Shown: one piece after another, positions 1 to 41,415 of the stretch
Layout of the letters: each line of letters starts with the position of its first letter
Position numbering within the stretch: the stretch's first letter is position 1
Origin: a virus
Length of the DNA stretch: 41,415 bases
Reading direction: 5' to 3' (one strand)
Virus record (IMG/VR): IMGVR_UViG_3300019124_000015
Coordinates: 1 to 41,415 of that record
The notes under the pieces: generated by a model
Told to the model about the DNA's origin: nothing
What the model saw: the letters and a program-made list of their open reading frames with translations, nothing else
The model's database searches: none
Program-made: the position numbers and the translations under genes

Positions 1-1858
1 GTGGAGCCACGAGGGCATCCGCAAGGCCATCGACACGCACGGCGAGGACGCCGTGGTCAACCTGCTCGCGACCTCCATCAACGTCCCCGGCCTCATTGGG
101 GACCGGGTAAAGGCCAAGAGGTTCCTGGACACCGTCCGCCGGCTGGAGTTCTCGCCGGCATTGCAGGAGCTGCACCTGCTCGCGCAGGACATGGGCACCC
201 TCCGCACCGAGCTGGGCCGCGCCGGCCTCGCACAGGACGACATCGACTTCATCGTGGACACCATGTTCGCGGTGAAGGAGAGCGCCGGCTCGGACGCAGG
301 CCGTGCCCCGCAGCTCAAGTACCGCTTCGACATCAACGAGACCCTGAGCGTGAACACGCCCCAGGGCGTCCTCCGCATCGCGGACCTGTTCGAGAACGAT
401 GCCCGAGTCCTGGTGGACACCTACCTGAACTCGATGGCGGGCCGCGTGGGCCTCGCCAAGCATGGCATCTACTCCGACGCTGACTTCTCTGCGCGCCTGC
501 GCGCGGTCGAGGACGAGGCGCTCGCCAAGAACGTGTCCGTGCGGGACGATGTGAAGCTGCTCCAGGATGTCTACTGGAACATCGTGGGTCGCCCCATGTC
601 CACCCAGGACTTCAGCCGTCCGGCCCGCGTGGCCGCTGCGCTGCGGGGCTACTCGCGTGCCGTGAACCTCGGCCAGCTCGGCCTGACCGCTGCCTTCGAG
701 ATGAAGCAGGCCGTGGCCCTCATCGGCTTCCGCGCCTTCTGGGAGCAGATGCCGACCTTCCGGCAGCTCATCACGGCGGTGCGGAACGGCTACCTGCCGG
801 ACGACGAGCTTGCCCGCGACCTGGAACACGTGGTCGGCTTCGGCCACGAGATGGCTGCGGCGTACGCCCGGGCGCAGGAGGTGGACGATGGGTACATGGG
901 CCAGATGCTCACGCGCATCGAGCGCGGGGCCAACACGGTCTCCCACGCGGTCGACCTCATCTCGGGCAACGCGAGCTTCACCAGCATCACGCGGCAGCTC
1001 GCCTCGAAGATGGCAACCCAGCGCCTCTACGACTTCGCCCTCGGGCTGAAGCAGATGGACGCCGGCATGCGTGAGCGGCTGGTGGGCTGGGGCATCGACG
1101 ACGACCAGATCGAGTCCATGCTCGACTCCCTGAAGCGGCACACCAAGGCCGACTCGCGGGGCAAGGTCGAGGAAATCGACTGGGAGGCGTGGCTGCGCGA
1201 CGAGCCCGGCTGGTATCACAAATTCCAGACGGTGAACTCGCGCATGGTCCGTGACGCCATCCAGGACCACGACCTGGGCGAGACCATCCCGTTCATGCAC
1301 ACCACCCTCGGCAAGGTGTTCGGTGAGCTGAAGACCTTCTTCCTGGTCGCGCACGCGAAGAACATGCTCAAGAACCTGAGCTACCGCGATGCGACCACGG
1401 TGCAGGTGTTCCTCATCGCGTACCTGGGCGAGGCCATGGCGTACAGCGTGCAGGCGGGCATGAACAACGCGCACGACAGCGAGAAGCTCGAAGAGGCCCT
1501 GCGGCCCGAGCGTATCGCGGGCGCTGCGTTCTTCCGGTCCTCCGCGAACGGCATGGTCCCGTTCTTCGTCGAGCAGGGCTTCCAGGTCCTGACCGGTGGC
1601 GAGTCCCTGGTCGGGCCGGACATGACGGCCAACACCGGCAACCGCACCTTCGTACCCCCGGCGCTCATCGCGTTGCAGCGGCTGGCGGCGGCTCCATCGA
1701 CCGCCTTCGGCCTGCTCACGGGGTCCGATCAGGTGACGCAGCAAGAGGCGCTGAACCTCTGGAAGACGCTGCCCCTGAGCAACCTCTATGGCGCTCGGAA
1801 CATCGGCGCTTGGCTCGTTGAGGGTCTCCCCAAGAACGAGCCGCGCGACGACGACTAA
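1..1858 (+). CDS. Large internal virion protein (T7 gp16 position), 3' part
   Basis: C-terminal part of a very large virion protein whose 5' part is at 38972-41415. The frame is open from base 2 (W-S-H-E-G-I-R-K) and, allowing for the 150-base end repeat, joins the right-hand part in the same frame to give about 1383 residues. It occupies the T7 gene 16 place, last of the internal core proteins, which are ejected with the DNA and form a conduit through the envelope. I see no lysozyme or transglycosylase motif here; the muralytic domain seems to be in the preceding gene. The end has hydrophobic, Ala-rich stretches around the LIAYLGEAMAYSVQAGM segment. Residue 8 of this part is K, but R in the right-end copy. 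A terminator follows. Confidence 0.88.
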   Translation, partial: WSHEGIRKAIDTHGEDAVVNLLATSINVPGLIGDRVKAKRFLDTVRRLEFSPALQELHLLAQDMGTLRTELGRAGLAQDDIDFIVDTMFAVKESAGSDAGRAPQLKYRFDINETLSVNTPQGVLRIADLFENDARVLVDTYLNSMAGRVGLAKHGIYSDADFSARLRAVEDEALAKNVSVRDDVKLLQDVYWNIVGRPMSTQDFSRPARVAAALRGYSRAVNLGQLGLTAAFEMKQAVALIGFRAFWEQMPTFRQLITAVRNGYLPDDELARDLEHVVGFGHEMAAAYARAQEVDDGYMGQMLTRIERGANTVSHAVDLISGNASFTSITRQLASKMATQRLYDFALGLKQMDAGMRERLVGWGIDDDQIESMLDSLKRHTKADSRGKVEEIDWEAWLRDEPGWYHKFQTVNSRMVRDAIQDHDLGETIPFMHTTLGKVFGELKTFFLVAHAKNMLKNLSYRDATTVQVFLIAYLGEAMAYSVQAGMNNAHDSEKLEEALRPERIAGAAFFRSSANGMVPFFVEQGFQVLTGGESLVGPDMTANTGNRTFVPPALIALQRLAAAPSTAFGLLTGSDQVTQQEALNLWKTLPLSNLYGARNIGAWLVEGLPKNEPRDDD

Positions 1859-1880
1859 GCGCGTCCTCTCCAGCAACCCG

Positions 1881-1920
1881 AAGGCCCCTCGGCGCAAGCC
1901 CTGGGGCCTTTCCCTTTTCT
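1881..1920 (+). terminator. Intrinsic terminator after the internal virion protein gene
   Basis: Stem AAGGCCCC (1881-1888) pairs with GGGGCCTT (1903-1910). An inner GGC-GCAA-GCC hairpin (1891-1900) has a GNRA loop. A T/C-rich tract to 1920 follows. The same inner hairpin recurs in the terminator-like structure at 18619. Confidence 0.75.
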
Positions 1921-1930
1921 GGCTACCCGC

Positions 1931-2974
1931 ATGGCGTACAGCTACAACGAGGTCACCGTCGATGCCTCCCCGAAGGTCATCGCGGTCCCCGAGTACATCG
2001 ACCAAGCTCACATCAAGGTGAGCATCAACGGGGTGGACACCACGAGCTTCTCGTGGGTCAACTCCAACACGGTCTCCGTGCCAGCCCCCATCGGCTCCAA
2101 GGTGCGGGTGCGCCGCGAGACCTCGCCGCAGACGCGGCTGGTGGACTACATGGACGGCACGGGCCTCACCGAGGCTGTCCTGGACACCGACTCCCGTCAG
2201 GCGTTCTTCCTGGCGCAGGAGCAGCTCGATGCGACCAACGAGGCCATCGACGCCTACGGCTCCCTGGCAACCGCCCTGGCGCTGATGGTGCAGCTCAACG
2301 CGGAGTCCACCGAGGCCCGCGACGAGGCTGAGACCGCCGAGGTCAACGCCGAGGCTGCGCGTGACGCCGCCATCACGGCGCGCAACGCCGCGCAGGCCGC
2401 GCAGACGGCTGCCGAGCAGGCCCGCGACACGGCCAACAGCCACAAGAACGCGGCTGCCACCTCGGCCTCCAACGCGGCCACCAGCGAGACCAACGCGGCG
2501 AACTCGGCGAGCGCCGCTGCGACGAGCGCGTCCAACGCCTCGACCAGCGCCTCGAACGCCGCCACCAGCGCGTCCAACGCCGCTGGCAGCGCCTCCGCTG
2601 CGGCGACCTCCGCGTCCCAGGCTGCGGCCTCCGCTGCGACCTGGAACCAGCCCCCGCTGGTGTCCTTCAGCGCGAACCGCACGCTGGGCCTCTCGGACGC
2701 CGGCTGCACGCTGCTGCACCCCAGCGCGGACACCACGGGCCGCACCGTGACCATCCCGTCGAACACCTCCGTGGCGTTCCCGATCAACACGCAAATCACC
2801 ATCATCAACATGAACGGCGCGGGCACTCTCCAGCTCATGCCCGAGATGGGCGTGGTGTTTCGCCGCGCGGGTGACGGCGCGATGGGGCAGCGCGCCGTGG
2901 CTGCGAACGGCTGCGTGACCATCATCAAGGTCGACACCAACGAGTGGTACGTGACCGGCATCGGGGTGACCTGA
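1931..2974 (+). CDS. Tail fibre protein, T7 gp17-like N-terminus
   Basis: Probable tail fibre, 347 aa. Residues 1-110 look like the T7 gp17 N-terminal domain that docks fibres to the tail: an opening MAYSYNEVTVD, then IKVSINGVDTTSFSWVNSNTVSVP and RRETSPQTRLVDYMDG. Residues 120-235 are an extremely Ala/Ser-rich heptad-like stretch with repeated ATSASNA units, suggesting a trimeric coiled-coil shaft. A short C-terminal beta-rich region (240-347) ends at a stop one base before the next start. T7 gp17 is 553 aa with a large tip; this one is short, and the next gene probably supplies the receptor-binding tip. Confidence 0.88.
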   Translation: MAYSYNEVTVDASPKVIAVPEYIDQAHIKVSINGVDTTSFSWVNSNTVSVPAPIGSKVRVRRETSPQTRLVDYMDGTGLTEAVLDTDSRQAFFLAQEQLDATNEAIDAYGSLATALALMVQLNAESTEARDEAETAEVNAEAARDAAITARNAAQAAQTAAEQARDTANSHKNAAATSASNAATSETNAANSASAAATSASNASTSASNAATSASNAAGSASAAATSASQAAASAATWNQPPLVSFSANRTLGLSDAGCTLLHPSADTTGRTVTIPSNTSVAFPINTQITIINMNGAGTLQLMPEMGVVFRRAGDGAMGQRAVAANGCVTIIKVDTNEWYVTGIGVT

Positions 2975-2975
2975 C

Positions 2976-3836
2976 ATGGCATGGTTCCACCATCCCAGGG
3001 CCGGCCTGCTCATCCCGCCGCCGTTCCAGTTCACCCTCACCGGGTCAAACCTGAACCTGCGGAGCGCAGCCGTCGCGGCGGGGTGGGACCAGCGGTCGCC
3101 GGTGCGCGCCATCGTCAGCGGGGCCATCACCGGCACCGCAGGCAACGTGGCGCTCACCGTCAACGGCAGCTTCCCCTGGGTCCCCGAGCTGGTCATCCAG
3201 TCGGGCGGCTCCATCACGGGCGGCGTAGGCAGCACCGGCTCGACCGGCTCCACCGGCACGCACGGTGCATCCGGCGCTGGCGGTCCCTACGGCTCCTCCG
3301 CAACCGGCTACGCCGGCTCCTCCGGTGGTGGCGCAGGCAACGGCGGGCCGGGTGGCTCGGGCGGCTCGGGCGCGACCGCGTTGTCCGTCAGCGTACCGCT
3401 CATCGTGGACAACCAAGGGTCCATCGTGGGCGGGCCGGGTGGCTCTGGCGGTGCCGGGGGTTCGCCCGGTGTGCGCTCAGGGGGTGGCGGCGGCAGCGGC
3501 GGGGGCATGGCCTTTTTCGACTCGAAGAACGGCGGCTGGACGTACTACTACGGCGGCGCTGGTGGCAACGGCTACGGCGCGGCGGTTGGTGGCCCGTGGG
3601 GCGGCGGCGCTGGAGTGAACCCGTACGGCGGGACCGGTGGCCAGGGCGGCTACTCGGCTGGCGCTGGCTATCCGGGCTCGGGCAACCAGTGGTACGGCGG
3701 CGGCTCTGGTGGTGCCGCAGGCGCTGCTGGTAGCAGCGGCGCGAACGGCGCAGCAGGCGCTCGCGGCAACGCCGTCAGCGGCAACACCCACATCATTTGG
3801 AAGAACACAGGAACCCGTACAGGGAACATCGCATGA
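2976..3836 (+). CDS. Glycine-rich tail fibre tip or adhesin candidate
   Basis: Protein of 286 aa. After about 90 beta-like residues, residues 85-270 are dominated by Gly, Ser and Ala with repeated GGxGGxGG runs broken by short hydrophobic strands such as VSVPLIVDNQGSIVGGPGG. This composition resembles the polyglycine-II helix sandwich of T-even gp38-type receptor-recognition proteins, which cap long tail fibres. Its place directly after the short fibre gene, with the start one base past the fibre stop, supports a fibre-tip role. The comparison is by composition and context only; I see no diagnostic motif. The C-terminus (NTHIIWKNTGTRTGNIA) looks like a terminal strand. Confidence 0.6.
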   Translation: MAWFHHPRAGLLIPPPFQFTLTGSNLNLRSAAVAAGWDQRSPVRAIVSGAITGTAGNVALTVNGSFPWVPELVIQSGGSITGGVGSTGSTGSTGTHGASGAGGPYGSSATGYAGSSGGGAGNGGPGGSGGSGATALSVSVPLIVDNQGSIVGGPGGSGGAGGSPGVRSGGGGGSGGGMAFFDSKNGGWTYYYGGAGGNGYGAAVGGPWGGGAGVNPYGGTGGQGGYSAGAGYPGSGNQWYGGGSGGAAGAAGSSGANGAAGARGNAVSGNTHIIWKNTGTRTGNIA

Positions 3837-4207
3837 GCAACGTGAAGTTCAAGATCGTCGAGGTCCACCCGCAGGAGCACTCCGTGGTGGTCCGCTTCTA
3901 CACCGACCGCATCACCGAAGACATGCTGGCGGTGGACATCGACCCGATGACCCGGCAGATTCGCCGCTGCCGCACCGACTACAACATCAACCTGCCGGTG
4001 CCCGCCCCGACCGGCGCGGAGCTGGACGCCTTCCTCTCTCGATTCGCGCCCGTCGAGTGGCTGCGGACGATGGAGGCCGTGCTGGACCCGGCGGTGGACA
4101 CCTCGCTGGACTCCATCCCGGTCGGCGTGGAGCGCATCGTCACGCTCCCCGAGTTCCCGGCAACGTCCCCTGACGCGGGCATCACCCTGAGCGAGCAGAC
4201 GGCGTGA
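3833..4207 (+). CDS. Unknown protein in the tail fibre operon
   Basis: Protein of 124 aa, not recognised. ATG 3833 was chosen because it overlaps the previous stop (ATGA) and follows a purine-rich AGGGAA; a longer in-frame start at 3797 would run into the adhesin. It opens with beta-like SNVKFKIVEVHPQEHSVVVRFYTD, then a Pro/Asp-rich region without Cys or membrane segments. Its position between the fibre tip and the lysis-packaging genes would suit a fibre assembly factor, but nothing in the sequence proves this. Confidence 0.7.
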   Translation: MSNVKFKIVEVHPQEHSVVVRFYTDRITEDMLAVDIDPMTRQIRRCRTDYNINLPVPAPTGAELDAFLSRFAPVEWLRTMEAVLDPAVDTSLDSIPVGVERIVTLPEFPATSPDAGITLSEQTA

Positions 4208-4728
4208 GGAACTCTCACTTCTTCGCGTTCGGCTGGCGCATCGACCGCCACGAGCTGGACGCGGGTGAGGTGATGAAGGTCCGGTACGCGGCAGACACGC
4301 GCGCTGACCGCGCGGTGAACTGGTCGCTCTGGGTGAAGGGCGGCGCGGACTGCATCGAGCATCCGCCGTCCCTCGCCGGGTCCCGGATGGTGGCCCGCAA
4401 GGTGGCAGGCGATTGCAGCAAGCGGGACTACCCGGGCAAGGTGTGGCCGGCTGGCACGTACCGGTGGAAGGCGTTCGCGCCGACCGCATTCGTGTGCGTG
4501 AACGCGGCCATGCAGCCGGACAAGAAGGCCCCACCGAAGCTCGACATCGAGTTCGTCCCCGCCGGCGGCACGCTGAAGCTCCGCAAGGGGCAGCTTGTCG
4601 TCGTCGTCGAGGGACGGTTGGACCTGGGCGCGGCCCCTGCTGCCATCGAGGTCACCTCCGAGCAGCGCGAGGTGACTGCCCTGGCCGACACCCATCTCTT
4701 CATCTTTCCGCACCGCCGACCGCAGTGA
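4204..4728 (+). CDS. Unknown protein, beta-rich
   Basis: Protein of 174 aa with a GTG start overlapping the previous TGA. Not recognised. It is rich in alternating hydrophobic and charged strands (MKVRYAADTRADRAVNWSLWVKGG; KLRKGQLVVVVEGRLDLG) and has three cysteines. No signal peptide or membrane segment is seen. The tight coupling on both sides places it in the late fibre-lysis-packaging operon. It may be a structural or assembly protein. Confidence 0.7.
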   Translation: MRNSHFFAFGWRIDRHELDAGEVMKVRYAADTRADRAVNWSLWVKGGADCIEHPPSLAGSRMVARKVAGDCSKRDYPGKVWPAGTYRWKAFAPTAFVCVNAAMQPDKKAPPKLDIEFVPAGGTLKLRKGQLVVVVEGRLDLGAAPAAIEVTSEQREVTALADTHLFIFPHRRPQ

Positions 4729-5159
4729 CCGCCCCCATCCGCCTCCGCGAGGTGGATGGGAAGGCAGAGGACAAGGCGGCGCTCCTGCGCTACCTCCAGC
4801 TCACGGCGCTCCCAGGGGACATCCCAATGGAGACCGATGAGGGCTGGTGGTGGGTCGCCTACGACAACGGCGTGCCGGTGGCGTTCGCCGGTCTCACCGA
4901 GTCCAAGCAGTTCCCCAACGCGGGCTACCTGTGCCGCGCGGGGGTGCTGCCGACTCACCGAGGCCGCGGACTCCAGCGCCGGCTCATCGCCGCCCGCGAG
5001 CGCAAGGCTCGCAAGCTCGGGATGGTGGCCCTCGTGTCCGACACCTACGACAACCCCGCCTCCTCGAACAACCTCATCGCGTGTGGCTTCCGCATGCACG
5101 AACCGCTCGTGCGGTACGGCGCGGAGGGCACCAACTACTGGCGCAAGCCACTCACCTGA
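4725..5159 (+). CDS. GNAT-family N-acetyltransferase
   Basis: Protein of 144 aa with a GTG start overlapping the upstream TGA by two bases. The acetyl-CoA pyrophosphate-binding loop is clear: AGVLPTHRGRGLQRRLIAARERKARKLG (about residues 71-98), preceded by strands carrying VAYDNGVPVAFAGL and followed by YDNPASSNNLIACGFRM, the usual late motif in which an Asn/Ser helix precedes the GF strand. It would acetylate a small molecule or protein; the substrate is unknown. It is separate from the second GNAT-like gene at 34969, which sits in the T7 gene 13 place. Confidence 0.8.
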   Translation: MTAPIRLREVDGKAEDKAALLRYLQLTALPGDIPMETDEGWWWVAYDNGVPVAFAGLTESKQFPNAGYLCRAGVLPTHRGRGLQRRLIAARERKARKLGMVALVSDTYDNPASSNNLIACGFRMHEPLVRYGAEGTNYWRKPLT

Positions 5160-5161
5160 AC

Positions 5162-5539
5162 ATGAAAGCCCCCCTCATGGCAACCGAACCCGTGACCGGC
5201 GGCATCGCCGCTGGCGTGCTGGTGAAGGCCGGTCTCGCCGGCCTGATCGGCCTCCTCGGCGGCGCAATCATGGCCGCGTTCGATCCGCCGCAGTCCCGGA
5301 AGGAGCTGTTCCTCCAGGGCGCGGTGGCCGGCACCGGCTCGCTGATCTTCGGCGGCGCGGTCGCGGCCCTGGCCGTCAAGTACATCACCGTCATCCCGCC
5401 CTCCGAGCTGACCCTGCCGGCGTACTTCGTCACGGGTGCCTTGTCGTGGGGCGTCTTCGGCGCACTCGCGAAACTGCGCGGCCTCCTGGGCGAGCGCATC
5501 GTGAACTTCTGCGCCGACAAGCTGGGCCTGAAGAAGTGA
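5162..5539 (+). CDS. Holin candidate (T7 gp17.5 position)
   Basis: Small membrane protein of 125 aa, or 120 aa from the second ATG at 5177. Predicted membrane segments are IAAGVLVKAGLAGLIGLLGGAIMAAF (about 15-40), GAVAGTGSLIFGGAVAALAVKYITVI (about 53-78) and a third around LPAYFVTGALSWGVFGALAKL. The C-terminus is basic (NFCADKLGLKK). In T7 the holin lies immediately upstream of the small terminase gene, exactly as here. It should form the inner-membrane holes that release the amidase encoded at 18153. Assignment rests on topology and position. Confidence 0.72.
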   Translation: MKAPLMATEPVTGGIAAGVLVKAGLAGLIGLLGGAIMAAFDPPQSRKELFLQGAVAGTGSLIFGGAVAALAVKYITVIPPSELTLPAYFVTGALSWGVFGALAKLRGLLGERIVNFCADKLGLKK

Positions 5540-5760
5540 GCAAGGCCAGCACCGAGGCGCTGGACGCCCTGCATGGGGCGCTGGCGATGGAGCTGGCCCG
5601 CCGGCTGCGCGAAGGCACGGCGACCGCCGCCGACCTGAACGTGGCCCGCCAGTTCCTCAAGGACAACGGCGTGGAGCAGCCGAACCTCCCCGGCACTCCG
5701 CTTCGAGCCCTCACCGAGTCCCTCCCGTTCGCCAACGAGGGGGCCAACTTCTCCCACTGA
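5536..5760 (+). CDS. terS: Terminase small subunit (DNA maturase A)
   Basis: Protein of 74 aa with a GTG start overlapping the holin stop. The core LHGALAMELARRLREGTATAADLNVARQFLKDNG is the typical T7-type small terminase helix-turn region, which recognises concatemer DNA and recruits the large subunit. It is a little shorter than T7 gp18 (89 aa). The large subunit gene starts 5 bases after its stop. Confidence 0.85.
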   Translation: MSKASTEALDALHGALAMELARRLREGTATAADLNVARQFLKDNGVEQPNLPGTPLRALTESLPFANEGANFSH

Positions 5761-5765
5761 GCTGA

Positions 5766-7544
5766 ATGCCACCGGCAAACCTGTCGGAGGTCGCGGTCGC
5801 CTCGAAGCTGGTGACCAACGACCCTGTACTCGCGGACTTCCGCAACTTCATCTACCTCGTCTGGAAGCACCTGGGCCTGCCGGCCCCGACGCGCATCCAG
5901 TACGACATCGCCTCGTACCTCCAGCACGGCCCGAAGCGGGCCATCATCGAAGCATTCCGAGGCGTGGGCAAGTCGTGGGTGACCTCCGCCTTCGTCTGCT
6001 GGTGCCTGCTCCGAGACCCCCAGCTCAAGATCATGGTGGTCTCCGCGTCCAAGCAACGCGCCGATGACTTCTCCACCTTCACGAAGCGGCTCATCGCAGA
6101 GATGCCGCTGCTCCAGCACCTCCGCGCCAAGCCCGGCCAGCGGGACTCGTCCATCGCCTTCGATGTGGGTCCTGCGCGTCCTGACCACTCGCCTTCCGTC
6201 AAGTCCGTCGGCATCACGGGCCAACTGACCGGCTCGCGCGCCGACATCATCATCGCGGACGACGTTGAGGTGGTGAACAACTCCCTCACGCAGACGATGC
6301 GCGACAAGCTGTCGGCGCTGGTGAAGGAGTTCGACGCCATCCTGAAGCCGCTGGAGTCGAGCCGGATCATCTACCTGGGCACGCCCCAGACGGAGATGAC
6401 CCTCTACAACCAGCTCACGCAGCGGGGCTACCAGCTCCGCGTGTGGCCGGCGAGGTTCCCCAGCAAGGCCGCGATGGGCCGCTACGGCGACACGCTCGCG
6501 CCGCTGCTGCTGGAGATGCTGGAGGCCGACCCCAGCCTGGGCGATGCGTTCAACGGGCGCGGGGCCCCGACCGACCCCGATCGGTTCTCCGACCTGGACC
6601 TCCAGGAGCGTGAGGCGTCCTATGGGCGCTCCGGGTTCGCCATGCAGTTCATGCTGGACCCGAGCTTCTCGGACGCCGACCGCTACCCGCTGAAGCTGTC
6701 CGACCTCATCGTCCTGGACTGCGACCCCAAGGTGGCCCCCATCAAGGTCGTCTGGGCGTCCAGCCCCGAGCTGGCGCGTACCGACCTCCCCACGGTGGGC
6801 CTCGCGGGGGACCGGCTGTACCGCCCGATGTGGGTGGCCAAGGAGAACTACGTGCCGTACGGCGGCGTGGTCATGGCCATCGACCCCTCGGGCCGGGGCA
6901 GCGACGAGCTGGGCTACGCCATCGTGGCGTTCCTGAACGGCTACCTCTTCGTGCTGCGTGCGCGCGGCCTGAAGGGTGGCTACTCGGACGCCAACCTGGA
7001 GCTGCTCGCCAAGGAGGCGAAGCGGTACGGCGTGAACGAGGTCATCGTGGAGTCCAACTTCGGTGACGGCATGTTCACCCAGCTCCTGATGCCGTTCCTG
7101 GCTCGGATCCACCCCGTCCACGTGGAGGAGGTCCGCCACTCCCAGCAGAAGGAGCGGCGCATCATCGACACGCTGGAGCCGGTGATGAACCAGCACCGTC
7201 TCATCGTGGACAGCCGGGTCATCCTGGACGACTACGAGAACTACAACGGCTACAGCCAGGAGCAGGCGAGCCGCTACCAGCTCTTCTACCAGCTCACCCG
7301 GGTGACCCGCGACAAGGGCTCCCTGGCGAAGGACGACCGCCTGGACGCCCTCGCCATCGCGGTGGGCTACTGGGTCGAGGTGATGGACCGCGACACCCTC
7401 CGCATCCTGGAGGAGCAGCGGGAGGTCGCCCTGGCGGCGGAGCTGGACGCCTTCATGGAGGCCGCGACTGGCCGGCGCACCGAGCGCCTGACGATGGTCG
7501 ACGAGTTCTCCGAGGGGCTTGAGCTGTCCCTGGGCCTGTTGTAG
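5766..7544 (+). CDS. terL: Terminase large subunit (DNA maturase B, T7 gp19-like)
   Basis: Packaging motor of 592 aa that cuts concatemers and pumps DNA into proheads. Walker A is FRGVGKSW (residues 64-71), Walker B IIIADD (161-166), and a SSRIIYLGTPQ coupling motif follows near 200. The C-terminal RNase H-like nuclease begins at VVMAIDPSGRGSDE (about 369-382), with a later VIVESNFGDGMF and a KDDRLDALAIAVGYW ending typical of the family. Length matches T7 gp19 (586 aa). It is the last gene of the late operon and is followed by a terminator. Confidence 0.96.
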   Translation: MPPANLSEVAVASKLVTNDPVLADFRNFIYLVWKHLGLPAPTRIQYDIASYLQHGPKRAIIEAFRGVGKSWVTSAFVCWCLLRDPQLKIMVVSASKQRADDFSTFTKRLIAEMPLLQHLRAKPGQRDSSIAFDVGPARPDHSPSVKSVGITGQLTGSRADIIIADDVEVVNNSLTQTMRDKLSALVKEFDAILKPLESSRIIYLGTPQTEMTLYNQLTQRGYQLRVWPARFPSKAAMGRYGDTLAPLLLEMLEADPSLGDAFNGRGAPTDPDRFSDLDLQEREASYGRSGFAMQFMLDPSFSDADRYPLKLSDLIVLDCDPKVAPIKVVWASSPELARTDLPTVGLAGDRLYRPMWVAKENYVPYGGVVMAIDPSGRGSDELGYAIVAFLNGYLFVLRARGLKGGYSDANLELLAKEAKRYGVNEVIVESNFGDGMFTQLLMPFLARIHPVHVEEVRHSQQKERRIIDTLEPVMNQHRLIVDSRVILDDYENYNGYSQEQASRYQLFYQLTRVTRDKGSLAKDDRLDALAIAVGYWVEVMDRDTLRILEEQREVALAAELDAFMEAATGRRTERLTMVDEFSEGLELSLGLL

Positions 7545-7614
7545 AGTTCGCCCCCGCCGGGCGTTGCGAACACTTCGACCGGCCCGGGCGCTTCCTCCCT
7601 GCGTACCGGACCTC

Positions 7615-7643
7615 GGGCCCGCCTCGTGCGGGCCTCCTTTTTC
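7615..7643 (+). terminator. Intrinsic terminator after the large terminase gene
   Basis: Stem GGCCCGC (7616-7622), loop CTCGT, stem GCGGGCC (7628-7634), then TCCTTTTTC. It ends the rightward late operon before the convergent minus-strand gene. Confidence 0.8.
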
Positions 7644-7721
7644 AGGCCCTACGAGCCCCGCATCGGGCGCGCACGTAGGGTAGTAGCGACCCCCCTCCCG
7701 TTCGCGCCTCCACGGGCCGAT

Positions 7722-8123
7722 TTAGGGCCTTGCCGAGGCTGGAACGGTTCCGCCCCCGATACCGGTTTTGGACCGGGCAACGGTGGTGGCGTAGGCGACA
7801 TCGTCCACGAGCTGCCGGCGCACGGCGTTCACGTACGACTCCGCCGCCACGCGGCCCCAGGCGTGGGCCTCGTTGGCCTTCTCGATGGCCTCCTGCAAGG
7901 CGAGCGCCTGGGCGCGGCACATACCGACCGCCGTGGTGCCGACCTCGCGGGCGGAGTCGGAGCCGACCCCGAGCTGCATGCCGTGGCGGTACGCGCACTG
8001 GCGGTACGCCTGATCGGCAGCCTTGATGGCCGGCGTGTCGGTGACGAGCTTCTTGGGGTCGTGTTCGACCGTGGCGCAGCCCGCGAGCGCCACCAGGACG
8101 AGAGTCGAGAGGGTGTGCTTCAT
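7722..8123 (-). CDS. Small lipoprotein, the only minus-strand gene
   Basis: Protein of 133 aa. It starts MKHTLSTLVLVALAGC, a short signal peptide with lipobox LAGC (Cys16), so it should be lipidated. A Lys follows at positions 24-25, and no Asp occurs at +2. The mature part is mostly helical with two more Cys (about 43 and 69) and a basic middle. It converges on the terminase gene. A minus-strand copy of the phage promoter motif lies about 180 bases upstream. Envelope lipoproteins of phages can block superinfection or aid lysis; neither is shown here. Longer in-frame starts exist upstream, but the signal peptide fixes this one. Confidence 0.75.
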   Translation of the reverse strand: MKHTLSTLVLVALAGCATVEHDPKKLVTDTPAIKAADQAYRQCAYRHGMQLGVGSDSAREVGTTAVGMCRAQALALQEAIEKANEAHAWGRVAAESYVNAVRRQLVDDVAYATTVARSKTGIGGGTVPASARP

Positions 8124-8223
8124 GGCGGCGCGGAGTGTACGAAGACCACCCCACCCCTGTGAAGACCACCCCGTACCTGGTTCCCCTCTGGGGGCCACTA
8201 CAAGGGGACCCTATAGGTCCACT

Positions 8224-8292
8224 CTGGTAGTGGTTCCTGGTAGTGGTTCTGGTAGGAGACCCCGAGAGGTCCACCAGTAGTTCCACTACCAG
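8224..8292. repeat. CTGGTAGTGG repeat cluster with inverted copy
   Basis: CTGGTAGTGG occurs at 8224-8233 and 8237-8246, a truncated CTGGTAG at 8249-8255, and the exact inverse CCACTACCAG at 8283-8292. The core CCACTACC is also the left half plus centre of the operator-like palindrome at 15358. The cluster lies between the minus-strand promoter motif and the lipoprotein gene, so it could be its control region or a foldback RNA leader. Confidence 0.6.
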
Positions 8293-8299
8293 TCCCCCC

Positions 8300-8316
8300 C
8301 GAGGCTCGGGGTTTAG
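8300..8316 (-). promoter_or_regulatory. Phage RNA polymerase promoter candidate, minus strand (P6)
   Basis: On the minus strand it reads CTAAACCCCGAGCCTCG, identical over 17 bases to the five plus-strand copies, then a run of G instead of CTC. It points at the only minus-strand gene (7722-8123). The match between motif orientation and gene orientation is the main reason for calling the motif a promoter. Confidence 0.68.
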
Positions 8317-8479
8317 AGGGCAATCCTGTCGTGGGCCTCGTGGGGGTCCCGATGTTTGCTACAAAAATCTGAGCGGGTATCGGATCAGCCCAGACGGGCC
8401 TTTCCCCCCGTGGGGGTGCCCTGGCGGGCGCACGCGGTGGCCGCGCAGGGGCCGCGCTGGCCGCTCGTGGGCCGCACGG

Positions 8480-8574
8480 TGGCACCACTCGTGGCACCAC
8501 ACGGCACCACACGCCGCTAAGTGCTTGATTTGCAAGGGATGCCGACGGATTGAGAATCCGGCACCACGGCACCA
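8480..8574. repeat. Cluster of [T/C]GGCACCA repeats with a tRNA-like stem-loop
   Basis: Copies are TGGCACCA at 8480 and 8492, and CGGCACCA at 8502, 8559 and 8567. They are the inverse of the TGGTGCCA repeats next to attP. Between them is CGGATTGAGAATCCG (8546-8560), a perfect 6-bp stem with a 3-base apex that also reads like a tRNA anticodon arm. This could be a second set of integrase or excisionase sites, or a relic of another attachment site. Confidence 0.5.
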
Positions 8575-8850
8575 GTGGGCCGCAGAGGCCACCACACGGC
8601 GCACCACACGCGCCACGCGCAGGAGCTGCAAGGGCTCGGGCTGCTGATGTTTGCCCGTTTGCCTTTGCGCTCCTGTTTTTTGTCTCCAGGGCCACCACAC
8701 GGCCACCACGAGGCCACCACACGGCACACGGCCACGTTAGGCCACACGGCCACGTTAGGGCCACCACACGGCACGCATACAGCCATCGCACGCGCCCGGC
8801 ATGGTGCCTGTATCCACCACCACACGCCACGCGCACACGTGGGCCACACG
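8565..8850. repeat. Degenerate CCACCACACGG repeat tract
   Basis: C/A-rich low-complexity sequence with many CCACCACACGG-like units (around 8588, 8690, 8712, 8762, 8818). CACACGGCCACGTTAGG occurs at 8725-8741 and again at 8743-8759, period 18. T7 carries short repeat arrays beside its terminal repeats, so a packaging-terminus role is possible but unproven. Confidence 0.55.
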
Positions 8851-8906
8851 CTGCCCGATTGGTGCCACTCATGGGCCGCGCCACACGTGCCACGGATTGC
8901 TGCCAC

Positions 8907-8935
8907 TTGACAAACATTTCCGCTTCTGGAACAAT
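8907..8935 (+). promoter_or_regulatory. Host-type (sigma70) early promoter with an embedded palindrome
   Basis: A perfect -35 box TTGACA (8907-8912), a 17-base spacer and a -10 candidate AACAAT (8930-8935, 4 of 6). It lies 37 bases before the first early gene. The spacer contains TTCC-GCTTCT-GGAA (8918-8931), a member of the operator-like family, so a protein bound there would block host RNA polymerase. Confidence 0.75.
8918..8931 (+). promoter_or_regulatory. Operator-like site O1 (TTCC-N6-GGAA) in the early promoter
   Basis: TTCC (8918-8921), centre GCTTCT, GGAA (8928-8931). It fits the consensus TTCC-RCTNCY-GGAA shared with 13822, 15362 and 16407, and it overlaps the spacer and the first two bases of the -10 box. 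Confidence 0.6.
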
Positions 8936-8971
8936 TCGCCCTGTTCGCAACGCACTACAGGAGACCAGCAA

Positions 8972-9721
8972 ATGGCACTGTCCAAGGAACCTACCGGCTA
9001 CACCATCTGGGAAGGCTTCAGCCTCCTCGATGGCTCTCCCATCGCTGTCGTGGCCCTGCTCGGCAGCTCGAATCGGAAGACTGGAGACATGGTCCAGACC
9101 TACATCATCCGCCGCGACATGAAGCCCACCGAGGCCGTCCGCACGGGCGCTGATGCGGCCATCTGCGGCGACTGCAAGCATCGCCCGTTCAACGGTGGCG
9201 CGTGCTACGTGGTGGTGGCCCAGGGGCCCACCGTGGTCTGGAAGGGGCTCGTGGCGGGCAAGTATCCGCGCAAGGATGCCGCCGAGGTGGGCCGCATGGT
9301 GGCCGGGCGGATGGTGCGCCTGGGCACCTATGGCGATCCTGCGGCTGTACCTTTCCACATCTGGAATGAATTGGTGGCCCACGCCGCCGGGCGCACTGGC
9401 TACAGCCACCAGTGGCGCAATGAGACCCTGCCTCTGGCCCACCGTCAGGCCATCGCGCGGCTGACCATGGCGTCCGTCGACAACCTCGAAGAGGCCCAGC
9501 AAGCCCGCGCCCAGGGTCTCCGCTATTTCCGCATCCGCGTGGCATCCGAGCCCGTCCAGCGTGGCGAGTTCGTGTGCCCAGCGTCCGACGAAGCGGGCAA
9601 GCGCAAAACGTGCGCCACGTGCGGCGCGTGCAGTGGGTCCGAGAAGCCCACTGCGGCGAGCCCCGTCATCGTGGTCCACGGCGCGAAGGCAAGCCGCTAC
9701 GTGGCCCAACGCTCGGCCTAA
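8972..9721 (+). CDS. First early protein, unknown, two cysteine clusters
   Basis: Protein of 249 aa. ATG 8972 follows an AGGAGA ribosome site and is the first good start after the early promoter. Two possible zinc clusters are visible: CGDCKHRPFNGGACY (about residues 60-74) and CPASDEAGKRKTCATCGACSG near the C-terminus (about 205-226). The middle is mixed helix and strand with no enzyme motif I recognise. As the first gene read by host polymerase it would be a candidate for host takeover or anti-restriction, by position only. Confidence 0.82.
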   Translation: MALSKEPTGYTIWEGFSLLDGSPIAVVALLGSSNRKTGDMVQTYIIRRDMKPTEAVRTGADAAICGDCKHRPFNGGACYVVVAQGPTVVWKGLVAGKYPRKDAAEVGRMVAGRMVRLGTYGDPAAVPFHIWNELVAHAAGRTGYSHQWRNETLPLAHRQAIARLTMASVDNLEEAQQARAQGLRYFRIRVASEPVQRGEFVCPASDEAGKRKTCATCGACSGSEKPTAASPVIVVHGAKASRYVAQRSA

Positions 9722-9764
9722 TCGTTCCGTTTCCGTAACCGTTCCACTCACAGGAGGACACCAC

Positions 9765-9863
9765 ATGCCCACTTTCGACGACCTGCTGGAGCTGGCCCGC
9801 GAGGCCGAGCTGGAGGCGCTGAGCGCCGCCCTTTGGGACCTGCTCACCGGGGAGGCCCAGTGA
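9765..9863 (+). CDS. Very small acidic early protein
   Basis: Peptide of 32 aa beginning MPTFDDLLELAREAELEAL and ending LTGEAQ, probably one amphipathic helix. A strong AGGAGG site lies 8 bases before the ATG, and the stop overlaps the next start (TGATG). Not recognised. Its strong ribosome site and coupling argue that it is translated. Confidence 0.6.
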   Translation: MPTFDDLLELAREAELEALSAALWDLLTGEAQ

Positions 9864-10270
9864 TGCGAGTCGCCGCCTACTGGAACCTGCACCGGCACTG
9901 CTGGAGCCTGAAGGCTCTGGAGGGCCCAGACAAGGGCCGCGTGAAGTACCACGCGAGCGCCTTCCAGCTCACGGACTGCCAGTTTCGCGTGAGCGAGGCC
10001 GGACGGCAGCGCGTGCTGCGCGAGAAGCGCAAGAACGTCCACGCCTACGTGGTCGGGCGGCTGGCCGGGTGGGTCGACCTCGATGGGGACCAGGGCCAGT
10101 GGGGCACCGACTGCCCAGGCGAGGCCGAGGGCGTGCCGGTCACCTACAACCCGTACCGCGCGCCCACCTTCGAGTCCGCCGACCTCCTGCGGACGCCCAT
10201 GCAGGCCGCGCCGCGCGTGGTGGCCGTGGGCCGTCGCGTGGTGGCCTGCCACGGGGAGGCCGTGCAATGA
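9863..10270 (+). CDS. Unknown early protein
   Basis: Protein of 135 aa, start coupled to the preceding stop. Opens MRVAAYWNLHRHCWSLKALEGPDKGRVKYHASAFQLTDCQFRVSEAGRQRVLREKRKNVHAYVVGRL, a pattern seen in small phage proteins of unknown role. It is basic in the N-terminal half, without membrane segments, and the C-terminal 40 residues are Val/Arg-rich. The next start overlaps its stop (ATGA). Confidence 0.75.
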   Translation: MRVAAYWNLHRHCWSLKALEGPDKGRVKYHASAFQLTDCQFRVSEAGRQRVLREKRKNVHAYVVGRLAGWVDLDGDQGQWGTDCPGEAEGVPVTYNPYRAPTFESADLLRTPMQAAPRVVAVGRRVVACHGEAVQ

Positions 10271-10467
10271 GCCGCTTCGCCTACGAGGTCGCGCCCACGC
10301 GGCCCACGCTGGAGGGCTTCGAGGTCTGCACCGAGGCCGAGGCCACGCAGTGGTCGGTCTACCGCAGGCCCACCGAGGGCCAGGAGCGGCTGGCCGAGTG
10401 GGTGGCCGACTGCGCCGAGCGTGCGAACGCCGAGAGGCTGGCCGCGTGCCTGGGGAGGGCTGCGTGA
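10267..10467 (+). CDS. Unknown small early protein
   Basis: Protein of 66 aa, mostly helical (EGQERLAEWVADCAERANAERLAACLG). ATG overlaps the upstream TGA, and its own TGA overlaps the next ATG, so it is part of a translationally coupled run of small early genes. Not recognised. Confidence 0.68.
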   Translation: MSRFAYEVAPTRPTLEGFEVCTEAEATQWSVYRRPTEGQERLAEWVADCAERANAERLAACLGRAA

Positions 10468-10664
10468 TGGCCCAGGTCTGCTTCCGCTGCCGCCGCCGCG
10501 TGCCCCTGAGCGCCGCAGGCACCCGCTACACGTGCCTCTGTGGCCGGACCTTCCCGGTGCCGCGCCTGTCGCCCGAGTTCGAGGAGGAGCTGGCGGTCTA
10601 CCGGGACCAGTGCCGCCGCGCGGCCCAGCGCATGGGGGTCGGACAGCCCAGGCGCATCTGGTGA
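10467..10664 (+). CDS. Small zinc-ribbon-like early protein
   Basis: Protein of 65 aa, start coupled to the previous stop. MAQVCFRCRRRVPLSAAGTRYTCLCG gives a CxxC...CxC pair typical of a small zinc ribbon, followed by a helical tail (SPEFEEELAVYRDQCRRAAQRMG). Small zinc-ribbon proteins often bind nucleic acid or an RNA polymerase; no specific role can be assigned. Confidence 0.68.
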   Translation: MAQVCFRCRRRVPLSAAGTRYTCLCGRTFPVPRLSPEFEEELAVYRDQCRRAAQRMGVGQPRRIW

Positions 10665-10684
10665 CGCCCAGAGCTGCGCCCGTA

Positions 10685-10703
10685 GGGCACCCGCGTGGTG
10701 CCC
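10685..10703 (+). other. Hairpin between early genes
   Basis: GGGCACC (10685-10691), loop CGCGT, GGTGCCC (10697-10703). There is no T run after it, so it is more likely an RNA processing or stabilising hairpin than an intrinsic terminator. It lies in the only sizeable gap of the small early gene run. Confidence 0.4.
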
Positions 10704-10743
10704 CTCGGGGGCCGCTTTGAGCCCGCAACAGGAGAACCGACAC

Positions 10744-10986
10744 ATGGACGAGAACACCTACATGGACGCCGCCCGCGAAGCCTGGGCGACCCGCTGCCGC
10801 GAGCTGGGGCTGCGGAAGGGGACCGTGAAGCGCGAGGACCAGCTCGCCGCGTTCCTCCAGGGCGTGGTGGCCGTGGCGACCGCTGCCGGCCTGATGCCCA
10901 TGCACCGCGCCCAGATGGTCGCCTTCATGGTGGCCGTGGGCCGGGGCGAGGAGCTGCTGGCCCCGCGCGTGACGGAGGGCGCGTGA
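10744..10986 (+). CDS. Unknown small early protein
   Basis: Protein of 80 aa preceded by AGGAGAA. It is predominantly helical (MDENTYMDAAREAWATRCRELGLRKG, then a hydrophobic AAFLQGVVAVATAAGLM helix). The hydrophobic helix contains no charged residues over about 15 positions, but I do not think it spans a membrane. The stop overlaps the next start. Confidence 0.7.
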   Translation: MDENTYMDAAREAWATRCRELGLRKGTVKREDQLAAFLQGVVAVATAAGLMPMHRAQMVAFMVAVGRGEELLAPRVTEGA

Positions 10987-11264
10987 TGGCTGCCAAGACC
11001 CGCGCCTACCGCGTCCGCGACCTGTCGGTGGACGAGGAGCCCACGACCTACGTGGGGACCTTCGCCCAGGCCCGCGAGTTCGTCCGCGAGAAGGCCCCCA
11101 TCGACCGCGACTCCGTGGTCGTGGCCGAGGTCGAGGTCGCGAGCGACAAGGACGGCCTCCTCCAGGCCCTCAACGGCGAGCCGGTGGAGTTCGTCAAGCG
11201 CCAGTGGATCGGCACGAAGCGCGGCGGACTGCGCCAAACGCACGACGAGCAGGGGCGGCTCTGA
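10986..11264 (+). CDS. Unknown small early protein
   Basis: Protein of 92 aa coupled to the preceding gene (TGATGG). A beta-alpha pattern is seen: TRAYRVRDLSVDEEPTTYVGTFAQAREFVREKAP, then SVVVAEVEVASDKDGLLQALNGEPVEFVKRQWIGTKRGG. The C-terminus is basic. Not recognised; no catalytic motif visible. Confidence 0.7.
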   Translation: MAAKTRAYRVRDLSVDEEPTTYVGTFAQAREFVREKAPIDRDSVVVAEVEVASDKDGLLQALNGEPVEFVKRQWIGTKRGGLRQTHDEQGRL

Positions 11265-11311
11265 CAGCCCACCTGACCCATCCCGTTCAACTCACACAAG
11301 GAGCCCACAAC

Positions 11312-11719
11312 ATGACTGCATTCGCACTCCGCACCATCGACGTTGCACACCGGCAAGCCGTCCTCGACGCCCAGACCTGCATCAGCCCGCGCGTGCTGGG
11401 CGAGGCGCTGCGCCGCACCGTCCGCCTGGGGCGGGCCACCATCTACCGCGAGACCGAGGAGCGCGCCCGCTGGCGCAAGGTCTTCGAGGTGGCCCAGGAG
11501 CTGCCCGACACGGTCCTTGTGGTCACGGCCTTGAAAACGGATGGGTCGACCCGCACCTTCAACTGCCGAGCTGTCCCGGGCGGTGACTACACCCGCCGGT
11601 ACGCGCTCGTCATTGATCTGGAGAAAGGAGACTACCGGCGCATCAACCTGGATGGGATTGTCAAGGTGACCATGGAGACCCACGCAGAGGGCCTGTCAAG
11701 CCCCGGGTTGGGTGAGTGA
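11312..11719 (+). CDS. Unknown early protein
   Basis: Protein of 135 aa with an AAGGAG ribosome site 8 bases before ATG 11312. It begins with about 40 helical residues, then an Arg-rich helix (LRRTVRLGRATIYRETEERARWRKVF) and three or four beta strands. Not recognised. It ends just before the control region of the MarR-type gene. Confidence 0.72.
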   Translation: MTAFALRTIDVAHRQAVLDAQTCISPRVLGEALRRTVRLGRATIYRETEERARWRKVFEVAQELPDTVLVVTALKTDGSTRTFNCRAVPGGDYTRRYALVIDLEKGDYRRINLDGIVKVTMETHAEGLSSPGLGE

Positions 11720-11793
11720 GGGTGGTGAGCCGCTCGGACGCGCCGGCCACAGGCGCGATGGGAGGAGGGGCTCACCTTGCGGGCTTTACTGCC

Positions 11794-11812
11794 TACAATT
11801 CCGCTACCGAAA
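11794..11812 (+). promoter_or_regulatory. -10-like box and operator-like site O2 before the MarR-type gene
   Basis: TACAAT (11794-11799, 5 of 6 to TATAAT) is overlapped by TTCC-GCTACC-GAAA (11799-11812), one mismatch from TTCC-RCTNCY-GGAA. I see no good -35 box at 16-18 bases upstream, so a promoter here would be weak or activator-dependent. Position 27-45 bases before ATG 11839 would suit autoregulation. Confidence 0.45.
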
Positions 11813-11838
11813 CCATTCCTACAGGAGCCCCAGAGCAA

Positions 11839-12237
11839 ATGGCATCCACCAACAAAGAGACCCCGACCACACGGGTGGCGCTGGTCCACATCTTCCTGAA
11901 GCAGCTTCAGGACTTGACCGAGGACAACACAATGCCCACGCAGCAAATCCTGCTGCTGACCGCGCTGTACGTCCGAGGACAGATGAACCAGGGCGACCTG
12001 ACGAAGGAAACCGGGGTGGCTATGAGTAGTTGCAGCCGGAACATCGCCAAGCTCGGAAAGGGCACGTTCGGCACCCCAGGCATGGGGTACGTGACCCAGG
12101 AAGAGGACGAGCGGGACCGGCGCATCAAACTGGTCCGGCTCACTCCGAAGGGCAAGGCCCTGATCGAGGAAATCCTGGAGCGAGTGAGCAGGGCCTTCGG
12201 AGACAAGGTCCATGCTGTTCGTACATCGCCTGTATAG
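11839..12237 (+). CDS. MarR-type winged-helix regulator, lysogeny regulator candidate
   Basis: Protein of 132 aa. Residues 36-100 form a MarR winged helix: QQILLLTALYVRGQMNQGDLTKETGVAMSSCSRNIAKLGKG is the helix-turn-helix with recognition helix around SSCSRNIAKL, and DERDRRIKLVRLTPKGKALIEEI is the wing plus the start of the dimerisation helix. An N-terminal helix precedes. MarR proteins bind palindromes as dimers. It lies between the early genes and integrase, where temperate phages keep their repressor, and no CI-type repressor is present elsewhere. ATG 11839 follows ACAGGAG; a longer start at 11716 would add a low-complexity tail and run through the control region. Confidence 0.82.
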   Translation: MASTNKETPTTRVALVHIFLKQLQDLTEDNTMPTQQILLLTALYVRGQMNQGDLTKETGVAMSSCSRNIAKLGKGTFGTPGMGYVTQEEDERDRRIKLVRLTPKGKALIEEILERVSRAFGDKVHAVRTSPV

Positions 12238-12529
12238 AAGGAATTGGTCGCACGTAGATGTGTATGTGGTTGATGGGACTCTCGTCGTCGAGCTGGGGAG
12301 CTGGTCGATAGAGGTCAGTCCCCCGAACCTGGGCAACCTGAAGAGGAACTGGTTGAAGAGCGCAGTAGCCGCGAGCCTGACGCTCTACGTGGTCGCGGAT
12401 GTCTGCATCGATTGGAAGATGAGCCATGAAGGTACGTTACTTCGAGAAGCGTGGGCAATGGTGGATGGACTTCAAGGACGCGGCTGGCTCCCGCCGTCGT
12501 GTTCCGACGGGGTGTGCATCGAAGAGTGA
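12212..12529 (+). CDS. Possible small protein overlapping the integrase start
   Basis: Open frame of 105 codons. The part before the integrase start reads naturally (VDVYVVDGTLVVELGSWSIEVSP, then KSAVAASLTLYVVADVCIDWKM), and otherwise 188 bases would be empty. However, it overlaps integrase by 104 bases and the MarR-type gene by 26, and has no clear ribosome site. Doubtful. Confidence 0.28.
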   Translation: MLFVHRLYRRNWSHVDVYVVDGTLVVELGSWSIEVSPPNLGNLKRNWLKSAVAASLTLYVVADVCIDWKMSHEGTLLREAWAMVDGLQGRGWLPPSCSDGVCIEE

Positions 12530-13556
12530 GGCGGAGCGCACCGCGCCCAGCTTGCTGGCCAAGTACCTCGCGGGGGCTCCTGCCCCTGCGGCGCGCGCGC
12601 CCTCGATTTCCGCTGAGCTTCCGGTGGCGGAAGCGGTGCAGCCCCGGAAGGGCTCCACCATTACGTTTGCGGAAGCCTTCCAGAAGGCGAAGCGCGAGCG
12701 GGACGAGTGGGCGCAGGCCAAGGACCGCAAGGGCATCGAGTCCAAGTGGCTCCAGGTCTCGGCCTACTGGGGCGCGGACACGCCGCTGGCGAAGGCCAAC
12801 TACGACACCGTCCTGCGGTGGCGCGAGGCCATGCTGAAGGAGGAAGGCAAGCGCAAGGGCACCACGCTCTCGCACTCGGCCATCAACCACCGGCTGTCGT
12901 TCGTGTCCGTGCTGCTGGAGGTCTGCCGCCTGCCGCCACACGGCGTGAAGCACCTCTCGGTGGCGAACAACAAGCGCATGCGCCGCGTCCGCGAGGACGA
13001 GCTGCAAGCCATGCTCTCCTGGCTGCTCGCTAACCACCATCTGAAGGGAGCGACCTCACTGCACGACCTCGTCCAGGTGGCCCTACTCACGACCGCGCGC
13101 CAGGGCGAGCTGCTCGACCTGCCGTGGCGGGATGTGTACTTCGACCGCAGCACCGTGGTGTTCCGGGACACGAAGAACGACGACTCGCGGGAGGTTCTGC
13201 TGTCGCCGCCCGCCCTTCGCATCCTGGAGCGCCGCCGGGACCTGGGCCTGACCGGCCCCTTCGCGGACCTGGACAAGCACCGCATCACGAAGCTCTGGGC
13301 CAAGGCCCGGGAGGCCCTGGGGCTGGCGGACGACCCGGAGTTCGTCTTCCACGTGGCGACCCGCCACGAGGGCCTGTCCCGGGCCGGCGAGACCGGGGCC
13401 AACACGTTCCTCATCCAGGCCCTCGGCGGGCACCGCTCGGTCGAGGCAGCGAAGCGGTACGTGAAGCCCGAGGCCCACGCCCAGCGCATGCTGGTCGAGG
13501 CCATCGCGAACTACCGCAAGCCTTCTTCCGATGTTGCAACCGTTACGGAGGCGTGA
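12426..13556 (+). CDS. int: Tyrosine recombinase (phage integrase)
   Basis: Protein of 376 aa. Residues 1-60 are an arm-binding-like domain (MKVRYFEKRGQWWMDFKDAAGSRRRVPTG); 70-180 a SAM-like core-binding domain. The catalytic domain shows Arg225 in TTARQGELLDLPW, Lys250 in DTKNDDSRE, the GGHRS box (His336) and the nucleophile Tyr345 in KRYVKPEA. Box II reads FHVATRHEGLSR (H309, R313), one residue longer than the usual HxxR, or with Val in the His place. The stop lies 20 bases before the tRNA-Asn core, the normal int-attP arrangement. It should insert the phage into, and with help remove it from, a host tRNA-Asn gene. Confidence 0.95.
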   Translation: MKVRYFEKRGQWWMDFKDAAGSRRRVPTGCASKSEAERTAPSLLAKYLAGAPAPAARAPSISAELPVAEAVQPRKGSTITFAEAFQKAKRERDEWAQAKDRKGIESKWLQVSAYWGADTPLAKANYDTVLRWREAMLKEEGKRKGTTLSHSAINHRLSFVSVLLEVCRLPPHGVKHLSVANNKRMRRVREDELQAMLSWLLANHHLKGATSLHDLVQVALLTTARQGELLDLPWRDVYFDRSTVVFRDTKNDDSREVLLSPPALRILERRRDLGLTGPFADLDKHRITKLWAKAREALGLADDPEFVFHVATRHEGLSRAGETGANTFLIQALGGHRSVEAAKRYVKPEAHAQRMLVEAIANYRKPSSDVATVTEA

Positions 13557-13576
13557 AAGATGCAGAAGCGGAACTA

Positions 13577-13625
13577 TGGACTGTTAATCCGTAGGTCCCT
13601 GGTTCGAGCCCAGGTCGGGGAGCCA
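13577..13625 (+). other. attP core: 3' part of a tRNA-Asn gene
   Basis: 49 bases from the anticodon arm to the 3' CCA-like end of tRNA-Asn: GGACTGTTAATCC (anticodon GTT in loop CTGTTAA), variable region, T arm CCTGG-TTCGAGC-CCAGG, acceptor strand TCGGGGA and discriminator GCCA. No D arm or 5' acceptor strand lies upstream, so this is not a complete tRNA. Such a fragment next to an integrase gene restores the host tRNA on integration. Confidence 0.88.
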
Positions 13626-13672
13626 AACACAGAGCGGGCCGCAGCGGTAGCGGCCACTCTCGAAGCCCACCG

Positions 13673-13805
13673 TGGTGCCAAGTTGGTGCCACGGTTGGTG
13701 CCAAAACTCCCACCCCACCGCCCCCTCTCGCAACGCGCGAAGCCAGCATCCATGCGGCTTTCCGCGTGGTGCCACTGGTGCCAGTTGGTGCCAAAAGTGG
13801 TGCCA
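13673..13805 (+). repeat. Seven TGGTGCCA direct repeats, integrase arm-site candidates
   Basis: Identical octamers start at 13673, 13684, 13696 and at 13767, 13776, 13786, 13798: two clusters of three and four with 9-12 base spacing, about one helical turn. They begin 48 bases from the attP core. Direct repeats beside the core are what arm-binding domains of tyrosine integrases recognise. Single copies with related sequence lie at 8860 and, inverted, at 8480-8574. Confidence 0.72.
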
Positions 13806-13817
13806 TTTTTCGCCCGA

Positions 13818-13839
13818 ATGCTTCCACTCCCGGAAGCAT
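13818..13839 (+). promoter_or_regulatory. Operator-like palindrome O3 in the RNA polymerase leader
   Basis: Eight-base arms ATGCTTCC (13818-13825) and GGAAGCAT (13832-13839) around ACTCCC. A nearly identical copy, centre ACTACC, lies inside the RNA polymerase gene at 15358. A further minus-strand site TGCC-GCTACC-GGAA (13856-13869) follows 17 bases on. As RNA it would form a stable hairpin, but no T tract follows. Confidence 0.62.
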
Positions 13840-13891
13840 CCGGCACCGCCTGCCTTTCCGGTAGCGGCACGGGTTTCTGACCCGGCCCAGC

Positions 13892-13911
13892 CTAAACCCC
13901 GAGCCTCGCTC
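13892..13911 (+). promoter_or_regulatory. Phage RNA polymerase promoter candidate P1, before its own gene
   Basis: CTAAACCCCGAGCCTCGCTC, 69 bases before the RNA polymerase ATG. The same 20 bases are at 16441, 16492, 18593 and 27866. Length and spacing fit T7-class promoters, and the TAAAnCCC start resembles the promoter of Pseudomonas phage gh-1. A promoter here would give positive feedback on the polymerase. Confidence 0.7.
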
Positions 13912-13917
13912 CCGGGG

Positions 13918-13938
13918 GGCTGAGCCGAAGGCGAAGCC
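13918..13938 (+). other. Leader hairpin downstream of P1
   Basis: Nested hairpin: outer GGCT (13918-13921) with AGCC (13935-13938), inner GCC-GAA-GGC, separated by GA/GA. Nearly the same structure follows promoter P5 (27888-27909), so it is likely a transcript 5' stem-loop. Confidence 0.55.
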
Positions 13939-13979
13939 TCCTGTGGAGCCCTTGAAGACCACCTTCTGGAGCCCACTAG

Positions 13980-16403
13980 ATGACCTCGAAACTGACCGCC
14001 CGTGCCAACATCGAAGCCCAGCTTGAGCTGGAAGCCCACTCCGTCCGCCTGGGCGTGGAGAAGTACCGCGCCATCCTGGCCGAGGACGGCAACGCCAGCC
14101 TGCCGCCGGGCCAGCAGCTCCTGAAGGCCGCGATGCTGCCGATGGTGGAGGCCCTGCGGGGCTGGCTGGAGGAGACCCGCAACGGGCTCGCCAGCCGCAA
14201 TGCCGGCGTCTTCTACTTCCTCGACGGCCTCGACCCCGAGGCGGTCGCCTTCATCACCGCCCAGTCCTGCCTGTCCCGGCTGCACGAGGAGCCCCGGGTG
14301 GTGAACTGCGCGCTGCTCATCACCGAGCGCCTGGAGGAGACCATCAACCTCGACGCCATCGCCCAGGCCAACCCGAAGCTGGCCGACAAGATCAGCAAGC
14401 GAGTCGCCGCCATGAGCTACGACCGGAACCGCATCGCCTTCATCCGCAAGGGGGCGGAGCTGGTCGATGTGAAGGTCATCAAGTGGGACGAGTCCGCCAA
14501 GGTGCGGGTGGGCTCCCTGCTGATCGAGATGTTCGCCCAGGCCACCGGCCTCATCGCCATCGAGTCCGAGCAGCTCGGCGCGCGGCGGGAGGTCATGCGT
14601 ATCCGGCCCACCGAGAGCTGCCGCCGCTGGCTGGAGCAGTCGCACGCCCGCTGCGAGCTGCTGTCGCCCGTCCGGCTGCCGATGGTCTGCATGCCCCGGC
14701 ACTGGACCAACCCGTTCAACGGCGGCTACCTGACCAAGGAGCTGCGCCAGCCCCTCGTCAAGACCCGCAACAAGGGCTACCTGTCCACGCTGAAGGACTG
14801 GGACATGCCGTGGGTCTACGCCGCCGTGAACGCGCTCCAGGACACCCAGTGGGCCGTCAACGAGCGGGTCTACGAGGTGGTGCGCGAGCTGTGGGAAGGC
14901 AGCCGCGTCGAGGCCGGACTGCCCAGCCGCGACGACCTCCCGCTGCCGGCCAAGTCCTGGGGTCCCGACGACCAGCCGGACCCGGCGGTGCTGAAGGCGT
15001 GGAAGGTCGAGGCCGCGAAGGTCTACGAGAAGAACCAGCGCCTCGTGTCGAAGCGCGTCCAGGTCATCCAGAAGCTCAACGTCTGCGAGGAGATGATGGC
15101 TCGGGGCAACCGGTTCCACTACGTCTACAACCTGGACTGGCGTGGCCGCATGTACCCGGTCGCCAGCGCGCTCTCCCCGCAGGGCGACGATGTGAGCAAG
15201 GGACTCCTGCGCTTCGGTGAGGGCCACCGCCTGGGCGACGACGGGGCCTACTGGCTCGCCATCCACGGGGCCAACAGCTTCGGCGTCGACAAGGTCTCCT
15301 TCGAGGAGCGCATCGCCTGGGTGCAGGCGAACGAGGAGCGCATTCTTGAAGCGGCCAATGCTTCCACTACCGGAAGCATGTGGTGGGCCGAGGCGGACAG
15401 CCCGTTCGTGTTCCTGGCCTTCTGCTTCGAGTACGCCGCGCTCCAGCGGTGGGTCGACGAGGGCAACGCCCAGGAGGACTTCGTGTCCCACCTGCCGGTG
15501 GCCTTCGACGGTGCCTGCAACGGGCTCCAGAACTTCAGCGCGATGCTGCGCGACCCGGTGGGTGGCCGTGCCACGGGCCTCGTCCCCGACGAGAAGCCGG
15601 CGGACATCTACACCCAGGTCGCCCAGGCTGCCCAGGCCATCATCGACCGGGACGCGGCTGCCGGCCACCCGGTGGCCCACCGCTGGGTCGGCCGCATGAC
15701 CCGCAAGCTGGCGAAGCGCAACACCATGACGGTGCCCTACGGGGTGACCCGGCGTGGCATGCGCGACCAGCTCTACGCCGAGCTGACGGACAGCGAGGGG
15801 CACGAGCGCATCGAGGACGCCGAGTACCTGGCTGCGGTGAACTTCGAGGCCATCGGCAACGTGGTCGTGGCGGCTCGCCGCGCGATGGACTGGCTGCGCG
15901 AGGCCGCGAAGGTGGCCGCGAGCAACGACCTCCCCGTGCGGTGGACCACCCCGGCCGGCTTCCTGGCCGTGCAGGACTACCGCACCGAGGTCGGCCAGGA
16001 GCTGGACTTCATGGTGCTGGGCCGGCGCTACCGCCTGATGGTGCAGCGGGACGGCGACAAGCTGAACTCGCGCAAGCAGGCGCTGGGCATCAGCCCGAAC
16101 TTCGTCCACAGCCTGGACGCGGCTCACCTGATGCGGACCATCCTGTTCTGCGCCCAGGACGGCATGACCTCGTTCGCCATGATCCACGACAGCTACGGCT
16201 GCCACGCCGGCCTCGCCACTCGGATGCGGGACAACCTCCGCGCCGCGTTCGTCGAGCAGTACACGCCGAACGTGCTGGAGAAGTTCCGCAACGAGCTGGC
16301 CGAGCAGCTCCCCGAGAAGCTGCGGGACGAGCTGCCACCGCTGCCCGAGATGGGCGACCTGGACCTGGAGGCCGTCAAAGGCTCGGAGTATTTCTTCGCC
16401 TGA
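13980..16403 (+). CDS. Single-subunit DNA-directed RNA polymerase (T7 gp1-like)
   Basis: Protein of 807 aa (T7: 883). Hallmarks in order: NLDWRGRMYP (Asp386), motif A with catalytic Asp510 in VAFDGACNGLQNFSAMLRDPVGG, motif B Arg575-x3-Lys579-RNTMTVPYG, SLDAAHLMRT, and motif C HDSYG with catalytic Asp737. The C-terminus ends YFFA, like the FAFA foot of T7 polymerase. It transcribes the middle and late genes from its own promoters. A promoter copy lies just upstream, and two follow at 16441 and 16492. An operator-like palindrome is embedded in frame (15358-15379, coding NASTTGS). ATG 13980 follows TGGAG. Confidence 0.98.
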   Translation: MTSKLTARANIEAQLELEAHSVRLGVEKYRAILAEDGNASLPPGQQLLKAAMLPMVEALRGWLEETRNGLASRNAGVFYFLDGLDPEAVAFITAQSCLSRLHEEPRVVNCALLITERLEETINLDAIAQANPKLADKISKRVAAMSYDRNRIAFIRKGAELVDVKVIKWDESAKVRVGSLLIEMFAQATGLIAIESEQLGARREVMRIRPTESCRRWLEQSHARCELLSPVRLPMVCMPRHWTNPFNGGYLTKELRQPLVKTRNKGYLSTLKDWDMPWVYAAVNALQDTQWAVNERVYEVVRELWEGSRVEAGLPSRDDLPLPAKSWGPDDQPDPAVLKAWKVEAAKVYEKNQRLVSKRVQVIQKLNVCEEMMARGNRFHYVYNLDWRGRMYPVASALSPQGDDVSKGLLRFGEGHRLGDDGAYWLAIHGANSFGVDKVSFEERIAWVQANEERILEAANASTTGSMWWAEADSPFVFLAFCFEYAALQRWVDEGNAQEDFVSHLPVAFDGACNGLQNFSAMLRDPVGGRATGLVPDEKPADIYTQVAQAAQAIIDRDAAAGHPVAHRWVGRMTRKLAKRNTMTVPYGVTRRGMRDQLYAELTDSEGHERIEDAEYLAAVNFEAIGNVVVAARRAMDWLREAAKVAASNDLPVRWTTPAGFLAVQDYRTEVGQELDFMVLGRRYRLMVQRDGDKLNSRKQALGISPNFVHSLDAAHLMRTILFCAQDGMTSFAMIHDSYGCHAGLATRMRDNLRAAFVEQYTPNVLEKFRNELAEQLPEKLRDELPPLPEMGDLDLEAVKGSEYFFA
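15358..15379 (+). promoter_or_regulatory. Operator-like palindrome O4 inside the RNA polymerase gene
   Basis: Arms ATGCTTCC and GGAAGCAT around ACTACC, differing from the 13818 copy at one base. It falls in frame in a variable-looking NASTTGS segment, so the protein can tolerate it. An intragenic site could act as a roadblock or looping partner. Confidence 0.55.
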
Positions 16404-16406
16404 CGT

Positions 16407-16420
16407 TTCCACTCCCGGAA
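16407..16420 (+). promoter_or_regulatory. Operator-like site O5 after the RNA polymerase gene
   Basis: TTCC-ACTCCC-GGAA, starting 4 bases after the RNA polymerase stop and 21 bases before phage promoter P2. Outer arms are less complete than in the 13818 and 15358 copies. Confidence 0.55.
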
Positions 16421-16440
16421 GGTTTCCGGGTCTGCAAGGT

Positions 16441-16460
16441 CTAAACCCCGAGCCTCGCTC
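16441..16460 (+). promoter_or_regulatory. Phage RNA polymerase promoter candidate P2
   Basis: Exact 20-base copy of CTAAACCCCGAGCCTCGCTC, followed by TGCTCC. First of a tandem pair, 51 bases apart, ahead of the 16548 gene and SSB. Confidence 0.72.
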
Positions 16461-16491
16461 TGCTCCGAAACGGGCGGGCGGGGCTCGCGGC

Positions 16492-16511
16492 CTAAACCCC
16501 GAGCCTCGCTC
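16492..16511 (+). promoter_or_regulatory. Phage RNA polymerase promoter candidate P3
   Basis: Exact 20-base copy of the motif, second of the tandem pair, 37 bases before ATG 16548. The duplication suggests high expression of the SSB-endonuclease-amidase set. Confidence 0.72.
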
Positions 16512-16547
16512 TGCACTCACGCCGAGCCTTCCACCAACCCACCAACC

Positions 16548-16814
16548 ATGAACCGCGACCAGTTCAACTCCACGACCTCGCACCGCACGCTGGAGGACGC
16601 CTTCCTCCTGCTCGACCGAGTGCAGGAGCTGCCGCCCCATCGGCGGGTCCTGGCAGTCGTCCTGTTGTTCCGCCTGCTGCAGCAACGCCTGGGCCTCGAT
16701 GTGTCCGAGCTGCTGAACAAGGCCGACCGCATCGCGTACGACGCTGACTACCGGTACTTCCCGCACATCAGCGTCGTACGCGCCTACATCGACAACGAAA
16801 TCGCCAACCGCTGA
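16548..16814 (+). CDS. Unknown small protein after RNA polymerase
   Basis: Protein of 88 aa, mostly helical: RTLEDAFLLLDRVQELPPHRRVLAVVLLFRLLQQRLGLDVSELLNKADRIAYDADYRYFPHISVVRAYIDNEIANR. No cysteine and no full membrane segment. Located where T7 has genes 1.5 to 2, directly ahead of SSB and behind two promoter copies. Not recognised, but the clean reading and 7-base gap to SSB argue for a real gene. Confidence 0.75.
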   Translation: MNRDQFNSTTSHRTLEDAFLLLDRVQELPPHRRVLAVVLLFRLLQQRLGLDVSELLNKADRIAYDADYRYFPHISVVRAYIDNEIANR

Positions 16815-16821
16815 CACCGCC

Positions 16822-17517
16822 ATGAGCGACAAGAAGAAGTTCACTCGCGTCACCACGCCCCCGGGCATCGCCCGCTACCCGAAGCTGAACACGCCGGACA
16901 CGAAGTACAAGAAGGACGGCGAGTACAGCACCAAGCTGGTCCTCCCCGGTGACGAGGCCCAGCCCATCATCGACCAGTACGAGGCCGAGCTGGCCGAGTT
17001 CTTCGAGGCCGAGAAGCAGGCCCTGCTGGAGCAGGCCGAGAAGGAGCCGAAGAACAAGGGCAAGCTGCTCGCCAAGGCGAAGGGCCTGAAGCTCTGCGCC
17101 GACCGTCCCTTCAAGGCCGAAGTGGACGAGGAGACCGGCGAGGAGACCGGCAACTGGGTCTTCAACTTCAAGATGCCGGCCCGCATCGCCCGCGAGGGCA
17201 AGCCGGACCTCGTGCTGAAGCCCGACTTCTTCGATGCCGGCGGCAAGAAGCTGTCGAACCCGCCCGAAATCTGGGGCGGCTCGAAGATCAAGGTCGCTGC
17301 CGACTTCCGTCCGTTCAACACGCAGATCGGCGTGGGCATCAGCCTCCGCCTGTGCGCGGTGCAGATCATCGAGCTGCGCCAGGGCGGCAGCCGCGATGCC
17401 TCCGACTACGGCTTCGGTGCCGAGGAAGGCTACAGCGCCGAGGACGAGGAGGACACCACCTCGACCACCAGCGCCGGTTCCGATGCGTCGGACGCGGACG
17501 ACAACAAGGACTTCTAA
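16822..17517 (+). CDS. Single-stranded DNA-binding protein (T7 gp2.5-like)
   Basis: Protein of 231 aa, same length class as T7 gp2.5 (232). An OB-fold core begins VTTPPGIARYPKLNTPDTKY, with EYSTKLVLP and later VKVAADFRPF-like strands, and a central helical insert. The C-terminus is strongly acidic and ends KDF, the aromatic-terminated tail with which gp2.5 docks on DNA polymerase and primase-helicase. The acidic tail region also encodes, in another frame, the start of endonuclease I. Confidence 0.92.
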   Translation: MSDKKKFTRVTTPPGIARYPKLNTPDTKYKKDGEYSTKLVLPGDEAQPIIDQYEAELAEFFEAEKQALLEQAEKEPKNKGKLLAKAKGLKLCADRPFKAEVDEETGEETGNWVFNFKMPARIAREGKPDLVLKPDFFDAGGKKLSNPPEIWGGSKIKVAADFRPFNTQIGVGISLRLCAVQIIELRQGGSRDASDYGFGAEEGYSAEDEEDTTSTTSAGSDASDADDNKDF

Positions 17518-17908
17518 GTCCCGCGTTGGTCTCGTAAAGGGGTTCCGCTCGGGCCTGGAGGAGCAGATCGCTGCCCAGCTCCAGGCTGCCGGGGTGGATC
17601 CCCGCTTCGAGGCCATCAAGATCGAGTACGAGGAGCCGGCGACCAAGCACAAGTACACGCCGGACTTCCCCGTGCGGCCCAACCTCGTCATCGAGACCAA
17701 GGGCCGCTTCCTGCCCGAGGACAGGAAGAAGCACCTCCTCCTGAAGGCGCAGCGCCCAGACATCGAGGTGCGCTTCGTCTTCTCGCGCGCATCCGCTCCC
17801 CTCTACAAGGGGTCCCCAACAACGTACGCCGAGTGGTGCGACAAGCACGGCTTCAAGTGGGCCGAGAAGCGCATCCCGCAGGCGTGGCTCAACGAACTCA
17901 CGCAATGA
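17483..17908 (+). CDS. Endonuclease I, Holliday junction resolvase (T7 gp3-like)
   Basis: Protein of 141 aa (T7: 149). FRSGLEEQ (Glu26), KIEYEE (Glu48), YTPDF (Asp61) and ETKGR (Glu71, Lys73) form the PD-(D/E)XK-type active site of T7 endonuclease I, followed by RKKHLLLKAQ, LYKGSPTTYAEWCDKHGFKWA close to the T7 protein. It cuts branched DNA and degrades host DNA. The only ATG in frame that keeps the whole fold is 17483, which overlaps the SSB gene by 35 bases and yields an Arg/Thr-rich leader (RRTRTTTRTSKSR); a non-standard later start cannot be excluded. Confidence 0.92.
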   Translation: MRRTRTTTRTSKSRVGLVKGFRSGLEEQIAAQLQAAGVDPRFEAIKIEYEEPATKHKYTPDFPVRPNLVIETKGRFLPEDRKKHLLLKAQRPDIEVRFVFSRASAPLYKGSPTTYAEWCDKHGFKWAEKRIPQAWLNELTQ

Positions 17909-18156
17909 AGAACTCCATCATCAAGAACGACGAAGGCAAGGCCATCGGCATCGAGCTGGTCAGCGACCGTGGCGTCCGTGTGGTCCTGAAGGACGGCGCG
18001 GACATCGGCACCGCCCACATCAGCATCGACCCGCCGGGTGAGATGACCGCCGTCGAACTGCTCCAGCTCTCCGTGATGCTGGCCATGGTCGCCAAGATGC
18101 AGCACATGAAGGCGACCGCCGCTGCCGGCGCGCTGGAAGCAGCCATCACGGCGTGA
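17905..18156 (+). CDS. Unknown small protein between endonuclease I and amidase
   Basis: Protein of 83 aa, ATG overlapping the endonuclease stop (ATGA). Beta-rich N-terminal half (IGIELVSDRGVRVVLKDGADIGTAHISI), then a helix rich in Met and Ala (VELLQLSVMLAMVAKMQHMKATAAAG). Not recognised. Coupled at both ends within the replication-lysis operon. Confidence 0.7.
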   Translation: MKNSIIKNDEGKAIGIELVSDRGVRVVLKDGADIGTAHISIDPPGEMTAVELLQLSVMLAMVAKMQHMKATAAAGALEAAITA

Positions 18157-18596
18157 CCATCAAGGCCCTGCGACCCCAGGATGTGAAGTTCCTGGCGGTC
18201 CACTGCTCCGCCACCAGCGCGAAGCAGGACATCGGCCTGAAGGAAATCGACCGCTGGCACCGCGACCGAGGCTTCATCAAGGTCGGCTACCACTTCATCG
18301 TCCGCCGTGACGGCACGCTCGAAGTGGGCCGACCGCTGACCGAGCGTGGTGCCCACGTGGAAGACCACAACCACGAGTCCGTCGGCATCTGCATGGTCGG
18401 CGGCGTCAACGAGAAGGGCAAGCCCGAGAACAACTTCACCCAGGCGCAGTTCAACACGCTGCTGACCCTGTTGTTCTCGCTGAAGAAGACGTACCCGACT
18501 GCGGTCGTCCAGGGCCACCGGGACTTCCCCGGCGTGGCGAAGGCATGCCCCTCGTTCGATGTGAAGTCGTGGTGGGCCAGTAAGGCCACCGTCTAA
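18153..18596 (+). CDS. N-acetylmuramoyl-L-alanine amidase (T7 lysozyme, gp3.5-like)
   Basis: Protein of 147 aa from a GTG overlapping the upstream TGA. It has the zinc ligands His17 (FLAVHCSAT), His122 (QGHRDF) and Cys132 (KACPSFD), catalytic Tyr46 (VGYHFIV) and Lys130, matching the T7 amidase layout. It cleaves the amide between MurNAc and L-Ala at lysis. In T7 it also binds RNA polymerase and damps transcription; the conserved short N-terminus would allow that, but the sequence does not prove it. Its TAA stop is inside promoter motif P4. Confidence 0.95.
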   Translation: MTIKALRPQDVKFLAVHCSATSAKQDIGLKEIDRWHRDRGFIKVGYHFIVRRDGTLEVGRPLTERGAHVEDHNHESVGICMVGGVNEKGKPENNFTQAQFNTLLTLLFSLKKTYPTAVVQGHRDFPGVAKACPSFDVKSWWASKATV

Positions 18597-18612
18597 ACCC
18601 CGAGCCTCGCTC
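18593..18612 (+). promoter_or_regulatory. Phage RNA polymerase promoter candidate P4, overlapping the amidase stop
   Basis: Exact 20-base motif; bases 18594-18596 are the amidase stop TAA. Its downstream end is only 6 bases from the terminator-like hairpin at 18619. Confidence 0.7.
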
Positions 18613-18618
18613 TTTCCC

Positions 18619-18657
18619 GACCCTCGCGGCGCAAGCCCCGGGGGTCTTCGTCTTTCT
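18619..18657 (+). terminator. Terminator-like hairpin just after P4
   Basis: GACCC (18619-18623) pairs with GGGTC (18642-18646). The inner GGC-GCAA-GCC (18628-18637) is identical to that of the terminator at 1881. It is followed by TTCGTCTTTCT. It would stop transcripts from the amidase side and could attenuate P4. Confidence 0.55.
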
Positions 18658-18676
18658 GGAACCCATCGAACCTGCC

Positions 18677-19081
18677 ATGAACACCCTCAACACCAACCGC
18701 ACCCAGATCGAGACCATCCGTCAGCACCTCCTCCAGGGCAAGTCCATCACGCCGGCCACCGCCATGCTGGTGTACGGCATCAGCCGCCTCTCGTCCGTCA
18801 TCGAGCGGCTGCGGAACCGTGGCATGGACATCGTCACCGTGATGAAGCGGGACGAGATGGGTCGCCAGTACAGCGAGTACAAGCTCGCCCCCGAGCTGAA
18901 GCGCGGCTGCTCCGTGGTCGTGAAGCGCGGCCACGGCATCGGCCTGCCGAAGTGGGTCCGCCGCTCGAAGGCTGCCCGCGTGGTGGGCCTGTACCAGGAC
19001 GTTGCCCACGTGGAGTTCGTGCGCGGCACGCGCATCGAGGTCCACCCGCTGAACGTGAAGGAGCTGGCCTGTGTCGCGTGA
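18677..19081 (+). CDS. Winged helix-turn-helix-like protein
   Basis: Protein of 134 aa. Residues 8-52 (TQIETIRQHLLQGKSITPATAMLVYGISRLSSVIERLRNRGMDIVTVM) look like a small winged helix of the kind found next to phage primase genes: a helix, ITPATAMLVYGI, then a recognition helix SSVIERLRNRG. The rest is basic with beta strands (CSVVVKRGHGIGLPKW). It may regulate transcription or replication. The next gene starts with GTG 11 bases before its end. Confidence 0.72.
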   Translation: MNTLNTNRTQIETIRQHLLQGKSITPATAMLVYGISRLSSVIERLRNRGMDIVTVMKRDEMGRQYSEYKLAPELKRGCSVVVKRGHGIGLPKWVRRSKAARVVGLYQDVAHVEFVRGTRIEVHPLNVKELACVA

Positions 19082-19268
19082 CGTCATCGAGTACGCCAGC
19101 GCGATGCAGCAGGCGTTCGTCGACGCCGCTGCCAAGGCCGGCAAGGGCCGCACGTTCCAGCGCGTGGCCCGCGTGGCGAACCGCCAGCGCCTGAAGCGCG
19201 AGCCCGCCTGGGGCACCCACCTGAAGTACCGCACCGCGCAGAAGCTGAAGCGCGAAGGAGTCATCTGA
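19071..19268 (+). CDS. Small basic protein
   Basis: Protein of 65 aa from GTG 19071, very rich in Lys and Arg (KAGKGRTFQRVARVANRQRLKREPAWGTHLKYRTAQKLKREG). Not recognised; the charge suggests nucleic acid or ribosome association. Its stop overlaps the next ATG (TGATG), consistent with translation. Confidence 0.62.
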   Translation: MSRDVIEYASAMQQAFVDAAAKAGKGRTFQRVARVANRQRLKREPAWGTHLKYRTAQKLKREGVI

Positions 19269-19636
19269 TGAACCTCGACCTCACGAAGCCGCTGCAGACC
19301 CGCGATGGGCGTCAGGTCCGCATCCTCTGCGTCGACCGCGCCGCGCCCAAGTGCATTGTGGGCCTGCTCGTCAACGATGTGCGCCAGCAGGGCGAGCACC
19401 AGCGACTACTCACGTGGTATCGGAGCGGTGCCCATTCGCCACGCTACCAGTCGCCGCTGGACCTCGTGAACACCCCGCAGGAGGTGGTGACGTATTCCAA
19501 CGTGTACGCGCTGCTGCCCCCGCAGGAGTGCGACAGCAAGGAGGAAGCGGACGCCATCGCGTTCCCCTCGCGCATCGCCTGCGTGCGGCTCACGAAGCTG
19601 GACGGCGCGCTCATCAAGCAGGAGGTCGTCGCCTGA
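19268..19636 (+). CDS. Unknown protein upstream of primase-helicase
   Basis: Protein of 122 aa coupled to the previous stop. The N-terminal half is beta-like (TRDGRQVRILCVDRAAPKCIVGLLVNDV), a type of small domain repeated in many phages, followed by a TYSNVYALLPPQ strand and an acidic helix. No function assigned. It ends one base before the primase-helicase GTG. Confidence 0.7.
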   Translation: MNLDLTKPLQTRDGRQVRILCVDRAAPKCIVGLLVNDVRQQGEHQRLLTWYRSGAHSPRYQSPLDLVNTPQEVVTYSNVYALLPPQECDSKEEADAIAFPSRIACVRLTKLDGALIKQEVVA

Positions 19637-19637
19637 A

Positions 19638-21302
19638 GTGAACGACGAGTCCCACTACCTGCACAAGGAGCCCTGTCCGAAGTGCGGTAGCCGGGACAAC
19701 TTGGCCCGCTACTCGGACGGCCACGCCTTCTGCTTCGGCTGCCGCCACTACGAGCCTCCCACGGAGGACGGCGGCGTTCCCTCAACCCCCACCGCAAGGA
19801 GCCCCCGCGTGAGCGACTTCACGCCCATCCCTGGCGAGGTCCAGGCGCTGCCGAAGCGCGGCATCAACGAGGAGACCTGTCGGTTCTTCGGCTACACGGT
19901 CGGCAAGGACCCGAAGCATGACCGCTGGGTCCAGCTTGCCCCGTACTTCGATGCCGATGGCCGGCTGGTCGCGCAGAAGTGGCGCTCCGCCGACAAGCAG
20001 TTCGGCGTGGTGGGCAACCTGAAGGCCGCGCTGCCGCTCTTCGGCCAGCACCTCTGGCGCGACGGCGGCAAGAAGGTGGTCATCACCGAGGGCGAGCTGG
20101 ACGCCATGTCCGTGTCCCAGGTGCAGGGCAACAAGTGGCCCGTGGTGTCCGTCCCCAACGGCGCGCAGGGCGCGAAGAAGGCGCTCGCCGCTGCCCTGGA
20201 GTGGCTCGAACGGTTCGACGAGGTCATCCTCATGTTCGACCAGGACGAGCCCGGGCGCGATGCCGTGGCCGAGTGCGCCCCGCTGTTCTCGCCGGGGAAG
20301 TGCAAGGTCGCGAAGCTGCCGCTGAAGGACGCCAACGAGATGCTCAAGGCGGGCCGCGCCAGCGAGCTGATCGACGCCATCTGGGGCGCGAAGCCCTACC
20401 GGCCGGACGGCATCCGCAGCATCGAGGAGCTGGCCGAGGAGGCGGAGAAGGACATCCCCATGGGGCGTCCCTGGTTCCTGCCGCGCCTCACCCAGGCCAC
20501 CTTCGGGCGGCGGGACGGCGAGCTGTACGCCTTCGGCGCAGGCACCGGGGTCGGCAAGACCGACCTGTTCACGCAGTCCATCGCGTTCGATGTGATGGAG
20601 CTGGGCGTGCCCACCGGGGTCCTGTACCTGGAGCAGCCGCCGGTCGAGACCGTGCGCCGCATCGCCGGCAAGACGGTGGGCAAGCTGCTGCACCTCCCGG
20701 GCAAGTCGTCCGTCGAGGAGCGCCGCGAGGCCATCGGCAAGCTGGCCGCACGCGGGCTGCTGCACCTCTACGACCACTTCGGCTCGGTGTCCTGGGACAC
20801 GGTGAAGGCCAAGGTCCGCTACATGGCGGTCAGCCTGGGCTGCCGGCACATCTACCTCGACCACCTCACCGCCCTCGTGGCGCACGAGGAGGACGAGCGC
20901 AAGGCCCTCGACGCGCTGATGGCGGAGCTGGCCGCGCTGGCGCTGGAGCTGAAGGTGTCGCTGCACTTCATCTCGCACCTGACCCGCCCCGAGGGCAAGC
21001 CCCATGAGGAAGGCGGCCGCGTGATGATCCGGCACTTCCGTGGCTCCAACGCCATCGGCATGTGGTCCCACTTCATGTTCGGCCTGGAGCGCAACCAGCA
21101 GGCCGAGGAAGAGGACGAGCGGCGCATGTCCATCCTGCGCTGCCTGAAGGACCGCAACACCGGGCAGGCCACCGGCCTCTGCATCCCGCTCCTGTACGAC
21201 CCCGAGACCGGTCTCATCTCCGAGGCCGAAGGCGGGACCGTGTCGTTCGACAGCCCGTTCCCGCCGGCCACCGCTGGCGAGACAGCCAACCAGGACTTCT
21301 GA
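19638..21302 (+). CDS. Primase-helicase (T7 gp4-like)
   Basis: Protein of 554 aa (T7 gp4A: 566). The zinc-binding domain has Cys13, Cys16, Cys32 and Cys35 (CPKCG...CFGCR). A TOPRIM primase core carries VVITEGELDAMSV, with FDQDEPGRDA as the acidic pair. The RecA-type helicase domain has Walker A GAGTGVGKT (about 300-308), YLDHLTALV as Walker B, and a later RHFRGSNAIGMWSHFMFGLERNQ motif. The C-terminus ends NQDF, like the T7 tail that touches DNA polymerase. A strong in-frame internal start lies at 19809. Confidence 0.96.
   Translation: MNDESHYLHKEPCPKCGSRDNLARYSDGHAFCFGCRHYEPPTEDGGVPSTPTARSPRVSDFTPIPGEVQALPKRGINEETCRFFGYTVGKDPKHDRWVQLAPYFDADGRLVAQKWRSADKQFGVVGNLKAALPLFGQHLWRDGGKKVVITEGELDAMSVSQVQGNKWPVVSVPNGAQGAKKALAAALEWLERFDEVILMFDQDEPGRDAVAECAPLFSPGKCKVAKLPLKDANEMLKAGRASELIDAIWGAKPYRPDGIRSIEELAEEAEKDIPMGRPWFLPRLTQATFGRRDGELYAFGAGTGVGKTDLFTQSIAFDVMELGVPTGVLYLEQPPVETVRRIAGKTVGKLLHLPGKSSVEERREAIGKLAARGLLHLYDHFGSVSWDTVKAKVRYMAVSLGCRHIYLDHLTALVAHEEDERKALDALMAELAALALELKVSLHFISHLTRPEGKPHEEGGRVMIRHFRGSNAIGMWSHFMFGLERNQQAEEEDERRMSILRCLKDRNTGQATGLCIPLLYDPETGLISEAEGGTVSFDSPFPPATAGETANQDF
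19796..19811 (+). promoter_or_regulatory. Internal ribosome site and GTG start for a short helicase form
   Basis: AAGGAG (19796-19801), 7 bases, then GTG 19809 in frame with the primase-helicase (codon 58). It would give a 497-residue protein without the zinc domain, the counterpart of T7 gp4B, which starts at codon 64 of gp4A. Confidence 0.72.
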
Positions 21303-21535
21303 TGGCACGCACCTTCCAGACCACCCCCGAGAACCTCTGCAACCTGCTCGTGCAGGGCATCGAGGCCGAGTTCAAGGCGGAGCTGCATCGGCGCTTCACG
21401 GCGCTGGCGCAGCCCCTCATCGAGCAGGCCGCGAAGTCCGCAGCGGAGAGCATCGCCGCCCGCGTGATGTCGTACTACCGCATCGAGAAGGACCGCCACG
21501 AGGTCATCGTCCAGTTCAACGACAACACCCTATGA
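21302..21535 (+). CDS. Unknown small helical protein
   Basis: Protein of 77 aa, ATG one base inside the primase-helicase stop (TGATG). Nearly all helix: PENLCNLLVQGIEAEFKAELHRRFTALAQPLIEQAAKSAAESIAARVMSYYRI, ending with a short strand VIVQFND. Not recognised; the coupling supports a real gene. Confidence 0.68.
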   Translation: MARTFQTTPENLCNLLVQGIEAEFKAELHRRFTALAQPLIEQAAKSAAESIAARVMSYYRIEKDRHEVIVQFNDNTL

Positions 21536-21855
21536 AGCGACTCCTGATCCTCGCCCTGGCGCTCGCATGCGCCGCCGTCGAGGCCCGGGGCGTGAGCGTG
21601 GCGCGTCCCTCGTTCTCGCCCGCACGGCCCGCGTTCACGGCCCCGCGCACGCCGACCCCGAGCGTACCGAAGGCCCCAGCCCCGGTGACCCGGCCCGCCG
21701 CCCCGGTGGACACCGCGTCCACTGCCGGCGCGTCCACCTCGATGTTCTCGTGGTGGCCCGCGTTCGTGGCCGCTTTCGCCGGCTCCGCCGCAGGCAACGC
21801 AGCCGCCGACGCGGTGAAGAAGCCCGAGCGGCCCGCCTCGGCCCCCAAGCAGTGA
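21532..21855 (+). CDS. Small secreted or membrane protein, Ala/Pro-rich
   Basis: Protein of 107 aa. MKRLLILALALACAAVEARG looks like a Sec signal peptide with cleavage after AVEA or so; there is no clean lipobox. It is followed by a Pro/Ala/Thr-rich linker (residues 25-65) and a possible membrane helix FSWWPAFVAAFAGSAAGNAAADAV. It could act in the envelope during infection or lysis, but lies far from the holin. Start overlaps the previous stop. Confidence 0.65.
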   Translation: MKRLLILALALACAAVEARGVSVARPSFSPARPAFTAPRTPTPSVPKAPAPVTRPAAPVDTASTAGASTSMFSWWPAFVAAFAGSAAGNAAADAVKKPERPASAPKQ

Positions 21856-22004
21856 ACGGCCTCACCCCGCCCCAGCGGGCGGCGGTGGCCTTCATCTGGA
21901 CCCACAACGCCCCGGCTGCGGTGATGCCGCTGCCGCTCCCTGTCCCAACCCCGCTCGGCAACCTCGCGCTCCTCTTCTGCGCGGGCAGCCGGGCCATCCA
22001 CTGA
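21852..22004 (+). CDS. Small hypothetical protein
   Basis: Peptide of 50 aa from a GTG overlapping the previous TGA: begins MNGLTPPQRAAVAFIWTHNA, then Pro/Leu-rich (PLPLPVPTPLGNLALLFC). It may be membrane-associated. Kept because of the coupled start and full use of the gap; not otherwise supported. Confidence 0.45.
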   Translation: MNGLTPPQRAAVAFIWTHNAPAAVMPLPLPVPTPLGNLALLFCAGSRAIH

Positions 22005-22011
22005 ACGACCG

Positions 22012-22245
22012 ATGTTCTTCGTGTTCCAGCGTTCCCTGCCCGCCATCGTGCGGAGCTTCGAGAAGACCGTGCAGCGCCTGGAGGCGTTCGCGGAGAAGCA
22101 GCTCACCAAGGCCGACAACCTGCGCGCCGAAGCGGCACAGCTCCGCATCAAGGCCAAGGAGGTCGACCGCAACGCGGATGCGCTCGTGGACGAGGCCGGC
22201 AAGGCCGTCCGCATCTCCAGCCGCATCACGCAACTCCTGGACTGA
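22012..22245 (+). CDS. Small coiled-coil protein
   Basis: Protein of 77 aa that is almost one long coiled coil: FEKTVQRLEAFAEKQLTKADNLRAEAAQLRIKAKEVDRNADALVDEAGKAVRISSRITQLLD, with heptad-spaced Leu/Val/Ile. A hydrophobic start (MFFVFQRSLPAIV) precedes it. Not recognised. It lies 7 bases after the previous stop. Confidence 0.66.
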   Translation: MFFVFQRSLPAIVRSFEKTVQRLEAFAEKQLTKADNLRAEAAQLRIKAKEVDRNADALVDEAGKAVRISSRITQLLD

Positions 22246-22374
22246 ACCCGGGAAGTCCTCTCCCTTCACGTCGACGGGCGTGACCGGAGGGGCGGCGTGA
22301 GTCCCACGCGACGCAGAAAGCGACCGATCCGGGTGGAAAGCCCGGTCCTTCTTCCCCACTCAACCCCACTCACT

Positions 22375-22392
22375 CGCCTCGTTAGGGAGGCG
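22375..22392 (+). other. Hairpin in the DNA polymerase leader
   Basis: CGCCTC (22375-22380), loop GTTAGG, GAGGCG (22387-22392), placed 13 bases before the DNA polymerase ATG and next to GGGAAAG, its ribosome site. It may affect translation or RNA processing. The rest of the 160-base gap 22246-22405 shows a weaker CCGGG/CCCGG hairpin and no promoter motif. Confidence 0.4.
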
Positions 22393-22405
22393 GGAAAGCA
22401 CCCCC

Positions 22406-24250
22406 ATGCGTATTGGTGTATTCGACCTAGAGACCGATGGCCTGCTCGATGCATGCACCACGGTCCACGTGATGGTTGTGCGCTGCCACGCGACCGGCAA
22501 GCGCCGCGTCTTTCGGGCGCATCAGATGGCCGAGGGCCTCTCCTACCTCGACCAGTTTGACCTCCTGGCAGGGCACAACATCATCAAGTTCGACTTGCCC
22601 GTACTGGCGAAGCTGTACGGCTACCGCAGGCACTGGCGAAGCGTGCGGGACACCATGGTGCTTTCCCGCCTCCTCTGGGCGGACATCTGGGAACACGACC
22701 AGAAGCTGGTGCGCGCCGGCAAGATGCCGTCGAACTGCATCGGGCGCTACTCGCTCGAAGCCTGGGGCTACCGCCTGGGCAACTACAAGGGCGACTTCAA
22801 GGGTCCCTGGGACAAGTGGACCCAGGAGATGGAGGACTACTGCGTCCAGGACGTAAACGTCACGGACAACCTCCTGTCCCGCATCGAGGCCACCGGCTGG
22901 TCCGAGGAGTCGATCCTGCTGGAGACCCAGGTCGCCAGCATCCTCTCGCGGCAGGAGCGGTACGGCTTCCTGTTCGACCAGGAGAAGGCGGCGAAGCTGT
23001 ACGCCGTCCTCGTGCAGCGCCGCGCGGAGCTGGAGCGCGACCTCCAGAAGGTCTTCCCGCCGCTGTACCGGCCCGAGGGCAAGCCGTTCACGCCGAAGCG
23101 TGACAACGCCACCCTGGGCTACGTGGCCGGCGTGCCGTTCCAGAAGATCAAGCTGGTGCAGTTCAACCCGGGCAGCCGGGACCACATCGCGCACTGGCTG
23201 AAGCAACTGCGCGGCTGGGAGCCCGAGGAGTTCACCAACGACGGCAAGCCGAAGGTGGACGAAGCGGTCATCAGCAAGCTGCCGTACCCCGAGGCGCAGC
23301 CCCTGAAGGAGTACCTGATGGTGTGCAAGCGCATCGGGCAGCTCGCGGAGGGCGACGAGGCGTGGCTCCGTCACGTGGGGCCGGACGGCCGCATCCACGG
23401 CGGCGTGACCACGATGGGCGCGGTGACCGGGCGTATGACGCACAGCACGCCCAACATGGCGCAGGTGCCGGCCACGTACAGCCCGTACGGGCACGAGTGC
23501 CGCGAGCTGTTCATCGCCGGCCCCGGCAAGGTGCTGGTGGGCTGCGATGCGGACGCCCTGGAGCTGCGCGACCTCGCGGGCTACATGGGGTTCTACGACG
23601 GTGGCGCGTACATCGAGGTGGTCCTGCGCGGCGACAAGAAGGCCGGCACGGACATCCACTCGACGAACGCGCGGGCGCTCGGGTTGGACCCCAAGGCCAC
23701 GTACTTCGATGGCGAGTCGGGCCGCGACATCGCGAAGACTTGGTTCTACGCCTTCATCTACGGCGCGGGTGACGAGAAGCTCGGCTTCATCCTCACCCGC
23801 AAGAAGGGGGCGGTCGCCAAGCGCCGTGGGCGCAAGGCACGCGAGGACTTCCTGACCAACCTGCCCGCCATGGGCAAGCTGGTGAAGGCGGTCCAGTCGA
23901 AGGCCAAGCTCCAGAAGTACCTCAAGGGCCTGGACGGGCGGCACATCTCCGTCCGCTCCCAGCACGCCGCGCTGAACACGCTGCTCCAGTGTGCCGGCGC
24001 GGTGCAGATGAAGCGGGCGCTGTGCCTGCTCGACGACACCCTTCAAGAGGCCGGGCTCATTCCCGGGACGCACTACGAGTTCGTGGCGAACGTCCACGAC
24101 GAGTGGCAGATCGAGGTTGATGATGACAAAGCTGAGTTCGTGGGCCGCACGGCTGCGGACGCAATCCGCCGCGCTGGCGAGTCGTTTGGCTTCCGCTGCC
24201 CGCTGGCCGGGGAATGGAAGCGAGGGCGCAACTGGGCCGAGACCCACTGA
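22406..24250 (+). CDS. DNA polymerase (T7 gp5-like, family A)
   Basis: Protein of 614 aa (T7: 704). The 3'-5' exonuclease opens at once with FDLETDG (Asp7, Glu9), LAGHNIIKFDLPVL (Exo II) and YCVQDVNVT (Exo III), so proofreading looks intact. Polymerase motif A is VGCDADALELRDLAGYM (Asp381), motif B KTWFYAFIYGAGDEKLG, and motif C ANVHDEWQIEV (Asp565). The thioredoxin-binding loop region of T7 appears shortened, which accounts for part of the length difference (inference). It replicates the genome with primase-helicase and SSB. Confidence 0.97.
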   Translation: MRIGVFDLETDGLLDACTTVHVMVVRCHATGKRRVFRAHQMAEGLSYLDQFDLLAGHNIIKFDLPVLAKLYGYRRHWRSVRDTMVLSRLLWADIWEHDQKLVRAGKMPSNCIGRYSLEAWGYRLGNYKGDFKGPWDKWTQEMEDYCVQDVNVTDNLLSRIEATGWSEESILLETQVASILSRQERYGFLFDQEKAAKLYAVLVQRRAELERDLQKVFPPLYRPEGKPFTPKRDNATLGYVAGVPFQKIKLVQFNPGSRDHIAHWLKQLRGWEPEEFTNDGKPKVDEAVISKLPYPEAQPLKEYLMVCKRIGQLAEGDEAWLRHVGPDGRIHGGVTTMGAVTGRMTHSTPNMAQVPATYSPYGHECRELFIAGPGKVLVGCDADALELRDLAGYMGFYDGGAYIEVVLRGDKKAGTDIHSTNARALGLDPKATYFDGESGRDIAKTWFYAFIYGAGDEKLGFILTRKKGAVAKRRGRKAREDFLTNLPAMGKLVKAVQSKAKLQKYLKGLDGRHISVRSQHAALNTLLQCAGAVQMKRALCLLDDTLQEAGLIPGTHYEFVANVHDEWQIEVDDDKAEFVGRTAADAIRRAGESFGFRCPLAGEWKRGRNWAETH

Positions 24251-24458
24251 GGTCCCGACCGAGCTGCGCGAGGCCGTCAACAAGGTGCTGGTGACCGCCT
24301 ACATGGGCGGCATCGCGGTGAACGGCGACTACTACCGCTACAACGCGCAGGCGGTCGCCGCTGCCGCCTCCATGGGTCTGCTCACCACGCTGACCCCGGA
24401 GGGCTACGGGCGGGTCTACCGCCCCACGCAGGAGGGTGTGGCATGGGTGCATGGCTGA
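24123..24458 (+). CDS. Small protein after DNA polymerase, start uncertain
   Basis: About 111 aa if it starts at ATG 24123, overlapping the DNA polymerase gene by 128 bases; a TTG at 24186 is an alternative. The convincing part is the C-terminal 68 residues (VPTELREAVNKVLVTAYMGGIAVNGDYYRYNAQAVAAAASMGLLTTLTPEGYGRVYRPTQEGVAWV), which read like the last part of a winged-helix domain of a type common in phages. The N-terminal part is out-of-frame-looking Ala/Ser/Arg sequence. Confidence 0.5.
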   Translation: MTKLSSWAARLRTQSAALASRLASAARWPGNGSEGATGPRPTEVPTELREAVNKVLVTAYMGGIAVNGDYYRYNAQAVAAAASMGLLTTLTPEGYGRVYRPTQEGVAWVHG

Positions 24459-24952
24459 ACCCCCTGCGGTCTTACCTGCCGCTGCTCCGCATCGCCGCCG
24501 TCCTGGCGGTGGTGGCGGGGCTGGCGTTCGCGGGCTGGAAGGTCCGTGATGCCTTCGCGGAGCGCGACGAGCTGCGCCTCCAGGTTGCCTCATTGCAGGC
24601 CAGCCTGGAGAACGAGCGCGCCATCGCCAAGCACACCACCATCGTCCTGTCGCAGCGGGCGCAGTCCCGCGCGGCCATCGCAGACCGAGCGAAAGATGTT
24701 CAAGTCCAGATCGAGAAGCGCATCCCTGACGGCATTGTTGCTCTGCCTCCTGCTTGGCGGTTGCTCCACGATGCAGCCGCAGCCGACGAGCCTGTACCCC
24801 CAGCCTCCGCTGGAGCTGATGCAGCCGCCGTCACCCCTAAAGAAGCTGCCAGCACCGTCGCCAGCAACTACGCGACCTGTCACGACACAGCCGACCGGCT
24901 CCGCGCCCTCCAGGAGTGGATCCGAGGCGTGAGTCAAGGTGGACGCCCGTAG
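24443..24952 (+). CDS. Rz: Inner-membrane spanin (Rz-like)
   Basis: Protein of 169 aa: short cytoplasmic N-terminus, one membrane helix LLRIAAVLAVVAGLAFAGW (about 14-32), then a coiled-coil periplasmic part (RDAFAERDELRLQVASLQASLENERAIAKH) and a Pro/Ala-rich end with two Cys-containing helices. That is the i-spanin plan. The outer-membrane partner is wholly embedded in another frame at 24696. Spanins fuse inner and outer membrane after holin and amidase have acted. In T7 this pair is 18.5/18.7 beside the terminase genes; here it is in the replication region. Confidence 0.85.
   Translation: MGAWLNPLRSYLPLLRIAAVLAVVAGLAFAGWKVRDAFAERDELRLQVASLQASLENERAIAKHTTIVLSQRAQSRAAIADRAKDVQVQIEKRIPDGIVALPPAWRLLHDAAAADEPVPPASAGADAAAVTPKEAASTVASNYATCHDTADRLRALQEWIRGVSQGGRP
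24696..24932 (+). CDS. Rz1: Outer-membrane spanin lipoprotein (Rz1-like), embedded in Rz
   Basis: Protein of 78 aa in the +1 frame, entirely within the Rz gene. MFKSRSRSASLTALLLCLLLGGC is a lipoprotein signal with lipobox LGGC (Cys23), followed by STMQPQPTSLYPQPPLELMQPPSPLKKLPAPSP, the short proline-rich mature part typical of Rz1. ATG 24696 follows GCGAAAG. The nested arrangement is the classical lambda Rz/Rz1 design and makes both calls strong. Confidence 0.85.
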   Translation: MFKSRSRSASLTALLLCLLLGGCSTMQPQPTSLYPQPPLELMQPPSPLKKLPAPSPATTRPVTTQPTGSAPSRSGSEA

Positions 24953-25505
24953 CCTCCCGGCTGCGGTCGCCGCCTCCCTCGCTTCGCTGCAAGCCATCGA
25001 GCCCGCTGCCATCGTGGCCGGCGGGTTCCTGCGGGACCGCCTCATGGGGGTGGCCCCGAAGGACATCGACCTGTTCTGCCGGGAGCTGACCGGCGAGCAG
25101 CAGGATGCCGTGGCCCGTGCCTTCCCCGGCGCGCGGGTCGAGCCGTTCTCCAAGTTCCTCTCCTACCAGTCACCGGATGTGGCGCGCGTCTGGGACCTGG
25201 GCGAGGCCGGCGGCTACCCGTTGCAGCTCATCGAGGTTCGCGGTGACCCCGCAGTCCGCGCGGCGCACCACGACTTCGGCCTGTGCCAGGTATGGCACGA
25301 CGGCCAGGAGCTGGTCTGCACCGACGCCTTCGAGCTGGACGCGCAGCGGCGGACTTTCACGCTCTGCCACTGCGAGTCCAAACGTGAGTTCGACCGCTCG
25401 ATGAAGCGGTTCGAGCGCCTGTCCAACAAGTACCTGGGCTTCGCCCTGGTCATCCCCTACGAGTTCAAGGAATGGGAGTTCGACGCCCAACGGAAGACGA
25501 TGTGA
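24939..25505 (+). CDS. Nucleotidyltransferase-fold protein
   Basis: Protein of 188 aa from GTG 24939. IVAGGFLRDRLMGVAPKDIDLFCRE (residues 25-49) is the signature of the CCA-adding enzyme and poly(A) polymerase superfamily: GG28-29, Arg32-Asp33 and the metal-binding pair Asp42/Asp44. A later CTDAFELDAQRRTFTLC may complete the head domain. There is no large tail domain for tRNA binding, so this is a stand-alone catalytic head. It might act on tRNA, RNA ends or another acceptor; the target is unknown. Overlaps the Rz end by 14 bases. Confidence 0.78.
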   Translation: MDARSLPAAVAASLASLQAIEPAAIVAGGFLRDRLMGVAPKDIDLFCRELTGEQQDAVARAFPGARVEPFSKFLSYQSPDVARVWDLGEAGGYPLQLIEVRGDPAVRAAHHDFGLCQVWHDGQELVCTDAFELDAQRRTFTLCHCESKREFDRSMKRFERLSNKYLGFALVIPYEFKEWEFDAQRKTM

Positions 25506-25684
25506 TGGAGTTCATGGCCGGCGAGCTGCTGACCGCGCACGCCAAGCTCGACTCCATCGGTGTCCCGCGCCGCAGCTTCGACGGCGCACCGCTGTCCATC
25601 GCGCAGCGGGTGGACGAGGCGGTCACGATGTACCGCTCGCTGCTGGCCGCGAACACGGCCATCGCCCGCGCGAGGAGCGCGTGA
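25505..25684 (+). CDS. Small hypothetical protein
   Basis: Protein of 59 aa, mainly helical (MEFMAGELLTAHAKLDSIGVPRRSFDGAPLSIAQRVDEAVTMYRSLLAANTAIARAR). ATG overlaps the preceding stop (TGATGG), and the next gene's GTG overlaps its stop. Not recognised. The pattern LSIAQRVDEAV is common in small phage accessory proteins, but no role is known to me. Confidence 0.66.
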   Translation: MEFMAGELLTAHAKLDSIGVPRRSFDGAPLSIAQRVDEAVTMYRSLLAANTAIARARSA

Positions 25685-26463
25685 GCCGCACGGCCCTCCT
25701 GGTCGACGCGGACATCCTGGCCTATCAGTTCGCCGCCAAGGGGCAGCGGGTCTACGAGTTCGGCATCGCGGTGGACGACCTCGACGAGGTCACCCCGAAG
25801 GTGGACGAGTGGCTCGCCGCCCTGAAGGACCGCCTGGACACGGACCTCGTGGTCATCTGCCTGTCGTGCCCGTCCGACCAGGGCTGGCGCAAGGCGGTGC
25901 TGCCCACGTACAAGGAGAACCGCGCGACGGTGGTGAAGCCCGAGCTGCTGCTCCCCATCAAGGGCTGGCTCGAAGCCACCTACCCGAGCTACCGCCGGCC
26001 CAAGCTGGAGGCGGACGACATCATGGGCATCTTGTCCACGATGGACGGCCTGCCGCGCAACTTCCTGGAGGCGCACCCGGAGTTCGCCAAGGTCCGGAAG
26101 AAGGTCATCGTGTCCGAGGACAAGGACATGCGGACCATCCCGGGCTGGCTGTTCAACCCGGCGAAGGACAGCGCGCCCCGCTGGGTCACGCCCGAGGAGG
26201 CCGACCGCTGGCACCTGTACCAGTCCCTGGTCGGCGACAGCACGGACAACTACAAGGGCTGCCCCGGCATCGGCCCGAAGAAGGCCGAGCGCATCCTGGA
26301 CGCCCCCGGCGAGCTGCCGCCCTGGCAGCGCGTGGTGGCCGCGTACGCCGCGCGTGGGCTGACCGAAGAGGACGCCCTGGTGCAGGCCCGCGTGGCCCGC
26401 ATCTGCCGCGCCGAGGACTACGACTTCAAGGCCAAGGAGGTCCGCCTGTGGACGCCGGCCTGA
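25681..26463 (+). CDS. 5'-3' exonuclease (T7 gp6-like)
   Basis: Protein of 260 aa from GTG 25681 (T7 gp6: 300). It has the FEN/PIN layout: LLVDADILAYQFA with the first metal Asp, KENR in the arch, LEADDIMGILS, VIVSEDKDMRTIPGW with further acidic ligands, GDSTDNYKGCPGIGPKKAERIL with the last Asp pair and the helix-hairpin-helix. It removes RNA primers and degrades host DNA to nucleotides for phage synthesis. Confidence 0.94.
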   Translation: MSRTALLVDADILAYQFAAKGQRVYEFGIAVDDLDEVTPKVDEWLAALKDRLDTDLVVICLSCPSDQGWRKAVLPTYKENRATVVKPELLLPIKGWLEATYPSYRRPKLEADDIMGILSTMDGLPRNFLEAHPEFAKVRKKVIVSEDKDMRTIPGWLFNPAKDSAPRWVTPEEADRWHLYQSLVGDSTDNYKGCPGIGPKKAERILDAPGELPPWQRVVAAYAARGLTEEDALVQARVARICRAEDYDFKAKEVRLWTPA

Positions 26464-26627
26464 GCGACCTCGACGCCAAGGCGAAGCGCCTGTACGAAGC
26501 GTGCGCCCCCGTGGCTCCCCGCTGGGAGCAGCTCGGGGAGAACACGAAGAACGTGTGGCGCGAGTCCGTCCACCAGCCCTACTACGCCGCGCTGCTGGAG
26601 AAGCTCGATGCAGCCGACCGAGCGTAA
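26448..26627 (+). CDS. Small hypothetical protein
   Basis: Protein of 59 aa from GTG 26448, overlapping the exonuclease end by 16 bases. Helical: LDAKAKRLYEACAPVAPRWEQLGENTKNVWRESVHQPYYAALLEKLDAADRA. Not recognised. The next small gene begins inside its end at 26608. Confidence 0.58.
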   Translation: MDAGLSDLDAKAKRLYEACAPVAPRWEQLGENTKNVWRESVHQPYYAALLEKLDAADRA

Positions 26628-26766
26628 GGGCTGCGACTCCTGCCGGCACGGCTCCTTCCCCAAGGAGGGTCCGCGCTGCCTCCACCCCCAACGACCGGAC
26701 GACCGGCGCGCCATCGTGCGCTGGTACGCCGGGTGCCCCCAACACGCCCCCAAGGAGAAGCAATGA
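26608..26766 (+). CDS. Very small Cys-rich protein
   Basis: Peptide of 52 aa: MQPTERKGCDSCRHGSFPK, then GPRCLHPQRPDDRRAIVRWYAGCPQHAPKEKQ. The pattern CxxC...C...C with nearby His suggests a small zinc-binding module, often seen beside phage nucleotide-metabolism genes. It overlaps the preceding gene by 20 bases and the next ATG by four. Confidence 0.55.
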   Translation: MQPTERKGCDSCRHGSFPKEGPRCLHPQRPDDRRAIVRWYAGCPQHAPKEKQ

Positions 26767-26930
26767 CGAACACCCCCGAGGAGTTCGTGCCGCACGTGCC
26801 ACCACTGCCGGAAGGCGTGGTCGGCGCAACCGCGCAGCCGGCGCTTCCGGCGACCGACGAGGACGACTTCCCGCTGCCGCCGAAGGCGTGCGACCTGGGT
26901 CGTCCCGAATCCTGCGAGAGCTGCCAATGA
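26763..26930 (+). CDS. Small Pro-rich acidic protein
   Basis: Peptide of 55 aa, low complexity: TPEEFVPHVPPLPEG, then DEDDFPLPPKACD and a CESC end. AAGGAG lies 8 bases before ATG 26763. Not recognised. The stop overlaps the next start (ATGA). Confidence 0.52.
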   Translation: MTNTPEEFVPHVPPLPEGVVGATAQPALPATDEDDFPLPPKACDLGRPESCESCQ

Positions 26931-27514
26931 GCGGACAGACCTGGGTGAACGCCGAGGGCGGGTTCCGCCCGCGCACCTCCATCGACGAGGCCACCCCCGA
27001 GGAGTGGAGCCGCGCCAGCGCGCCCTACTTCGTGGACCCCGCCGGCAAGGCCCCGCCGACCCCGCTGCCGAAGCCGGACGGCTGGAAGGAGACCAACCCG
27101 AAGGACGCCATCGGGGACAAGAAGGTGCCCCTGTGGCTCCTGAGCCCCATCGCCAAGGCGCAGTGGGCCGTGGCGCACTTCGTGGGCATGGTGAAGTACG
27201 GGGCCTGGAACTGGCGCAAGTCCGGCGTCCGCGCCTCCGTGTACCTGTCCGCCATGCAGCGCCACCTGGACGCCTACCTCTCCGGTGAGGAGGTGGACCC
27301 GGTGGACGGCACCCCGCACCTGGGCCACATCATGGCCTGCGCGGCCATCCTGATCGACGCCAAGGCGGCGGGCAAGCTGCACGACGACCGGCCCCCGAGC
27401 GTGTCCCTGCGCGCGGCCTACGCCGAGGTCGAGGCGCAGATGGCTGCGGCCCGCGAGCGGTACAAGGACTGGAACCCCCGGCACTTCACCATCGCGGACA
27501 CCGAGACCGCCTGA
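26927..27514 (+). CDS. dATP/dGTP diphosphohydrolase-like protein (MazZ type, DUF5664-like)
   Basis: Protein of 195 aa. The core NPKDAIGDKKVPLWLLSPIAKAQWAVAHFVGMVKYGAWNWRKSGVRASVYLSAMQRHLDAYLSGEEVDPVDGTPHLGHIMACAAILIDAKAAGKLHDDRPP (about 56-152) matches the family I know as the N-terminal domain of phage dATP/dGTP diphosphohydrolases, all-helical and metal-dependent with the GEExDPVDG acidic cluster. In 2-aminoadenine phages MazZ hydrolyses dATP and dGTP to feed PurZ. No PurZ-like gene is seen here, so the role is more likely pool control. The last 40 residues are a helical tail. Confidence 0.78.
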   Translation: MSGQTWVNAEGGFRPRTSIDEATPEEWSRASAPYFVDPAGKAPPTPLPKPDGWKETNPKDAIGDKKVPLWLLSPIAKAQWAVAHFVGMVKYGAWNWRKSGVRASVYLSAMQRHLDAYLSGEEVDPVDGTPHLGHIMACAAILIDAKAAGKLHDDRPPSVSLRAAYAEVEAQMAAARERYKDWNPRHFTIADTETA

Positions 27515-27825
27515 TGGGCCCGTGCGCCAAGCGCCGGGTGACCTGCACGCTCCTCCTGGTGGACGGGCGGCGGGTCACTGGCGAGAACCTCTGCGAGAAC
27601 CCCCAGCCGGTGTGCCCGCGCGGCCCCGGCGAGGGGTACGAGAAGTGCCGCACGGTCTGCCGCCAGATCGGCCACGCCGAGGAGGTCGCCGTCCGCAACG
27701 CGGGTGGCTCCGCCCCCGGCGCGGTCGCCATCCTGGAGGGCCACACGTACGCCTGCCAGGGGTGCCAGGAGGCGCTCCAGCGGGCCGGCGTGGTGGGTCT
27801 CGTCTGGTCCCCAAATCACAAATAG
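27514..27825 (+). CDS. Deaminase-like zinc protein
   Basis: Protein of 103 aa. CRQIGHAEEVAVRNAG (His54-Ala55-Glu56) followed by EGHTYACQGCQEALQRAGV (Cys81, Cys84) matches the H-A-E ... C-x2-C active site of cytidine/deoxycytidylate deaminases, with additional Cys upstream (C24-type pairs at 27, 34, 45, 49). It is short for a dCMP deaminase, so it may be a minimal or specialised deaminase. ATG 27514 overlaps the preceding stop, which suggests a joint nucleotide-pool role with the diphosphohydrolase-like protein. Confidence 0.68.
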   Translation: MGPCAKRRVTCTLLLVDGRRVTGENLCENPQPVCPRGPGEGYEKCRTVCRQIGHAEEVAVRNAGGSAPGAVAILEGHTYACQGCQEALQRAGVVGLVWSPNHK

Positions 27826-27837
27826 CCACAAGCACTT

Positions 27838-27860
27838 AGGCCCCTTCGGGGGCCTTTTTT
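27838..27860 (+). terminator. Strong intrinsic terminator between middle and late genes
   Basis: AGGCCCC (27838-27844), TTCG loop, GGGGCC (27849-27854), then TTTTTT (27855-27860). It ends the replication operon right before phage promoter P5. Confidence 0.9.
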
Positions 27861-27865
27861 GTTGC

Positions 27866-27885
27866 CTAAACCCCGAGCCTCGCTC
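27866..27885 (+). promoter_or_regulatory. Phage RNA polymerase promoter candidate P5 (late genes)
   Basis: Exact 20-base copy of the motif, 5 bases after the terminator's T run and 52 bases before the first late start. It would drive the portal, scaffold and capsid genes. Confidence 0.75.
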
Positions 27886-27887
27886 CC

Positions 27888-27909
27888 GGCTGAGCCGAAA
27901 GGCGAAGCC
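27888..27909 (+). other. Leader hairpin downstream of P5
   Basis: Outer GGCT/AGCC and inner GCC-GAAA-GGC with GA/GA between them, nearly identical to the hairpin after P1 (13918-13938). The position at the expected transcript start suggests a 5' stabilising or processing element. Confidence 0.6.
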
Positions 27910-27937
27910 CCCACCAGTCATCTACGAGGCAACCCTC

Positions 27938-28117
27938 ATGTGCTCGAAACCCAAGGTCGTTGCACCTCCGCCCCCGCCGCCGGCCCCGGAACCGCCGCCG
28001 CCGGTCGCTCCCCTCCAGGCCCCGAGCCCCATGGCCAGCCCGGAGGACGAGGCCAAGAAGCGCCGCGAAGGCGGGCTGTCGCAGCTCCGCATCGGTAACC
28101 TGACCGGCAAGCTGTGA
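27938..28117 (+). CDS. Small proline-rich virion protein candidate
   Basis: Protein of 59 aa: MCSKPKVVAPPPPPPAPEPPPPVAPLQ, then DEAKKRREGGLSQLRIGNLTGKL. Small proteins with a Cys near the start, a polyproline run and an LRI ending lie just before the portal gene in many T7-like phages, near the place of T7 gp7.3, a tail protein. Start coupled to the portal at the other end (TGATGG). Role inferred from position. Confidence 0.68.
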   Translation: MCSKPKVVAPPPPPPAPEPPPPVAPLQAPSPMASPEDEAKKRREGGLSQLRIGNLTGKL

Positions 28118-29667
28118 TGGCCGAGCAGTCCCTCAAGGCGCAGTACGAGAAGCTGACTTCCGACCGCGCCCCGTACCTCCAGCGGGCCAGGGACTGCGCC
28201 AAGTTCACCTTGCCCTGGCTGCTCCCGCCCCAGGGCTCCTCCGGGTCCACGAAGCTCCGTGTGACCTTCTCCAGCTTCGGCGCTCGCTGTGTGAACAGCC
28301 TTGCCGCCAAGCTCCTCCTCGCTCTCTTCCCCGCCCGACAGACCTTCTTCCGCCTCGCCGTGTCGAAGCCCCTGGAGCAGCAGCTCGGTGGCAAGCAGGC
28401 GATGGCCGAAATCCAGAAGGCCCTCTCCTCCGTGGAGTCGGAAATCCAGGAAGAAATCAACTCGACCCCCACCCGCACCCCTGCGGGCGAAGGCATCAAG
28501 CACCTGCTGGTCGCCGGGAACGTGTTGATCGAACTCCTGCCCAAGGGCGGCGGCCTCAAGCTCTACCCCCTCGACCGCTACGTGTGCCAGCGTGACAGCG
28601 CCGGCAACCCCCTGAAGATCATCTTCGAGGAGCGCATCGCCCTCGGAGCCCTCCCCGAAAGCATCCGCAGCATCGTGAAGGCCCGCATGGCCGGCAAGAT
28701 CAATGCGGAGCGCGCCGACGAATCCGAGGTGACCATCTACACCGGCACCTTCCGTCGCGGCAACCACTGGGAGGTCTACCAGGAGGTCGAAGGGGTACGC
28801 ATCCCCGAGTCGCGCGGCACGTTCCCGCTCGACGCACTCCCGTACTTCCCCCTGCGTTGGATCATCGACCCCGCCGGCGACTACGGTCGCAGCATGGTCG
28901 AGGACTATCTGGGCCACCTCATCTCGCTGGAGTCCCTCACCGCCTCGCTGGTGAAGGGCACGGCGGTGGCCGCGAAGGTCGTGTTCCTGCGGAAGCCGAA
29001 CAGCCAAGCCAAGGCGACGAAGCTCACCCAGGCCGAGACCGGTGCGGTCATCGACGGCAACCCGGATGATGTCGCCGCCCTCCAGGTGGAGAAGCGCGCG
29101 GACTTCGCGACCGCCCGCGAGCTGATCGGAGAGCTGAAGGAGGAGCTGGCCTTCGCGTTCGTGATGAACCAGGCCGTGCAGCGCCACGCCGAGCGCGTGA
29201 CCGCCGAGGAAATCCGCTTCATGGCGCAGGAGCTTGACTCCTCCCTGGGCGGCAACTACTCGACCCTCGCGCTGGAGTTCCAACTGCCGTACCTGCGCCG
29301 CCTGATGGTGCAGATGCAGCAGGAGGGCAAGCTGCCCATGCTGCCGAAGGGCGCGCTCCGTCCCATCATCGTGACCGGCCTCGATGCCCTCGGTCGCGGT
29401 GCGGACCTGGACAACCTCAAGGCGCTCGTGGCGGATGTGGTGGACCTGGGTGGACCCCAGGCGCTCCAGACCTACATGAACTTCGACAACCTGCTCACGC
29501 GGCTCACGACTGCCCGTGGCGTCACCCCTGACGGTCTCATCAAGACCCCGCAGGAGGTCGCCCAGGCGCAGGAGCAGAGCCAGATGCAGGCCATGATCGA
29601 ACGGCTCGGTCCCAACGTCATCAACCAGATCGGCGGTGTCGTGAAAGAGACCGCCAAGCAAGAGTAA
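28117..29667 (+). CDS. Head-tail connector (portal) protein, T7 gp8-like
   Basis: Protein of 516 aa (T7 gp8: 536). Typical features: LKAQYEKLTSDRAPYLQRARDCAKFTLPWLLPP at the start, SSFGARCVNSLAAKLLLALFPARQTFFRL, AGNVLIELLPKGGGLKLYPLDRYVCQRDSAGNPLKIIFEERI and the wing-stem region AERVTAEEIRFMAQELDSSLGGNYSTLALEFQLPYLRR. Forms the dodecameric ring through which DNA is packaged and ejected. ATG 28117 overlaps the previous stop; a GTG one codon earlier is also possible. Confidence 0.96.
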   Translation: MAEQSLKAQYEKLTSDRAPYLQRARDCAKFTLPWLLPPQGSSGSTKLRVTFSSFGARCVNSLAAKLLLALFPARQTFFRLAVSKPLEQQLGGKQAMAEIQKALSSVESEIQEEINSTPTRTPAGEGIKHLLVAGNVLIELLPKGGGLKLYPLDRYVCQRDSAGNPLKIIFEERIALGALPESIRSIVKARMAGKINAERADESEVTIYTGTFRRGNHWEVYQEVEGVRIPESRGTFPLDALPYFPLRWIIDPAGDYGRSMVEDYLGHLISLESLTASLVKGTAVAAKVVFLRKPNSQAKATKLTQAETGAVIDGNPDDVAALQVEKRADFATARELIGELKEELAFAFVMNQAVQRHAERVTAEEIRFMAQELDSSLGGNYSTLALEFQLPYLRRLMVQMQQEGKLPMLPKGALRPIIVTGLDALGRGADLDNLKALVADVVDLGGPQALQTYMNFDNLLTRLTTARGVTPDGLIKTPQEVAQAQEQSQMQAMIERLGPNVINQIGGVVKETAKQE

Positions 29668-29862
29668 ATGGCAGACGCAACCCCCGTGAACAAGGCGTCC
29701 GAAGGCGCGGCCCCGAGCCCCGCCGAAGAGCGCCTGATGGTCGCCGCTGGCGTGAAGCAGAAGGCGGACCCGAAAGAACTGAAGGCCATGCTCGATGCCG
29801 CCCTCAAGGACGGCAAGAAGGCCCAGATCGTGTCCGGTAACGCCATCCGCGTCGACAACTGA
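29668..29862 (+). CDS. Unknown small protein between portal and scaffold
   Basis: Protein of 64 aa starting directly after the portal stop: MADATPVNKASEGAAPSPAEERLMVAAG, then KADPKELKAMLDAALKDGKKAQIVSGNAIRVDN. Helical and charged. Its stop overlaps the scaffold ATG (TGATG). Not recognised; presumably a minor assembly or virion component. Confidence 0.68.
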   Translation: MADATPVNKASEGAAPSPAEERLMVAAGVKQKADPKELKAMLDAALKDGKKAQIVSGNAIRVDN

Positions 29863-30710
29863 TGCACGCCGCATCGGCCCCGGCCCCGGCTCCCCAGCCG
29901 GTCGGCCAGTCGGAACACGACAAGGCGATGGCGGCGGTGGTCGACAACGCCTCCGCCTCGCTGAACGCGCAGCTCGGGCAGCAGCCCGCGCAGCCGCCCA
30001 CCCCGCCGCAGCGGCCCGCTCATGTCCCGGAGAAGTTCTGGGACGCCGAGAAGGGTCAGGTGCGCGTGGACGACCTCCTGAAGTCGTACGGCGAGCTGGA
30101 GCGCGGTCGCAGCCAACCGCCCGCCCAGGCCCCCGCGCAGCAGCCCCCGGCCAACCAGCCGGCTGCGGACGCCGCCAAGGCCGCTGAAGACGCGGCCCGC
30201 GCCGCTGGTGTGGACACCTCGAAGGTGGACTTCGCCGGCATGAGCCAGCACTTCTACGAGAACGGCTCGCTCTCCGAGGACCACTACAAGGCCCTCGAAG
30301 GTGCCGGCATCAGCCGCGAGCTGGTGAACGACTTCATCGCCGGCCAGGAGGCCCGTGCCTCCCTCGCCGTGATGGAGGCGCACAAGCTCGTGGGCGGCGA
30401 AGAGCAGTACCGCCAGATGGTCACCTGGGCCGCGACCAACCTGCCGCAGGCCGAGCGCGATGCGTTCGATGCTGCGGTCATGGGCACGCCCGCCCAGCGC
30501 AACATGGCTATCAGCGCGCTCAAGGCTCGCTACGCCGAGGCCGTGGGCTCCGCCCCGAACCTCGTGCGCGGCGCGTCCAGCGTGCCCGGCGGTGACGCCT
30601 TCCAGTCCACCGCCGAAGTGGTGGCCGCGATGAGCGACCCGCGCTACGCGAAGGACCCCGCCTACCGGGCCTCCGTGGAGCGCCGGCTGGCTGCCTCCAG
30701 CGTGTTCTAA
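29862..30710 (+). CDS. Capsid assembly scaffolding protein (T7 gp9-like)
   Basis: Protein of 282 aa (T7 gp9: 307). Pro/Ala/Gln-rich N-terminal region, then the PEKFWDAEKGQVRVDDLLKSYGELE motif typical of T7-type scaffolds (KFW and LLKSYxELE), another Pro/Ala linker, a helical C-terminal half and a basic end (ASVERRLAASSVF) that would touch the capsid inner face. It directs prohead assembly and leaves before DNA packaging. Confidence 0.93.
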   Translation: MHAASAPAPAPQPVGQSEHDKAMAAVVDNASASLNAQLGQQPAQPPTPPQRPAHVPEKFWDAEKGQVRVDDLLKSYGELERGRSQPPAQAPAQQPPANQPAADAAKAAEDAARAAGVDTSKVDFAGMSQHFYENGSLSEDHYKALEGAGISRELVNDFIAGQEARASLAVMEAHKLVGGEEQYRQMVTWAATNLPQAERDAFDAAVMGTPAQRNMAISALKARYAEAVGSAPNLVRGASSVPGGDAFQSTAEVVAAMSDPRYAKDPAYRASVERRLAASSVF

Positions 30711-30945
30711 CCGTCCCGCCCGCCGCGTCAGCGCGGGCACCAATTCCCTCCTGCCGCCCGTTCGTGGCGGCGCATCCCAGATCCCCCTCCGTTCTCCCCA
30801 CGAGCGACATCGCTGGCCGTCCCGAGGGACGACAACCTGTCGTGAGCGAGTGAGCGCGTGAGCGTGCGGTGGGTTCTGCGGCCCTAGCCCTGCGGCCTTC
30901 TGGCCGTAGCTGTGTCCCAACCCTCCTCACAAGGAATAGCCTCAA
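30711..30945 (+). other. Capsid gene leader with short repeats
   Basis: 235 bases without a gene or phage promoter motif. It holds three GTGAGCG repeats with period 8 (30842, 30850, 30858), a small hairpin ACGAC/GTCGT (30829-30843) and an AAGGAA ribosome site before the capsid ATG. T7 has a promoter at this place; I found none that matches here. Confidence 0.5.
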
Positions 30946-31887
30946 ATGGCGAACGCAACTGTCCTGAACATCGGTCAGGTCAACGGCTCCGGTGCCGCCG
31001 ATGCGATGTTCCTGAAGGTGTTCTCGGGCGAAGTCCTGACCGCCTTCTCCACGGCGACCAAGGTGCTGGACAAGCACATGGTCCGCACCATCGCGCACGG
31101 CAAGAGCGCGACCTTCCCGGCCACCTGGAAGGTGACGGGTGGCTACCACACGCCCGGTACGGAAATCGTCGGCCAAGCCTCGAACGTGGCCGAGCGGGTC
31201 ATCACCATCGACGACCTGCTGATCTCCTCGGTGTTCATCCCGAGCATCGACGAGGCGAAGAACCACTTCGAGTACCGCTCGATCTACTCGAAGGAGTGCG
31301 GCATCTTCCTGGCCAACCAGTGGGACAAGAACGTCCTCCAGGTGGGCCTGCTGGCTGCCCGTGCCTCCGCCACGGTGACCGGTGCCCCGGGTGGCACCTC
31401 GCTGACCTCGGCCACCACGCTGTACCGCACCTCTGCGTCCGACCTGATCGCCGGCTTCTACGCCGCTGCCCAGGCCCTGGACGAGAAGGATGTGCCGGAA
31501 GGCTCCCGCCGGTTCGGCTTCCTGAAGCCCGCCCAGTATTTCCTGCTGGCGCAGGTGGACAACCTCGTCGACAAGGACCTGTCGAACAGCAACGGTGACA
31601 AGGCGAAGGCCAAGGTCTTCGAGGTCGCCGGCATCGAGCTGGTCAAGACGAACAACCTGCCGACCGCCGTGGTGAACACCGGTCCTGCCGCCTACCAGGG
31701 CGACTTCTCCAAGGCTGCGGCCCTGGTGATGACGCAGGAAGCCGTGGGCACGGTGAAGCTGCTGGACCTCGCGACCGAGATGGAGTACGACATCCGCCGT
31801 CAGGGCACCCTGATCGTGGCGAAGTACGCCATGGGTCACGGCATCCTGCGCCCCGAGTGCGCGGTCGAGCTGAAGACCACGAGCTGA
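30946..31887 (+). CDS. Major capsid protein (T7 gp10-like)
   Basis: Protein of 313 aa with HK97-fold features of T7-type capsids: MFLKVFSGEVLTAFSTATKVLDKHMVRTIAHGKSATFPATWKVTGGYHTPGTEI at the N-terminus, then ITIDDLLISSVFIPSIDEAKNHFEYRSIYSKECGIFLANQWDKNVLQ, and a C-terminal MEYDIRRQGTLIVAKYAMGHGILRPECAVEL. Follows scaffold and is followed by a strong terminator as in T7. I see no 10A/10B-type frameshift extension: a stop and the terminator follow at once. Confidence 0.97.
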   Translation: MANATVLNIGQVNGSGAADAMFLKVFSGEVLTAFSTATKVLDKHMVRTIAHGKSATFPATWKVTGGYHTPGTEIVGQASNVAERVITIDDLLISSVFIPSIDEAKNHFEYRSIYSKECGIFLANQWDKNVLQVGLLAARASATVTGAPGGTSLTSATTLYRTSASDLIAGFYAAAQALDEKDVPEGSRRFGFLKPAQYFLLAQVDNLVDKDLSNSNGDKAKAKVFEVAGIELVKTNNLPTAVVNTGPAAYQGDFSKAAALVMTQEAVGTVKLLDLATEMEYDIRRQGTLIVAKYAMGHGILRPECAVELKTTS

Positions 31888-31892
31888 TGGCT

Positions 31893-31910
31893 GGGGCTTC
31901 GGCCCCTTCC
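31893..31910 (+). other. Small stem-loop after the capsid stop
   Basis: GGGGC (31893-31897), TTCG loop, GCCCC (31902-31906), then TTCC. A stable UUCG-type loop but no long T tract, so probably an RNA end-protecting hairpin ahead of the terminator at 31939. Confidence 0.45.
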
Positions 31911-31938
31911 TGACCCCAACTGCCCCCTCCCACTGGAC

Positions 31939-31973
31939 TGCCCCCGGCTTCCCGTGGGCTGGGGGCATTTTTT
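31939..31973 (+). terminator. Strong terminator after the capsid gene (T7 T-phi position)
   Basis: TGCCCCC (31939-31945) pairs with GGGGGCA (31961-31967), followed by TTTTTT (31968-31973). It stands just where T7 has T-phi, which limits transcription into the tail genes. Confidence 0.88.
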
Positions 31974-31984
31974 CGTTCCCCACC

Positions 31985-32584
31985 ATGAGTGCAACGACTC
32001 TCCTCACCGAGCTGGAGGCCATCAACCTGATGCTCACGGCAGCCGACGAGGCCCCGGTGCAGGCCCTCACGCAGCCCGGCCACCTCCCGCTGTCCATCGC
32101 GAAGAGCGTCCTCAACGACACCTCCCGGGTCGTGCAGTCGCGCGGGTGGGCCTTCAACACGGAACAGGGCTTCCCGCTCACGCGGGATGTGAACGGCGAG
32201 ATTGCCGTGGCCCCCAACGTGCTTTCCCTGGATGTGGACGACTACGCCGGCATGAAGCCCGTGCAGCGCGGCTCCCGCCTGTACGACCGCGAGCGCCACA
32301 CCTACGTATTCGACCGGGACCTGAAGGGCACCGTCATCTTCCTGCTGCCGTGGGAAGAGCTGCCGCAGCCGGCGCGCCACTACATCGCCGTGAAGGCTGC
32401 GCGCACCCTCCAGGCCCGCCTGCAAGCCGGCCAAACCGTGTACTCCATGACCGAGGACGACGAGGTCGCCGCCCTCCAGACGCTGGAGTCCTACGAAGCG
32501 GACACGGCTGACGCCAACTTCCTCACCGACTCCGTGGACGTTGCAGTGACGCTCCTGGGCCGGTACTTCCCCGCCGTTTCGTAA
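31985..32584 (+). CDS. Tail tubular protein A (T7 gp11-like, gatekeeper)
   Basis: Protein of 199 aa (T7 gp11: 196). Begins TLLTELEAINLMLTAADEAPVQALTQPG and contains SKVLNDTSRVVQSRGWAFNTEQGF-type sequence (AKSVLNDTSRVVQSRGWAFNTEQ) plus YDRERHTYVFDRDLKG, all typical of the family. It forms the ring between portal and nozzle. Gene order capsid, gp11, gp12 matches T7. Confidence 0.95.
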   Translation: MSATTLLTELEAINLMLTAADEAPVQALTQPGHLPLSIAKSVLNDTSRVVQSRGWAFNTEQGFPLTRDVNGEIAVAPNVLSLDVDDYAGMKPVQRGSRLYDRERHTYVFDRDLKGTVIFLLPWEELPQPARHYIAVKAARTLQARLQAGQTVYSMTEDDEVAALQTLESYEADTADANFLTDSVDVAVTLLGRYFPAVS

Positions 32585-32587
32585 GCC

Positions 32588-34972
32588 ATGAGCCTTGTCA
32601 CCCGTGCCATCCCCGGCCTGTTCGGGGGTGTCTCTCAGGCCATCCCCGCGATGCGCCACGCCACGCAGGGCGAGCTTCAGGAGAACGCGCTGTCCACCGT
32701 GGTCTCGGGCCTCTTCAAGCGCCCGGGCTCGAAGCACGTGGCGCAGCTCCCCCTCGCCTGGGCGAATGGGACCTCCGAGTCCCTGATCGGCAACGTCCAC
32801 TGCCACGTGGTCGACAAGGGCTCTGCGGGCCGCTGGCAGCTCATCTTCGGCACCGCTGGCATCACGGCGGTGGACATGCAGACCGGTGCCACCGAGCCGG
32901 TCGTGTACCAGGACGCGAACGGGAATGCCGCGAGCATGCCCACGTACCTGAACGCGGCGGACCCCTCGACCGCCTTCCGGACCATCACGGTGGCCGACAC
33001 GACCTTCATCGTGAACAGCGAGGTCACTGTGGCGGCGCAGAACACGGACAGCTCCGTGCCCTTGGCGGGCTGGCACTTCGTGTACGTGAAGACCGGCGTC
33101 CCGGGCCACAGCTACCGCATCTACGTCAACGGCACCCTGGCGCAGCACTCCGCGCCGACCTCTGGCGTGGTGACGGTCGACACGGTCGTGAGCGGTCTCG
33201 TGTCTGCCCTCCAGGCCATCGGCGGGGTCACCGTGAACACGTACTCGACCCCCGGCCTCATCGGCATCCACTACAGCGGCAACTGGTCCTGCGTGGTGGG
33301 CGACACGTACGGCAACACGGCCATCACGTGCCTCACCAACGGCGTCAAGAAGTTCTCCGAACTGCCGCCAGGGATGGTCTCGGGCCGGCGGCTCACCGTG
33401 CTGGGCGATGACGTTGGCGCGGACATCGACCCCTACTACGTGGTCTGGAACGGTTCGCAGTGGGTGGAGTCCCGCAAGTACGGCATCAACACGGGCCTCA
33501 ACCCGGCCACCATGCCGCACAAGGTGTTCCGCCAGGGCGGCTCCTGGTACGTGCGCCCCATCGTGTGGGGCGAGCGCCTGACCGGCGATGACGCGACCAA
33601 CCCGATGCCCTCGTTCGTGGGCAAGCGGCTGCGCGACATCTTCTTCTACCGGAACCGCCTGGGCTTCCTGGCCGGCGACTCGCTGTGCATGTCGCGGTCG
33701 GGCGACTACTACAACTTCTTCGCGAAGACGGCGCGGGACATCCTCGACACGGACCCCATCGACCTGTCGGGTGCGGCGGAGTCGGTCGAGACCCTCGACT
33801 GGGCTGTGCCCTTCCGCGAGAAGCTGGTGGTGTGGGCCACGCGCGACCAGCAGTTCATGCTGGACGGCGGCGAGGTGCTGACCCCCAACACGGCGAAGCT
33901 CGTCCCCTCGACCGCCTTCGAGTCCACCAACTCGGCTGCCCCGAAGCAGCTCGGGAACCGCGTGGTGTTCGCCTCGACGAACAACGGCTACACCCAGATG
34001 GCGCTGTACCGCGTGGCCGGCGACACCGTGTCCACCACGGCGGAACCCGTCACGGACCACGTGCCGACCTACGTCCCCGACCGGCCCCGGGCCATCGAGC
34101 TGAGCGAGACCGCCAAGACGCTCGCCATCGTGCCGCCCGGCAAGGGCAACGAGCTGTACGTCTTCAAGTACGAGGACGACGGGGAGAAGCTCTCCCAGCG
34201 GGCGTGGCAGAAGTTCGTGTTCGGCGGCGGCATCGTGAAGGCACACTGGGCTGGCCAGCTCCTGTACCTCACCACGCTGTACCGCAACGCGACCCCCACG
34301 GGTCAGGCGGTGCTGTGCCTGGAGGTGCTGGACTTCGCCCCCAACGCGGTCGACGACACGCTCTCGTTCCCGGTGCGCCTGGACCGCAAGGTGTGGGTCA
34401 ACGGGGCCACCGCCACCGGCACGTTCGGTGAGGTCAACGTGACGGTCACGATGCCCGACTCGGACGACCTGAAGGTGTTCCGGTACAGCGGCAGCTCCGA
34501 CCCCCTGGAGCTTCCCATCGTGTCGAAGACGCTGGGCACCAGCAACGGCAAGACGACCATCACCTTCCGGGTGAAGTCGTCCACCACGAGCGGCACGTTC
34601 ATGGTGGGCCGCAAGTACACGATGCGCTACCGGTTCACCGAGGTGTTCTTCCGGGACCAGCACGAGGTCCCCGTGATGGACGCGCGGGTGAAGCTGCTGA
34701 AGATGATCTTGCGGTATGTCAGGACCGGCTACTTCAAGGTGAAGGTCACCACGAAGGCCGGCGGCTCCTACGAGTACGGCTTCAGCGGCGCAGGCGTGGG
34801 TGTCGGCCAGCTCCTGGGCGCAGAGCCCGCGCTGGTCAACGGCGAGTTCGCCATCCCCGTCCACGCGCAGGCCACCGGCACCACGGTGGACATCGAGTCC
34901 GACTCGCACCTTCCGTGCTGCTTCCCGTACGCGGAGTGGCGCGGCAACGTGGAGATGAAGTCCTCGCGATGA
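32588..34972 (+). CDS. Tail tubular protein B (T7 gp12-like nozzle)
   Basis: Protein of 794 aa, exactly the length of T7 gp12. Starts SLVTRAIPGLFGGVSQAIPAMRHATQGELQENALSTVVSGLFKRPGSKHVAQL, a typical nozzle start, and has RLRDIFFYRNRLGFLAGDSLCMSRSGDYYNFFAKTARDILDTDPIDL, a conserved core motif. It closes the tail and connects to the fibres. The stop overlaps the next ATG. Confidence 0.96.
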   Translation: MSLVTRAIPGLFGGVSQAIPAMRHATQGELQENALSTVVSGLFKRPGSKHVAQLPLAWANGTSESLIGNVHCHVVDKGSAGRWQLIFGTAGITAVDMQTGATEPVVYQDANGNAASMPTYLNAADPSTAFRTITVADTTFIVNSEVTVAAQNTDSSVPLAGWHFVYVKTGVPGHSYRIYVNGTLAQHSAPTSGVVTVDTVVSGLVSALQAIGGVTVNTYSTPGLIGIHYSGNWSCVVGDTYGNTAITCLTNGVKKFSELPPGMVSGRRLTVLGDDVGADIDPYYVVWNGSQWVESRKYGINTGLNPATMPHKVFRQGGSWYVRPIVWGERLTGDDATNPMPSFVGKRLRDIFFYRNRLGFLAGDSLCMSRSGDYYNFFAKTARDILDTDPIDLSGAAESVETLDWAVPFREKLVVWATRDQQFMLDGGEVLTPNTAKLVPSTAFESTNSAAPKQLGNRVVFASTNNGYTQMALYRVAGDTVSTTAEPVTDHVPTYVPDRPRAIELSETAKTLAIVPPGKGNELYVFKYEDDGEKLSQRAWQKFVFGGGIVKAHWAGQLLYLTTLYRNATPTGQAVLCLEVLDFAPNAVDDTLSFPVRLDRKVWVNGATATGTFGEVNVTVTMPDSDDLKVFRYSGSSDPLELPIVSKTLGTSNGKTTITFRVKSSTTSGTFMVGRKYTMRYRFTEVFFRDQHEVPVMDARVKLLKMILRYVRTGYFKVKVTTKAGGSYEYGFSGAGVGVGQLLGAEPALVNGEFAIPVHAQATGTTVDIESDSHLPCCFPYAEWRGNVEMKSSR

Positions 34973-35418
34973 GACCAACCATCCGTCCCGCCACGATGGC
35001 GGACGCGGATGCCCTCAAGCTCCGCCCCTCGGACGACCTGGAGGTGAACCTCTGGGTCCCCGGCATGGGCGGAGCGGAGGTCGTCCGCAGCACCCTCCAG
35101 TGCGCCACCGAGGCCATCACCGCCGAAGTGGACGGGCGGGTGGTAGCCCTCGCCGGCTACACCGTGGACGGCCAGGAGGTGTACCCCTGGCTGCTCTGCG
35201 CCGAGCAAGCCCGCCGGCACCGCGTCTTCATGGTGCGGTACGCGCGGGCCATGCTCGCCTACATCCGGGACCTGTACCCACAGGCCCTCATCTGCAACCA
35301 CGTGCATCGCCCCAACGCGGAAGCACGTGCCTTCCTCCAACACCTCGGGTTCCGCATCCTGCCCACGCCTGGGCGCGCGGCGGAGTTCGACTTCTTCTAC
35401 CTCCCACCATGTGCGTAG
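34969..35418 (+). CDS. GNAT-like protein in the T7 gene 13 place
   Basis: Protein of 149 aa. MRPTIRPATMADADALKLRPSDDLEVNLW resembles the start of T7 gp13, which is also a GNAT-like fold, and VHRPNAEARAFLQHLGFRI is the typical end of GNAT domains. The acetyl-CoA loop is degenerate (AEQARRHRVFMVRYARAML instead of RxxGxG/A), so it may be inactive. T7 gp13 is needed for particle assembly, and the location between gp12 and gp14 homologues supports that role. ATG 34969 overlaps the gp12 stop. Confidence 0.82.
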   Translation: MRPTIRPATMADADALKLRPSDDLEVNLWVPGMGGAEVVRSTLQCATEAITAEVDGRVVALAGYTVDGQEVYPWLLCAEQARRHRVFMVRYARAMLAYIRDLYPQALICNHVHRPNAEARAFLQHLGFRILPTPGRAAEFDFFYLPPCA

Positions 35419-35966
35419 CAGCTCCCGCAGCCCTGGCTATCGCGTCCTTCGCCGTGACCACGGTGCAGACGTACATGCAGTACCAGGGTCAGAAGGCGCA
35501 GGCCGACTGGCAGAACCGCCAGAACGAGGAGGCCCGCAAGCGCATCCAGCTCGAATACGACCGCCGCATCTCGGACGGTGAGCGCATGCGCCGTGAGCAG
35601 TACGAGGAGGACGCGAGCGAGGTCAACGCCTACCAGCAGCAGGCGCAGCGTGAGCGTGCCAGCCTGGAGGCCCTCCTGGGCGAATACGGCGGCGGCAACA
35701 CGGGCGACCGCAAGCTCGCGGCCATCGGCATCCAGCAGGGCCAAGACCTCGCCACCGTCCGCTCCAACGCCACGAAGAAGCAGGCGGAGCTGGGCTACCA
35801 GGAGTCCTCCGACCTCTGGAACATCAGCAATCAGGTCCACTCGCTGACGCCCGCCGTGAGGCCGTCCGCGCTCGGTGCTGGCCTGACCATCGCCGGCGCA
35901 GGGCTCCAGCTCGGCAGCCGCCTCCACGACATCAAGAACCCCAAGCCCGGAGCGGGCACCAGGTAA
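35409..35966 (+). CDS. Internal virion protein B (T7 gp14-like)
   Basis: Protein of 185 aa (T7 gp14: 196). MCVAAPAALAIASFAVTTVQTYMQYQGQKAQADWQ: a hydrophobic N-terminal segment followed by a long charged helix (RQNEEARKRIQLEYDRRISDGERMRREQYEEDASEVNAYQQQAQRERASLEALLGEYGGG), the typical plan of gp14, which goes into the outer membrane during ejection. The tail ends with PKPGAGTR. Overlaps the previous gene by 10 bases. Confidence 0.88.
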   Translation: MCVAAPAALAIASFAVTTVQTYMQYQGQKAQADWQNRQNEEARKRIQLEYDRRISDGERMRREQYEEDASEVNAYQQQAQRERASLEALLGEYGGGNTGDRKLAAIGIQQGQDLATVRSNATKKQAELGYQESSDLWNISNQVHSLTPAVRPSALGAGLTIAGAGLQLGSRLHDIKNPKPGAGTR

Positions 35967-35972
35967 TCCCCC

Positions 35973-38969
35973 ATGGCTGACACCCGTCCAACTCGCGGCC
36001 CTGTGCTGGACCGCGCGGTCGCGCAGCGGCACTCCTATGCCAGCCGCGTAGGCATCGCCCCGGCCCCCTCGATGGAGCTGGACGGCCTCCTGCGCGGCCT
36101 CTCCGTGTTCAACGCGGAGCTGGGCCGCTACACCGACCAGCAGATCGCCACGTACAAGACCGAGGGCATCGCCTCCGCGCAGCGCGAGGCCACCGCCCGC
36201 AGCGCCGCCTCGAAGGCCACCAGCGCCGAGGAGGTCCAGGCCGAGGTCAACGGCGAGCTGCCGGCCAACGTGCCGCCCGCCTTCGGCAACGTGTTCCGCG
36301 AGGCCCTGGGCAACTCGCTGGTCGACCGCCTCGCGCTGAAGGCGCGCCAGGAGTGGTCCGCCGCCTACGAGGAGGCACGCAAGGACCCCGACTTCGACCC
36401 CGAGAAGTTCCTGGCCGAGCAGCGCCAGCGGTCCCTTGGGGGCCTCGCTGACCCCGGCCTCGCCGGTCGCATGGGCCAGCACCTCAACGAGTTCGAGGGC
36501 GCTGTCCGTGCGGCTGCCGAGAAGGAGCGCCTGAAGAAGATCGACGAGGCTGCCGAGGCTGCCGTGTTCACGGACATGCAGGGCTCCTTCCGCGCCGACA
36601 TGGCCCCGCAGCAGTGGGCCGAGGTGTTCCTCGGGAAGCGCGGCGAGTGGGAGAAGCTGGGCAAGTCCAAGAAGGAGCTGGCGCAGCGCCTCTTCATGCG
36701 CGCCCTGGCCGTGTCCGAGCAGAAGGGCGGCGACCCCTCGGTCTTCGAGGTGTTCGACGCCGTGGACCCCGACACGAAGCAGCCCCTGCTGGCCCTCAAT
36801 CCGGACCTCCAGGACAACGTGCTGCGCGCCCGCGAGGCCGCAAAGGCCAAGAACATGCAGCTCCTGCGGGAGGCCGCGCAGTCGGCCAACCTGCCGGCGC
36901 GCGTGGAGCTTGACCGCGACCTGGAGGAGCGTCCCGAGACCATCACGCTGGAGCGCGTGCTGCGCCACCACGGGCCGCTCGGGCTGTTCCAGACCACGGA
37001 CGAGATGGCCGCGTACCTCGCGCGCGGCCGCGCCAACGCCGCCAAGAAGGCCGCGCAGACGCAGCTCATGGGCCTCTACGACCAGCGCATGCTGGGCCTG
37101 CTGGACCCGAAGGAGCAGCGCGAGGTGCTGGAGGCCAAGCTCGGTGGCGCTGTCACCGCCGCGTGGCAGCAGGCCGTGCAAGGCAACGGCGAGGCCATGG
37201 CGCAGCTCTCCGCGTTCATCCTGGGCGAGCAGAGCCGCGTGCGGGCGACCGTGCCGGTGCCGGCCATCGAGCGCCTCGTGCAGACGGTGCTGACCTCCGC
37301 GCAGGACCCCAACGGGGCCACCCCGGAGTTCCAGGCCATCGCGTCCCTGTGGCGCGGCCTGAGCGCGGATGAGAAGTACCGCTCGCTGTACTTCAAGGAC
37401 GATGTCGACGAGCTGATGCGCGAGTATTGGCGGGCCAAGGACAACGGCTCGGACGAGAGCGCCGCCTACAAGGCCGCGTACCGCGCCATCTCCCCGGAGG
37501 CCAAGGCCGCTGCCGAGAAGCTCGCCAAGGAGCCCGCGTTCGCCAAGAAGCTGAAGGACATCAGCGACAAGGTGACCGGCGTGGGCTTCATGCAGCGGTG
37601 GTTCGGCTGGGGCATGGAGCCCGCCAACAAGCTCCAGGTCGAGATGGCCGCGCAGGCCGAGGCCAAGGCGTACCTGTCCCGCAACCCGTCCGCCGCGAGC
37701 GACCCCGACCGGGTGTTCTCGCACGTGGGCTCGTGGGTCTCCCGCAACTTCGTGCTGGACCGCCACAACGGCGTGGCCGTGCGCGTGCCGGCAGGCAGCG
37801 CGGACGAGACCATGCAGGAGGCCATCACGGAGTACACCCGCCGGGTGTCCGAGGCGTACGCGCTGAAGGACCGCAACGACGGCGAGTGGCGCGTGGAGTT
37901 CCGCTCCATCGGTGACGGCAACCTCGCGCACGTGGTCCTCACGAGCGGAGCTGCGGAGCAGGCCCTCGGCACGGTGCCGCTGGCGTCGATCCGCGAGGCG
38001 TACCGGGCCGAGAAGGTCGTCACGGACGCCGACCGCGCGGTCTACCTGGAGGTCCAGAAGCAGCAGCGCCTGGGCAAGTTCGACCTGAACTACCTGGACG
38101 CGCATGCCACCTCCCTGGCGAAGGCCGAGAAGCTGCGGCTGCTGCCCCGCGAGACCCTCCAGGCCGTCGAGCAGGCGCGCCTCACGCAGATCAAGGAGAC
38201 CCTGGCTGCGGTGCCGAAGCTGGCCCCGCCGCTGCCCTCCTTGGAGAACCTCTCCACCGTTCCGAAACGTGCAGTGAAGGTAGACAACCGGCTGACCGCC
38301 GAGGTGGCCCGCTCGTTCATCGATGGGCAGTCCGGCGGTGCGTACCAGCAGATGACCCTGGACGGCAAGGCGACCCACCACGGGCTCGCTGCCTCGCTGG
38401 TCACGATGGGCGAAGCGGTGGTCCTGAAGGCGAGTCCCGACCCGAACCCGCAAGCGGGCCTGAACATCGGGATGGGCTACAACCTGAAGGCCAACGCGAA
38501 GACCGTGCGCGACGACCTGAAGCGCGCGGGCGTGTCCGAGGACCGCATCGAGGCCGTCATCGCTGGCGAAGCACAGCTCACGCCTGCCCAGGCGCAGAAG
38601 CTGCTGATGGTGGCGATGCCCCGCTACGAGAAGCTCGCGGCCACCGCTGCGAACGAAACCGCTCCCGGCCTCTGGGACCGGATGACCCCGCAGCAGCGGG
38701 CCGTGATGATCGACGTAGCGTGGCAGACCGGTGACCCGGCGCAGTTCCGCAAGGCGTGGCGCTCCCTCGCCAGCGGCGATGCCGCGAAGTTCATGGAGGA
38801 GACCAAGGTCTTCTACACGAACGCGAAGGGCGAGCGCGTCGAGGACAAGCGCCGTGGCGAGCTGCGTGCGGCCATGCTCAATGGCACCGCCACCTGGATG
38901 GCTGTCGTCAACAAGTACGGGGGCTTCCCGGCCAACTCGGTCGAGGCCCTCGCTCTCAACAGCAAGTAA
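35973..38969 (+). CDS. Internal virion protein with C-terminal lysozyme-like domain (gp15 position)
   Basis: Protein of 998 aa (T7 gp15: 747). Long helical body; residues about 790-998 contain a muralytic-like domain: MGEAVVLKASPDPNPQAGLNIGMGYNLKANAKTVRDDL (Glu814 as candidate acid, GxNIGMGYN the beta hairpin), GEAQLTPAQAQKLL, and TPQQRAVMIDVAWQTGDPAQFRKAWRSLASGD, the usual helix set of phage lysozymes. phiKMV carries such a domain at the C-terminus of its gp36, whereas T7 has a transglycosylase at the N-terminus of gp16. It would thin the peptidoglycan during DNA entry. Confidence 0.88.
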   Translation: MADTRPTRGPVLDRAVAQRHSYASRVGIAPAPSMELDGLLRGLSVFNAELGRYTDQQIATYKTEGIASAQREATARSAASKATSAEEVQAEVNGELPANVPPAFGNVFREALGNSLVDRLALKARQEWSAAYEEARKDPDFDPEKFLAEQRQRSLGGLADPGLAGRMGQHLNEFEGAVRAAAEKERLKKIDEAAEAAVFTDMQGSFRADMAPQQWAEVFLGKRGEWEKLGKSKKELAQRLFMRALAVSEQKGGDPSVFEVFDAVDPDTKQPLLALNPDLQDNVLRAREAAKAKNMQLLREAAQSANLPARVELDRDLEERPETITLERVLRHHGPLGLFQTTDEMAAYLARGRANAAKKAAQTQLMGLYDQRMLGLLDPKEQREVLEAKLGGAVTAAWQQAVQGNGEAMAQLSAFILGEQSRVRATVPVPAIERLVQTVLTSAQDPNGATPEFQAIASLWRGLSADEKYRSLYFKDDVDELMREYWRAKDNGSDESAAYKAAYRAISPEAKAAAEKLAKEPAFAKKLKDISDKVTGVGFMQRWFGWGMEPANKLQVEMAAQAEAKAYLSRNPSAASDPDRVFSHVGSWVSRNFVLDRHNGVAVRVPAGSADETMQEAITEYTRRVSEAYALKDRNDGEWRVEFRSIGDGNLAHVVLTSGAAEQALGTVPLASIREAYRAEKVVTDADRAVYLEVQKQQRLGKFDLNYLDAHATSLAKAEKLRLLPRETLQAVEQARLTQIKETLAAVPKLAPPLPSLENLSTVPKRAVKVDNRLTAEVARSFIDGQSGGAYQQMTLDGKATHHGLAASLVTMGEAVVLKASPDPNPQAGLNIGMGYNLKANAKTVRDDLKRAGVSEDRIEAVIAGEAQLTPAQAQKLLMVAMPRYEKLAATAANETAPGLWDRMTPQQRAVMIDVAWQTGDPAQFRKAWRSLASGDAAKFMEETKVFYTNAKGERVEDKRRGELRAAMLNGTATWMAVVNKYGGFPANSVEALALNSK

Positions 38970-38971
38970 GG

Positions 38972-41415
38972 ATGGATCAATCGACCCTGCGGCCCGCACT
39001 GGGCTACTTCAACCTGCGCCAGGAGCTTCCCCCGGTGGTGCCCTCGTGGCAACTCTCCGAGGAGCGCCTGAAGCGCGAGCGCGAGACCTCCCTGCGGGAT
39101 TACGCGGGGTCGATGCTCCGCCAGGACGGCATCATCGATGGGCTGATTGCTCATCATGTCGGGAGCCAGATGGCCCCCGACGCCAATTACAACCCCTTCG
39201 TCGACTCCGAGTGGAAGGACCTGACGGAGGGCGTGTGGGAGGAGTACCACCAGGAGTTCGCTCGGGCGCACTCCGGGGCTCACGCCCGCTACATCAAGGA
39301 CCGGCTGCTGGAGAAGCAGCGGGACCTCACCCGGCTCGGTGACCTGGGCGTCCCGGGCAACATCGGGCGCATCGCCCTCGGGGTCCTGAGCCCCGACAAC
39401 CTGGTAGTGGCCCTCGCCAGCGGCGGCACCTCCGCCCTCCTGCGGGCCGCGAACGGTGCCCGCAAGGTCGCGCAGGCCGGCGAGGTGGCTGGTGCCATCG
39501 CCCGCGCCAAGCAGATCGAGCAGACCGCCCGCGCGGGCAGCCGCGTGGAAGCGGTGGCCGGCGGCATCGTGGCCGGTGGCCTGGGCAACGCCGCGTTCGA
39601 GAAGGTCCGCCAGTCGGTCAACTTCGAGGACGACAGCGCGGCCCTGCTGGAGGCTGGCCTGATCGGGGCCGCGTTCTCCAGCCCCTTCGCCCTGGCCGGT
39701 GCCCGCTCGCACGCCCGCGTGGCGGCTGCGGCGGCGCAGGAGCGGCGCGTGCTGACCGCCCTGGCCCGGGCCGATGCCGGCGAGGAGCTGACCTCCGCCG
39801 AGCTGCGGCTGGTCGAGGACGTTGTGCGCCGCCACGAGGTGGTGCGCGAGGTCGAGGCCGGCAGGTTGGATCCGATTGACGCTGCGCGCCGGCTGACCGC
39901 CGCCGACGAGGCGTGGCTGGCCGACTTCAGCGGCAACGTGCGCTCCCGCGCGGAGCAGGTGCTGGACGAGATGTTCCCGCACCGGGTCACCGACCGGACC
40001 CGCAAGGTGTTCCTGCCGGACGGCCAGCCGCTGGCGCTGCCCCACGACCCCACCGTGCGCGTCAGCGGGTCCCCCATCCAGGTCACCCCTGGCGGGCTCG
40101 CCGCCCCCGGCGTGGTCACGAAGGCCGACCTGGAGAAGGCCATCCGCGAGGCTGCCGCCAAGCGGTTCCCGAAGGACCCCGAGAAGGCCGAGCGGTGGGC
40201 CATGGAGCGCCGCGCGGAGAGCCTGGGCTACCGCAGCGAGGTCGCCACCAAGGTGGCCGCTGCGAAGGCCGAGAAGAAGGCCAAGCGCGCCGCCGCGAAG
40301 GACCCTGCTGTGGTCCTGGCCGGGGAGCCCCCGAAGGCCCCCGAGAAGGCCCCGGAGCCGGTGAAGTTCGACGACAGCCAGGACCCCGACTGGCCGCGCC
40401 GCATGGGCGCAGAGGCCCGCAAGGAGGGCCGAGGCCGCGAGGTGCCGCCGTTCCTGGCGGACGATGTGGAGCGCGGCGGGCTCTTCCTCAAGGGCTGGGA
40501 CGAGGCCGACGAGGCCACCCGTGCCGCCGCCCGCCCGCGCATCGAGGTGGGCCGCGTGGTCGACTTCACGCATCCCCGCACCGGCGAGGTGCTGTGGGGT
40601 GAGGTCGAGGCCATCCGCGAGGACGGCTGGCTGATGATCCGCGACGAGGACGGCAAGCTGCACCCGGTTCACCCGAGCCGGCTGCAGGACCAGCCCGCGC
40701 CGGAAGGCATGGTGTTCGGTGCCGACTCCATCGGTGCCGCCCGCATCGCCAACACGCAGCTCGGTGGTGGCCCCGCCACGAAGACCTCCCGCATGAACGT
40801 CGAGGGCAAGGGCGTCCCGCTCCGCTGGGACATCTTCGCCACGCTCAACCGCTCCAAGTCCGACGAGGTCAAGGAGCTGGCGTTCTCGCTGGTGAAGGAC
40901 CCGCTCCAGACGGACGCGAAGGAGGCGCAGGGCATGACGGCTTCCGAGTGGAAGTCGCTGCTCAAGCGCACGGTCGGCGGTGTCTTCCACAAGGAGGCCC
41001 GCGCGGCTGCCCGCGAGGCTGCCGACAAGCTGGCCGTGCCGCTCTGGAAGCGCGCGGAGTTCTTCCACGAGTTCCACTCCCTGGTGACGCGCCTGACGCG
41101 CGGCGACCTGTCGGTGACGATGGTCCACAAGGACATCGCGCCGATGCTGCAACGCGCCTCTGCGGCGCAGCGCGCGGTCTTCCAGCGCATGCTCAAGGAG
41201 CTGAAGGACGCGGGCGTGAAGGGTGCCGACCAGATCGACCCCAACGCCTTCTACGTCAACCGCGTGTGGAGCCACGAGGGCATCCGCAGGGCCATCGACA
41301 CGCACGGCGAGGACGCCGTGGTCAACCTGCTCGCGACCTCCATCAACGTCCCCGGCCTCATTGGGGACCGGGTAAAGGCCAAGAGGTTCCTGGACACCGT
41401 CCGCCGGCTGGAGTT
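38972..41415 (+). CDS. Large internal virion protein (T7 gp16 position), 5' part
   Basis: ATG 38972 (3 bases after the upstream stop) opens a frame that runs off the right end and continues at base 147 of the window. The joined protein is about 1383 aa (T7 gp16: 1318). The start is MDQSTLRPALGYFNLRQELP, then a hydrophobic Ala/Gly-rich part (IGRIALGVLSPDNLVVALASGGTSALL and VEAVAGGIVAGGLGNAAF), then Ala/Lys/Glu-rich helices and an SH3-like stretch (RIEVGRVVDFTHPRTGEVLWGEVEAIREDGWLMIRDEDGKLHPV). It lacks the N-terminal transglycosylase of T7 gp16. Confidence 0.88.
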   Translation, partial: MDQSTLRPALGYFNLRQELPPVVPSWQLSEERLKRERETSLRDYAGSMLRQDGIIDGLIAHHVGSQMAPDANYNPFVDSEWKDLTEGVWEEYHQEFARAHSGAHARYIKDRLLEKQRDLTRLGDLGVPGNIGRIALGVLSPDNLVVALASGGTSALLRAANGARKVAQAGEVAGAIARAKQIEQTARAGSRVEAVAGGIVAGGLGNAAFEKVRQSVNFEDDSAALLEAGLIGAAFSSPFALAGARSHARVAAAAAQERRVLTALARADAGEELTSAELRLVEDVVRRHEVVREVEAGRLDPIDAARRLTAADEAWLADFSGNVRSRAEQVLDEMFPHRVTDRTRKVFLPDGQPLALPHDPTVRVSGSPIQVTPGGLAAPGVVTKADLEKAIREAAAKRFPKDPEKAERWAMERRAESLGYRSEVATKVAAAKAEKKAKRAAAKDPAVVLAGEPPKAPEKAPEPVKFDDSQDPDWPRRMGAEARKEGRGREVPPFLADDVERGGLFLKGWDEADEATRAAARPRIEVGRVVDFTHPRTGEVLWGEVEAIREDGWLMIRDEDGKLHPVHPSRLQDQPAPEGMVFGADSIGAARIANTQLGGGPATKTSRMNVEGKGVPLRWDIFATLNRSKSDEVKELAFSLVKDPLQTDAKEAQGMTASEWKSLLKRTVGGVFHKEARAAAREAADKLAVPLWKRAEFFHEFHSLVTRLTRGDLSVTMVHKDIAPMLQRASAAQRAVFQRMLKELKDAGVKGADQIDPNAFYVNRVWSHEGIRRAIDTHGEDAVVNLLATSINVPGLIGDRVKAKRFLDTVRRLE
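41266..41415. repeat. 150-base end repeat (identical to 1-150 but one base)
   Basis: Positions 41266-41415 equal 1-150 except A24 versus G41289 (Lys to Arg in the virion protein). It lies within a coding frame that joins perfectly, so it marks a circular assembly overlap rather than a biological terminal repeat. Confidence 0.92.

Follow-up and report, generated by a model that had tools for sequence, protein, structure and literature searches.

How does a phage that carries its own RNA polymerase (RNAP) gene keep that gene silent in the lysogen? This question is raised by a short palindrome that recurs in the early and RNAP regions of a virus record. The window analysed here is 41,415 bases long and has an end repeat of 150 bases. 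A sequence-only reading of this DNA had proposed that the palindromes form the operator set of a lysogeny switch and are bound by the MarR-type protein encoded at 11839. The features that bear on this proposal are as follows.

8907–8935, plus strand: predicted sigma70-like early promoter, TTGACA-17-AACAAT, the sole promoter-like match in 8401–16800
8918–8931, plus strand: candidate operator TTCCGCTTCTGGAA within the early promoter spacer, exact match
9353–9366, plus strand: site TTCCACATCTGGAA within the first early gene, absent from the earlier list
11795–11800, plus strand: -10-like box TACAAT of the marR promoter, read from the sequence; no good -35 seen
11799–11812, plus strand: candidate operator TTCCGCTACCGAAA, one mismatch; third half-site TTCC at a distance of 17 bases
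11839–12237, plus strand: MarR-family winged-helix protein, the proposed repressor (Pfam MarR_2 and HTH_27 above cutoff; PHROG 9665, transcriptional regulator; fold match)
12426–13556, plus strand: tyrosine integrase (PHROG and Pfam)
12619–12632, minus strand: intragenic site TTCCGGTGGCGGAA in the integrase gene, absent from the earlier list
13584–13625, plus strand: 3' portion of a tRNA gene, taken as the presumed core of attP (from the sequence; 14 and 11 bases identical to the tRNA that lies at the end of prophage L014)
13822–13835, plus strand: candidate operator in the RNAP leader, exact match with 8-base arms
13856–13869, minus strand: candidate leader operator, one mismatch, 36 bases upstream of phage promoter 1
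13892–13911, plus strand: phage RNAP promoter-like repeat 1, one of five exact copies in the genome
13980–16403, plus strand: T7-like RNAP (PHROG 414, Pfam RNA_pol)
15362–15375, plus strand: candidate operator inside the RNAP gene, nearly identical to the leader site over 22 bases
16407–16420, plus strand: post-RNAP candidate operator, with a third half-site TTCC at 16424; position kept in relatives
16441–16460, plus strand: phage RNAP promoter-like repeat 2, exact 20-base repeat
16492–16511, plus strand: phage RNAP promoter-like repeat 3, exact 20-base repeat

A scan of the genome recovered the four exact matches to the 14-mer TTCCRCTNCYGGAA that had been claimed (8918, 13822, 15362 and 16407, all on the plus strand), as well as the one-mismatch sites at 11799 (plus) and 13856 (minus). 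All coordinates in the sequence-only reading were correct, but its list missed the sites at 9353 and 12619, which are exact for the simpler dyad TTCCR-N4-YGGAA. With six exact and two near-exact copies of the palindrome, the phage genome contains eight candidate sites. These numbers exceed chance: with up to two mismatches the 14-mer matched 17 times, compared with 2.5 ± 1.7 in shuffled sequences, and none of 100 dinucleotide shuffles reached 17. The same pattern reversed, used as a control, gave no match in the genome. When every 4-mer dyad with a spacer of 0–14 was scanned, with no sequence chosen beforehand, TTCC-N6-GGAA ranked first in the genome (six seen, 0.37 expected; Poisson p 2.7e-6, uncorrected for the number of dyads tried).

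The family is also confined. All six exact TTCC-N6-GGAA copies fall within 8,918–16,420, which is 18% of the genome. Beyond 16.4 kb there were just four two-mismatch matches and the late genes contained no exact site; thus, the earlier remark that no such sites were noticed in the structural region was correct. Two exact sites had been said to have long arms, and near-identity over that length is found in 13822 and 15362 only (ATGCTTCC...GGAAGCAT; 22 bases, one difference).

The placement of the sites agrees with what had been described. The 8918 site takes up the spacer of the only sigma70-like promoter detected in the region, the 11799 site overlaps the -10-like box ahead of the marR gene, and the 16407 site begins 4 bases past the RNAP stop codon, 34 bases ahead of promoter 2. 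Site 13822 is 70 bases upstream of phage promoter 1. The phage promoter-like repeat itself, CTAAACCCCGAGCCTCGCTC, is 20 bases long and has five exact copies (13892, 16441, 16492, 18593 and 27866; 0.01 expected). In the leader and after RNAP, the sites precede the promoter cores without overlapping them, and no exact or one-mismatch site was found beside the repeats at 18593 and 27866. Three sites are intragenic (9353, 12619 and 15362), two of them in the plus orientation, and the one at 15362 falls in a variable stretch of the RNAP protein.

Is this arrangement conserved? Used as a regular expression, the window's own dyad gave few matches in relatives because the sequence diverges, and a position-based analysis was therefore needed. 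Conservation, which the operator proposal predicted, holds for position and geometry, but the 14-mer itself changes from phage to phage. By the same dyad scan, the temperate T7-like phages LUZ100, a Limnohabitans phage, jiawei and BB8 each have a different dyad at corresponding places. In LUZ100, GCGCA-N5-TGCGC lies within the annotated, mapped host promoters P1 and P2, the same promoter place as the window's 8918 site, and again right after RNAP; no clear site was found at its mapped marR promoter, P3. In the Limnohabitans phage, TCTCG-N4-CGAGA is present at two early-region positions, near the start of RNAP and 5 bases past its stop; in Mycobacterium phage jiawei, CCATG-N4-CATGG follows an early gene and recurs 4 bases past the RNAP stop. 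The gene order marR, integrase, RNAP is common to LUZ100, HTVC200P and RHEph01.

Related prophages also exist for this type of phage. The nearest, L014 (Rhizobacter) and L016 (a Comamonadaceae genome), have RNAPs 65% identical to that of the window. L014 contains TCCCGTA-type sites in the early region, the leader and the stretch that follows RNAP; L016 contains TCCG...CGGA-type sites in these three places, before marR and inside the RNAP gene. The half-site TTCCACT, as in the window, is found in loci L094–L102 (RNAP about 50% identical), in the leader and after RNAP and partly before marR.

The position after RNAP could be followed through 144 non-redundant related loci, which were retrieved with a seven-member RNAP alignment; searches with the MarR protein alone or with a single RNAP found no related loci. 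In this sample, perfect dyads with 5-base arms were most often centred +9/+10 past the RNAP stop (19 loci, where 0.52 would be expected at each offset), and their centres peaked again at +18/+19. Only 29 of the 144 loci, roughly one in five, had a perfect dyad centred in the tested post-RNAP window, against a control mean of 5.1. The half-site there recurs inverted 9–11 bases on and directly at exactly 17 bases (z 4.5), and the position-wise consensus has TTCC at 5–8, a GGAA-like element at 15–18 and a third TNC at 23–25, near the TTCC..GGAA..TTCC of the window. The heptamer WTCCRCT occurred up to 70 bases after RNAP in 16 loci (2.9 expected), compared with 2 on the opposite strand (2.6 expected). 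Compared with the downstream region, RNAP leaders had about three times the density of approximate copies of each phage's own post-RNAP dyad. A strong dyad after RNAP was mostly absent from ten mainly lytic control phages, which included T7, ICP3, phiPSA2 and a K1F relative; in T7 a phage promoter occupies the position. Not all of the controls were clean: phiL7 carries GTGCTTGACAAGCAC and three others reach four of five pairs. Thus, a single dyad is weak evidence.

Which protein might bind these sites? The product of 11839–12237 scores 29.8 bits against Pfam MarR_2 (cutoff 27), and its predicted structure (pLDDT 86.5) matches MarR-family structures with a TM of up to 0.77. Half-sites about 10 bases apart fit MarR dimers. 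In Mantel tests, which can be optimistic on related sequences, and with partial correlations that are modest (0.25–0.35), operator similarity tracked MarR similarity given RNAP similarity (r 0.26, p 0.0005; 34 non-redundant phages), did so when integrase was added (partial r 0.25, p 0.0005; 27 phages), and, with HTH_39 included, followed MarR (0.35) and not HTH_39 (0.02). The operator has diverged together with MarR between phages, as expected if operator sequence defines the immunity type.

The last of these comparisons speaks to the idea that the dyads serve as operators for a different phage regulator, be it the HTH_39 winged-helix protein at 18677 or some small protein that escaped recognition. 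The HTH_39 protein is the only other winged-helix protein found in the scanned region, a second DNA-binding protein of the same module, and it is present in many relatives. However, operator similarity does not follow it, and its gene lies downstream of phage promoters, so that it would not be expected to be present in the lysogen. We regard this explanation as unlikely.

It had also been suggested that the dyads, whose centre is asymmetric, could have an RNA hairpin function. Such hairpins might process the RNAP transcript, attenuate it or switch its translation. All but one of the six exact copies point the same way, sites 13822 and 15362 fold far better than shuffled sequences (z -5.2 and -4.5), and a site in L094–L102 overlaps the probable RNAP ribosome binding site. 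As a general explanation, however, hairpins fare poorly: 8918 sits between the -35 and -10 elements of a promoter, 11799 forms no hairpin, the sites at 8918, 9353, 13856 and 16407 fold no better than shuffles, and the LUZ100 dyads lie inside mapped promoters. An RNA function for the whole family is thus improbable.

Core or arm sites for the integrase or an excisionase are very improbable: some sites are near the presumed attP, but others are 5 kb away in the early promoter and 3 kb away after RNAP, the arm-site-like repeats are a different sequence, TGGTGCCA, and similarity between integrases has no predictive value for the operators when MarR is taken into account (r -0.03). Host LexA is used by some temperate phages, but there is scarcely any chance that a host regulator of this kind reads the dyads: the nearest relatives, prophages in Burkholderiales hosts (Rhizobacter and Comamonadaceae), have differing dyads at these places, and a regulator supplied by the hosts in common would not account for that.

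In sum, the operator set proposed from the sequence is supported by late genes that contain no exact site, by dyads of relatives at the same positions, and by operator similarity that follows MarR and not RNAP, integrase or HTH_39. From these sequence comparisons, we consider it probable (roughly 80%) that the MarR-family protein encoded at 11839 is a lysogeny repressor and that the dyads are its DNA operators.

Our model for how such a repressor might act has three parts. In the lysogen, a repressor dimer on the spacer of the early promoter (8907–8935) would keep host RNA polymerase off the early genes. Binding over the marR promoter would lead to autorepression. At the leader, intragenic and post-RNAP sites, the repressor would block polymerases heading into, through or out of the RNAP gene; at the leader and post-RNAP sites this could be either direct repression of the phage promoter or a roadblock. 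The block at these sites would keep the positive loop between RNAP and the phage promoters from starting.

Integration rearranges these elements. In each of the prophages L014, L015, L016 and L027, one copy of a direct repeat precedes the RNAP leader at one end, and the other copy is on the integrase/marR side at the opposite end. This cut between integrase and RNAP parts the RNAP gene from the early promoter and marR, and the leader operators stay with RNAP. The tRNA fragment between integrase and RNAP suggests that the same separation would be expected when the window's phage integrates.

The general idea is known. According to PMC10134795, Boeckman et al. (2022, Virology) had already proposed, for temperate T7-like phages, that MarR sites flank the promoter ahead of RNAP; in that proposal, MarR would hold RNAP off in the lysogen. 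The window resembles such MarR-controlled Autographiviridae in having marR beside a tyrosine integrase followed by a single-subunit T7-like RNAP with its own promoter-like repeats, and in its candidate sites around the RNAP promoter, with a probable link to MarR through covariation. Compared with the proposal as it is cited there, the sites in the window are named and counted, and they extend to the spacer of the early promoter, the marR promoter, the interior of three genes and the bases that directly follow RNAP. What appears to be new relative to the idea as cited in PMC10134795 is the fixed three-half-site operator behind RNAP, the presence of copies within early promoter spacers and within genes, and the way in which the operator diverges with MarR.

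The nearest analogue in behaviour is the stoperator system of Cluster A mycobacteriophages such as L5 and Bxb1 (PMC6550527, PMC9283540), in which one repressor has many dispersed sites, in promoters and within genes and mostly in one orientation, and in which the motif of the sites has changed in step with the repressor to give separate immunity types. The window falls outside that class in site type and repressor family. Cluster A sites are asymmetric, 13 bases long and number up to about 30 per genome, and are bound by an unrelated monomeric repressor, whereas the window has eight 14-base dyads confined to the early and RNAP regions and a putative repressor that is MarR-like and not of the L5/TipsyTheTRex type. 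MarR-family regulators with solved operator complexes (for example MarR 5h3r, OhrR 1z9c and HpaR 7el3) share the predicted winged-helix fold, half-sites about one turn apart and a site over their own promoter. The window protein differs from them in having no known ligand, in its proposed role as a phage repressor and in the extra third half-site at +17.

Tentatively, these observations can be joined into a wider hypothesis, which may well need revision. An old three-half-site operator right after the RNAP stop of temperate T7-like phages may have diverged with MarR into many immunity specificities. The leader and intragenic copies would make the repressor a stoperator-like roadblock on dyads, and this would stop the RNAP/promoter loop in a prophage where integration has already parted RNAP from the early promoter.

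An operator with a conserved position and a phage-specific sequence offers directly testable candidate binding sites in many phages, and would predict which of them share immunity. Cognate repressor-operator pairs that lie beside T7-type polymerases may also be of use in expression tools.

The sequence TGGTGCCA is present in 11 copies, compared with 1.7 expected. Ten of these fall into the two clusters listed below, which are followed by one further feature, a degenerate copy of the promoter-like repeat of the phage RNA polymerase.
Window 13673-13805: leader cluster, seven copies of TGGTGCCA between the presumed attP and the RNA polymerase gene.
Window 8480-8867 (~8.5-8.9 kb): early cluster, three copies of TGGTGCCA.
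Window 8297-8316, minus strand: sixth occurrence of the promoter-like repeat, opposite in orientation to the others, with three mismatches, all in the last bases.

The TGGTGCCA repeats are possibly integrase arm sites. GGTGCC is likewise abundant in the leaders (the stretch 5′ of the RNA polymerase gene) of a Rhizobacter prophage (L014) and a Comamonadaceae prophage (L016). Additionally, GCCACCACACGGC is repeated in the non-coding DNA 5′ of the early promoter (window 8493-8828).

Among related loci, L151 contained the densest operator-like array that we saw: TGTCTCAWTGAGACA occurs there in ten perfect copies 5′ of the RNA polymerase gene (77-6420), and once more 3′ of it. The RNA polymerase leaders of L094, L096, L098 and L102 carry a site of the TTCCACT type that overlaps the gene's probable ribosome binding site, and a second one whose distance from a TATA(G/C)T box matches promoter spacing.

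Window 18677-19081 encodes a second winged-helix protein (HTH_39 match, E 3e-9), and homologues of this protein were found in 71 of the loci retrieved. The protein encoded by window 9863-10267 belongs to the mycobacteriophage L5 gp82 family (E 9e-36), whereas the closest relatives of the phage are Burkholderiales prophages.

Last, a direct repeat of 150 bases is present at both ends of the record (window 1-150 and 41266-41415). Because of this terminal repeat, the record could represent a complete genome with an arbitrary cut point.
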